This document shows, piece after piece, positions 1-42,388 of a stretch of 42,388 nucleotides of DNA (the stretch's first letter is position 1; the number at the start of each line of letters is the position of its first letter). Origin of the DNA: Cycloclasticus sp. (GTDB lineage: Bacteria > Pseudomonadota > Gammaproteobacteria > Methylococcales > Cycloclasticaceae); assembly GCA_002733135.1 (NCBI GenBank), contig NVUJ01000020.1, forward strand, positions 1-42,388. The letters run 5' to 3'. A program made the translations under genes and the position numbers. The notes under the pieces are model-generated. The model saw nothing but the letters and a program-made list of their open reading frames with translations. It ran no database searches and was not told the DNA's origin.

Positions 1-234
1 TAAGACAACGGCTGACATAAGGAAAACCCAGTTTTTATGTTCACTTAACCAAATAAGCTGAGGAAAACTGCTGGTAAGAAAAGCAACACTGGCGCCCATG
101 CCTAAGCCGACTAATAAAAGCGGCAATACACAACAAATAAAGGTGGTACTGCTGGCAAATAGCGTTAACCAACTGCTGGTTGAGCTGTTTTTGGAAGATA
201 CATGCGCATCAATATTGTTAGATTTGCTATCCAT
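1..234 (-). CDS. MerT/MerC-like small membrane protein (partial, 3' end outside window)
   Basis: This is a reading frame on the minus strand that begins at an ATG at 234-232 and stays open for 78 codons to the window edge. A polar N-terminus of about 33 residues is followed by a hydrophobic helix with a vicinal Cys-Cys pair (FICCVLPLLLVGLGMG) and a second hydrophobic stretch after WLSEHKNW. A Cys pair in the first membrane helix is typical of MerT/MerC-type metal-uptake proteins, but the sequence is too short to assign a family firmly. A MerR-type promoter lies directly upstream, which supports a metal-related role. The predicted transcription start falls about one base before the ATG, so the mRNA may be leaderless or the true start may lie a little further in. 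The function is inferred. Confidence 0.55.
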   Translation of the reverse strand, partial: MDSKSNNIDAHVSSKNSSTSSWLTLFASSTTFICCVLPLLLVGLGMGASVAFLTSSFPQLIWLSEHKNWVFLMSAVVL

Positions 235-241
235 AGTAGAT

Positions 242-272
242 AGTCTAATACTTAGAGCCAACTCCAAGTCAA
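242..272 (-). promoter_or_regulatory. MerR-family-type promoter/operator for the Cys-Cys membrane protein
   Basis: On the minus strand a -35 box TTGACT (272-267) and a -10 box TAGACT (247-242) are separated by 19 bp. An almost perfect dyad, CTTGGAG-TTGG-CTCTAAG (268-251), sits between them. A stretched 19-bp spacer holding a dyad is the hallmark of promoters activated by MerR/ZntR/CueR-type metal sensors. No merR gene is visible in the window. Confidence 0.6.
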
Positions 273-356
273 AAGATTTTTTCGATCAAAAAAACTATAC
301 CAACAATAACGCTCAAACATAGGGTGCAAATAGCTAGGATTTTTAGGGCTAAATGC

Positions 357-755
357 TTAGTTTGCTGAGGCATGCTTTTCTATAAAGTCTTTCATTGTTT
401 GGCCAATACCAGATCCTAATTGAACATCGCTAACGATATCATTTTCTATAAATACCGCAGTGGGTGTTGCGCGAATATGAAATTGTTGTGCCAACGCTAA
501 GTCAGTAGAAATATCCACGGCGCTAACTTGCTTATATTGTTTGGAGTGTTCTTCAATGACAGGCGTTATTGTTTTACAGGCGCTGCAGCGTGGGCTATAA
601 AAGTAATAAATCTGCCAGTTAGAGTTGCCTTCTTGGTGGTTGTTTTGTAGTGGGTTGGGTTCGCCAATTAGCTTAAATCTAGATAAATAAATTCTTGCGA
701 AGTAAAGGGTAATAAGAACGCCAATACCTAGGGCGAAAACTAAAGAATAATTCAT
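357..755 (-). CDS. Membrane-anchored thioredoxin-fold protein
   Basis: The protein has 132 residues. An N-terminal hydrophobic helix (about residues 3-22) should anchor it so that the thioredoxin domain faces the periplasm. The domain has the redox motif CSAC (C57, C60) in YSPRCSACK and the cis-proline loop RATPTA (P98). It starts 12 bp after the E2 gene and is probably co-transcribed with it, although a redox anchor has no known need in the dehydrogenase complex. It could be a general thiol oxidoreductase or a cytochrome-maturation-like protein. The fold is clear, the partner is not. No strong Shine-Dalgarno sequence is seen. Confidence 0.75.
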   Translation of the reverse strand: MNYSLVFALGIGVLITLYFARIYLSRFKLIGEPNPLQNNHQEGNSNWQIYYFYSPRCSACKTITPVIEEHSKQYKQVSAVDISTDLALAQQFHIRATPTAVFIENDIVSDVQLGSGIGQTMKDFIEKHASAN

Positions 756-767
756 GGGGTTTTAGGG

Positions 768-1868
768 TTAAGTTTCTTGTTGGAGGTCTATTATAAGCGC
801 TTTTAAGAAGCGTGTGGCTTCACCACCAGTAACAACTCTGTGATCGACGGTAATAGATAGCGGTAATATATTTCTGATGACGATTTCGCCATCAATAACA
901 ACGGGCTGCTGGCGAGCTTTACCCGCGCCGATAATGGCTACCGTTGGAGGTAAGACGACAGGGATGGCATATTGGCCAGCGATACTGCCATAGTTGGATA
1001 AAGTGATGGTGTACCCACGTAACTCATCCGCTGAAAAACGTCGGTGTTCGATCTTGTCTTTTAAATCGCTCAACTTGGTTTTAATACCGTTCAAATCTTG
1101 TTTTTCAATATCTCGCAGTACGGCAACAAATAGTCCTTGCGGTGCATCTATTGCTAAGCCAAGGTGAATGGACTTTAAAACGCGCCGACCGAGGGCGTGA
1201 GAGTCGAACCAAGCGTTAAGAGCGGGTTCTGCAGCACAGGCAACAATGAGTGCTCGAACTAAGCGCGGTGTGATGTCTGCGGTGTTTTCAATTAGGCTGA
1301 TGTCGGCGTCGTCAACGACGGTGGCCGGCACTACTTCTGCGTGAGACTGGGTCATGTTACGGGCCATGGCGCGTCGAACACCTCTAAGTGCTTCCATGGG
1401 GCCAACGTCGGCAAGAATTTTTGCTACACGTCGAATATCATCGGATTGAATGAGACCATCGTGCCCACTGGGGGTCACCATTGATAGGTCAACGTTCATT
1501 CTGTGAGCGAGAGCCCTAACGGCAGGGGTGGCTTTGGCGTTAAACGTGGCGCTTTTTTGGTTGGCTGAAGCGTCTTGAATAAGGCTGTCATTGGTTTCAA
1601 CTTCACCCACCACGGTTGTTGAGTCTTGTTGAGCCTCGCCTTCAAACTCTACCAATGGGTCACCCGTTTTAATCACGTCATTAACCGCACCATACAGATG
1701 TGTTACGGTGCCAGACACGGGGGAGGGGATGTCGATAATCGCCTTGGCTGTTTCAACCGAGACTAATGGGTCGTTCATAGCGACTTTATCGCCAACTTTT
1801 ACGTGCCATTCGACGATGTCAGCGTCTGGTAAGCCTTCTCCTAAATCCGGTAAATGAAATATGTTCAT
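768..1868 (-). CDS. pdhC: Dihydrolipoamide acyltransferase, E2 of an alpha-keto acid dehydrogenase
   Basis: E2 transfers the acyl group from lipoate to CoA. The 366 residues show one lipoyl domain (1-76, lipoyl lysine K42 in VETAKA), a peripheral subunit-binding domain (about 113-150) and the catalytic acyltransferase domain (about 160-366) with H343 in DHRVVTGGEA. The classical motif DHRxxDG has T347 in place of aspartate, a variant I believe occurs in some E2 relatives. It overlaps the E1 beta gene by 4 bp, so translation is probably coupled. The substrate (pyruvate, acetoin or branched-chain keto acids) cannot be decided from sequence alone. The two-gene E1 suggests the branched-chain/Gram-positive PDH type and not the single-chain AceE type. 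Confidence 0.9.
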   Translation of the reverse strand: MNIFHLPDLGEGLPDADIVEWHVKVGDKVAMNDPLVSVETAKAIIDIPSPVSGTVTHLYGAVNDVIKTGDPLVEFEGEAQQDSTTVVGEVETNDSLIQDASANQKSATFNAKATPAVRALAHRMNVDLSMVTPSGHDGLIQSDDIRRVAKILADVGPMEALRGVRRAMARNMTQSHAEVVPATVVDDADISLIENTADITPRLVRALIVACAAEPALNAWFDSHALGRRVLKSIHLGLAIDAPQGLFVAVLRDIEKQDLNGIKTKLSDLKDKIEHRRFSADELRGYTITLSNYGSIAGQYAIPVVLPPTVAIIGAGKARQQPVVIDGEIVIRNILPLSITVDHRVVTGGEATRFLKALIIDLQQET

Positions 1869-2845
1869 CGATACTCCATGCTTTTGGTGGCTGCGTTAAT
1901 AATACGCTCAGTGCTGGGCATATAAAAATGTTCATTCTGGAACATGGGCATAACGGTGTCGTAACCGCTAACCCGCTGTATGGGTGCGAGGAGTGAGGTG
2001 ATGTTTTTTTCAGCTAATAGAGCGGCGATTTCTGCGCCCACACCACAGGTTTTTGCGGCTTCGTGGACGATGATACAACGGCCAGTTTTATTTACTGAAT
2101 CGATAATCGTATCGATATCTAATGGTTTTATTGTCGCGACATCGATAACCTCTGCGTCGATACCTTTAGCAGCTAACTGCTCGGCGGCTTGCAGTGTTTC
2201 TTTTACCATGGCACCCCAAGTGACGAGAGTTAAATCAATACCCTCACGTAAGGTAAAACACGTGTCTAATGGCAACGCTTCGCCGTTGTCTTCAATGGCT
2301 TGTTTGCCATCTCGATAAATGCGTTTGGGTTCAAGAAAGATAACGGGGTCTGGGTCTTGTATGGCGGCAATTAACAACCCATATGCACGGGCGGGTGAGG
2401 AGGGAATGACTACGCGCAAACCGGGTATATGAGCAAAGATAGCTTCGGTGCTTTCAGAATGGTGTTCTGGCGCGTGAATGCCGCCGCCAAAGGGTGCACG
2501 TATCACCATCGGGCAGCTTAAACGACCTCGGGTTCGGTTACGCAATCGTGCGGCATGGCCTAAAATTTGATCAATGGCGGGATAAATAAAGCCCATAAAT
2601 TGAATTTCTGGGATGGGTATTAAGCCTTGGCTAGCCATACCAATAGACATGCCGATGATGGTGGATTCTGCCAGTGGTGTATCAATAACACGCTGTTCAC
2701 CAAACTTTTGTTGCAAACCTTCAGTAGCGCGAAATACACCTCCGTTGACGCCGACATCTTCTCCAAGAATAATCGTATTGGGGTTTTCTCGGAGTTGAAA
2801 GGCGAGTGCGTGGTTTATCGCTTCTATCATGGTCCATTCATTCAT
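1865..2845 (-). CDS. pdhB: Alpha-keto acid dehydrogenase E1, beta subunit
   Basis: This is the 326-residue beta half of the thiamine-diphosphate-dependent E1 (alpha2-beta2). It contains the conserved glutamate E60 in DTPLAES that contacts the cofactor, the segment GGGIHAPEHHSES with its conserved histidines, and a C-terminal transketolase domain (about 200-320). Its length is normal for the family. It overlaps pdhA by 8 bp and pdhC by 4 bp, indicating a tightly coupled operon whose products form one complex. Confidence 0.92.
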   Translation of the reverse strand: MNEWTMIEAINHALAFQLRENPNTIILGEDVGVNGGVFRATEGLQQKFGEQRVIDTPLAESTIIGMSIGMASQGLIPIPEIQFMGFIYPAIDQILGHAARLRNRTRGRLSCPMVIRAPFGGGIHAPEHHSESTEAIFAHIPGLRVVIPSSPARAYGLLIAAIQDPDPVIFLEPKRIYRDGKQAIEDNGEALPLDTCFTLREGIDLTLVTWGAMVKETLQAAEQLAAKGIDAEVIDVATIKPLDIDTIIDSVNKTGRCIIVHEAAKTCGVGAEIAALLAEKNITSLLAPIQRVSGYDTVMPMFQNEHFYMPSTERIINAATKSMEYR

Positions 2846-3917
2846 GGCGTTTTAACCCATCAAGAAATGCCTGTTTTTGTTCTACAAGGCTGTTCGGTAA
2901 CTGTTCATACATATAGTCAAAAAACTCACCGGGCTGTTGAGCAGGAAGGTTTTTATAAACCTCAACGGACGTGTCGACCTGTTGTTGGCATTGTTGATAT
3001 AGAGCTCGGTCTTCTTTGTCCGTCCAGCTGTGTTGTTCCGTTAAAAAATGTTTGAAACGAATAAGGGGCTCTTTTTGTTTGGCATCGTCTAGCGCTTTTT
3101 GACTCATATATCGAGTGGCATCATCGGCGGTTGTGTGATCAGAAAGTCGATACGTTACGGCTTCGATAAGGAGGGGTTTGCCAGTTTGACGTATCTGTTC
3201 AAGCGCATCGCTTACGCTTATATACATGGCGAGCAGGTCGTTTCCATCCACTTGAACGGCTGAGATGCCAGCCGCCAGCGCTTTATGTGCAAGGGTTGGT
3301 GATGCGGTTTGGCGTTCTAGCGGAACGGATATCGCCCATTGGTTGTTGTTGATGACAAATAGGGTAGGCAGAGACATGGCACCAGCCATGTTTAAGGCTT
3401 CATAAAAATCACCTTTAGAGGTGGCACCATCGCCACAGGTGACCACAGCAACATTGGGTTTAGATTGGTATTTAAGCGCAAAGGCGATACCAACTGCGTG
3501 GCACAACTGGGTTGCGATGGGTACGCATAAGGGAAAATCGTTTGCTTGTTGTGAAAAGTTGCTGCCACGTTCGTCACCACCCCAGTATTGCAATACCTCC
3601 TCAAGCAAAACACCGCGTTGAAATTGAGCGGCTATATCTCGGTAATAAGGAATAAACACGTCATCAGCTAACATGGCATGGCCGATGGCTACTCCAATCG
3701 CCTCTTGGCCCCTGCACGAAGCATAGGTACCTATGATGCCAGTTCTTTGAAGGTTAATGGCCGTTTCGTCAAAAAGCCGCGTCAGCACCATAGTTTGATA
3801 AAGACTGATTAAAAATTTCCGCTTATTTAACGAATCAGGCAACGCTTTAAGTAGCGTTCCATTGTTGTCTAAGTAGTTAGAACGTCCAATTGTTAAACTG
3901 TTTTTATTCACGCCCAA
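2838..3917 (-). CDS. pdhA: Alpha-keto acid dehydrogenase E1, alpha subunit
   Basis: This is the 359-residue alpha half of E1, the first gene of the operon. The thiamine-diphosphate/Mg motif runs from G162-D163-G164 to N191-N192, and the active-site loop with SDHTTADDATRY lies near residue 268. The HTTADD loop resembles the branched-chain 2-oxo acid dehydrogenase/Bacillus PDH group. Together with PdhB and PdhC it would make acyl-CoA, CO2 and, with an E3 not present here, NADH. The start is separated by about 200 bp from the divergent ABC gene, an AT-rich stretch that should hold both promoters. Confidence 0.92.
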   Translation of the reverse strand: MGVNKNSLTIGRSNYLDNNGTLLKALPDSLNKRKFLISLYQTMVLTRLFDETAINLQRTGIIGTYASCRGQEAIGVAIGHAMLADDVFIPYYRDIAAQFQRGVLLEEVLQYWGGDERGSNFSQQANDFPLCVPIATQLCHAVGIAFALKYQSKPNVAVVTCGDGATSKGDFYEALNMAGAMSLPTLFVINNNQWAISVPLERQTASPTLAHKALAAGISAVQVDGNDLLAMYISVSDALEQIRQTGKPLLIEAVTYRLSDHTTADDATRYMSQKALDDAKQKEPLIRFKHFLTEQHSWTDKEDRALYQQCQQQVDTSVEVYKNLPAQQPGEFFDYMYEQLPNSLVEQKQAFLDGLKRHE

Positions 3918-4045
3918 GTCCTTTAGATTGGATTATGCATTATTTTAGGCAATACGTGTTGGTTAAAGTTCATAAGTTTATAGTTAATTAATAAGATTAA
4001 CTATAAAATATAACCAATTGATTATTAATGATTTAATTAAATAAA

Positions 4046-4074
4046 TTTAAGTTTGTAATAGGTAAGGTTATAAT
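4046..4074 (+). promoter_or_regulatory. Candidate sigma-70 promoter for the ABC exporter genes
   Basis: A perfect TATAAT (4069-4074) lies 17 bp after TTTAAG (4046-4051), in an AT-rich intergenic region about 40 bp before the NodI-like gene. The -35 match is weak (three of six). Confidence 0.45.
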
Positions 4075-4113
4075 GCTTGCCAAATTAAACAAGTTCTAGA
4101 TGTTTTTCTTAAA

Positions 4114-5046
4114 ATGAATGCTGTAGATCCCCAACTTCCTATCGTTAAGTCAATCGACCTTTGCAAAACCTATGCTGGTATAGCAGTAGTCAATAAGCTT
4201 AATTTAGAGATTAAAGAAGGCAGTTTCTGCGGCATTTTAGGCCCCAATGGAGCTGGCAAAACGACGACATTACGGATGTTTATTGGGCAGTGTCCTATTG
4301 ACAGCGGTGAGCTCACAATATTTGGCAAGGCGATGCCTGAGAACGCTTCCTTGGTTCGTGAATCAGTCGGTGTTGTGCCGCAAATGGATAATTTGGATCC
4401 TGACTTTACCGTTAAAGAGAATTTGCACGTTTACGGACGTTTTTTTGGCATCCCTTCGTCGGAACTTAAAGAACGCATACATGAGTTATTAGATTTCGCA
4501 TCTTTACAGGATAAGGCTGATAGTAAGATATCTGAATTATCCGGTGGTATGAGGCGCCGATTAACCTTAGCGAGAGCGTTGATTAATAAACCCAAATTAT
4601 TGATTCTAGACGAGCCTACTACAGGGTTGGACCCTCAAGCGCGCCAGGCGATTTGGCAAAAGCTACGAGAGTTAAAAAAACAAGGCATCACTTTAATTAT
4701 CACCACACATTATATGGAAGAGGCCGAGCGCCTTTGTGATCGCGTGATTGTTATGGACCATGGTGAGGTGAAAGCCGATGCGCCACCGAAAAAACTTATT
4801 CGCAGTGAAATTGAATCACACGTGCTTGAAGTGCATGCTGCAGATGATCGGTTACTTGAGCGAGTTCAACAAGATGAATCGGTTGCTCGATCTGAAAAGT
4901 CGGGTGACATCCATTTCTTTTATGGTGAAAAGCTTAAAGTTGCATTGGAGGTGCTAGAGCAAAGCACGCATGATGATTATCTGTTTCGCCCAGCAAATCT
5001 GGAAGATGTGTTTATAAAACTAACGGGGAGAGATCTTCGTGAATAA
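4114..5046 (+). CDS. ABC exporter ATP-binding protein, NodI/DrrA type
   Basis: The 310-residue ATPase contains all canonical motifs: Walker A GPNGAGKT (43-50), Q-loop Q90, signature LSGGM (142-146), Walker B LLILDEP (162-168) and the switch histidine H199. The C-terminal roughly 80 residues match the extra domain of NodI/DrrA-type exporters. It pairs with the permease that follows with an 8-bp overlap. The substrate is unknown. In this family it is usually a hydrophobic drug, polyketide or modified oligosaccharide. No good Shine-Dalgarno precedes the ATG. Confidence 0.9.
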   Translation: MNAVDPQLPIVKSIDLCKTYAGIAVVNKLNLEIKEGSFCGILGPNGAGKTTTLRMFIGQCPIDSGELTIFGKAMPENASLVRESVGVVPQMDNLDPDFTVKENLHVYGRFFGIPSSELKERIHELLDFASLQDKADSKISELSGGMRRRLTLARALINKPKLLILDEPTTGLDPQARQAIWQKLRELKKQGITLIITTHYMEEAERLCDRVIVMDHGEVKADAPPKKLIRSEIESHVLEVHAADDRLLERVQQDESVARSEKSGDIHFFYGEKLKVALEVLEQSTHDDYLFRPANLEDVFIKLTGRDLRE

Positions 5047-5812
5047 TGCAGTACGTTTTTTAACTAGAAGCACGTCAATTTGGTCGCGTAATATACGTGT
5101 ATGGGCGAAACTAGCTGGCCCTTCGTTAATGGGTAATTTTGGCGAACCTTTACTGTATTTGTTAGTGCTGGGTTATGGTTTAGGGCAGTTTGTGGGCGAA
5201 GTTCAGGGCCTAACATATATGGCTTTTCTAGCATCGGGCGTTCTGTGTACTAGTGCGGTTAATTCAGCAAGCTTTGAGGGTATGTATTCGGCGTACACTC
5301 GAATGGATGTACAGCAGACTTGGATGGGGATGTTGTCCACCCCTGTTGGCGTGGGCGAGGTGGTTTTCGGTGAAATTTTATGGGCTGCAACAAAAAGTTT
5401 AATCAGCGTTTGTGCGATATTAATTGTGGCAACTATCTTGGGTTTGGTCGCTGATGCGTGGGCATTATTTATTTTACCGGTGGCATTTTTAACCGGCTTA
5501 TGTTTTGCCTCGTTAGCTTTATTAGTGACTTCTAGCGCTAAAAGCTATGACTTTTTCTTGTATTACACAACCTTATTTATAACGCCCATGGTGCTGTTGA
5601 GTGGTGTTTTTTTTCCGATTGATACGCTACCTATCGGTGTGCAATGGTTGGCAAAGAGCTTGCCTTTGTACCACGCAATCTCTTTGGTTAGACCGTTAAT
5701 GACTGGAGGTGAAGTGTCGTTCGTGTTGCCACATTTGTTAGTGCTTATAACTTTTGGTGCAACAGCTGGAATATTAGCGGCGTATCGAATTAAAAAACGG
5801 TTGATTAAGTAA
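5039..5812 (+). CDS. ABC-2 type permease, NodJ type
   Basis: This is a 257-residue inner-membrane permease with about six hydrophobic helices. It begins with GTG at 5039, inside the end of the ATPase gene, so translation is probably coupled. The segment SGVFFPIDTLP is typical of ABC-2 permeases. It forms the transport channel with the NodI-like ATPase. The pair is widespread in proteobacteria and its cargo cannot be read from the sequence. Confidence 0.87.
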   Translation: MNNAVRFLTRSTSIWSRNIRVWAKLAGPSLMGNFGEPLLYLLVLGYGLGQFVGEVQGLTYMAFLASGVLCTSAVNSASFEGMYSAYTRMDVQQTWMGMLSTPVGVGEVVFGEILWAATKSLISVCAILIVATILGLVADAWALFILPVAFLTGLCFASLALLVTSSAKSYDFFLYYTTLFITPMVLLSGVFFPIDTLPIGVQWLAKSLPLYHAISLVRPLMTGGEVSFVLPHLLVLITFGATAGILAAYRIKKRLIK

Positions 5813-5822
5813 CGTTAGGTTA

Positions 5823-6422
5823 ATGATGCATAAAGCTCATGTTCTGTTACTGGTGGGATTGATGCTATTTGTGTTCACGGCGTCGGCTGACGTATACAAA
5901 AAAACTGATAAATATGGCCGCGTTTTTTTTACTGATAAGCCAAGCGGCAAGGGTTATCGCATGGTGATGAGAACGCCTAAAAAGGGTACGGTAGCCTATA
6001 AGAATTTTATCCAAAATAGACGCAAACTGACTCCGTTAATCAAGCAAAAAGCTAAACAGTTCAAAGTGGACCCTGCGCTTGTTATGGCGGTTATTCATGC
6101 TGAATCCGCCTATGATCAACACGCTATTTCTAAAGCGGGTGCAGTTGGTTTAATGCAGTTGATGCCTGCCACAGCACAACGATTTGGTGTAACGAATCGT
6201 AATAACCCAGAACAAAACATAACCGGTGGAACGCAGTATTTGCGCCATTTATTGGAGTTGTTTGAATTTAATATACGCTTGACGCTAGCGGCCTATAACG
6301 CGGGTGAGTCGGCGGTGGCTAAGTACGGTAACCAAATCCCACCCTATCCTGAAACACAAAATTACGTAAAGCGTGTTATTGAGTATTACCAAAACTATTT
6401 GAGTGGAAATAAAAATTTTTAG
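5823..6422 (+). CDS. Secreted lytic transglycosylase (SLT domain)
   Basis: The protein has 199 residues: a signal peptide (about 1-22, cleavage after ASA), a short DUF4124-like N-terminal module (YKKTDKYGRVFFTDKP) and an SLT catalytic domain. The catalytic glutamate is E94 in HAESAYD, followed by GLMQLMP (109-115), AAYNAGE (156-162) and YPETQNYV (175-182). It should cleave peptidoglycan between MurNAc and GlcNAc in the periplasm, leaving 1,6-anhydro ends. It follows the ABC permease by 10 bp and precedes gloA by 15 bp, but no functional link among them is evident. Confidence 0.9.
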   Translation: MMHKAHVLLLVGLMLFVFTASADVYKKTDKYGRVFFTDKPSGKGYRMVMRTPKKGTVAYKNFIQNRRKLTPLIKQKAKQFKVDPALVMAVIHAESAYDQHAISKAGAVGLMQLMPATAQRFGVTNRNNPEQNITGGTQYLRHLLELFEFNIRLTLAAYNAGESAVAKYGNQIPPYPETQNYVKRVIEYYQNYLSGNKNF

Positions 6423-6437
6423 TTAGGGAATGAATTA

Positions 6438-6821
6438 ATGAGAATACTTCATACCATGTTAAGAGTGGCTAATCTGGAACGGTCCATTCAGTTTTACGCT
6501 GATGTGTTGGGGATGACGTTATTGAGGCGCACTGATTATCCAGACGGCCGATTTACACTGGCTTTTATGGGTTTTGGTTCTGAAAAGGATAGTGCGGTTA
6601 TTGAGTTAACGCATAATTGGGACACCGCCTCCTATGAATTGGGGAATGCTTTTGGGCATATAGCGATAGAAGTGAACGATGTTTATTATGCTTGCGAATT
6701 AATTAGGCAAAAAGGTGGCGATATCGTTCGTGAAGCAGGACCGATGAAGGGTAGTAAAAGTATTTTAGCTTTTGTAAAAGATCCTGACGGTTACATGATT
6801 GAACTGCTTGGTAAACGTTAA
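6438..6821 (+). CDS. gloA: Lactoylglutathione lyase (glyoxalase I)
   Basis: The 127-residue enzyme converts the hemithioacetal of methylglyoxal and glutathione to S-lactoylglutathione. The four metal ligands occur at the same positions as in the nickel-dependent E. coli enzyme: H5, E56, H74 and E122. Length and short loops also match the Ni-type bacterial class. Its stop overlaps the stop of the convergent maf gene by 4 bp. Confidence 0.95.
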   Translation: MRILHTMLRVANLERSIQFYADVLGMTLLRRTDYPDGRFTLAFMGFGSEKDSAVIELTHNWDTASYELGNAFGHIAIEVNDVYYACELIRQKGGDIVREAGPMKGSKSILAFVKDPDGYMIELLGKR

Positions 6822-7405
6822 AGAATTTCTACGCCCATCTCGCTTAAAATATTCGTTAGTTTTATTAAAGGTAAGCCTACCAACGCATTAGGGTCTTCGC
6901 CGTCTATTTTTGCAACCAAGGCAATGCCTAAACCCTCTGATTTAAACGCAGCGGCGCAGTTGTAGGGCTTGTCGAGGCTCGCGTAGGTTTCTATTTGTTC
7001 GAGCGACAAGTGCTTCATGTGAACATGGCACACATCTAGCTCAACAATACTTTCACCTGTTTGGGAATTAAGTACGCATATACTCGTATAAAAAGTGATG
7101 ACCTTGCCTGAAGATAAAGATAGTTGATGAACGCAATTTTCATGCGAACCTGGTTTTGTGAGTTGTTTGTCATCAAGCATGGCCACTTGGTCAGAACCAA
7201 TAATCAAATGATGAGGGAATTGACTAGATAATGTGTTGGCTTTTTCATAGGCCAGCCGTTTTGACAGTTGAAACGGTGATTCGTTAGGCTTAAATGACTC
7301 ATCAATATCAGGTGAGGCCGCATCAAAGTCTGAAACGAGTTTCTTTAGTAACTCTTTACGGAAAGGAGAGCTAGAAGCTAATACTAATTTGTGCTGATTT
7401 TTCAT
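6818..7405 (-). CDS. Maf family nucleotide pyrophosphatase (YceF type)
   Basis: This is a 195-residue Maf protein with SSSPFRKELL near the N-terminus, IDES (about 55-58), GSDQVA (about 70-75) and the late KSEGLGI segment. Maf proteins hydrolyse non-canonical or methylated nucleoside triphosphates. The YceF branch, found next to yceD-rpmF as here, prefers 7-methyl-GTP. The gene is divergent from yceD with only 25 bp between the starts, so their promoters must overlap the opposite genes. Confidence 0.88.
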   Translation of the reverse strand: MKNQHKLVLASSSPFRKELLKKLVSDFDAASPDIDESFKPNESPFQLSKRLAYEKANTLSSQFPHHLIIGSDQVAMLDDKQLTKPGSHENCVHQLSLSSGKVITFYTSICVLNSQTGESIVELDVCHVHMKHLSLEQIETYASLDKPYNCAAAFKSEGLGIALVAKIDGEDPNALVGLPLIKLTNILSEMGVEIL

Positions 7406-7430
7406 ATAATGTACCGATTGAGTTAACGGT

Positions 7431-7955
7431 ATGTTACCTAATATGAGTAAGACATTGCAGATAGAAGTGGATCCAAAATTGTGCGCGGGCCAAGAGCGCG
7501 TTATTTTGGGCGAATTACCCTATGCCGAATTGAAGCAAATTCAGCAAGATATTGACCCGTCAAGCTCGCCCATTAAGGTTGACTTGATGTTTTCTAGAGT
7601 CGGTAAATTTGTTGTTTTAACGGGTCGGATTTCAAGCAATCTCGTGTTACAATGCGCCGCTTGTCTGGAATTGACTGATTTTGCAGTAGATATTGACGTC
7701 AACTTAGCCGTTATTAACAACGAAGAGTTGGTTAGTTTGTTGCCAGATGGTTACGAGCCTTATTTGTTTGAAGGCGATCGGTTGATAATGAGTGAGTTAG
7801 TTGAAAGTGAAGTGGTATTAGTGCTTCCTAGTATTGCAAGACACGATGTTTGCCCAACACAGTTACCTAAAAGCAGTACAAGTAAAGATTTTATGCTTGA
7901 ACCGGAGGTTAAGAAAAATCCGTTTGAGGCGTTGGAAAGTTTAAAACTGAAATAA
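7431..7955 (+). CDS. yceD: YceD/DUF177 protein
   Basis: This 174-residue protein belongs to the family almost always found before rpmF. It keeps the CxxC pair (CAAC in LQCAACLEL), the LPDGYEP segment and the C-terminal KKNPFEALESLK. In plants and bacteria the family has been linked to 23S rRNA processing, but its biochemistry is not settled. An alternative in-frame ATG at 7443 would remove four residues. Confidence 0.88.
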   Translation: MLPNMSKTLQIEVDPKLCAGQERVILGELPYAELKQIQQDIDPSSSPIKVDLMFSRVGKFVVLTGRISSNLVLQCAACLELTDFAVDIDVNLAVINNEELVSLLPDGYEPYLFEGDRLIMSELVESEVVLVLPSIARHDVCPTQLPKSSTSKDFMLEPEVKKNPFEALESLKLK

Positions 7956-8043
7956 GTAGAAGTGCTTTACTTCGGTTTCAATGAAAATTAGAAAATCATG
8001 CCCTTTAGGCATTAAGAAAATATTATTCTCTGGAGAATTTGAG

Positions 8044-8220
8044 ATGGCAGTTCAAAAAAGTAAAAAATCACGTTCAAGACGCGGCATGCGCCGTTCACAC
8101 GACGCGTTAACGGCACAAACCTTATCAACTGAGCCAACAACTGGCGAAGTGCACTTACGCCACCACGTAAGCGCTGATGGTTTTTACCGTGGCGAACAAG
8201 TAGTAGCTGATAAAGACTAA
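8044..8220 (+). CDS. rpmF: Ribosomal protein L32
   Basis: This is a 58-residue basic protein beginning [20 protein letters not shown], the standard L32 start. The frame is open from 7981, but the ATG at 8044 is correct because a GGAG Shine-Dalgarno (8032-8035) lies 8 bases before it and the added residues do not resemble L32. Like other gammaproteobacterial L32 proteins it lacks the zinc cysteines. Confidence 0.96.
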
Positions 8221-8228
8221 AAATATAT

Positions 8229-8250
8229 TGGGCTTATTAAATTGAGCCCA
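8229..8250 (+). terminator. Stem-loop after rpmF (weak terminator or RNA-stability hairpin)
   Basis: A 6-bp stem TGGGCT/AGCCCA with a 10-nt loop lies 9 bp after the rpmF stop. It is followed by TTAGTTATCCTTTT and not a clean T run, so termination is probably partial. It may set the ratio between rpmF and the downstream fab genes. Confidence 0.35.
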
Positions 8251-8285
8251 TTAGTTATCCTTTTATTATTGGTAAGGCGTTAATA

Positions 8286-9248
8286 ATGTTTAATGCAAAA
8301 ATAACGGGTACAGGTAGTTACTTACCTAAAAAAGTAGTCACCAATAAAGATTTCGAATCCATTTTAGATACAACGGATGAATGGATTTATGCGCGAACTG
8401 GTATTAGACAGCGACACGTCATTGATGAAACTGAATCAACGTCTAGTATGGCTGAAATTGCGGCTAATAATGCGTTGCAAGCAGCGGGTGTTGCCGCATC
8501 TGATATTGATCTAATTATTGTCGGCACTAGTTCCCCTGATAGAATTTTCCCCAGCACAGCTTGTATTTTACAAGACAAACTTGGTGCAGGTGATTGTGCT
8601 GCATTTGATGTGCAGGCGGCCTGCTCAGGCTTTATTTATGCGTTAGGCGTTGCTCATCAATTCATTAAAGCCGGCGGTGCAAAAAAAGCACTGGTTATTG
8701 GTGCCGAAGCTAATTCAAGAATCCTAGATTATACCGACCGCAGTACTTGCGTCATTTTTGGTGATGGTGCAGGCGCTGTAGTGGTAGAAGCGTCTGAAGA
8801 GCAAGGTATTCTCTCCACCCATCTTCACTCAGAGGGTAAACACAAAGATCTTCTCTATATTAATAACCCGATTAAAGATCAGAAGCAGGACGGCGATCAA
8901 GCCCATATGACGATGCATGGTAATGATGTGTATAAAGTGGCTGTCAAAACCTTAAGCCGCATCGTTGACGAAACGCTTGAAGCGAATAACATGCAAAAGT
9001 CAGATGTCGATTGGTTAATACCGCATCAAGCAAACATAAGAATTATTTCATCGGTTGCAAAAAAATTGGGTATGCCGATGGAGAAAGTGGTTCTTACTAT
9101 TGAAAGTCAAGGTAATACGTCGGCGGCATCTGTTCCGCTAGCACTGGACTTAGCCGTGAGAGATGGACGAATCAAAAAAGGCGATACCATTTTGATGGAA
9201 GCGTTTGGCGGTGGTTTTGTATGGGGTTCTGCATTGGTTAAAATGTAG
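8286..9248 (+). CDS. fabH: 3-oxoacyl-ACP synthase III (KAS III)
   Basis: The 320-residue enzyme starts fatty-acid synthesis by condensing acetyl-CoA with malonyl-ACP. The catalytic triad is C113 (AACSGF), H247 (IPHQAN) and N277 (GNTSAAS). Length and motifs are normal. It directly follows rpmF with a 65-bp gap. The plsX gene usually found at this point is absent. Confidence 0.96.
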   Translation: MFNAKITGTGSYLPKKVVTNKDFESILDTTDEWIYARTGIRQRHVIDETESTSSMAEIAANNALQAAGVAASDIDLIIVGTSSPDRIFPSTACILQDKLGAGDCAAFDVQAACSGFIYALGVAHQFIKAGGAKKALVIGAEANSRILDYTDRSTCVIFGDGAGAVVVEASEEQGILSTHLHSEGKHKDLLYINNPIKDQKQDGDQAHMTMHGNDVYKVAVKTLSRIVDETLEANNMQKSDVDWLIPHQANIRIISSVAKKLGMPMEKVVLTIESQGNTSAASVPLALDLAVRDGRIKKGDTILMEAFGGGFVWGSALVKM

Positions 9249-9280
9249 CCGTTATTTAAATCTAAAAAAACAATAAAATT

Positions 9281-10222
9281 ATGTTAACTAATAACATAGC
9301 AATCGTATTCCCAGGCCAAGGCTCACAAACCGTTGGTATGTTGGGTGATTTGTCTGAAACGTATGGCCAAATTAAAGAAACGTTCGATGAAGCGTCGGAT
9401 GCGCTTGGTAAGGATTTATGGGCGTTAGCTCAAAATGGGCCAGCTGAAGAGCTTAATAAAACCAGAAATACTCAGCCATTAGTGCTTACGGCTAGCGTTG
9501 CCATGTGGCGCGTATTGAACAGTCAGCTTGAATTACAACCTAGCTTTTTGGCGGGACATAGTTTGGGTGAATATACTGCGCTCGTTTGTGCTGAAAGTTT
9601 AAGTTTTGTAGAGGTGGTTAAATTAGTTGAGCAACGTGCTACGTTTATGCAACAAGCGGTGCCAGAAGGCAAAGGCGCAATGGCGGCAATCCTAGGGCTT
9701 GAAGTAGACGTTTTGATAGACATTTGTCATCAAGCTGCTGAAGGTGAGGTTGTATCTGCGGTGAATTTTAACGCGCCAGGGCAAGTGGTTATTGCGGGTA
9801 ATACAGCTGCGGTGAATCGTGCTATTGATTTGGCTAAAGAACAAGGCGCGAAAAGGGCGCTTCCCTTACCCGTAAGTGTACCTTCGCATTGCGCGTTGAT
9901 GATGCCAGCAGCAGACAACTTGATGAATGTAATGTCAGATATTACATTTTCTTCTCCCATTATTCCCGTGATTCACAATACCGATGTTGCAGAACATAGT
10001 GATGTAGTTGGTATCAAGCAAGCACTCGGTAAACAACTCTATACGCCAGTTAGATGGGTTGAGACGGTGGAATCACTTGTTAATAAGGATGTGACAACGT
10101 TGGTTGAGTGTGGTCCGGGTAAAGTATTGAGTGGTTTAAATAAACGAATTACTAAATCATTAGAATTGCACTCACTAGGCGATGAGCGTTCATTTAATAA
10201 AACAGTAGAGGCATTATCATGA
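9281..10222 (+). CDS. fabD: Malonyl-CoA:ACP transacylase
   Basis: The 313-residue enzyme loads malonate onto ACP. The nucleophile is S94 in GHSLGEY, the partner H203 is in VPSHCALM, and the oxyanion motif GQGSQ is at 12-16. It ends with a 4-bp overlap with fabG. No obvious Shine-Dalgarno precedes the ATG. Confidence 0.96.
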   Translation: MLTNNIAIVFPGQGSQTVGMLGDLSETYGQIKETFDEASDALGKDLWALAQNGPAEELNKTRNTQPLVLTASVAMWRVLNSQLELQPSFLAGHSLGEYTALVCAESLSFVEVVKLVEQRATFMQQAVPEGKGAMAAILGLEVDVLIDICHQAAEGEVVSAVNFNAPGQVVIAGNTAAVNRAIDLAKEQGAKRALPLPVSVPSHCALMMPAADNLMNVMSDITFSSPIIPVIHNTDVAEHSDVVGIKQALGKQLYTPVRWVETVESLVNKDVTTLVECGPGKVLSGLNKRITKSLELHSLGDERSFNKTVEALS

Positions 10223-10950
10223 GTGATAAAACAATTGCGTTAGTGACAGGTGCTAGCCGCGGTATTGGTAAGGCTATAGCACAACAATTGGTGGCGGACG
10301 GTTTTTATGTGATTGGAACCGCCACATCAGATAAAGGTGCATCAGCTATTTCAGACTATTTATCAAATTCTGGCGAAGGCATGACATTAAATGTGACAGA
10401 TGCGGAGTCTATTCAATCAGTTATTAAAGATATTGCTGGTTCTGTAGGCGCACCTACTGTATTGGTAAATAATGCCGGCATCACTAGAGATAACCTAATG
10501 TTGAGAATGAAGGACGATGAATGGGATGACATTATTTCAACTAATTTAAGTTCTATCTTTCGTGTTAGTAAAGCGTGCTTACGCGGCATGATGAAAAATA
10601 AAAAAGGACGTATCGTTAATATCGCATCTGTTGTTGGCGTGACAGGTAATGCGGGGCAAGCTAATTACGCAGCTGCTAAAGCGGGGGTTATTGGCTTTGG
10701 TAAATCGTTAGCCAAAGAAGTTGGCTCTAGAAACATTACCGTGAATACTGTTGCACCTGGGTTTATTGATACAGATATGACGAAAGCATTGTCAGAGGAT
10801 CAAAGAGCTGCTTTATTACAAGGTGTTCCACTAGGTCGTTTAGGTGATGCTGAAGAAATTGCGAATGCTGTTTCATTCCTGTGTTCGGATAAAGCAGCCT
10901 ATATTACCGGCGAAACATTGCACGTTAACGGCGGTATGTACATGTGCTAG
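10219..10950 (+). CDS. fabG: 3-oxoacyl-ACP reductase
   Basis: This is a 243-residue short-chain dehydrogenase that reduces 3-oxoacyl-ACP with NADPH. It has the nucleotide motif TGASRGIG (10-17), NNAG (84-87) and the catalytic S137, Y150 and K154 (YAAAK). The start ATG overlaps the fabD stop. A 193-bp gap follows, which contains the acpP promoter. Confidence 0.96.
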   Translation: MSDKTIALVTGASRGIGKAIAQQLVADGFYVIGTATSDKGASAISDYLSNSGEGMTLNVTDAESIQSVIKDIAGSVGAPTVLVNNAGITRDNLMLRMKDDEWDDIISTNLSSIFRVSKACLRGMMKNKKGRIVNIASVVGVTGNAGQANYAAAKAGVIGFGKSLAKEVGSRNITVNTVAPGFIDTDMTKALSEDQRAALLQGVPLGRLGDAEEIANAVSFLCSDKAAYITGETLHVNGGMYMC

Positions 10951-11061
10951 CTTCAACTAATTTAGTTTAAGTTAGCTCGGTAACCATTTGATTAAAATAA
11001 ATTAAATGGATTTAATTATTGATATTAAAGAGAGGGGGTTTGGTTTAAACGAATAGAAATG

Positions 11062-11090
11062 TTTAATCTTTACTAATTTATCAATATAAT
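11062..11090 (+). promoter_or_regulatory. Candidate acpP promoter
   Basis: A perfect TATAAT (11085-11090) lies 17 bp after TTTAAT (11062-11067), about 55 bp upstream of acpP. A dedicated promoter fits the very high ACP demand of the cell. Confidence 0.5.
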
Positions 11091-11143
11091 ACGGGTTCCA
11101 TAAGCTCTGCTTGTGGCCCATACAAAAATAGAGGATATTTAAA

Positions 11144-11380
11144 ATGAGTAATATTGAAGAACGCGTCAAAAAAATCGTTGCAGAACAACTTGGTGTTAAA
11201 GCGGAAGAAGTTACAAATGAAGCTTCATTCATCGACGACCTAGGTGCAGATTCATTAGATACTGTTGAATTAGTAATGGCTTTAGAAGAGGAGTTCGAAT
11301 GTGAAATCCCTGATGAGCAAGCGGAAGGCATCACAACCGTTCAACAAGCAATTGATTACGTTAATAATAACAAAGATTAA
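11144..11380 (+). CDS. acpP: Acyl carrier protein
   Basis: This is a 78-residue acidic four-helix carrier protein of fatty-acid synthesis. The phosphopantetheine site is S37 in [15 protein letters not shown] ribosome-binding site lies 8 bases before the ATG. It is flanked by its own promoter and a strong terminator, so it is likely to be expressed at a higher level than its neighbours. Confidence 0.98.
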
Positions 11381-11396
11381 ATCAATTTCTAATTTC

Positions 11397-11434
11397 CAAG
11401 CACGACTTCTTTGTAAGTCGTGCTTGTTTTATTT
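11397..11434 (+). terminator. Rho-independent terminator between acpP and fabF
   Basis: A perfect 12-bp stem, CAAGCACGACTT / AAGTCGTGCTTG (11397-11408 and 11415-11426), with a 6-nt loop is followed by TTTTATTT. It ends 14 bp before the fabF start and should stop most acpP transcripts, letting a fraction read through. Confidence 0.85.
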
Positions 11435-11447
11435 GTGAGAGTTAAAA

Positions 11448-12686
11448 GTGTCTAAACGTCGAGTAGTAGTTACAGGCTTAGGTTTGCTGTCTCCTTTGGG
11501 TGGCAATGTGGCTGAGTCTTGGGAAAATATTCTTAAAGGCCAAAGTGGTATCGGCTTAATCACTCGTTTTGATACGAGTGACTTTTCATCAAATTTTGGC
11601 GGTGCAGTCAAAAACTTTGATGTCAGTGATTACCTTTCGCCGAAAGACGCAAAAAAAATGGATCCTTTTATCCATTACGGCGTTGCAGCAGGCATGCAAG
11701 CTTTAGATGACTCTGGTATCGAGGTAACCGATGAAAACGCTGAGCGTATTGGTGTGGCCATTGGCGCAGGTATCGGTGGAATCTCTGGTATTGAGAAAGG
11801 CTATGATTCGTATAAAAAAGGCGGCCCTAGAAAAATTTCTCCTTTTTTTGTACCGTCTAATATTATTAATATGATTTCTGGAAACCTATCGATTTTGAGA
11901 GGCTTGAAAGGTCCTAATTTTGCTATTGTGACTGCATGTACAACGGGTGCTCACAACATTGGTGATGCAGCGCGTATTATTCAGTACGGTGATGCAGACG
12001 TGATGGTAGCCGGTGGTGCAGAGATGGCAACATCTATCACATCTTACGGTGGTTTCGCTGCGGCTAGAGCCTTGTCTCGGCGTAATAATTCACCTGAAAC
12101 AGCTAGCCGTCCTTGGGATAAAGACAGAGATGGGTTTGTACTCAGTGATGGCGCAGGTGTCGTTGTTCTTGAAGAGTATGAGCACGCAAAAAATCGTGGC
12201 GCTACTATTTATGCTGAATTAGCTGGGTATGGAATGAGTTCAGATGCGTTTCATATGACAATGCCCGTACAAAATGGTGATGGCGCATACCGCTGCATGA
12301 AAAATGCACTCAATGATGCGTCGTTGAACCCAGATCAAATTAGTTATATTAATGCGCATGGTACATCTACACCTGCTGGTGATGTTGCTGAAACACAAGC
12401 AGCTAAAAAACTGTTAGGCGATAAAGCATACAAAGTTCCTATGAGCTCTACTAAATCAATGACCGGTCATATGCTGGGCGCAGCCGGTGGTGCAGAAGCA
12501 GTTTTTTCTGTGCTGGCTATTCGTGATCAAGTTGCACCTGCAACAATTAATCAATTCACCGCTGATCCAGATTGTGATTTAGATTATGTACCGAATGAAG
12601 CACGACAAATGGATATGGATGTTGTCGTATCAAATTCTTTTGGATTTGGTGGCACCAACGGTACGCTTGTATTTAAACGCATTTAA
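11448..12686 (+). CDS. fabF: 3-oxoacyl-ACP synthase II (KAS II)
   Basis: The 412-residue elongating condensing enzyme carries catalytic C164 (TACTTGAHN), H304 (INAHGTST) and H341 ([10 protein letters not shown]). It starts with GTG at 11448 after a GAGAG ribosome-binding site. Because of the strong terminator just upstream, it depends on read-through. Confidence 0.96.
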
Positions 12687-12701
12687 GTGACCTGATTCCG
12701 G

Positions 12702-14063
12702 GTGACACTGGCTCTAGAAGATTGTGGGGACTATACAAGGGTTGCAATCCCTTTTGAAACAGATTTACTGAACTGTCATTCGTTTAATCCGCAACGTTAT
12801 CCCTTTTTATTAGAGAGCTCTCTTGTAAATAATTCCCACAATGGGTTTGATATATTGTTTGCTTTCCCTGGCGATACAATTGAAACTTTCGATATAGCGG
12901 ATAAGAATTTTTTTTCACGATTTGATAATGCTTTTAGCATTACCAATACCTCTAGCGACATTAAATCGCCCCGTTGCATTCCATTTACAGGCGGTTGGTT
13001 TGTTTTTTTAAGTTACGAACTTGTCGGCGCTATTGAAAATAAACTTGCCCACATTCACTCAGACGAAAACTTCCCTGTAGCCTGCGCTACCCGAATTCCA
13101 GTAGCGATTGTTAAAAGTCACCAGAAGCGATGTTGTTGGATTGTTTGCGAGAAAGGCCAAGAATCATTGTTAAAAGACGTGTGGAATGACCTTCAGAAAA
13201 TGCCGAATAAACAGGCTGAAAACGAACCTAAGGTGTTAATAAATGAAGATGTTTCGGACGTTTTTATTTCCGGTGTAGCTAAGATCAAGTCATATCTGAA
13301 AGAGGGCGACACCTTGCAGGTAAACCTTTCTAGGGAGTGGAAAGGTTGTGTTCAGGGTCGTACGAGTTATGTGGATGTTTATCGCTCTTTACAGCGACAT
13401 AACCCGGCACCTTTCGCAGGTTTAGCAACATTTAGAAATAGCGTTATTTGTTCATCGTCACCGGAGCGTTTGGTGAGCTGTACAGATAACGTCGTTCAAA
13501 TGAGGCCTATTGCTGGTACGCGTCCTAGGCATAAAGATGCTGATGTTGATCAGGCGTTGGCCGAAGAGCTGCTAAAAAATAGTAAAGAAAATGCAGAGCA
13601 CGTCATGTTAATTGACCTAATTCGCAATGATTTAGGTCGGATTTGTGAAACGGGTACGGTTGGTGTTGATGAGAAAATGGTCTTAGAGTCTTATGCAGCG
13701 GTTCATCATATTGTTTCTAATGTCAGTGGGAAATTAGTGCCTCAAATGACGCCGTCGGATATTATTAAAGCGGTATTCCCAGGTGGGACAATTACGGGGT
13801 GTCCTAAGGTTCGCTGTATGGAAATAATCTATGAATTAGAATCTGGCCCCAGAGGCGCTTATACAGGCTCTATGGGGTATGTTAATAATAATGGAGACAT
13901 GGACCTGAATATATTGATAAGAACGGTTGTCATGAACGATGACCATCTCAATTTTAGAACCGGTGCAGGTATTGTCTCCGACTCAATTGCTGACAATGAA
14001 TTACAAGAAACGCGACATAAGGCTAAGGCTTTATTAAATGCCTTGAATAACAATGAACGCTAG
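12702..14063 (+). CDS. pabB: Aminodeoxychorismate synthase component I
   Basis: The 453-residue chorismate-binding enzyme makes 4-amino-4-deoxychorismate for folate. The conserved blocks PIAGTRPR and FPGGTITGCPKVRCME are present. The order with pabC directly downstream (11-bp overlap) supports PabB over anthranilate synthase TrpE. It begins with GTG 15 bp after fabF. In E. coli this gene is elsewhere, so the fabF-pabB-pabC order is a local variation. Confidence 0.9.
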   Translation: MTLALEDCGDYTRVAIPFETDLLNCHSFNPQRYPFLLESSLVNNSHNGFDILFAFPGDTIETFDIADKNFFSRFDNAFSITNTSSDIKSPRCIPFTGGWFVFLSYELVGAIENKLAHIHSDENFPVACATRIPVAIVKSHQKRCCWIVCEKGQESLLKDVWNDLQKMPNKQAENEPKVLINEDVSDVFISGVAKIKSYLKEGDTLQVNLSREWKGCVQGRTSYVDVYRSLQRHNPAPFAGLATFRNSVICSSSPERLVSCTDNVVQMRPIAGTRPRHKDADVDQALAEELLKNSKENAEHVMLIDLIRNDLGRICETGTVGVDEKMVLESYAAVHHIVSNVSGKLVPQMTPSDIIKAVFPGGTITGCPKVRCMEIIYELESGPRGAYTGSMGYVNNNGDMDLNILIRTVVMNDDHLNFRTGAGIVSDSIADNELQETRHKAKALLNALNNNER

Positions 14064-14910
14064 TATGCTCATTAACGGAAAGTCTGCAACATTATTAAGC
14101 CCATTGGATAGAGGGTTTCAGTATGGGGATGGTTTATTTGAAACAATATTAATTGAGTCTGCTTGCCCTATTTTTCTTGTTGAACATTTAGCTCGGTTAG
14201 AAAAAGGTTGCGAAGTGCTCAACATTCCAATGCCCGATGCTACGCTAATCACAGACGAATTGTATCGAGTGATTGCTAATGAGCCATCTGGTGTTGCTAA
14301 AATAATACTGACTCGAGGTATTGGAACAAGGGGGTTTTTGCCGCCTTCGTCGCCTGAGGTAACACGCGTGGTGAGTTTCAATAGTAGTGAAACACCGTTA
14401 CCTCAAAAATTGTCGTCGATAGAGTTAACTACCTGTGACATCAACTTGAGCCGGCAGCCTCTTTTGGCCGGTATAAAACACTTAAATCAATTGGAACGTG
14501 TTTTAGCTCGAAGTTCAATGGCAGAAATAGACCGTATAGAAGGCTTGATGCTGGATACCGAAGACAATGTTATTGAAGGCATTATGAGTAATCTATTTAT
14601 TGCTAAAAATGGTATTTTAAAAACACCTGCACTCAAGTATTGTGGTGTATCGGGCGTCATCCGAAATTTTTTAATGACTAAGGCGAAGTTGGGTAATATT
14701 GAGTGCCTTGAAACCGAGCTGTCACTTGAGGACATACGATCAGCTGATGAAGTTTTTATGACAAATAGTTTGATGCCAGTGCGCGTAGTTAAGCATTTTA
14801 ATGACGAGGGAAATATGTTCAATAAAGAACAAATTCGTTATTCTACATGGGCGCTAGATAGCGTTATTGTAGAAACTAAACACCAAATTAATACTATCCA
14901 ATTTCCCTAA
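14053..14910 (+). CDS. pabC: 4-amino-4-deoxychorismate lyase
   Basis: This is a 285-residue class IV PLP enzyme that splits aminodeoxychorismate into p-aminobenzoate and pyruvate. The PLP lysine is K142 in GIKHLNQLERVL, a segment characteristic of the lyase. RGFQYGDGLFET (20-31) is the family N-terminal block. It overlaps pabB by 11 bp and is followed by mltG after 4 bp. Confidence 0.94.
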   Translation: MNASMLINGKSATLLSPLDRGFQYGDGLFETILIESACPIFLVEHLARLEKGCEVLNIPMPDATLITDELYRVIANEPSGVAKIILTRGIGTRGFLPPSSPEVTRVVSFNSSETPLPQKLSSIELTTCDINLSRQPLLAGIKHLNQLERVLARSSMAEIDRIEGLMLDTEDNVIEGIMSNLFIAKNGILKTPALKYCGVSGVIRNFLMTKAKLGNIECLETELSLEDIRSADEVFMTNSLMPVRVVKHFNDEGNMFNKEQIRYSTWALDSVIVETKHQINTIQFP

Positions 14911-14914
14911 CCGT

Positions 14915-15916
14915 ATGAAGAAAGCTCTTCTTTTAGTGATTATTATTGCCAGTCTAGCGGTTGCTGGTTTGTGGTTGCAGTATGACGATTCGATTAATCG
15001 TTCACACATTACAGAATCAATGGGTTCAGTTGTGGTTACTATTAAAAAAGGTCAGCATCTGAACCAAATTAGTTTAACGTTGGAACAACAAGGCGTTGTT
15101 GTAAACCCTTGGTTTAAATGGCTAGTAAGGATTGAAGGGGCAGCCAGTAAAATTCAGGCGGGCGAATATCAATTTTCACCAGGCTTAACACCGAAGGAAG
15201 TATTAGCTTTTCTGATTAAGGGGCAAGTCAATCAGTACGCTATTTCTATTATTGAGGGCCAAAGCTTTAAAGAATTACTAACGTCTATTCAGCGTAACTC
15301 AGCCATTAAAAGCACATTGCCTAGTCAGACGAATATGCTAACGTATATTAAATTATTGGGTATCGATGAGACGCATTTGGAAGGCACCTTGTTGCCAGAG
15401 ACTTACTTTTTTATCAAAGGGACTAGTGATGTTGATATCATCAAAAGAGCGCACCAAGCGATGCAGGTGTTTATTAGAGATGAGTGGCCCAAACGGAATA
15501 AAAAGGACGTTATAAAATCCCAATACGATGCCTTAATACTGGCATCAATCGTGGAAAAAGAAACAGCTGTTGGCTCTGAGCGGCCCCGTATAGCTGGTTT
15601 GTTCTTACGTCGGTTAGAAATAGGTATGAAGTTACAAACAGACCCAACAGTGATATACGGTATGGGCGATAATTATAAAGGTGATATTAGGTTTAGAGAT
15701 CTGCGTAAAGATACGCCCTATAATACGTATACGCGCTATGGTTTACCGCCAACGCCCATTGCAATGCCTGGTAAAGCATCTATTTTAGCGGTATTGCACC
15801 CTGAGAAAACACAGAGTTTATATTTTGTGTCAAAGGGCAATGGCACGCATATTTTTTCTAATACGCTTAAACAGCATAATGCCGCGGTGGATAAGTATCA
15901 ACGGAATAAAAAATAA
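14915..15916 (+). CDS. mltG: Endolytic murein transglycosylase MltG
   Basis: This 333-residue inner-membrane protein has one N-terminal helix (about 3-21), a LysM-like module and the YceG catalytic domain. The predicted catalytic glutamate is E214 in SIVEKETAVGSE, and LQTDPTVIYG follows. It is thought to cut nascent glycan strands and release them from synthesis. Its stop overlaps the tmk start by one base (TAATG). Confidence 0.94.
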   Translation: MKKALLLVIIIASLAVAGLWLQYDDSINRSHITESMGSVVVTIKKGQHLNQISLTLEQQGVVVNPWFKWLVRIEGAASKIQAGEYQFSPGLTPKEVLAFLIKGQVNQYAISIIEGQSFKELLTSIQRNSAIKSTLPSQTNMLTYIKLLGIDETHLEGTLLPETYFFIKGTSDVDIIKRAHQAMQVFIRDEWPKRNKKDVIKSQYDALILASIVEKETAVGSERPRIAGLFLRRLEIGMKLQTDPTVIYGMGDNYKGDIRFRDLRKDTPYNTYTRYGLPPTPIAMPGKASILAVLHPEKTQSLYFVSKGNGTHIFSNTLKQHNAAVDKYQRNKK

Positions 15917-16545
15917 TGGTTACAGGTAAATTTATAACGCTTGAAGGCGTTGAAGGTGTTGGTAAAACAACTAATTTAAACTTTATAGCAGAATATCTGG
16001 AGAAAGCAGGTAAGTCGGTTGTGATAACTAGAGAACCTGGTGGGACTGAGATTGCTGAGAAGATTAGGGCGTTACTCTTAGATCATAATGAAGAAAAGTT
16101 ATGTAATGAAGCAGAGCTACTATTAATGTTTGCGGCGCGGGCCCAACATGTTGAAAATGTCATTAAACCCGCGCTTGAGAAAGGTAGTTGGGTGCTATGT
16201 GATCGCTTTACTGATGCGACATATGCTTATCAGGGTGGTGGGCGTGACTTTAATATGAATGATATTAAGTGGATAGAGAACTTTGTCCAAAAGGGACTGG
16301 CTCCGGATAAAACAATACTGCTCGATTTGTCCGTTGAAGTTGGTTTGCAACGTGCTGCGAGTCGAAGTGAACCCGACCGTTTTGAGTCTGAGAAACAAGC
16401 CTTTTTTGAGAAGGTTCGGGGTGTTTATTTGGATAGAGCAAAAGTCGAACCTCAACGGTTTCATATTGTTGATGCATCCAAAACGGTGGAACAAGTACAA
16501 CAAAATATAGCGAGTTTTTTAGGTCAACTATTAATTAATGAATAA
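15916..16545 (+). CDS. tmk: Thymidylate kinase
   Basis: The 209-residue kinase phosphorylates dTMP to dTDP. It has the P-loop GVEGVGKT (11-18), the DR motif at D96-R97 (CDRFTDATYAYQGGGR) and a short lid. It overlaps mltG by 1 bp and holB by 8 bp. Confidence 0.96.
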   Translation: MVTGKFITLEGVEGVGKTTNLNFIAEYLEKAGKSVVITREPGGTEIAEKIRALLLDHNEEKLCNEAELLLMFAARAQHVENVIKPALEKGSWVLCDRFTDATYAYQGGGRDFNMNDIKWIENFVQKGLAPDKTILLDLSVEVGLQRAASRSEPDRFESEKQAFFEKVRGVYLDRAKVEPQRFHIVDASKTVEQVQQNIASFLGQLLINE

Positions 16546-17527
16546 TCAAACAACAACAGTTTACCCTTGGCTCCAAAAAAGCTGGAATCAACTGCGACGT
16601 TATCAACAACAAAATAGGTTACCTTCAGCCATTATGTTGGTCGGTGCAAAAGGCCTTGGTTTAAGTGAATTCGCCAAAATATTTGCCCATAGTGTATTTT
16701 GTTTAAATAAAAATAATGACGGCATGGCTTGCGGTTCTTGCTCTTCTTGTTTATTAGTTCAAGCCGGCAATTATCCTGATCTCTTTCACGTACAACCGGA
16801 AGAGGATAAAAAAAGTATTTCGATAGATGCGATTAGGAAGCTTAGTGCGTCGTTGGCTTTAAATAATCAATTTACAACACCACGAATAGTCATCATTGAT
16901 TCGGCTGACGTTATGCTACACCAGGCATCGAATAGCTTATTAAAAACATTGGAGGAACCGAGTGAAAATACGAGTTTAATACTTATCGCTCATAAGCTAT
17001 CGCGTGTCCCAATGACCATACGCAGTCGTTGCCAGATACTATCCATCAAAGATATTAATAGCCAACAAACGTCTTCATGGCTTAAAGCGGCTGGCTGTGT
17101 GGAGGCGGAAGAGTACCTTGATTTAGCTGGAGAGCTACCACTTCTTGCGCTGGATATGTGGCAGATGGAGGCGTTAGAGAAAAGAAATGCCTTACGTAAG
17201 GATTTTGTTAATTTATTGGATGGTAAATTAGACCCTTTATTTTTTGCCAATCAATGTAAAAGCCTACAAGAATTCCCTGTTTTAAAATGGATGGCGTCTT
17301 GGTTATCCGATGTAGTAAAGTGTTTGCACGAAGCAAATAATATTCAATCATTGGTTCCGAATATTGATGACGGCTTGAAAGTTGTAACAAAAAAGCTACA
17401 CTTAAAGCAAATTACTGATTTATTAGCTCGGTTAGCGACAGTAACTGATATAGAATCGAGCCAAATAAATCAATTGTTAATGTTAGAAGAGTTTTCGATA
17501 CATTGTTATTCGTTAACTACAAAATAA
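16538..17527 (+). CDS. holB: DNA polymerase III delta' subunit
   Basis: The 329-residue clamp-loader subunit has zinc-binding cysteines C55, C65, C68 and C71 (CGSCSSC), the sensor block SNSLLKTLEEP and the SRC motif in IRSRCQI. The Walker A region is degenerate (VGAKGLGLS), as expected for the non-hydrolysing delta' subunit. The gene sits in the usual tmk-holB-pilZ-tatD order. Confidence 0.94.
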   Translation: MNNQTTTVYPWLQKSWNQLRRYQQQNRLPSAIMLVGAKGLGLSEFAKIFAHSVFCLNKNNDGMACGSCSSCLLVQAGNYPDLFHVQPEEDKKSISIDAIRKLSASLALNNQFTTPRIVIIDSADVMLHQASNSLLKTLEEPSENTSLILIAHKLSRVPMTIRSRCQILSIKDINSQQTSSWLKAAGCVEAEEYLDLAGELPLLALDMWQMEALEKRNALRKDFVNLLDGKLDPLFFANQCKSLQEFPVLKWMASWLSDVVKCLHEANNIQSLVPNIDDGLKVVTKKLHLKQITDLLARLATVTDIESSQINQLLMLEEFSIHCYSLTTK

Positions 17528-17540
17528 AGGTGTTTAAAAG

Positions 17541-17897
17541 ATGAGTTCTAGTGGAAGTGATACTCGGCAGGGAATTTTATCCTTAACAATTAAGGATAAA
17601 AAAGCGTTGTATGCGGCATATATGGATTACGTTACGGGTGGTGGTTTATTTATTTCAACAAATAAAAAGTATACGCTAGGTGATGAGGTCTTTATGTTAC
17701 TGAATTTAATGGGTGAGAGTGAACGAATACCCGTTGCAGGTAAAATTATTTGGATTACACCCATTGGCTCTGAAGGTTCTAGATCTACAGGTGTTGGCGT
17801 ACAATTTAGTGAACAAGATGGTGGTGTTGCACGTGCAAAAATTGAAAACTATTTGGCGGGTACAGCAGCTTCTGGGAAACCAACGCATACGATGTAG
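17541..17897 (+). CDS. pilZ: PilZ-domain protein, type IV pilus PilZ
   Basis: The 118-residue protein is a single PilZ domain. As in the founding PilZ of Pseudomonas, there is no RxxxR cyclic-di-GMP motif near the N-terminus, so it probably does not bind that messenger. PilZ is required for type IV pilus assembly through PilB/FimX-type partners, none of which are in the window. It is followed by a clear terminator. Confidence 0.88.
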   Translation: MSSSGSDTRQGILSLTIKDKKALYAAYMDYVTGGGLFISTNKKYTLGDEVFMLLNLMGESERIPVAGKIIWITPIGSEGSRSTGVGVQFSEQDGGVARAKIENYLAGTAASGKPTHTM

Positions 17898-17919
17898 GTT
17901 GGATTCACATTCAAAAAAT

Positions 17920-17946
17920 AGCGGCCCACGTGGCCGCTTTTTATTT
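17920..17946 (+). terminator. Rho-independent terminator after pilZ
   Basis: A 7-bp GC-rich stem AGCGGCC/GGCCGCT (17920-17926 and 17932-17938) with loop CACGT is followed by TTTTATTTT. It closes the acpP/fabF-to-pilZ transcript 23 bp after the stop codon and lies just before tatD. Confidence 0.85.
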
Positions 17947-17960
17947 TACGGATAATCATT

Positions 17961-18737
17961 ATGTTTATAGACTCTCATTGCCATCTTGACCGGGTTGATT
18001 TACAACCCTATTCAAACGACATAGGTGCTTATTTAGAGGCCACAAAAGCAGATTTACTTGACCATATGTTGTGCGTGTCGATTGACTGGGAGAATTACCC
18101 TGCCATGCGTGATTTAGTGGCCGCTTATACTAATATTTCAATTTCGGTTGGTGTTCATCCTAATGAATTGGAAGGGCATGATCCCACTGTTGAGGAGTTG
18201 GTGGAAGCCGCACAACGAGATAATGCGGTGGCTATAGGCGAAACGGGACTGGATTATTTTAGACTTGAGAACGAGAGTGACCTAACTATCCAACAACAAC
18301 GGTTTCGCCGTCATATTAACGCGGCAAAGCATACGAATAAGCCAATTATTATTCATACGCGTGATGCTAAAGCAGATACCATTCGTATTATGGAAGAAGA
18401 GGCAGCGGGCGACACCGGTGGTGTTTTGCATTGTTTTACCGAAGATTGGGACATGGCAAAAAAAGCATTAGACCTCAATTTTTATATTTCTTTTTCAGGA
18501 ATTGTGACGTTTAAAAATGCCAAGCAAGTGCAAGAAGTCGCGCAAAAGGTTCCAAATGACCGGTTTTTGATAGAAACAGATTCTCCCTACTTAGCACCTG
18601 TTCCAAAACGTGGAAAGCCAAATTACCCTAACTACGTTAAGTATGTTGCGGAAAAAATGGCTGAACTAAGAGGTGTATCTGTAGAGCAGGTGGCAGATGT
18701 GAGTGCGGCCAATTACGCCACCTTGTTCAATCGTTAA
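17961..18737 (+). CDS. TatD family metal-dependent deoxyribonuclease (YcfH type)
   Basis: This 258-residue TIM-barrel hydrolase has metal ligands H6 and H8 (DSHCHLD), the EIGLDYF-like block GETGLDYF, the HTRDA segment and the late ETDSPYLAP motif. Homologues act as 3'-5' exonucleases or on D-aminoacyl-tRNA. The position after holB/pilZ matches YcfH. Confidence 0.92.
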   Translation: MFIDSHCHLDRVDLQPYSNDIGAYLEATKADLLDHMLCVSIDWENYPAMRDLVAAYTNISISVGVHPNELEGHDPTVEELVEAAQRDNAVAIGETGLDYFRLENESDLTIQQQRFRRHINAAKHTNKPIIIHTRDAKADTIRIMEEEAAGDTGGVLHCFTEDWDMAKKALDLNFYISFSGIVTFKNAKQVQEVAQKVPNDRFLIETDSPYLAPVPKRGKPNYPNYVKYVAEKMAELRGVSVEQVADVSAANYATLFNR

Positions 18738-18742
18738 TTACT

Positions 18743-19459
18743 ATGAGAGCTATACACGGCGCTGCTTGTTTTTTGTCTGGGTTTGATTTAATCAGACAAC
18801 CTGGCTTGAGGCATTTTGTTGTTATCCCCCTGCTGATTAATATTGTATTGTTTAGTGGTGCCAGTTGGTTTTTGTGGGAGTATTTAACCAACACAGTAAA
18901 CGGTATGTTACCCAGTTGGTTAGCGTGGTTATCTTGGCTTATTTTGCCGATGTTTATGTTGATTGTTTTATCGATTGTATATTACGGCTTTACGCTGCTT
19001 GCCAACATTATTGCCGCGCCTTTTTACGGGCAATTGGCCAAGTGCGTGGAAGCACACTTAAGGGGGGCGTCATTGAGCGAGGTAAACACCGGATATTTTT
19101 TACAAGATGCGACCAAGTTGTTAGGTTCTGAAATAAGAAAGCTGCTCTATTATCTGCTCAGAGCCGTGCCGTTGCTTTTATTGTCCATCGTGCCGGGTGT
19201 GAATGTGATTAGTTTGCCACTTTGGTTGATATTCAGCGCGTGGTTTTTAACCTTTGAATACACAGGCTACACGTTTGAAAACCATGGGGTGTTATTTGAT
19301 GAGCAAAAGAAAGTTTTACAACGAACGCGTCTAAGTACGATGACGTTTGGTGGAATGAACTTGTTAATGACCAGTATTCCCGTGGTTAACTTCTTTGCGC
19401 CTGCTATGGCGATTGCAGGCGCCACAAAGATGTTATTTGATCAAGGCGAGTTAGACTAA
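18743..19459 (+). CDS. CysZ/EI24-type membrane protein
   Basis: This 238-residue protein has four strong hydrophobic stretches and an N-terminal start (AACFLSGFDLIRQPGLRHFV) characteristic of CysZ, a sulfate uptake protein of the inner membrane. It begins 5 bp after tatD. No other sulfate-assimilation gene is nearby, so the sulfate role rests on family resemblance. The 3' end overlaps the convergent mtaB by 9 bp. Confidence 0.75.
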   Translation: MRAIHGAACFLSGFDLIRQPGLRHFVVIPLLINIVLFSGASWFLWEYLTNTVNGMLPSWLAWLSWLILPMFMLIVLSIVYYGFTLLANIIAAPFYGQLAKCVEAHLRGASLSEVNTGYFLQDATKLLGSEIRKLLYYLLRAVPLLLLSIVPGVNVISLPLWLIFSAWFLTFEYTGYTFENHGVLFDEQKKVLQRTRLSTMTFGGMNLLMTSIPVVNFFAPAMAIAGATKMLFDQGELD

Positions 19460-20737
19460 TCGACCATTGAAGACATTATTTTCTATACTGCTTAATTCGC
19501 AGCTTAGGACATGGTTACTGAGTTTTTCTGGTTCTTTGGTGGTGGTTTTAACCCGTAAGTAGTTTGGGGTATAACCAAGCACGGTGGTTGAGCCATCGTC
19601 GTTTTGTTGCTGGCCGTCTTCCCACAAAATATCTAAGGTTGATCCAAGCAGCGCATTCATACGCGATACTTTTATCGATTCAGCTAATAGATGTAATGCT
19701 TTGCTGCGCTGTTTTTTGATGACGTTTCTGACCTGATTTGGCATAGAAGCAGCTTTTGTTCCCTCACGCGTGGAATAGGTGAAAATATGCAAGTCACCGA
19801 ATTGCATTTCTTCAACAAAATCTAGAGTTTGTTGCCATTCTTCATCGGTTTCACCGGGGAAACCAACGATGATATCTGACGTAATGTTGATGTTGGGAAT
19901 CAACCGCCTAGCCTCGGCTACTAGTGCGCGAAACTCATCTGTTTTGCAGCGTCGAGACATGCGTTTTAATACCGTGTCTGAGCCACTTTGCATGGGTAAG
20001 TGCATATGCGGCATTAACCTGGGGTTTTTGAATAATTCTAAAAAGCCATCGGGTAAATCCCAAGGTTCAAGCGAGCCCATGCGGATGCGTGGAATGGTGG
20101 TTTGTTCAACAATAGACTGGACAAGCGTGAAGAGGTCGCTATCAATATCACAGCCGTAACCGCCAAGGTGTACACCTGTAATGACAATTTCTGAGATACC
20201 TTGTTGATGAATGGTGTTTATTTCTGCAATAATTTCATTAATAGCACGGCTTTTTTCATCGCCTCTTGCAATGGTCACAATGCAAAAGCTGCAACGGTAT
20301 CGGCAGCCGTCTTGTACTTTAATAAAAGCCCGTTGTCGGCCGCGAGAAAACAATGCCACTTCGTTAGGCTCAGTTGCCATGCTGGGCATGGTTTCTTCGC
20401 TGAGGTTCTCTAGTGTTAGCTCAACAAGTTTTTCTTTTTGTTGATTGTTGATGAGTAAGTCCACGCCGTCGAGTGACACCGTTTCTTGTTCATTTAAGGT
20501 GGCATAACAGCCGCTAACCACGAGCTTTGCTTTGGGGTTTTTCTTATGCGTTTTGCGAACCAGTTGACGAGACTTTCGAACCGCCCCTTGGGTTACCGCG
20601 CAGGTGTTAAGTACCAGAATATCGGGTGCGGCATCCTCGTTTACAAGGTTGTGGCCACGTGAACTGAAATCATTAGCCCATGTTTCAATTTCTGCCTCAT
20701 TGAGACGACAACCAAGCGTTTTAAGGTGTACACGCAT
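19451..20737 (-). CDS. mtaB: tRNA t6A37 methylthiotransferase MtaB
   Basis: This is a 428-residue radical-SAM enzyme. The N-terminal methylthiotransferase domain has cluster cysteines C10, C46 and C77. The radical-SAM motif is C145-x3-C149-x2-C152 (CRYRCSFC), and a TRAM domain lies at the C-terminus. The single-residue spacing in GCRLNEAE and the length fit MtaB (ms2t6A of tRNA) better than MiaB or RimO. Confidence 0.88.
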   Translation of the reverse strand: MRVHLKTLGCRLNEAEIETWANDFSSRGHNLVNEDAAPDILVLNTCAVTQGAVRKSRQLVRKTHKKNPKAKLVVSGCYATLNEQETVSLDGVDLLINNQQKEKLVELTLENLSEETMPSMATEPNEVALFSRGRQRAFIKVQDGCRYRCSFCIVTIARGDEKSRAINEIIAEINTIHQQGISEIVITGVHLGGYGCDIDSDLFTLVQSIVEQTTIPRIRMGSLEPWDLPDGFLELFKNPRLMPHMHLPMQSGSDTVLKRMSRRCKTDEFRALVAEARRLIPNINITSDIIVGFPGETDEEWQQTLDFVEEMQFGDLHIFTYSTREGTKAASMPNQVRNVIKKQRSKALHLLAESIKVSRMNALLGSTLDILWEDGQQQNDDGSTTVLGYTPNYLRVKTTTKEPEKLSNHVLSCELSSIENNVFNGRLV

Positions 20738-20773
20738 TGTACGAATTTACTTTTATAAACCGAACATTTTACG

Positions 20774-23071
20774 CTATTTGCTTTGCTTAGCGATAAAGTC
20801 TATGGCTTTTTGTTGGCAGTTTTCAGTGTTTTCGTAAAGTATTCCGTGCCTATTTGAGTTGACCCAATGGTTGTGTTGCCATTGCTTTGGAATAAAGTTC
20901 AGCAATTGATGCATACTTGTTGGATCTACAACAGGGTCGTCAGTAGCCTGTATTAGTAGGGTGGGGCAGGTTATTTTTTTTAAACGGGGTTTAGTCTTAC
21001 CAATAAGTATAAGTAATTGGTTGATAGCAGAAATCGGAATATGTCGATAATTTAAGTGCGGATGTTCTGGCACGTTATCTTTAAAAGGCATGAGGCCTTC
21101 TGACCAGCTTATTTTTTGAATAATTTTATTAGCAAAGTCAGCGGCTTTGGCTAGGTGTATGGTGGGATCTATAAAGCTGATAGGTGTTGAACAAGCTACG
21201 ATAGATGTTATGTGTAGGTGTTGATTGGCTCCCATCATGAGTGCTAATAAACTACCGCTAGAAAAACCTATTAGGTGCACCTTTTTGCTGTAACAGTGCG
21301 CAATTTTTACGCTTTGCCGTACAGATTGGCGCCAATCAACCCAGTTTCTTTGGTGTAAGTCCCATGGTGACGTGCCATGGCCTTTTAAACGGCAACCAAT
21401 AACAACGTATCCTAAGTTATAGAGCTTCTCGCCTAATGCCCTTAATTCGCCGGGTGTGGATAATAGGCCGTGTATTAGCACGACACACTCTCCATTGTGC
21501 TTTTTGGGCACTAAAAAATAGGGTTTGGATGCCAGTTGTTTAAAAGACTGTTGCTGGTTAATTTCTTGGAATTCTTCGTCTTGAAATTGGGCTAGATCCC
21601 ACTCGAACTCCCGTAACTCGTCATCCATAAGCATTTTTGCAAAAGGGATTGTTTGATTATGTATTTTGAATGATAGGCTCCTCTCAATGGCCTCGCTTAC
21701 ATCAGCAATGGGTAAGACTTCATTGGCATAGACTGACATAGGGTTTTTATAACGAACGGTATCGAAGTCATAATGTTGCGTCAGTTGTTCCGTGAATTTG
21801 TAGTAGCGTCCTGCATTTTCAAGCAAATTTGCTTGATAGGCGCTTCTTAAAAACTGATCAAACGTTTCGCTTTTTGTCATTAATAAGTTGCGATAAATAG
21901 CGGGGTTTTGTAGCGTTCGGTGGAAGTTTAAAGAAGGGCTTTTTTGCAATATTTTTATCGTAATATAAATGCGTTGGTGGAGTTGGCGTTTATCAATCCG
22001 AGCTCTACCTTTAGCCGTTTCATTCATAATAATAGATGCGGCAATGTGAGCAATGTTGAGGGTAACGTTTTCATAAATGGCGTGCATATAAGCATCACGA
22101 ATTTTTTGTGCACTACGCTGATAACTGAGCCTAAACAACAGGTTATCCCAATTGCTATTGCTTTGTGTTTTTTTGAATATATCGTTTAGAGAAAGCTCAG
22201 TGTAATTTACAAACGTATTGGTCAACGTGGATTCGATTTTTGTCCAATAGTTTTCGACGACAATAGCTTCGCCAATTTGAATATCCATATCGGTATTTTT
22301 TAATAAAAAATTACCTTCTATGAGGAGTTCTTCAGATAACCGTTTATGTAAGTTCTTATAAAAAAATTGAATGCTGTTTTTTAAGATATTCTCTCCAATG
22401 CGCAGCGGATAAAATGTAATGTTGCAGGGGATGATTAGAGTAGGTTTGTTACAGATTTCAATGAGCTCCTTTTTACCCTTGAGACCTAATTCACAAGCCC
22501 ATTCGTCGAGTCTACTATCGTCATCACTTTTGTTTATTTCGCGAACAGTGGATTTAAAAATGGTTAATGCTAATGCGATAACTGCGGGTCCAGTGTGTAA
22601 TTTTCTGCGTTCATTTCCAGACCTCGAATAGATGCTGTATTGGCCCTTATCATTAACGCTTCTTCGGTCTTTAACAATGCCACCTTCAGGGAATGCAATG
22701 AGTTTTTGCTGATGTAGGATGTCCTTTGATACACGATACAATAACGATTCTGCATCATTAGGTATGCCACCTAATGCAATTAAATATCGACTAAATGCAT
22801 CGTCACCAAATAAGTCACTTGAGGCGATTGATCGTGAAAATAATCTGGTTTTTTCGTAAATTAAATATTGTGGAATAAATGTTTCAAATCTTGCAAAATG
22901 GTTGAATAGAAACACATCGCCGTCTAGCCAGGCTGTATCGTTTCCATGCGTTCTAATAGTAAGGCTGAGAACTTTAAACAAAGCCTTCATCGTTTGATAA
23001 GTCCAATGATAGGTTTCCGGATTTACTTTGTAGTCTCCAGCGTTAGGCATCGTTTCTGAGTCATTGTCCAT
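20774..23071 (-). CDS. Fused glycerolipid-type acyltransferase and alpha/beta-hydrolase
   Basis: The 765-residue protein has two enzymatic parts. The N-terminal part resembles PlsB/PlsC acyltransferases: H58-x4-E63 (NHFARFE, where HxxxxD is usual), FPEGG (127-131) and LIIPCNITFYP (212-222). The C-terminal part (about 520-765) is a complete alpha/beta-hydrolase: HG oxyanion region (534-535), GFSSG with nucleophile S604, acidic residue D711 or D716 and H742 (NRHGIL). There is no signal peptide and no strong membrane helix. It is divergent from the phosphopantetheinyl transferase with 111 bp between them. A phospholipid acyl-remodelling enzyme (deacylation plus reacylation) is an inference. The protein could alternatively make or break neutral lipids or wax-like esters. 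Confidence 0.75.
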   Translation of the reverse strand: MDNDSETMPNAGDYKVNPETYHWTYQTMKALFKVLSLTIRTHGNDTAWLDGDVFLFNHFARFETFIPQYLIYEKTRLFSRSIASSDLFGDDAFSRYLIALGGIPNDAESLLYRVSKDILHQQKLIAFPEGGIVKDRRSVNDKGQYSIYSRSGNERRKLHTGPAVIALALTIFKSTVREINKSDDDSRLDEWACELGLKGKKELIEICNKPTLIIPCNITFYPLRIGENILKNSIQFFYKNLHKRLSEELLIEGNFLLKNTDMDIQIGEAIVVENYWTKIESTLTNTFVNYTELSLNDIFKKTQSNSNWDNLLFRLSYQRSAQKIRDAYMHAIYENVTLNIAHIAASIIMNETAKGRARIDKRQLHQRIYITIKILQKSPSLNFHRTLQNPAIYRNLLMTKSETFDQFLRSAYQANLLENAGRYYKFTEQLTQHYDFDTVRYKNPMSVYANEVLPIADVSEAIERSLSFKIHNQTIPFAKMLMDDELREFEWDLAQFQDEEFQEINQQQSFKQLASKPYFLVPKKHNGECVVLIHGLLSTPGELRALGEKLYNLGYVVIGCRLKGHGTSPWDLHQRNWVDWRQSVRQSVKIAHCYSKKVHLIGFSSGSLLALMMGANQHLHITSIVACSTPISFIDPTIHLAKAADFANKIIQKISWSEGLMPFKDNVPEHPHLNYRHIPISAINQLLILIGKTKPRLKKITCPTLLIQATDDPVVDPTSMHQLLNFIPKQWQHNHWVNSNRHGILYENTENCQQKAIDFIAKQSK

Positions 23072-23182
23072 AATAATCTATAATCAATACTCTCTTGTTT
23101 TCATTAGATGTGGGTTAGCAAAAATTGGTATCTAACTTTTCGTTTATTAGAAATCTTATACATAAAATAATAGTAATTCATT

Positions 23183-23923
23183 ATGCTTCGTTTTACCCCA
23201 AAAATACCGCTTAAATACGATGCAATGGCAGTAGGTGAAGTGCACGTATGGAAATTAGACCTTGATGTGCTTTTTAGTAAATCGGATATGTCTAAAGTGA
23301 GTATTAAGGAGTGCAAAAAAATCAACCGCTTACACGATTCAAAACATCAGGTTCGTGCATTGGCGATGAAAGTGCAATTAAGAGAATTGCTTTCACGCTA
23401 TCTGTCGATTAAACCTAGTGAAATAGAGTTTGGACTGGCGGAATTTGGTAAGCCATATCTTAAAAATTCACCCTTGTCGTTTAATGTTTCACATTCAGGG
23501 GATAGGGCGCTAGTCGCGATTAGTCTGTGTGAGAAAATGGGCGTAGATATCGAAAATTGGCGCGTTATCGATAATTTACAAGGCCTAGTAGAGCGAAATT
23601 TTTCTGTTGAAGAAAAAAATCAATGGTTAGATATTGATGATAATAAAAGGATGCCGATATTTTTTGATATTTGGGTCTGCAAAGAAGCTTTTATAAAAGC
23701 AACAGGGCGGGGGTTAGGCATGGGTGTTACAAATTGCGCATTCGATTTGCTAAAACCTAACAAATTATTAAATTGTCCTCCAGAGTATGGCCCTTCGTCT
23801 GATTGGGTTTGTGTCTATTTACCGGTATGGGAAAAAGCGAGTGCGGCTCTTATAATGAACACGACAAAATACAGTGTCAATATATATGAATTTAAAACGA
23901 AATTCCCCCATCGGGTTGAGTAA
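23183..23923 (+). CDS. 4'-phosphopantetheinyl transferase, Sfp type
   Basis: This 246-residue protein transfers phosphopantetheine from CoA to carrier-protein serines. It has NVSHSGD (101-107), the Mg-binding D122 and E124 (GVDIEN) and W164-x2-K167-E168-AF (WVCKEAF). The Sfp-type length and its place 60 bp before a ligase with its own carrier domain suggest that it activates that domain. It could also serve AcpP if no acpS is present elsewhere. Confidence 0.9.
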   Translation: MLRFTPKIPLKYDAMAVGEVHVWKLDLDVLFSKSDMSKVSIKECKKINRLHDSKHQVRALAMKVQLRELLSRYLSIKPSEIEFGLAEFGKPYLKNSPLSFNVSHSGDRALVAISLCEKMGVDIENWRVIDNLQGLVERNFSVEEKNQWLDIDDNKRMPIFFDIWVCKEAFIKATGRGLGMGVTNCAFDLLKPNKLLNCPPEYGPSSDWVCVYLPVWEKASAALIMNTTKYSVNIYEFKTKFPHRVE

Positions 23924-23983
23924 TATCTATAAAATATAGGTGCTGTTAACTGAGCGCTCCAACTCTATAATTATCTCTTAAAT

Positions 23984-25945
23984 ATGATGAATTTATTTCC
24001 TAAAACGCTCGTTGAAGCACTAGATAAAAATCAAGACGCAAATAAAACAATCACTTACATCAGCGGTAAAGATAATGAGCGCACGGTTAGTTACCCTGAC
24101 TTAAAGCAACGAGCGCTAGGTTTGCTATATCACATTCAACAAAAAGGCGCGGTGGCAGGCGATGAACTTATCGTTCATCTAGAGGATAACGAACAATTTA
24201 TTGATACCTTTTGGGCATGTCAATACGGTGGCATTGTCGCTGTACCACTAGCGATTGGAACAAGCGATGGGCATCGCCAGAAAGTATTTAATGTCTTTGA
24301 AAAGTTAAAGACTCCTTATATAGCAACATCAAGGAAAGCATTGCAACGTTTAAAGGTGTATGCCGAGGAGCATGGTAAAGAAGGTGTTTACGAGGATATT
24401 CAAGCAAAAGCATTGACGCTCGATCGTATTGAGGAGTTTGATCAATTAGGCGTGCAAGCTGACGTAGACCCAGAACAAACAGCGTTTATTCAATTTTCAT
24501 CGGGGTCCACGGGTGACCCTAAAGGTGTCGTTTTAACGCATAAAAATCTTGTTACTAATTTATTTGGCATCATTGAGTGCAGTGCTTTTAATGAGAATGA
24601 TAGTTTTTTTAGTTGGATGCCGTTAACCCATGACTTAGGTATTATCGGCTTTCATTTAACACCATTGTTCGTCAATATCAACCAATACATCATGCCAACG
24701 GAGTTGTTTGTTCGCCGGCCAAATTTATGGCTTGAAAAATCGAGTGAAAAACAAGCTACGATTTTGTCATCCCCAAACTTCGGTTATAAACACGTTTTAA
24801 AACGCTTTAAACCCGAGAACCAAGAGGGGCTTGACTTGTCCAGGGTGAGGTTGTGTTTTAACGGCGCAGAACCTATATCGGCAGATTTGTGTAGGGAATT
24901 TAATACGGTTATGAAACCGTTTGGCTTGTCCGATACAGCTATGTTCACCGTTTATGGTTTAGCAGAGGCTTGTTTGGCGGTTAGTTTTCCAAAATTGGCT
25001 CAAGAGTTATCTACCATTCATGTATTAAGGCGTTCATTGATAGAAGGTCAGCCCGCTGATATTGTTTCAGCGCCAAATCCACAGAGCATTGAGCTAGTTC
25101 GCTTAGGTTACGCAATTACTGGCACTGAGATGATGATCGTTGATAAAAGGGGTAGCCCTGTTGATGAGAATATAATTGGACGCGTTCTGATTAAAGGTAA
25201 AAATGTGACGCAAGGCTATTATCACGAGCCGGCCTTAAATGAAAAGCTTATAACAACCGAAGGATGGCTGGATACCGGTGACCAAGGTTTGATAAACGAT
25301 GGGCAGTTAGTTATTACTGGTAGAACTAAGGATTTAATTATTATCAATGGACTTAATTATTATGCGCCTGATTTAGAGTCAGTGTGTGAAAAAGTTGACG
25401 GTATTGATTTGGGTAAAGTGATTGTATGTGGTATTCGAAATGACCAAGAAGCTATGGATGAGCTGGTTGTTTTTGTACTGTATCGCGGTGAATTGGAGAA
25501 ATTTTACCCAATGATTGTTGATGTTAGGCGTCAGCTTAATGAGAAATCTGGTTTAGACGTATCGCATGTGTTACCTATTAAAACAGTACCTAAAACAACA
25601 AGTGGTAAAGTCCAACGTTTTGCAATAGCTGAAAAATTTGTCGATGGCGAGTTTAATGAAACTATTGCGGCATTAACGGAAATGTCTGAAACTAGATCAA
25701 GTGATTCGATTGCTGCAGGCAGCTCAATAGAAAGAATGTTATTAGAAATTTGCCATACAGTTGTATCGAATCAAAAAATTGGTTTAAACGACAATATATT
25801 TGAGATGGGAACAAACTCATTAAAGTTGGCTCAAATTCATGAGAAAATTGATGAGTCATTCCCTGACGCTGTCGAGTTAACAGACTTTTTTGATTACCCA
25901 ACCATCGAACAATTAGCAGGGTTTATTGCAGAGAAAACATCTTAA
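23984..25945 (+). CDS. Fatty acyl-AMP ligase with C-terminal acyl carrier domain
   Basis: The 653 residues comprise an ANL-superfamily adenylation domain (about 1-565) and a carrier domain (about 580-653). Motifs: P-loop FSSGSTGDPKG (171-181), SWMPLTHDLGIIG (210-222), YGLAEA (324-329), an extra segment at about 340-375 typical of fatty acyl-AMP ligases, TGD (431-433) and the C-terminal catalytic K542 (TTSGKVQR). The carrier serine is S612 in GTNSLKL. FAALs make acyl-adenylates and pass the acyl chain to a carrier protein and not to CoA. Here the acceptor is in cis. No NRPS or PKS is in the window, so the downstream use of the acyl chain is open. Confidence 0.88.
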   Translation: MMNLFPKTLVEALDKNQDANKTITYISGKDNERTVSYPDLKQRALGLLYHIQQKGAVAGDELIVHLEDNEQFIDTFWACQYGGIVAVPLAIGTSDGHRQKVFNVFEKLKTPYIATSRKALQRLKVYAEEHGKEGVYEDIQAKALTLDRIEEFDQLGVQADVDPEQTAFIQFSSGSTGDPKGVVLTHKNLVTNLFGIIECSAFNENDSFFSWMPLTHDLGIIGFHLTPLFVNINQYIMPTELFVRRPNLWLEKSSEKQATILSSPNFGYKHVLKRFKPENQEGLDLSRVRLCFNGAEPISADLCREFNTVMKPFGLSDTAMFTVYGLAEACLAVSFPKLAQELSTIHVLRRSLIEGQPADIVSAPNPQSIELVRLGYAITGTEMMIVDKRGSPVDENIIGRVLIKGKNVTQGYYHEPALNEKLITTEGWLDTGDQGLINDGQLVITGRTKDLIIINGLNYYAPDLESVCEKVDGIDLGKVIVCGIRNDQEAMDELVVFVLYRGELEKFYPMIVDVRRQLNEKSGLDVSHVLPIKTVPKTTSGKVQRFAIAEKFVDGEFNETIAALTEMSETRSSDSIAAGSSIERMLLEICHTVVSNQKIGLNDNIFEMGTNSLKLAQIHEKIDESFPDAVELTDFFDYPTIEQLAGFIAEKTS

Positions 25946-26820
25946 TCGTACACACCGCGTTTGCGTTTCCATTTACGGTTCGACCACATCCAATCTTCTG
26001 GGTTTTCTAAAATCATAGTTTCTAGTACACGGGCATATTTCTCGGTCAATTCGTAACCTTCTTTTTTATAAGGTGCTTCACCCAAATCTTCAAAAAAAAC
26101 TTCGTAATGCCCTTGGCTTAATCGCTTCATGCCGACGAATACAGTTGGGTATTTAGTCAATTGAGCAATCTTTTGAGAGCCGACTGCAAAAGAGCTTTCT
26201 TGGTTTAAAAAAGTCGTCCAATATTTTTCTTCTTTTCTAACGGGAGACTGGTCAGCGACCATCGCGAAACCACGCACTTCTTTACGGCGTTGCATGATTT
26301 CAATGAGTGCGTTTTTATTAGGGATAGGTCTCGCATCAAAACGAGAACGAGACTTTTTCATGAGCTCATCCACGACCAAGTCGTGTAGTGGTTTGTAAAC
26401 AACATCAATTGGAAAGGATAACTCTAAGCTACAACCTGCAAGCATCCATTCCCAATTACAGTGATGTGCAGCCAGCATCAATACAGATTGGTTATTTTTG
26501 GCATATTTTTCAATGATTTCTGGGTTTTTAAGATGAACACGCGAACGTATTTCATCTTCCGTTAATTCACCCGCTTTGATAGACTCAATCATTACATAAA
26601 CCAAACGTTTGAAGTTTAATTTGGCTAATCGCTCTAGCTCTTCATCTGTTTTCTCGGCGAAGGAGTTTTGCATGTTTGAAAAGATCACATTACGTTTCTT
26701 TTCAACAAAATAATAACCCAGCAGATAAATTGGGTAGGCAATGAAGTATAAAACCGATAAAGGTAATTTGGCTAAATAGGGGTAAAGTTTTGAAATGGAA
26801 GATTGACGGTTTTTAGCCAT
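25942..26820 (-). CDS. LpxL/HtrB-family acyltransferase
   Basis: This 292-residue inner-membrane protein has a hydrophobic N-terminal region (about 18-39), the acyltransferase motif H119-x4-E124 (HHCNWEW) and ADQSP (189-193). Family members add a secondary acyl chain to lipid A, using acyl-ACP. Relatives acylate ornithine lipid, aryl polyene or other carriers. It is convergent with the acyl-AMP ligase (4-bp overlap) and may use acyl groups from it, but lipid A remains the default substrate. Confidence 0.82.
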   Translation of the reverse strand: MAKNRQSSISKLYPYLAKLPLSVLYFIAYPIYLLGYYFVEKKRNVIFSNMQNSFAEKTDEELERLAKLNFKRLVYVMIESIKAGELTEDEIRSRVHLKNPEIIEKYAKNNQSVLMLAAHHCNWEWMLAGCSLELSFPIDVVYKPLHDLVVDELMKKSRSRFDARPIPNKNALIEIMQRRKEVRGFAMVADQSPVRKEEKYWTTFLNQESSFAVGSQKIAQLTKYPTVFVGMKRLSQGHYEVFFEDLGEAPYKKEGYELTEKYARVLETMILENPEDWMWSNRKWKRKRGVYD

Positions 26821-26880
26821 GAAGGAGGCGCTACAATAAATGGATAAGTGTGCATTCTAACAAAGCCATTTGAATAAGTA

Positions 26881-28110
26881 TTAAGCAAAAAACAAATAAC
26901 CGATAACAATGGCAACAATAATTCCAATAAGGTCTGCAAAAAGACCGCAAGCAACAGCGTGACGAGCTTTCTTGATACCCACGGCACCAAAGTAAACAGC
27001 GAGCACATAGAATGTCGTCTCGGTGCTACCTTGAACGATAGATGCTAAACGGCCAGCAAATGAGTCTGCGCCATGAATCTGCATGGTTTCTATCATCATA
27101 GCTCTGGCACCACTGCCACTGAGTGGCTTCATAAAGGCGGTTGGTAAGGCATCGACAAAACGACCATCTAAGGAAAAAGCAGCCAATAAAGAACGCAGGC
27201 CATCTAGGCCAATATCTAAGGCACCGCTGGCTCGAAACACGCCAATAGCAACTAACATAGCAACTAAGTAAGGAATAATCATAACAGCGGTTTGAAAGCC
27301 TTCTTTAGCGCCTTCAATGAATGACTCGTATACATTGATACGCTTTTTAACCGCCCCAACCATAAAGGTAACTATTAAAGTGAAGATAATTAAGTTGCTA
27401 ACTAGAGCAGATTGTTGCTGCATAACAGACTGCTCTAATTGGGAGAAGTACATCAAAATAGCCATAATTAAGGCGCTAAAGCCGCCTAAGTAAGCCAGTA
27501 TTATTGGGTCATAGAGCTTAATTCGCTGGACACTGGCAACCGCGATTAAGCCCGCTATTGTTGATGCATACGTAGCGATTAAGATGGGAATAAATACATC
27601 GGTGGGATTAGCCGCGCCCATTTGCGCTCGGTAAGTGAATATAGTGAGTGGGAACAAGGTGACAGCAGAGGTGTTTATCACTAAAAATAAGATTTGAGCA
27701 TTACTCGCAGTGTCTTTTAATGGGTTAAGCTCTTGTAAATGTTGCATGGCACGAATACCCAAGGGTGTTGCAGCGTTATCCAACCCAAGCATGTTCGCCG
27801 ATAAATTCATGACCATTGAACCAAAAGCAGGGTGGTTGGCTGGAACATCAGGCATCAGGCGTTTTAATAATGGATTTAAAAATCGAGTTAATAAGGCTAT
27901 AAAGCCACTTTTTTCACCTATTTTCATAATCCCCATCCAAAAACATAGGACGCCCGTTAAGCCTAATGCAATTTCAAAGGCTGTTTTGGATAGGGTAAAT
28001 GTAGCTAGCGTTATGTCATTAAAGACGCCAGCGTCACCTAAGATAAATAGTCGATATAGTCCAGTAATAAAGGCAATGAAAAAAAAGCCGAGCCAAATAA
28101 TATTTAACAT
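26881..28110 (-). CDS. SpmA/SpmB-like nucleoside-recognition (Gate) membrane protein
   Basis: This 409-residue polytopic membrane protein has about ten hydrophobic segments and two Gate-type halves, corresponding to Bacillus SpmA and SpmB joined in one chain. Such fused forms occur in many non-sporulating proteobacteria, where the transported compound is not known. The segments NMLGLDNAATPLG and STETTFYVLAVYFG are typical of the SpmA and SpmB halves. It is divergent from mazG with 17 bp between the starts. Confidence 0.8.
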   Translation of the reverse strand: MLNIIWLGFFFIAFITGLYRLFILGDAGVFNDITLATFTLSKTAFEIALGLTGVLCFWMGIMKIGEKSGFIALLTRFLNPLLKRLMPDVPANHPAFGSMVMNLSANMLGLDNAATPLGIRAMQHLQELNPLKDTASNAQILFLVINTSAVTLFPLTIFTYRAQMGAANPTDVFIPILIATYASTIAGLIAVASVQRIKLYDPIILAYLGGFSALIMAILMYFSQLEQSVMQQQSALVSNLIIFTLIVTFMVGAVKKRINVYESFIEGAKEGFQTAVMIIPYLVAMLVAIGVFRASGALDIGLDGLRSLLAAFSLDGRFVDALPTAFMKPLSGSGARAMMIETMQIHGADSFAGRLASIVQGSTETTFYVLAVYFGAVGIKKARHAVACGLFADLIGIIVAIVIGYLFFA

Positions 28111-28127
28111 AAAATGAGAGATACTGG

Positions 28128-28988
28128 GTGTCTGATAATCTAATTAAACTTTACCACAGCAAAAAGATGGCGGAAAAAAATATCGAAACGAATAATAAGA
28201 TATCTGAATTACTGCAAATTATGGGGCAATTAAGAGAGCCAAAGAATGGTTGTCCGTGGGATTTACAGCAAAATTTCGAGTCAATTGCTCCGTATACGAT
28301 TGAAGAAGCTTATGAGGTGGCTGAGGCTATTCAACAAGCTGATATGCCAGCTTTGCGCGATGAATTAGGCGACTTATTGTTTCAGGTGGTTTTTCACTCG
28401 AGATTGGCTGAAGAGCAAGAGTTATTTAATTTTGATGATGTAGTAACCGCGATATGCGAAAAATTAACCCATCGGCATCCTCATGTATTTGCTGGTGAAA
28501 ATGTCCCAGAGGAGCTGTTAGCAAACCGATGGGAGGCTGAGAAGCGAAAGGAAAAGGAGGGTGATGGATATGTGAGTGTCCTCAATGCAGTTAGCGTGCA
28601 TCAACCGGCAATGAATCAAGCTTATAAACTTCAAAAGAAAGCGGCATCAGTGGGGTTCGATTGGGCGAGTATAGAACCTGTCATCGAAAAGTTAGATGAA
28701 GAAATTTCAGAAATTAAACATGAAATTAAAAAACATGATAACCAGCGCCGCATAGAAGAAGAATTAGGTGACGTATTGTTTAGTTGTATAAATTTAGCGC
28801 GACACGTGAATGTTGATCCTGAGTGGTCGCTACGTGGAGCCAATAAACGTTTTTCTGAACGCTTTACTTATATAGAGCAACAGTTAAACAGTAAGCGTTT
28901 GAAAATTGAAGACTGCTCAATAGAGATGCTTGATGAGCTTTGGAATGAAGCAAAGAAAATAATTAAGAGAGACGCGGACAGTTTGTAG
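28128..28988 (+). CDS. mazG: Nucleoside triphosphate pyrophosphohydrolase MazG
   Basis: This protein with tandem MazG domains hydrolyses NTPs to NMP and PPi and lowers aberrant nucleotides or ppGpp. The first domain has NGCPWD, EEAYE (59-63) and DELGDLLF (78-85); the second has EEELGDVLFSCINLAR. The frame can start at GTG 28128 (286 residues) or ATG 28167 (273 residues). E. coli MazG has 263, and conservation begins after the ATG, so the ATG start is at least as likely. Confidence 0.92.
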   Translation: MSDNLIKLYHSKKMAEKNIETNNKISELLQIMGQLREPKNGCPWDLQQNFESIAPYTIEEAYEVAEAIQQADMPALRDELGDLLFQVVFHSRLAEEQELFNFDDVVTAICEKLTHRHPHVFAGENVPEELLANRWEAEKRKEKEGDGYVSVLNAVSVHQPAMNQAYKLQKKAASVGFDWASIEPVIEKLDEEISEIKHEIKKHDNQRRIEEELGDVLFSCINLARHVNVDPEWSLRGANKRFSERFTYIEQQLNSKRLKIEDCSIEMLDELWNEAKKIIKRDADSL

Positions 28989-28995
28989 GGAAGGG
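28988..28995 (+). other. KOPS-type FtsK-orienting octamer
   Basis: GGGAAGGG matches the FtsK translocation signal GGGNAGGG and points right, towards the dif site at 35464-35491. It overlaps the mazG stop region. A single octamer can arise by chance. Confidence 0.35.
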
Positions 28996-29145
28996 ACTGT
29001 AAACAAAAAACTTAGAATATTTGAATTAGTTTTAGTATACTCATAATTCAATTGCGTTAATTGTCGTAATTTATAGTAATAATTTAAATTAATAAAAATA
29101 TTTAACCAACTGATTTATAAGTATTTTTTTAGGAGAGAGAAGAAG

Positions 29146-29361
29146 ATGTCAGAAAGAGTTAAGGGTATTGTTAAGTGGTTTAATAATTCAAAAGGTTTTG
29201 GATTTATTCAACCGGATGCTGGTGGTGAAGATGTATTTGTTCATTTTAGAGCGATACAGGGTGATGGTTTTCGTACGTTAAAAGAAAACCAAGCCGTTGA
29301 ATTCACTATTACTAAAGGCGAGAAAGGGCTTCAAGCAGAAGAAGTTACTGGTCTAGAGTAA
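29146..29361 (+). CDS. Cold shock domain protein
   Basis: The 71-residue protein is a single cold shock domain with RNP1 KGFGFI (16-21) and RNP2 DVFVHF (29-34). It binds single-stranded RNA/DNA as an RNA chaperone. It has a strong AGGAGAGAG ribosome-binding site and an AT-rich 157-bp upstream region, enough for a long untranslated leader such as those of cold-induced csp genes. Whether it is cold-induced cannot be seen. Confidence 0.93.
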
Positions 29362-29427
29362 AGATTTTCGCTATTTATTTAGCGATTAGTTAATCAGACG
29401 TTTTACAACAACACCTATTGGCAAGAT

Positions 29428-30630
29428 TTATTGCTGATAGGTCTGTGTTACGTAGTGTTCAACAATTTTTTGGAATTGCTCCGCTATATCGTTGCCTTTT
29501 AATGTGACGTCCTTTTTTCCGTTAATGTAAACGGGGGCAACTGGCTTTTCACCAGTTCCTGGTAAACTGATACCAATATTTGCATTTTTGCTTTCACCAG
29601 GGCCATTTACAACACAACCCATCACAGCGACTTTCATATCTTCAACACCGGCGTATTGTGTTTTCCACTCGGGCATTTTATGTCGCAAATAAGTCTGTAT
29701 ATCTTGTGCCAGTTTTTGGAAGTAATCACTGGTAGTGCGCCCACAGCCAGGGCATGAAATAACGGCGGGAGTGAATGAACGCAAGCCCATGGATTGCAAA
29801 ATCTCCTGTGCCACAATCACTTCTTGGCAACGGTCGCCACCGGGTTCAGGTGTAAGCGATATACGAATAGTATTACCGATCCCTTGGTGGAGCAGAACAG
29901 CTAAGGCCGCTGTTGAGGAAACGATGCCCTTACTTCCCATACCAGCTTCAGTTAAGCCAAGGTGTAGCGGGTAGTCACAACGTGACGCTAAATCTTGATA
30001 AACAGAGATAAGATCTTGTACCCCACTCATTTTACAAGACAGTATGATTTTATTTCTTGGTAAACCAATTTCAACCGCTTTTTCAGCGCTTTCAATGGCA
30101 GAGGTAATCACTGCGTCATGCATCACAGCTACAGAATCTCTAGGCGTGCTAGATGATGAGTTTTCATCCATTAACCTGGCCAAAACAGCGGGATCTAAAC
30201 TGCCCCAGTTAACGCCTATACGCACGGGTTTGTCATACTGAATTGCAAACTCAATCATTTGCGCGAATTGTGGGTCTCGTTTGCTGCCGCGCCCAACATT
30301 GCCGGGGTTAATGCGGTATTTGGCTAACGCCTGTGCGCAACACGGGTATTTAGCGAGTAATTTATGCCCATTGAAATGAAAATCACCAACCAAAGGCACG
30401 TGACAGTCAAAAGCATCCAGCCGTTGCCTAATGACTGAGACAGCGGCCGCAGATTCTTCGGAGTTTACTGTAATGCGAACAAGCTCAGAGCCAGCCTTGG
30501 CTAACTCCATGACCTGTTTAACGGTTTTATTAATATCGGCAGTATCGGTGTTCGTCATCGATTGGATAACAATCGGCAAGCCGTGGCCTATTTGAACGGA
30601 TCCAACGTTAACGATAAGTGGGTTTGGCAT
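29428..30630 (-). CDS. ispG: 4-hydroxy-3-methylbut-2-enyl diphosphate synthase (IspG)
   Basis: This 400-residue 4Fe-4S enzyme is the penultimate step of the MEP isoprenoid pathway. Cluster ligands are C293 and C296 (CPGCGR), C339 and E346 (GCVVNGPGE). It has CPGCGRTTS where E. coli has CPTCSR, resembling the alphaproteobacterial branch, which might reflect transfer or deep divergence. A TATAAT hexamer on the minus strand (30668-30663) about 33 bp upstream is a plausible -10 box. The gene is convergent with the cold shock gene. Confidence 0.95.
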
Positions 30631-30817
30631 AAAGGAATCGTGTAACTTAACTAAAGACTCTCATTATATCGTCTATCGCCGGTTATTTTTGATTAATAGC
30701 CAAAGGGCATAAGTTTCATTGAAGCGAAAGGTAAAAGTCTCCGCTTAACTCAACTTTAAAAGAAAGCAAAGGCAACTGTGCGGGGTCTTTAGTTACGAAT
30801 GAAGCGTAATTAAATCA

Positions 30818-32056
30818 ATGATTGATTCAGGCATGCACATGATAGAAACAATAGTTATATTTTCTGTTCTGCTATTAATAGCAATATTGTTTGAACCGGT
30901 ATCGAAACGATTCAAGTTTCCTTTTTCTAGTTTATTGGTTCTGGTGGGCTTTATTGGCTCAGAATTAATCGTGTTAGCTGGGTTCGATACGGGCCTTCGG
31001 TGGGATGATTTTGTCGGTATTATCTTGCATTTTTTGGTGCCCATTATCGTCTTTGAATCGGCGTTTAATGCAAACTTTAAAGTGCTCAGGTCAAATATTG
31101 GTACGGTGCTGTATCTAGCGATTCCTTGTATGTTCTTAGCCTCTATCATCACCGGGCTGATTATCTTTATAGGTATTGGCAATAGCGTTGGGTTTCCAAT
31201 AACGTCGGCATTGCTGGCCGGTATTATCTTGTCGGCAACTGACCCAGTGGCGGTAGTGGATATTTTCAAAAAACTTGGCGCACCCGCCAGGCTAACTGCT
31301 TTGTTAGAAGGGGAAAGCTTATTTAACGATGCCACAGCCATTGTTGCTTATACGCTGTTGGTATCTTTTGCACTTAATGAATCAGGCATGCAAACGGCCC
31401 CATCAGTCATTGTGTTTTTCCTTAAAAATGCACTCGGTGGCTTGGTCGTTGGCTTATTGGTTTCCTATGTTGCATCAAGGCTGTATTCATTGTCTACGAA
31501 TCACTTTGCTTATGCTTTATTCGGCATATTGACGGCTATTTTTTCCTTTTATTTTGCGGAACATGTACTTCATGTGTCGGGCATTGTTTCAGTGCTGGCT
31601 GGTGGCCTTTATTTGGGTGAGTTTTATCGAAATAATCAAGCAAATAACGATACATTCAGTGCTAATTTATGGGAGTTGAATGCCTATATAGCGAATGCCA
31701 TTTTATTTATTTTAGTCGGTGTAACGATAACGGTCTCAATGTTTACAGGTCAATGGCTAGCTATGTTGATGGGTATTTTTGCCGCAACGATTGCAAGAAC
31801 CGTTGTTGTTTATGGTTGTTTGCCCGTTTTTACGTTTATCCCAAGTGTTCAAAAAGTTGATTGCAGGACGAAAAATGTAATGATGTGGGGTGGATTAAGA
31901 GGCGCTGTTTCATTAGCCCTAGCGTTGTCCATTTCTACAGATATAGAGGGTTGGTATACCATTCAGTCGATTGTGTACGGTGTCGTTATTTTCACTTTAT
32001 TCGTTCAGGCGCCCTTTATGGAAAAGTTGGTGCTAAAACTAAAAGAGAGCATTTAA
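30818..32056 (+). CDS. CPA1-family Na+/H+ antiporter
   Basis: This 412-residue protein has about twelve hydrophobic helices. The ion-binding motifs of the CPA1/NhaP group are present: SATDPVAVV with D142, and LEGESLFNDATA with N170-D171. It should exchange Na+ or K+ for protons at the inner membrane. Alternative in-frame ATG codons lie at codons 6 and 8, and no strong ribosome-binding site decides among them. Its end overlaps the convergent aminotransferase by 4 bp. Confidence 0.88.
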   Translation: MIDSGMHMIETIVIFSVLLLIAILFEPVSKRFKFPFSSLLVLVGFIGSELIVLAGFDTGLRWDDFVGIILHFLVPIIVFESAFNANFKVLRSNIGTVLYLAIPCMFLASIITGLIIFIGIGNSVGFPITSALLAGIILSATDPVAVVDIFKKLGAPARLTALLEGESLFNDATAIVAYTLLVSFALNESGMQTAPSVIVFFLKNALGGLVVGLLVSYVASRLYSLSTNHFAYALFGILTAIFSFYFAEHVLHVSGIVSVLAGGLYLGEFYRNNQANNDTFSANLWELNAYIANAILFILVGVTITVSMFTGQWLAMLMGIFAATIARTVVVYGCLPVFTFIPSVQKVDCRTKNVMMWGGLRGAVSLALALSISTDIEGWYTIQSIVYGVVIFTLFVQAPFMEKLVLKLKESI

Positions 32057-33192
32057 GCGGTATCTAAGAATTTATCGATAAGAGCAAACGCCCGGTCGAT
32101 GATAGGGTTTGGTGTATAAAAGTGTGGAGAAAAGCGGATGCCACCACCACGTTTTGCACAAACAACATTGTTTGTCGTTAGGTAGTTAAACAGCACATCA
32201 GTTTGATTGTTAGAGGGTTTAAAAACCACAATATTATTGCCGTGTTCATCGGGGTTTGTTAGCAAGGTCAGTGAGTTATTTTGATTCACTTTATCAATCA
32301 CGTATTGTCCGCGTTCTACAACGTTTTTTGCAACGGTCTCCATGCCGACGCCTAACAGTAAACCTATACTGGCTGATAGGGCGTGTATGCTTAGCATATT
32401 TGGGCTACCGCACTCAAATCGACGGGCCGTTGTGGTTTCTTCCCAAGTGGTCGCGTCGTAGTTTCCCATGTCCTCGACCATGTGCCAGCCAAATTGAGTG
32501 AGTTTGAGTTTGTTGAGTGATGCTTGTCGGCAATAAAAAAAGCCTAAGCCTTCAGGGCCTAATAACCATTTATGCCCATCAGCCATCACGAAATCGGCCT
32601 GGTATCGTTGTACGTCAAATTCAAAGGCACCAATCGACTGAATTGCATCGATACAAAATAAAACATTTTTTTGACGACAGACTTCGCCTAAGCGCTCTAA
32701 GTCAACACGCAAGCCGGATGCGTATTGCACAGAGCTTATCGTTAAGAGGCGAGTATTGCCGTCAATTTGATTGATAAGCTCAGCAGTTGGGTCGCTAACG
32801 TTTTTAAGCGGCGTTTTTTTAACAGTAACGCCTTGATTAGCCAATGATTCCCAAGGAATCATATTTGAGGGGAACTCCTCATCGCTGCTAACAATATTGT
32901 CACCCTTGTTCCAATCTAGGCCGTATGCGACAAAGGACAGGGCTTCGGAGGTGTTTTTAACCAACGCAATTTCGTCTACAGAGCAGGCGTTTATAAGCTC
33001 TGCTATTTGTTTTTTTAATCGTGCCTCAACCTTTAGCCAATTAGCGTATTTTTTTGAGCCAATGGTGACGTTTTCGCGACAAAACTCATTAACAGCTCGT
33101 TCTGTTCGTACCGGCCATGGCGCAACGGCAGCGTGGTTTAGGTACATTACCTCATCGTCCAAATTAAATTCTTTATCGAAATTGCTAGTCAT
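32053..33192 (-). CDS. Class V aminotransferase (cysteine desulfurase-like)
   Basis: This 379-residue PLP enzyme has the Schiff-base lysine K208 in DGHKWLLGPEGLGF, the IDAIQSIGAF block before it and the N-terminal LNHAAVAPWP. It resembles the SufS/Csd and isopenicillin-epimerase-like group. No conserved active-site cysteine loop typical of SufS is obvious near the C-terminus (CAKRGGGIRFSPHFY is present instead), so the substrate may not be cysteine. There is no suf or isc partner nearby. Confidence 0.82.
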   Translation of the reverse strand: MTSNFDKEFNLDDEVMYLNHAAVAPWPVRTERAVNEFCRENVTIGSKKYANWLKVEARLKKQIAELINACSVDEIALVKNTSEALSFVAYGLDWNKGDNIVSSDEEFPSNMIPWESLANQGVTVKKTPLKNVSDPTAELINQIDGNTRLLTISSVQYASGLRVDLERLGEVCRQKNVLFCIDAIQSIGAFEFDVQRYQADFVMADGHKWLLGPEGLGFFYCRQASLNKLKLTQFGWHMVEDMGNYDATTWEETTTARRFECGSPNMLSIHALSASIGLLLGVGMETVAKNVVERGQYVIDKVNQNNSLTLLTNPDEHGNNIVVFKPSNNQTDVLFNYLTTNNVVCAKRGGGIRFSPHFYTPNPIIDRAFALIDKFLDTA

Positions 33193-33288
33193 CAGTCATC
33201 GTGGGCTGTTAAAACTCCATTCTATCCTTTTTAATATATTCCTTATAGACTTACGGGTATCGTTTTATGAAGGGTGTGAGGAGGATGA

Positions 33289-33966
33289 GTGTTAAGTTTT
33301 GGCCATAGAGGGGCGATGGGTTATGCGCCTGAGAACACCTTGTTATCTATCCGCAAAGCTATTGATTTAGGTGCGAGTTGGGTTGAGATTGACGTGTACC
33401 TTGTTGATCAGCAGTTATTAGTTATTCATGACGAAACGCTGGAAAGAACAACAAACGGGAGCGGGCGGCTGAGCGAATATAAGTTTGCAGAGTTAAGGCA
33501 GTTTGATGCCGGGCAGGGTGAACGTATTCCGACTCTGCAGGAAGTGATTGATATTACCAAGGGTAAAGTAGGGTTGAATGTAGAGCTGAAAGGTAAAGGA
33601 ACGGCTATAGCGGTTATTAAATGTCTGGCATCTCTAGACGTTAAACATAAAGATAGTATTTTGATATCTTCCTTTAAAATAAATGAGTTAGAACAAATAG
33701 CGCAGGCAGATTCAATGATTAAAATAGGCGTATTAACTGACAAGAATGCTGACGCAGCATTTACATGGGCGAGTACGTTACAGGCGTATTCGATACACTT
33801 AAGCAAGCGAATGGTTAGCCAGGCGTTGGTTAAACGCGCACGCGAAGCCGGACTACAACTATATGTCTACACGGTTAATAGTGAAGCGGATATACGTCGA
33901 ATGAGAGAAATGGGCGTAGATGGGGTATTTAGTGATTACCCAGATCGTGTGCTAGTAGGTGCCTAA
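33289..33966 (+). CDS. Glycerophosphodiester phosphodiesterase
   Basis: The 225-residue TIM-barrel enzyme releases glycerol-3-phosphate from deacylated phospholipids. Catalytic and metal residues are H6-R7, E15 (PENT), E33, D35 and H47 (HDETLERTTNG). There is no signal peptide, so it is cytosolic (UgpQ-like). A stop codon immediately precedes the GTG at 33289, which is therefore the only early start. AGGAGG lies at 33279-33284. It could recycle products of the acyltransferase/hydrolase at 20774-23071. Confidence 0.92.
   Translation: MLSFGHRGAMGYAPENTLLSIRKAIDLGASWVEIDVYLVDQQLLVIHDETLERTTNGSGRLSEYKFAELRQFDAGQGERIPTLQEVIDITKGKVGLNVELKGKGTAIAVIKCLASLDVKHKDSILISSFKINELEQIAQADSMIKIGVLTDKNADAAFTWASTLQAYSIHLSKRMVSQALVKRAREAGLQLYVYTVNSEADIRRMREMGVDGVFSDYPDRVLVGA
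33511..33518 (+). other. KOPS-type FtsK-orienting octamer
   Basis: GGGCAGGG matches GGGNAGGG and points right towards the dif site about 2 kb away. It lies inside the phosphodiesterase gene. A second match in the same orientation at 1720-1727 (GGGGAGGG) lies within pdhC. Confidence 0.35.
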
Positions 33967-35301
33967 CTGGGCCAGTTTTTTAAGCTGTGAACGAGTATAT
34001 AGTAAGGTATACATCATGCTGATTAAAACAATCAAAACGACAGAGCCAAATAACCACTCAAGGCCAAGCTCAAGCACGGTAATTAGGTAATAATTAACAC
34101 CAAGAGGCAGAATGAGTTGCCTGAAAAGCCCCATAATGACCGGAAAATCGGGCTGTTTAATAGCTTGTAGAGTTGCTACGCTAATAAATAAAGAAACGTA
34201 GCAAAAAAACGCCAAAGCATCGATACGTAAATAGGTAACGCCGGTGCTTATAATGTCTGTTTGCGGGCTAAAAAATCCCATTAAATGAGGCGACAAAAAC
34301 ACCATGATTGGAATGCAGACTATCGAGATAGTTAAGCCGATCAATAAACCTTTCCTATAAGTTTCAGCAATACGTCGATAGTTTTGTACGCCGAAATTTT
34401 GCCCTGCAATGGCTATAACGGCGGCATTTAAGCCTAATGCGGGTAATAGTAATACTTGTTCAAGCCGTAGCCCAACAGAATATCCAGCAACAGCATAATC
34501 TCCAAATCGGCTAACAAAACCAGTAATGATTAAACTGCCAATAATCATGATGAAAAAATTAAAACTAGCAGGTAAAACTTGCCTTAAAATTTTTGATGAT
34601 GTATCGCGATTGAACTGAGGAAAAGGCCGGTAACCAAGTTTATGACTGAGTATTTTTAATAAGTAAAAGGCAGAAGCGAGCTTGATAATAAGGGTTGCCC
34701 AAGCGAGACCGGAGACGCCCATATCTAAGCCAAACGTCAGTAGGGGGTTGAGCAAAAGGTTTGCAAAAAAGCCGACGATTAAGGCGTTACGATTGGTTTT
34801 TGTATCGCCCAATGCCATCAGTGCACCAGCCGCCACACTACTTATTGCAAATGCAATGTTGCCAATGAGTAGTATCTGGATGTATTCCCAAGCCAACTCA
34901 GATGGTGCTGTTTGTGTGCTAAGCCAATTAATGGCATCCCTAGCAAATAGCAACCCACCAAGAATGATAATAAATGAAAATATAAAACTAACGCCGATAG
35001 CGTTTTTAATAATGCATTTTAAATCATTGCTAGCTTTTGCAGATGATACTTCTGATGAAACCATCACAGACGTTCCGTTTTGCAAACCAGCGAGAAGTCC
35101 AATAAATAAATAAAAAACAAGGCTGGATATTGATAAGCCAACTAAAGCATCATCCGAAATTTTTCCAGCAAACCAGTTGTCAGTTAAATTATAGAGAGTA
35201 TTAAAAAGCATTCCCATAGATGCAGGAATGGCTAATTTTAATAAATGTCGATAAATTGAACCTTTTGTTAAGTCTTGATGACCTGTTGAAATTGTAGGCA
35301 T
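33952..35301 (-). CDS. MATE family multidrug exporter
   Basis: The 449-residue protein has about twelve hydrophobic helices in two similar halves and the MATE N-terminal pattern (IPASMGMLFNTLYNLTDNWFAG). It should export cationic drugs or metabolites against Na+ or H+. It is the last chromosomal gene before the dif site. The 3' end overlaps the phosphodiesterase gene by 15 bp on the other strand. Confidence 0.9.
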   Translation of the reverse strand: MPTISTGHQDLTKGSIYRHLLKLAIPASMGMLFNTLYNLTDNWFAGKISDDALVGLSISSLVFYLFIGLLAGLQNGTSVMVSSEVSSAKASNDLKCIIKNAIGVSFIFSFIIILGGLLFARDAINWLSTQTAPSELAWEYIQILLIGNIAFAISSVAAGALMALGDTKTNRNALIVGFFANLLLNPLLTFGLDMGVSGLAWATLIIKLASAFYLLKILSHKLGYRPFPQFNRDTSSKILRQVLPASFNFFIMIIGSLIITGFVSRFGDYAVAGYSVGLRLEQVLLLPALGLNAAVIAIAGQNFGVQNYRRIAETYRKGLLIGLTISIVCIPIMVFLSPHLMGFFSPQTDIISTGVTYLRIDALAFFCYVSLFISVATLQAIKQPDFPVIMGLFRQLILPLGVNYYLITVLELGLEWLFGSVVLIVLISMMYTLLYTRSQLKKLAQLGTY

Positions 35302-35463
35302 AAAAATTAAATTTTTGGAATCGCCTCATTATATAAGTTGATGCTTTAGATGTGTAAGGCAATACGTTTGTTTGATAAATCGTTTTTGTTTAGTTTATGA
35401 CTAGCAGGTGAGTTTCGTACAAGGTTTATTATTTTTTATTTGTGCCTTATATGCGTATATTCA

Positions 35464-35491
35464 ACTTCGTATAATGTATATTATGTTAAAT
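35464..35491 (+). other. dif site / left prophage attachment site (attL)
   Basis: This 28-bp XerC/XerD site has XerC arm ACTTCGTATAA, centre TGTATA and XerD arm TTATGTTAAAT. Centre and XerD arm are identical to E. coli dif. Overall 24 of 28 positions match E. coli, and the XerC arm fits the broader proteobacterial pattern with one change. It lies in a non-coding gap between the MATE gene and the prophage, so it is likely the functional chromosome-dimer resolution site. Confidence 0.85.
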
Positions 35492-35511
35492 TGGTAAACT
35501 TAAGATATTCA

Positions 35512-35548
35512 ACTATGCTTAAGGGTCAACAAATAATACAAGCATAGT
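35512..35548. repeat. 9-bp inverted repeat upstream of the left HTH gene
   Basis: ACTATGCTT (35512-35520) and AAGCATAGT (35540-35548) form a perfect inverted repeat around 19 bases, ending 4 bp before the ATG at 35553. It may be an operator or an RNA hairpin covering the ribosome-binding region. In the circular phage it lies inside the 3' end of the extended repressor frame. Confidence 0.6.
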
Positions 35549-35552
35549 AAAA

Positions 35553-35921
35553 ATGGATTTTGAATTACTGTATAGAAAACAATTTAACCGCAAAGGATTA
35601 GCACAATATTTAAAAATAACAGAACAAACTATTGAACGTTGGGAAAAAACAAACAAAGCGCCGATTGCTGTTATTAAATTAATGCAGATTTTAAACAAAG
35701 AACTTTCGCACACTGAAACAGAACTTAAAGATTTCTATTTCAAAAACGGTAGGCTTTTCACGCCAGAACACGAACCGATAACAGCAGGTTCAATACGAAG
35801 TATTAAATATCTGCGTATGACCATAGACCACCTAACAAAAGACAAGACGTTAAATAATGTGGCTAAAAGGCAACGTACGGCTACTGTCATAAATATTAAA
35901 CAGCATCGAAATAATGAGTAA
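35553..35921 (+). CDS. Phage HTH regulator (DUF3653-like)
   Basis: This 122-residue protein has an N-terminal helix-turn-helix (GLAQYLKITEQTIERWEKTNKAP, approximately residues 15-37) and a basic C-terminus. It resembles the small DNA-binding proteins found in Vibrio-type filamentous phages, but the family match is from memory. In the prophage it has no phage promoter upstream, only dif and host sequence. In the circular phage it would follow the repressor gene by 5 bp. Its role may be control of lysogeny or of excision. Confidence 0.65.
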   Translation: MDFELLYRKQFNRKGLAQYLKITEQTIERWEKTNKAPIAVIKLMQILNKELSHTETELKDFYFKNGRLFTPEHEPITAGSIRSIKYLRMTIDHLTKDKTLNNVAKRQRTATVINIKQHRNNE

Positions 35922-35990
35922 TTAGGTCAAGACAGAAAGAAGTTAATAATTCGTTGCACTCAGCACCCTAGAACTTCGAACTAAAGTGTC

Positions 35991-37229
35991 TCAATTTTTG
36001 TAAGTATAGCCAGTTTGTGATAAAGGAATTTGAATAGTCGTTTTTCCTTTCTTTAGATAAAACACATTACCAACTTTTACTGCATACCAACCCAAAACGC
36101 GCAAATCATCGAGAGATATAAAAGTGACACGAGTTTCATTTTTTATTTGAATAGTAGCATTAAGACCTTGAGTATCGTTATAAATTGGAATTGATAATTC
36201 AGAACCTACAATCATCGACTGAAAAATATCAACCGTATTAACAGATAGAATTGTTTGTTGAGGCAAAGTCAAAGCTTGTTTAAATTCAACCTCTGAATTA
36301 TCTAAAACTTCTTGACCTGTAACATTAGCTAATAATTTATTATCAAGAGGATTATTGAAATAAAAAAAAACAATTAAACCAACTATAAGTAAGCCGATTT
36401 TCATTTTATTTTTTGCGCCTTCGTGATGATTTAAAGCCATAGTATCGCCCTCTTTAATTGAAGAAACTTTATTAGTAATATCGTCTATTTTAATTTTATA
36501 TTCGTCGATTAGCTTTTTTCCAGAAAGTAGATACTCGGATACAACAGAATAATTGCAACGCATATCAACAGTTCGGTTATTCAGATACTCATAATCTTCT
36601 ACAAACGTCTGTGATGTATCATAAGCCAACGAAAAGCCTTTTCTCGAATAACTTATAGTTTCCATAACTTCGGATTGCTCTGAACGTCCGTTAAGCTTCA
36701 AAGCGGTGTAATTTTCAGGAAGCATACCTTTGAAGCCGAACATTCGCATTATACGACCCATATAAGGAATTGAAACTAAATCGTCCGATTTACATATCAC
36801 AAGATTATCACAAAGAGCCTTATAAACCTCATCGTGTACCTGCTCTTTATTCTGCGCTAGACAAAAAATATCCCATCCGTATTTTCGAGATTGAACTAAC
36901 CAAGCGACGATGGCCTTAAACTCCTTGTCGCTTTTAGAATTTAAAAATAACGATATTTCATCAAGCAATATTAGACCAAATTTAGTTTTATCATAATGTT
37001 CTTTGGTCAAGAACTTTTCATCACAACCTAAACCAAGTTGACGAAATGATGAAGAAGAAGGAATGTCTGGTATGCGTGTTAATTTGTAATCAACTTTTAT
37101 TCTACAATCGGGATAAATATTAAGATTTGTCGCTACTGATTTATTCGCATTAAGATACGAAAATGCCTCAATCACAGAATACAACGATTTTCCAGAACCT
37201 CTAGTCCCCGTTATAAAAGAACAAGCCAT
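35991..37229 (-). CDS. zot: Zot-like assembly ATPase (pI)
   Basis: This 412-residue inner-membrane ATPase drives filamentous phage assembly. The Walker A motif GTRGSGKS is at residues 8-15, Walker B LILLDE at 86-91, and one membrane helix at about 276-292 leaves a periplasmic tail. The frame is open to 37361, but the ATG at 37229 is preferred: it puts Walker A at the N-terminus as in other Zot/pI proteins, and it overlaps the previous stop by one base (TAATG). It is the last gene of the phage operon. Confidence 0.9.
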   Translation of the reverse strand: MACSFITGTRGSGKSLYSVIEAFSYLNANKSVATNLNIYPDCRIKVDYKLTRIPDIPSSSSFRQLGLGCDEKFLTKEHYDKTKFGLILLDEISLFLNSKSDKEFKAIVAWLVQSRKYGWDIFCLAQNKEQVHDEVYKALCDNLVICKSDDLVSIPYMGRIMRMFGFKGMLPENYTALKLNGRSEQSEVMETISYSRKGFSLAYDTSQTFVEDYEYLNNRTVDMRCNYSVVSEYLLSGKKLIDEYKIKIDDITNKVSSIKEGDTMALNHHEGAKNKMKIGLLIVGLIVFFYFNNPLDNKLLANVTGQEVLDNSEVEFKQALTLPQQTILSVNTVDIFQSMIVGSELSIPIYNDTQGLNATIQIKNETRVTFISLDDLRVLGWYAVKVGNVFYLKKGKTTIQIPLSQTGYTYKN

Positions 37230-37558
37230 TATGAACCGGCTGTTGTTCTTGCTTTCATTAATGCTATTTGTAATTTCATATCGAAAGTGAAACGAACGAA
37301 TCGAGAAGTAATAATTGCTATTAAGCAACTTGCGGCATTGTCTGGCATGAACCAACCCCAAACACGAGTAACTTCAGTAGGAACACTTACTGAAATGCCA
37401 TCTAATAAACTAACAGAACCACTCACAAGTAATGCAATGAAAGCAAGAATTACAACTAAATATAAAACAATAATGCCCAGTCTAAAAGCTAAAGCCGCGC
37501 CCTTTTCAGTGAAGAAAGAAACGAACCAAGCAATAATTCCAACAAAAAATAAAGGCAT
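37229..37558 (-). CDS. DUF2523-type minor coat protein (pVI-like)
   Basis: The 109-residue protein has two or three hydrophobic helices (residues about 3-17, 24-48 and 75-90). It lies between the adsorption protein and Zot, the standard place of pVI, which caps the virion end with pIII. It starts 2 bp after the upstream stop and overlaps zot by one base, so all three genes are translationally linked. Confidence 0.75.
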   Translation of the reverse strand: MPLFFVGIIAWFVSFFTEKGAALAFRLGIIVLYLVVILAFIALLVSGSVSLLDGISVSVPTEVTRVWGWFMPDNAASCLIAIITSRFVRFTFDMKLQIALMKARTTAGS

Positions 37559-37560
37559 AA

Positions 37561-39024
37561 TTAAACCGATTTAGTAGAAAGTAAGATTTTAATACAAGTA
37601 AAGAAAGTGATAATAAAAAAGACCCACGCTAGAACATCCCGCAAAGGTTGTAATTTGTCGCAAGGTTCTATGACAAAAGCATGACCAAAAATTGTTGTAT
37701 TTATAGAACCGGAACAAACAGAAGCAGGAAAAATTAAATATCTGTTAATGAAATAATCTGCACTAAAATTTGATACGTTTGATATACCATAATCGCTCTC
37801 TCCATCATCTGAAAACTCATTGCTAGCATCAGAACGTTCAGAAGCTAGTTTAGCCTCAGCTTCAGCAATGGTTCTTGCGTTTTGTTCAACGTCTATTCCT
37901 TCTTCATTTATAGTCACAACACATTCTTGACCTGGTGAGCAATTACCTTCCTGCTCGAGTTGGTCTTTACCACTAATGCCAGAACCACCAGTCCCTGTAT
38001 TATTAGTTGTTTCAGAAGTAATACTGCCCAAAGAATCTTTAGTAACAACGTTAGTCGTTGAGCCGCTTTTAGGTTCAGCAGGCTTAGAACTTTCTATTAT
38101 CTCACCAGTTTTTTTATCAACAGTAACAACATCAAAACTTGAACCATTTTGTGTAAATGTAGTCGTTGTAGTTGTAGTCGTAGAACCATCTGCATTAGTA
38201 ACAGTAACTTTGCTTTCCGTAGCCGTAATAACATCAGAGGAACTTTCAGAGAATTTAAAATTATCAGGATTATCAGATTTAGTTTTTTCTGACTCAACAA
38301 TAGTAGTATCTGTTTTACTTTCTGTGGTTGTAGTATCACCGACCAAAGGAGAATCCTCAACTACAACAGTTGGTAAAATAGTAGTATCTTTATCAACATT
38401 TCCACCATCTACTTCATCACCTGAAACCACAGGAGGACTTTCCTGCAATTCAATGACTATTTCAGGAGTAGAGGTAGCCGGTGGAGGATTAGAACTTGAA
38501 CCGTAACCAGAATACGAATAAACACATACCATGCCTTGTTGAAACAAACTTAAATAACAATCTCTTACATATGGATTTAACGGTATAAAATTATCACCTA
38601 CATCAGCCGTAAAATAACAACCTTCATATTCGACAACGGAAGGCGGGATAGCATTTGGACCACCAATAATTACGTCAAAGTTAGTATAAGTATCAGTTTT
38701 AGCTTGACATTCCTCGTCTGTTTTTTCTGAACTTACAACACATTGACCACTAGCATCAAACTCCTGTCCAGTCGGACAATTTAATTGAACGTAATAAATA
38801 GCCCATACAACGCCTGCGCCGTCAAACCATTCCACATTATTACCAGCACCACTACAGCCGCCGAGCCAGCCCACATGATCTAAATTACATTTATCCATTG
38901 CTATCTGAACAGTCTGATAAACACCAGCGCCGGGAAAATCAATTCGTCCAGTGTGCTTTGAATATGTTATGGATGAAAAAAAGGCAAGTACACATAATAA
39001 TAAAAATGCACTTGCCCTTTTCAT
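37561..39024 (-). CDS. Adsorption/attachment protein (pIII-like)
   Basis: This 487-residue protein has a signal peptide (about 1-22, MKRASAFLLLCVLAFFSS...), a cysteine-containing N-terminal region, a long Thr/Ser/Val-rich low-complexity middle including a run of threonines, and a C-terminal membrane helix (about 462-482) followed by a basic tail. This architecture and the place before the pVI-like gene match the receptor-binding pIII of filamentous phages or TspB-like proteins. Sequence-level similarity cannot be claimed. Confidence 0.75.
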   Translation of the reverse strand: MKRASAFLLLCVLAFFSSITYSKHTGRIDFPGAGVYQTVQIAMDKCNLDHVGWLGGCSGAGNNVEWFDGAGVVWAIYYVQLNCPTGQEFDASGQCVVSSEKTDEECQAKTDTYTNFDVIIGGPNAIPPSVVEYEGCYFTADVGDNFIPLNPYVRDCYLSLFQQGMVCVYSYSGYGSSSNPPPATSTPEIVIELQESPPVVSGDEVDGGNVDKDTTILPTVVVEDSPLVGDTTTTESKTDTTIVESEKTKSDNPDNFKFSESSSDVITATESKVTVTNADGSTTTTTTTTFTQNGSSFDVVTVDKKTGEIIESSKPAEPKSGSTTNVVTKDSLGSITSETTNNTGTGGSGISGKDQLEQEGNCSPGQECVVTINEEGIDVEQNARTIAEAEAKLASERSDASNEFSDDGESDYGISNVSNFSADYFINRYLIFPASVCSGSINTTIFGHAFVIEPCDKLQPLRDVLAWVFFIITFFTCIKILLSTKSV

Positions 39025-39035
39025 ATCAACAGCTA

Positions 39036-39266
39036 TTAACTAGCAGAAGAAGCGGCACGTTTGAACATGCCCAATACGATAAATGCAATCGTTATTGGTA
39101 CAGCCGCAGTCCAAGCCAAATCAACTAGAGCCAAAGCGTCTACTTGAAGGTCTGTAAAAGCTGTAGTAGCAGAAATAGGTAGAGCCGCAGAAGCTGAACC
39201 AACAGCGCCAACAGTTAAACCTAAAGCCACACCAATTTTACGACCCATATATTTAATGAAATTCAT
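39036..39266 (-). CDS. Major coat protein (pVIII-like)
   Basis: The 76-residue precursor has a signal peptide with basic start and cleavage predicted after ASA (residue 27). The mature 49-residue chain has an amphipathic start, one membrane helix (TAAVPITIAFIVLGMF) and a basic end (KRAASSAS) that would contact the DNA. Size and layout match pVIII. It lies 11 bp before the adsorption gene. Confidence 0.85.
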   Translation of the reverse strand: MNFIKYMGRKIGVALGLTVGAVGSASAALPISATTAFTDLQVDALALVDLAWTAAVPITIAFIVLGMFKRAASSAS

Positions 39267-39287
39267 AATTTTATCCTTATAGTTTCA

Positions 39288-39404
39288 TTATTTTAAAATG
39301 CCTACTGCTCTCTTAAAAATGAGAAGAAGTAAGCCCCCGACATATCCCAATCCAAAAGCACCTAGATATTGCCCAACAACATCAGTAATCTCTGCAATAG
39401 TCAT
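39288..39404 (-). CDS. Small phage membrane protein, 38 aa (pVII/pIX-like)
   Basis: The frame starts MTIAEITDVVGQYLGAFGLG and contains one long hydrophobic helix, ending in FKRAVGILK. Filamentous phages need two tiny hydrophobic proteins (pVII, pIX) at the virion tip, usually near the coat gene. Position, size and the basic tail fit that role. It is also similar in layout to a second coat protein without a signal peptide. Confidence 0.6.
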   Translation of the reverse strand: MTIAEITDVVGQYLGAFGLGYVGGLLLLIFKRAVGILK

Positions 39405-39430
39405 AAGTCTTTTGAATTGAGTATGAACAT

Positions 39431-39583
39431 TTACCTTTGCTGTCCTGCTATCCAACCCAACGCAAAAATAATTGCTAATCCAGATATGAATATAATATCG
39501 TTTTGTGTACCTAGTAAATCCGTAGTTTGACTTGCAAAAACATTGTTAATAGACAAAACGAGCAGAGCAAAGGCGTTAATCAT
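39431..39583 (-). CDS. Small phage membrane protein, 50 aa
   Basis: The frame starts with ATG at 39583, overlapping the ssDNA-binding protein stop by one base (TAATG), which argues that it is translated. An N-terminal hydrophobic segment ending NVFA may be a signal peptide; a second helix (IIFISGLAIIFALGWIAG) follows. It may be a virion-tip protein (pVII/pIX-like) or a minor coat component. Confidence 0.6.
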   Translation of the reverse strand: MINAFALLVLSINNVFASQTTDLLGTQNDIIFISGLAIIFALGWIAGQQR

Positions 39584-39858
39584 TATTTTAAAATAGTAAC
39601 CTTGACAATAGTTTCTTTAGCATTACCACCGCCCAGAGCTCTCATCTCAGTAACGCAATCAATCTCAACAGGTGTTGAAAAATTACTATTTTTTAATACA
39701 TCGTAGACTTGCGGTTCACAACGAACATCAATACCCGCAGAACCTTTTTTAGTATCACTTTGTTGCATGGGTACTACTGCATAAAGTTTGCAAAAGTTAT
39801 AATTATTACCTTCATATTCACCTTTGTGAAGTGAAACACCAGTTGCATAAATTTTCAT
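39583..39858 (-). CDS. Phage single-stranded DNA-binding protein (DUF1293/pV-like)
   Basis: The 91-residue protein starts MKIYATGVSLHKGEYEGNNY and contains MRALGGGNAKE, matching my knowledge of DUF1293-type ssDNA-binding proteins of filamentous phages. It would coat progeny single strands and prevent their conversion to double strands. It lies 2 bp after rep. Confidence 0.75.
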   Translation of the reverse strand: MKIYATGVSLHKGEYEGNNYNFCKLYAVVPMQQSDTKKGSAGIDVRCEPQVYDVLKNSNFSTPVEIDCVTEMRALGGGNAKETIVKVTILK

Positions 39859-39860
39859 TT

Positions 39861-41018
39861 TTAATTCCTTATTTTGTTTTTAAGATTTTGAATATCATTT
39901 ACAGCATTTAAACGAGAAGGAATTTTCTTTTTTCCTTCAGTTAAAATTTCTATGGTTCTTTCAGAACCGTACAACTCATTGAAAGCATATATATATGCAC
40001 CGAACTGATGCCTAACAATAGCAAGTGACCTATCTATATCAAGTTGTGTAGTTTTCTTACTAGTTAGCACTTTAGATTGCTTTTCAAAAAGAAAAGATAG
40101 TGCTGGATACGCTCCTGCCAGATATTGCCCAGAATTGACTAGAACTGCATAGGGAAGCGTTCGGTCTTTATTAGACAATTCCAACTCAATACGTACCCAG
40201 TCACTAAAGAGATGTGAAAAAGAGCCACCTAACTGCTTACCTTTTTCATAAATTCGGAGAAGTTTCCCCGATTGTTTTTTTCCAATATATAGCGTTCTGC
40301 CCTTATCATTATCATTTACCCAATCACCACGTTGCTCAATAGAAGGAGAACGAGAACGAGTTGTAAACAATCCATCGTGATAAGATTGAAGAAAATCAAA
40401 GACAGTATATTTTGAGTAAAATAAATCACATGATAAATCGACTCTAGTTATAGTAGCTTCAATAGATTCAAGAAACATCTCTAACCGACCTTCCCAACCT
40501 ACTGAAGAATGTAGTAAACCTTGACCTTTCACAGTAACAAGACAAGTGCTATTTTGACCACCGATACAAACTTGACCAAAATTGTTTACACCGACCTCAT
40601 AACTATCAGAATAAAAATTTAAGCCAGATTTTCTTTTTTCAGTAATTCCAAAACCAAAAATGAAAAGCAACTGTTCAGAAAGCTGAATAATAATATCTTC
40701 TTGAGAAGATGAATTAGTATAAAACTTACCAAGTTTGAAAGTGAAAGAAACCCAATCAACTAGAGAAAGCATAATATCTTTACTTGTATCTGGTAATGGA
40801 ACTTTAACTACAACGCCTTTATTGTGTTTTATATGTATGAACTTTTCTTCTAAAGAATGATTATTAAAAGATTTCTTTCCCCCCATGTTATTACAGGGGG
40901 TAAGCGCGTCTTTTGATGCCTCGCCAGCCTCGCTTGAAAGCTCGGCTGTTGATGCACCAAACGAAGCTATACTAGCTTTAGTTAAATGGCTATATTCTGA
41001 AATATTTATAATATTCAT
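39861..41018 (-). CDS. Rolling-circle replication initiator (RstA/PF02486 type)
   Basis: This 385-residue protein has the Rep blocks of the phage replication initiation factor family: DWVSFTFK, the segment ending EATITRVDLSCDLF, TLYIGKKQSGKLLRIYEKG and DWVRIELELSN. It should nick the plus strand at the origin and start rolling-circle synthesis. The first 44 residues are encoded by unusually GC-rich DNA with two hairpins. A second ATG at codon 45 lies inside the first hairpin, so a shorter Rep cannot be excluded. The longer start is preferred because it follows the previous stop by 2 bp. Confidence 0.85.
   Translation of the reverse strand: MNIINISEYSHLTKASIASFGASTAELSSEAGEASKDALTPCNNMGGKKSFNNHSLEEKFIHIKHNKGVVVKVPLPDTSKDIMLSLVDWVSFTFKLGKFYTNSSSQEDIIIQLSEQLLFIFGFGITEKRKSGLNFYSDSYEVGVNNFGQVCIGGQNSTCLVTVKGQGLLHSSVGWEGRLEMFLESIEATITRVDLSCDLFYSKYTVFDFLQSYHDGLFTTRSRSPSIEQRGDWVNDNDKGRTLYIGKKQSGKLLRIYEKGKQLGGSFSHLFSDWVRIELELSNKDRTLPYAVLVNSGQYLAGAYPALSFLFEKQSKVLTSKKTTQLDIDRSLAIVRHQFGAYIYAFNELYGSERTIEILTEGKKKIPSRLNAVNDIQNLKNKIRN
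40880..40948. repeat. Two hairpins in the 5' part of rep: candidate replication origin or packaging signal
   Basis: Hairpin 1 (40880-40900): CCCCC, a bulged A, TGT, loop TATT, ACA, GGGGG. Hairpin 2 (40925-40948): CAGCC/GGCTG outer stem, TC/TC internal loop, GCTT/AAGC inner stem and a GA loop. The surrounding GC content contrasts with the AT-rich prophage. Confidence 0.55.
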
Positions 41019-41020
41019 AA

Positions 41021-41437
41021 TTAAAAATAAATGTTATGAATAAAAACACCAGAGAAAAACAAAAAACCTAAACCGATAAACGAAAAAACAATAAGTGAAA
41101 ACAAATCTAATTGAGCATCGGAAAATAAAAAAACTGAATCATCAAGTACCTGTTCATCTTGAAATTTTGAAACAAATTTAATATTAGACGGACTAGTAAT
41201 AAATGAAATTTTAAGAGAACGGAACTTATCAGCAAGAATTGGCAAACCAAGCTTATGTACAGCGTTTTTTCTAGCGATATTAATAAAATGGTGATAATCC
41301 TTTGCAGATAAATAGTAAATTCCATTTAGCTGTGATTGGTCATAAGCTTCAAGAACATAGTTGTAATAGGTTTCGATTTTGTTAATTACAGCTTGTTCTT
41401 GGATTGTGATAACAGAATTATTGTATTGAATGTTCAT
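41021..41437 (-). CDS. Unknown phage protein heading the rep operon
   Basis: I do not recognise this 138-residue protein. The N-terminal 110 residues are soluble-looking with several Tyr and Lys residues. The C-terminal 25 are strongly hydrophobic (FSLIVFSFIGLGFLFFSGVF), so it is probably tail-anchored. A GAGGGG ribosome-binding site precedes the ATG. It is the first gene behind the leftward phage promoter, the place of early control proteins in CTX-type phages. Confidence 0.65.
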   Translation of the reverse strand: MNIQYNNSVITIQEQAVINKIETYYNYVLEAYDQSQLNGIYYLSAKDYHHFINIARKNAVHKLGLPILADKFRSLKISFITSPSNIKFVSKFQDEQVLDDSVFLFSDAQLDLFSLIVFSFIGLGFLFFSGVFIHNIYF

Positions 41438-41449
41438 ATAAACCCCTCA

Positions 41450-41479
41450 TTTATAATTGAAAAAACTGTACAGTGTAAG
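41450..41479 (-). promoter_or_regulatory. Leftward phage promoter (rep/structural operon)
   Basis: On the minus strand CTTACA (41479-41474) and TATAAA (41455-41450) are 18 bp apart, about 12 bp before the 138-aa gene. The -35 region overlaps the large inverted repeat, which suits repression. Confidence 0.4.
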
Positions 41480-41496
41480 TCACTCTTTACACTGTA
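41469..41496. promoter_or_regulatory. Probable phage operator, 10-bp inverted repeat
   Basis: TACAGTGTAA and TTACACTGTA are perfect inverted repeats around 8 bases, covering the -35 region of the leftward promoter. An 8-bp palindrome CTGTACAG (41466-41473) overlaps its left arm. Confidence 0.6.
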
Positions 41497-41497
41497 G

Positions 41498-41530
41498 TTG
41501 GAATTTACAGGTACATGACATAGTATGTCA
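41498..41530 (+). promoter_or_regulatory. Rightward repressor promoter with operator over its -10 box
   Basis: TTGGAA (41498-41503) and TAGTAT (41521-41526) are 17 bp apart. The -10 box lies inside a 15-bp palindrome TGACATA-G-TATGTCA (41516-41530), suggesting autoregulation of the repressor gene. Confidence 0.4.
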
Positions 41531-41560
41531 AGCGTAAGTTACAAATAACCAGGAAATAAT

Positions 41561-41893
41561 ATGAAAATGGCTAAATTAATGAAGGAAATTAGAGCAATCC
41601 ATAATAACGATTCTGAAACAGCAAGACGTTTGGGCATAAGCAGACAATCAGTATTTAATATTTCTGATGGAACAAATATCCCAAAGGATGAAACTATTGT
41701 AGCTATGGCTAAAGAGTTAAAACTTGATGAAGCTAAACTAATGATACAAGCCAAAGTCCAAAGAAGTCGAGGTCACTCAAAAGAAGTATGGGAAAAAATA
41801 GCAAAAAAGTATGAAAGCGTTGCGGCTTCAATCCTTCTATTGCCTGCCCTACCCCTTATTTTTGATGCGATTAATGTATATTATGTAAAATAG
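41561..41893 (+). CDS. Phage HTH repressor (DUF3693-like), C-terminus encoded by the attachment site
   Basis: The integrated form has 110 residues: a helix-turn-helix (SETARRLGISRQSVFNISDG, about 18-37) and a C-terminal hydrophobic segment (SILLLPALPLIFDAI). Its place, divergent from the rep operon with palindromes between, is that of the lysogeny repressor. The last eight codons and part of the stop lie within the right dif-like site. In the reconstructed circular phage the frame continues for 18 residues beyond K110. A good AGGAAA ribosome-binding site precedes the ATG. Confidence 0.8.
   Translation: MKMAKLMKEIRAIHNNDSETARRLGISRQSVFNISDGTNIPKDETIVAMAKELKLDEAKLMIQAKVQRSRGHSKEVWEKIAKKYESVAASILLLPALPLIFDAINVYYVK
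41847..41854 (-). other. KOPS-type octamer on the minus strand
   Basis: CCCTACCC on the plus strand is GGGTAGGG on the minus strand, pointing left towards the dif site at 35464-35491, the orientation expected to the right of dif. It lies in the repressor gene and may be coincidental. Confidence 0.25.
41864..41891 (+). other. Right dif-like prophage attachment site (attR)
   Basis: XerC arm GATGCGATTAA, centre TGTATA and XerD arm TTATGTAAAAT match 24 of 28 positions of E. coli dif. The 15 bases TAATGTATATTATGT are shared with the left site. It overlaps the repressor 3' end and stops 5 bases before the first CRISPR repeat. Confidence 0.8.
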
Positions 41894-41896
41894 TCA

Positions 41897-42278
41897 CGAT
41901 TCATCCCCACGCCTGTGGGAAACACACAAGTAAATCATAAATTAGATTGAATTAATGCGGTTCATCCCCACGCCTGTGGGAAACACAATCGGGATGATGG
42001 TATCAGAAGATATTAAAGGCGGTTCATCCCCACGCCTGTGGGAAACACGGGTTATTAGGATATTAGTTATTGTAATTATGCGGTTCATCCCCACGCCTGT
42101 GGGAAACACAAGCTATCTCAACACGCCACGCAATGCCGACCCGGTTCATCCCCACGCCTGTGGGAAACACCTCTGTTAATTGCTCAACTTCCTCAGTTTT
42201 AACGGTTCATCCCCACGCCTGTGGGAAACACATCGTCTGTCAATGATGCGCACATGTCGCTAACGGTTCATCCCCACG
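41897..42278 (-). CRISPR. Type I-E CRISPR array, trailer end, interrupted by an insertion sequence
   Basis: Six complete 29-bp repeats begin at 41897, 41958, 42020, 42081, 42142 and 42203. A seventh is cut after 15 bases (42264-42278). The six spacers are 32 nt, except the second, which is 33 nt. The repeat runs CGGTTCATCC...GGGAAACAC on the plus strand and has a CCCAC/GTGGG stem. It is the reverse of the E. coli-type I-E crRNA sense, so crRNAs (handle ATGAACCG) come from the minus strand and the leader should lie to the right, beyond the insertion. The leftmost repeat has one change (third base A), as usual for the trailer end. No cas genes are in the window. Confidence 0.95.
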
Positions 42279-42388
42279 TGTTACCAACAATGCAAAACTG
42301 AGCCACCCCAACGGTTGAAAAGTGAGCCACATGACTCACACTGATGCTTTCCATAATGAGGAGCATCATGATCACACTAGAGGAACTC
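42279..42388 (+). mobile_element. IS21-family insertion sequence, left end (partial)
   Basis: Foreign sequence begins with TGTTACCAACAATGC exactly where the CRISPR repeat breaks. It contains two related blocks, CAAAACTGAGCCAC and GAAAAGTGAGCCAC, the kind of repeated terminal transposase-binding sites typical of IS21 elements. A transposase start follows. The element continues outside the window, so its right end and target duplication cannot be seen. Confidence 0.75.
42368..42388 (+). CDS. istA: Start of IS21-family transposase IstA (partial)
   Basis: ATG at 42368 opens a frame reading MITLEEL to the window edge, preceded by GAGGAG (42358-42363). Only seven codons are visible. The assignment rests on the insertion-sequence end just upstream. 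Confidence 0.45.

What the first reader, a model, noticed from the sequence alone, without database searches (positions are those of the whole stretch)
41561..41893. Phage attachment site lies inside the repressor gene: integration appears to shorten the repressor
Seen: the last eight codons and the first base of the stop of the HTH repressor lie in the right dif-like site (41864-41891). Joining this site to the left one through their shared 15-base core, as in the excised circle, keeps the frame open through 35491-35547. This adds LVNLRYSTMLKGQQIIQA before a TAG, only 5 bp upstream of the second HTH gene (35553). Integration would thus remove 18 residues from the repressor and separate two genes that are adjacent in the circle. 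Known: some mycobacteriophages (BPs, Brujita) have attP in the repressor gene, and the shortened integrated form is the stable, active one. Inference: this filamentous phage uses the same logic with host XerCD as recombinase.
Basis: partly seen in the sequence, partly recalled or inferred. Interest (0 to 1): 0.9.

Follow-up and report, generated by a model that had tools for sequence, protein, structure and literature searches.

The report
Filamentous phage integration trims its repressor
A thread-like phage carries its docking site inside its repressor gene, so inserting into the bacterial chromosome cuts the end off the repressor and parts it from the next gene; this is already reported for related phages, and here it is found in a new host group and compared more widely.

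Summary
Joined at the shared core, the phage circle encodes a 128-residue HTH1; the prophage encodes 110. By shuffling, the window tail alone could be chance (P 0.04-0.18). Comparison decides: a same-genus prophage (HTH1 45% identical) also crosses its att site, in another frame; 14 of 14 distinct Vibrio-type sequences keep the frame open; in 12 of 13 deposited phage records HTH1 runs through the site. In Vibrio phages the phage-side centre is 7 bp (25 of 25) and reads through; dif's 6-bp centre (59 of 59) puts TAA in frame.

The kind is known: Yamada 2013 reported attP in phiRSS0 ORF13, cut from 156 to 130 residues, and proposed a prophage role. Not seen in my paper searches: the second gene's best NCBIfam match is the VC1465 Xer recombination activation factor, below cut-off. 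Repressor-attP-recombination gene is also the order in mycobacteriophage BPs. Whether trimming changes activity is unshown; no ssrA-like end is seen, and signs of selection on the tail are mixed.

The parts
41561..41893 (+). HTH1, putative repressor, 110-residue prophage form; last nine codons and first stop base lie in attR
   Evidence: Pfam HTH_3 23.4 bits (cut-off 23), PHROG 638 E 8.8e-17
41864..41891 (+). right dif-like site (attR); core 41872-41886
35464..35491 (+). left dif-like site (attL); core 35472-35486
35487..35547 (+). predicted 3' end of HTH1 in the excised circle (completes V, then K and 18 further residues, TAG)
35553..35921 (+). HTH2, 122 residues, best NCBIfam match VC1465 family Xer recombination activation factor, below its cut-off; follows HTH1 in the circle
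   Evidence: E 7.1e-10, 38.9 bits, cut-off 70
41516..41530 (.). operator-like palindrome TGACATA-G-TATGTCA, at the -35 hexamer and spacer of a predicted minus-strand promoter (41531-41502)
41469..41496 (.). perfect inverted repeat TACAGTGTAA-8-TTACACTGTA; also scored as terminator-like on the minus strand
41021..41437 (-). first gene of the divergent phage operon, 138 residues, no Pfam family
39861..41018 (-). replication initiator (Rep_trans)
39036..39266 (-). major coat protein (Gp8 family)
37561..39024 (-). large protein in the adsorption-protein position, no firm family
   Evidence: position only
37229..37558 (-). minor coat protein (DUF5455)
35991..37235 (-). Zot/protein I-like assembly protein (a longer TTG-start reading to 37361 is open)

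Best explanation
This is a filamentous prophage integrated at dif by host XerCD, with a cassette in the order repressor (HTH1), attP, HTH2. Shown in sequence: in the circle HTH1 would read through attP for 18 more residues and end 5 bp before HTH2; in the prophage HTH1 stops at attR and HTH2 lies at the other end, 6.3 kb away. Inferred: HTH1 represses the divergent replication operon through the palindromes at 41469-41530 in both states. HTH2 is a XafT-like activator of Xer recombination, expressed with HTH1 in the circle, so that it favours integration; integration cuts it from the HTH1 promoter, which shuts the activator off and steadies the prophage, while the repressor keeps being made from its own promoter in trimmed form. 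Whether trimming itself changes repression is open; I think separation of HTH2 is the more likely point of selection.
For: Frame and gene spacing. A same-genus prophage has the same cassette, HTH1 45% and HTH2 57% identical, while the rest of the window phage gave no blastn (E 1e-4) or tblastx (E 1e-5) match to it, so the cassette is shared as a unit. Of 13 deposited phage records HTH1 runs through the site in 12; in the eight of these with an annotated following regulator gene it starts 4 to 77 nt before the HTH1 stop ends, 8 of 8. The VGJ record itself marks the functional attP inside orf154. HTH2 matches NF040522 as best family in 13 of 14 proteins tested (4 of 4, 9 of 10); four HTH1 proteins do not. 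Three HTH2 queries by phmmer found 6, 10 and 7 of 12 other HTH2s and 0 of 7 HTH1s. No plus-strand promoter match between 35300 and 35600. Operators. Host XerC and XerD. phiRSS0 lysogen immune to phiRSS0 but not to phiRSS1, which lacks ORF13.
Against: All 13 HTH2 matches lie below the curated cut-off of 70 bits, and the three Xanthomonas ones cover only the C-terminal half of the profile. Co-transcription of HTH1 and HTH2 is not shown: no consensus plus-strand promoter was found upstream of HTH1 either, the only plus-strand match lying across attR. Codon-position counts in Vibrio tails are mixed: variable columns 4/0/5 at positions 1/2/3 in one group but 3/5/2 in another. The VEJ HTH1 stops before the site. 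The window attR XerD arm (TTATGTAAAAT) departs from all 11 full-core genus dif sites, so the original attB is not certain. No excised molecule of this phage was seen.
Confidence: 0.55

Rival explanations
1. Passive overlap: attP sits at the very end of the repressor gene because that is where integration does no harm. The tail is dispensable, the two forms behave alike and no switch exists.
For: The tail varies in length and sequence; codon-position counts show no steady constraint; the VEJ record stops at codon 98, before the site, and is still a deposited phage; L114, whose site has a 7-bp centre, stops in the site itself.
Against: The frame stays open in 14 of 14 distinct Vibrio-type sequences, and HTH1 stop and HTH2 start sit close or overlap in Xanthomonas and Vibrio records, the window and its relative.
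Confidence: 0.28
2. BPs-like proteolytic switch: the 128-residue form is unstable and inactive, the 110-residue prophage form is stable and gives immunity.
For: Same geometry as BPs; Yamada's Hypothesis 1 for phiRSS0, truncated form for prophage stability and immunity.
Against: No ssrA-like ending, by eye, in the long forms read here; tails end differently between relatives.
Confidence: 0.12
3. The long form differs by membrane association: hydrophobic stretches lie before and, in Xanthomonas-type phages, after the site, so trimming removes a second segment.
For: Hydropathy 2.02 at residue 86 of window HTH1; second peaks 1.64 and 1.36 at the site in Cf1c and toucan80; VAIphi ORF9 gains a predicted membrane segment on integration into some sites.
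Against: The window tail is not hydrophobic (0.42); VAIphi integration lengthens rather than trims its protein; no structure could be computed.
Confidence: 0.05

Closest known systems
Ralstonia phage phiRSS0, ORF13 (Yamada 2013, PMC3816273; passages read)
   Same: dif/XerCD-integrated filamentous phage; attP inside an HTH regulator gene, near its 3' end; integration makes a new stop and shortens the protein at the C-terminus (156 to 130); prophage and immunity hypothesis stated
   Different: Different dif sequence; 26 residues removed rather than 18; the passages I saw do not speak of the gene that follows; the record was not held here, so no direct comparison
Xanthomonas phages XacF1, Cf1c, phiXv2 (PMC4076744 passages; records)
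   Same: attP inside the HTH regulator, which ends 4 bp over the start of the next gene; that gene weakly matches the Xer activation factor family
   Different: dif read in the opposite direction; tail hydrophobic
Vibrio phages VGJ, VCY, VFJ, VfO3K6 and kin (records)
   Same: Order HTH1, att site inside it, HTH2 overlapping; HTH2 in the same family
   Different: 7-bp centre opens the frame; in the window both sites have 6-bp centres and the prophage stop comes from bases just after the site
Mycobacteriophage BPs gene 33-32 cassette (PMC4557955 passages)
   Same: attP inside the repressor gene, recombination gene downstream on the same transcript, shorter prophage repressor
   Different: Own integrase rather than host Xer; long form degraded through an ssrA-like tag, not seen here
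XafT of satellite phage TLCphi (mostly recalled; named in a passage of PMC9765430; title in the reference list of PMC7307601; original papers not held)
   Same: HTH2 best NCBIfam match carries this family's name
   Different: Score below the curated cut-off; activity untested

Membership tests
XerCD/dif-integrating filamentous phages | prophage flanked by dif-like sites sharing the core | tested here: met
XerCD/dif-integrating filamentous phages | inovirus core genes (Rep, Gp8 coat, Zot/pI) | tested here: met
XerCD/dif-integrating filamentous phages | no integrase of its own | tested here: met
   no recombinase family among nine phage proteins scanned; small ORFs not scanned
XerCD/dif-integrating filamentous phages | host XerC and XerD present | tested here: met
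XerCD/dif-integrating filamentous phages | excision and re-integration by XerCD | not testable with these tools
   needs cells or reads
phiRSS0/XacF1-type attP-in-regulator | regulator frame crosses attP in the circle and stops anew after integration | tested here: met
   in silico join, 128 to 110 residues
BPs-type integration-dependent immunity | attP within the repressor gene; shorter prophage form | tested here: met
   in silico join
BPs-type integration-dependent immunity | ssrA-like tag on the long form | tested here: not met
   ends IIQA and LKAH; other tails; judged by eye
BPs-type integration-dependent immunity | phage-encoded integrase downstream | tested here: not met
   HTH2 matches no integrase family; may be a Xer activator
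BPs-type integration-dependent immunity | short form active, long form inactive | not testable with these tools
   needs expression
VC1465 Xer recombination activation factor (HTH2) | score over the curated cut-off (70 bits) | tested here: not met
   38.9 bits
VC1465 Xer recombination activation factor (HTH2) | best family and covers most of the profile | tested here: met
   profile 9-87 of 111, E 7.1e-10 against 6.5e-4 for the next
VC1465 Xer recombination activation factor (HTH2) | activates XerD | not testable with these tools
   needs assay
DUF3693 (HTH1) | score over the cut-off (21 bits) | tested here: not met
   window 15.5 bits; Vibrio-type L138 and Cf1c homologues 71.9 and 52

The most novel reading that the evidence does not exclude
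The Xer site is a coding switch. Across many dif-using filamentous phages a repressor and a Xer recombination activator form one unit read through attP. Host dif supplies the stop (often its own TTATGTTAA), attP removes it by one extra base in the centre or one changed base in the XerD arm, and each integration trims the repressor and silences the recombination activator, so the phage turns its own integration machinery off by integrating. It would be a convergent copy of the BPs repressor-attP-integrase switch built on host recombinases.
Probability: 0.35. Interest if true: 0.78.

Novelty: new member of a known kind. Interest (0 to 1): 0.48.

Why it matters
Truncation of the regulator on integration was published for one Ralstonia phage and noted as possible for XacF1, but left as a hypothesis. 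The comparison here shows the same geometry in several phage groups and ties it to a gene that looks like a Xer activator. That gives a simple testable reason why phages without an integrase could integrate readily yet stay put, and a second independent case of the BPs logic.

Tried and rejected
Degron reading: set aside for lack of any shared ssrA-like end (by eye). Tail under protein-level selection: not carried; window against its relative differs 4/4/5 at codon positions 1/2/3 over 14 codons (counted by eye from the sequences), and Vibrio groups disagree. Close-relative searches of viral contigs and genome contigs with window HTH1 or with the HTH1 or HTH2 pair gave nothing. Window HTH1 found a match in 6 of 61 relatives, its own genome included; PF12472 in 4 of 369 class genomes; the HTH1 pair in 6 of 369; alignment A4 in 73 of 369, of which I used only loci already known; the rest score low, look like generic HTH and were not examined one by one. 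Of 15 loci read (L005-L009, L058-L066), HTH1 ends in or runs through a dif-like stretch in L005, L008, L009, L058 and L062, and L006 breaks off there; no such case in the other nine. No convincing second att site was found in the Methylobacter-type loci L069-L081 (two weak hits), so they were not counted in the frame test. Of 84 Vibrio-type loci (80 kept of 152 found, plus 4 records) 25 held both HTH2 and a recognised core; 59 did not (13 of these had an HTH2 match without a core) and did not enter the frame test. The 25 include one unsplit long form (L138), the rest are attL-type. In three of the 14 distinct sequences another frame is open too, for 148 codons. Of the 80 loci HTH1 ends in TTATGTTAA in 59, otherwise in 14, runs off the locus in 7. 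Structure prediction gave no result.

Full report
What is there. The window ends in a filamentous prophage (35472-41886) flanked by two dif-like sites that share a 15-base core. Its minus-strand genes include a Rep_trans initiator, a Gp8-type coat protein, a DUF5455 protein and a Zot/pI-like protein. On the plus strand lie HTH1 at the right end and HTH2 at the left end. The core, with up to one mismatch, occurs nowhere else in the held genome, and the genome has XerC and XerD over their curated cut-offs.

The junction. HTH1 ends DAINVYYVK-stop, all nine codons inside the right site. Joined at the core it runs on for 18 residues and stops 5 bp before HTH2. If the exchange lay beyond the one-base difference next to the core, the residues would be the same. 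By shuffling, such an open tail has a probability of 0.13-0.18, and a first stop in the last three codons before HTH2 one of 0.04, so the window alone proves little.

A relative. A prophage in a same-genus genome (G013, L033) has HTH1 45% and HTH2 57% identical; outside these two genes the window phage gave no match to it at the thresholds used. Its HTH1 stops TGT TAA in attR; the joined attP reads TGT AAA and continues KIAGFNNSAMLKAH, against KLVNLRYSTMLKGQ in the window. The core is read in another frame there. The stop is 16 nt before the HTH2 ATG. Against 11 genus dif sites with the full core, the G013 frame stops as CILC at 11 of 11; the window frame stops within 1 to 4 residues after VYYV at 10 of 11 and after 21 at one.

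Vibrio-type phages. Of 80 IMG/VR loci (the best 80 of 152), HTH1 ends in the dif arm TTATGTTAA in 59, elsewhere in 14, and runs off the locus in 7. In 25 of 84 loci both HTH2 and a core were found: 24 of attL type and one unsplit (L138). They give 14 distinct sequences, and the HTH1 frame is open for 33-42 codons in 14 of 14, past the start of HTH2; the other two frames stop within 4 to 21 codons except in three sequences, where one of them is open for 148. The centre between the arms is 7 bp in 25 of 25 of these and 6 bp in 59 of 59 HTH1 ends in dif. The one-base difference puts the dif TAA out of or into frame. Many of these loci are close kin, so the counts are not independent events. A published review gives attP of VGJ as 29 bp. 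L138 shows the long form in one sequenced contig without any join.

Deposited phage records. In 13 records (eight Vibrio, four Xanthomonas, toucan80) HTH1 runs through the site in 12: ten by the motif search, VCY and VFJ. VEJ stops at codon 98, before the site. The centre is 7 bp in eight of eight Vibrio records. In the eight records of the 12 with an annotated following regulator gene that gene overlaps the HTH1 end by 4 to 77 nt; in toucan80 an unannotated ORF follows after 30 nt; Vf33 and phiLF have no annotation there, and in K04M1 the next annotated CDS is a short one that I did not count. The VGJ record marks the functional attP inside orf154; phiXv2 marks attP inside its HTH gene.

The second gene. 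HTH2 has NF040522, VC1465 family Xer recombination activation factor, as best NCBIfam match: window E 7.1e-10, G013 6.9e-15, VGJ 9.2e-11, XacF1 2.6e-4, and 9 of 10 further proteins including two beside dif in other genus members (the toucan80 ORF had no match). All scores are below the cut-off of 70 bits. Four HTH1s do not match it. By phmmer three HTH2 queries found 6, 10 and 7 of 12 other HTH2s and none of 7 HTH1s; phiXv2 and the toucan80 ORF were found by none. I therefore propose that integration parts a recombination activator from the promoter it shares with the repressor. For BPs, repressor and integrase are described as read from one promoter with attP in the repressor gene (passages), so the plan is alike though the parts differ.

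Repressor role. The divergent region holds TGACATA-G-TATGTCA at a predicted minus-strand promoter and a 10-base perfect inverted repeat. Promoter-like matches there were about as many as in shuffles (3 found, mean 2.3), so this is support, not proof. A phiRSS0 lysogen is immune to phiRSS0 but not to phiRSS1, which lacks the regulator.

What is known. Yamada 2013 (PMC3816273, passages) states that attP lies in ORF13, that integration creates a new stop and removes 26 residues, and that the truncated form may stabilise the prophage and give immunity. The XacF1 paper says ORF12 may be split by integration (passages). VAIphi integration prolongs ORF9 (passages). The finding is thus a new member of a known kind. 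I did not find the 6/7-bp frame reading or the Xer-activator link to these phages in searches, which cover only an open-licence library and of which I saw listings and a few papers' passages; the original VGJ and XafT papers were not held. NCBIfam already holds the family name.

Limits. No excised molecule, expression or activity was seen. Signs of selection on the tail are mixed. The window attR arm TTATGTAAAAT differs from all 11 full-core genus dif sites, so an earlier element may have lain there.

Noticed in passing
window 41898-42277; G000:C8 (L191) 8171-17667: A CRISPR array abuts attR directly; it breaks off at what looks like an insertion-sequence end, and contig C8 holds like repeats with type I-E cas genes (Cas3e, Cas6e, Cas7e, Cas5e, Cas8e, Cas1e), so the array may be split by the insertion.
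   Followed up: partly
window 41881-41891: The attR XerD arm reads TTATGTAAAAT, unlike TTATGTTAAAT at all 11 full-core genus dif sites, but like the attP arm of the G013 phage; it may come from an earlier element at dif.
   Followed up: partly
L035, L038, L039, L043, L044: HTH2-like stretches lie just left of dif in five other genus members by tblastx; L038 also has a Rep-like gene there by eye. The two tested match the Xer activation factor family.
   Followed up: partly
L043 around 2385: Another genus member has, by eye, CRISPR-like repeats of a different type and two transposase-like ORFs beside dif.
   Followed up: no
L194 (VEJ) 642-938: VEJ HTH1 is annotated as ORF98 and stops before the att site, unlike its relatives.
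   Followed up: no
window 41469-41496: The inverted repeat upstream of the replication operon is followed by a T run on the minus strand and could also be an attenuator.
   Followed up: no
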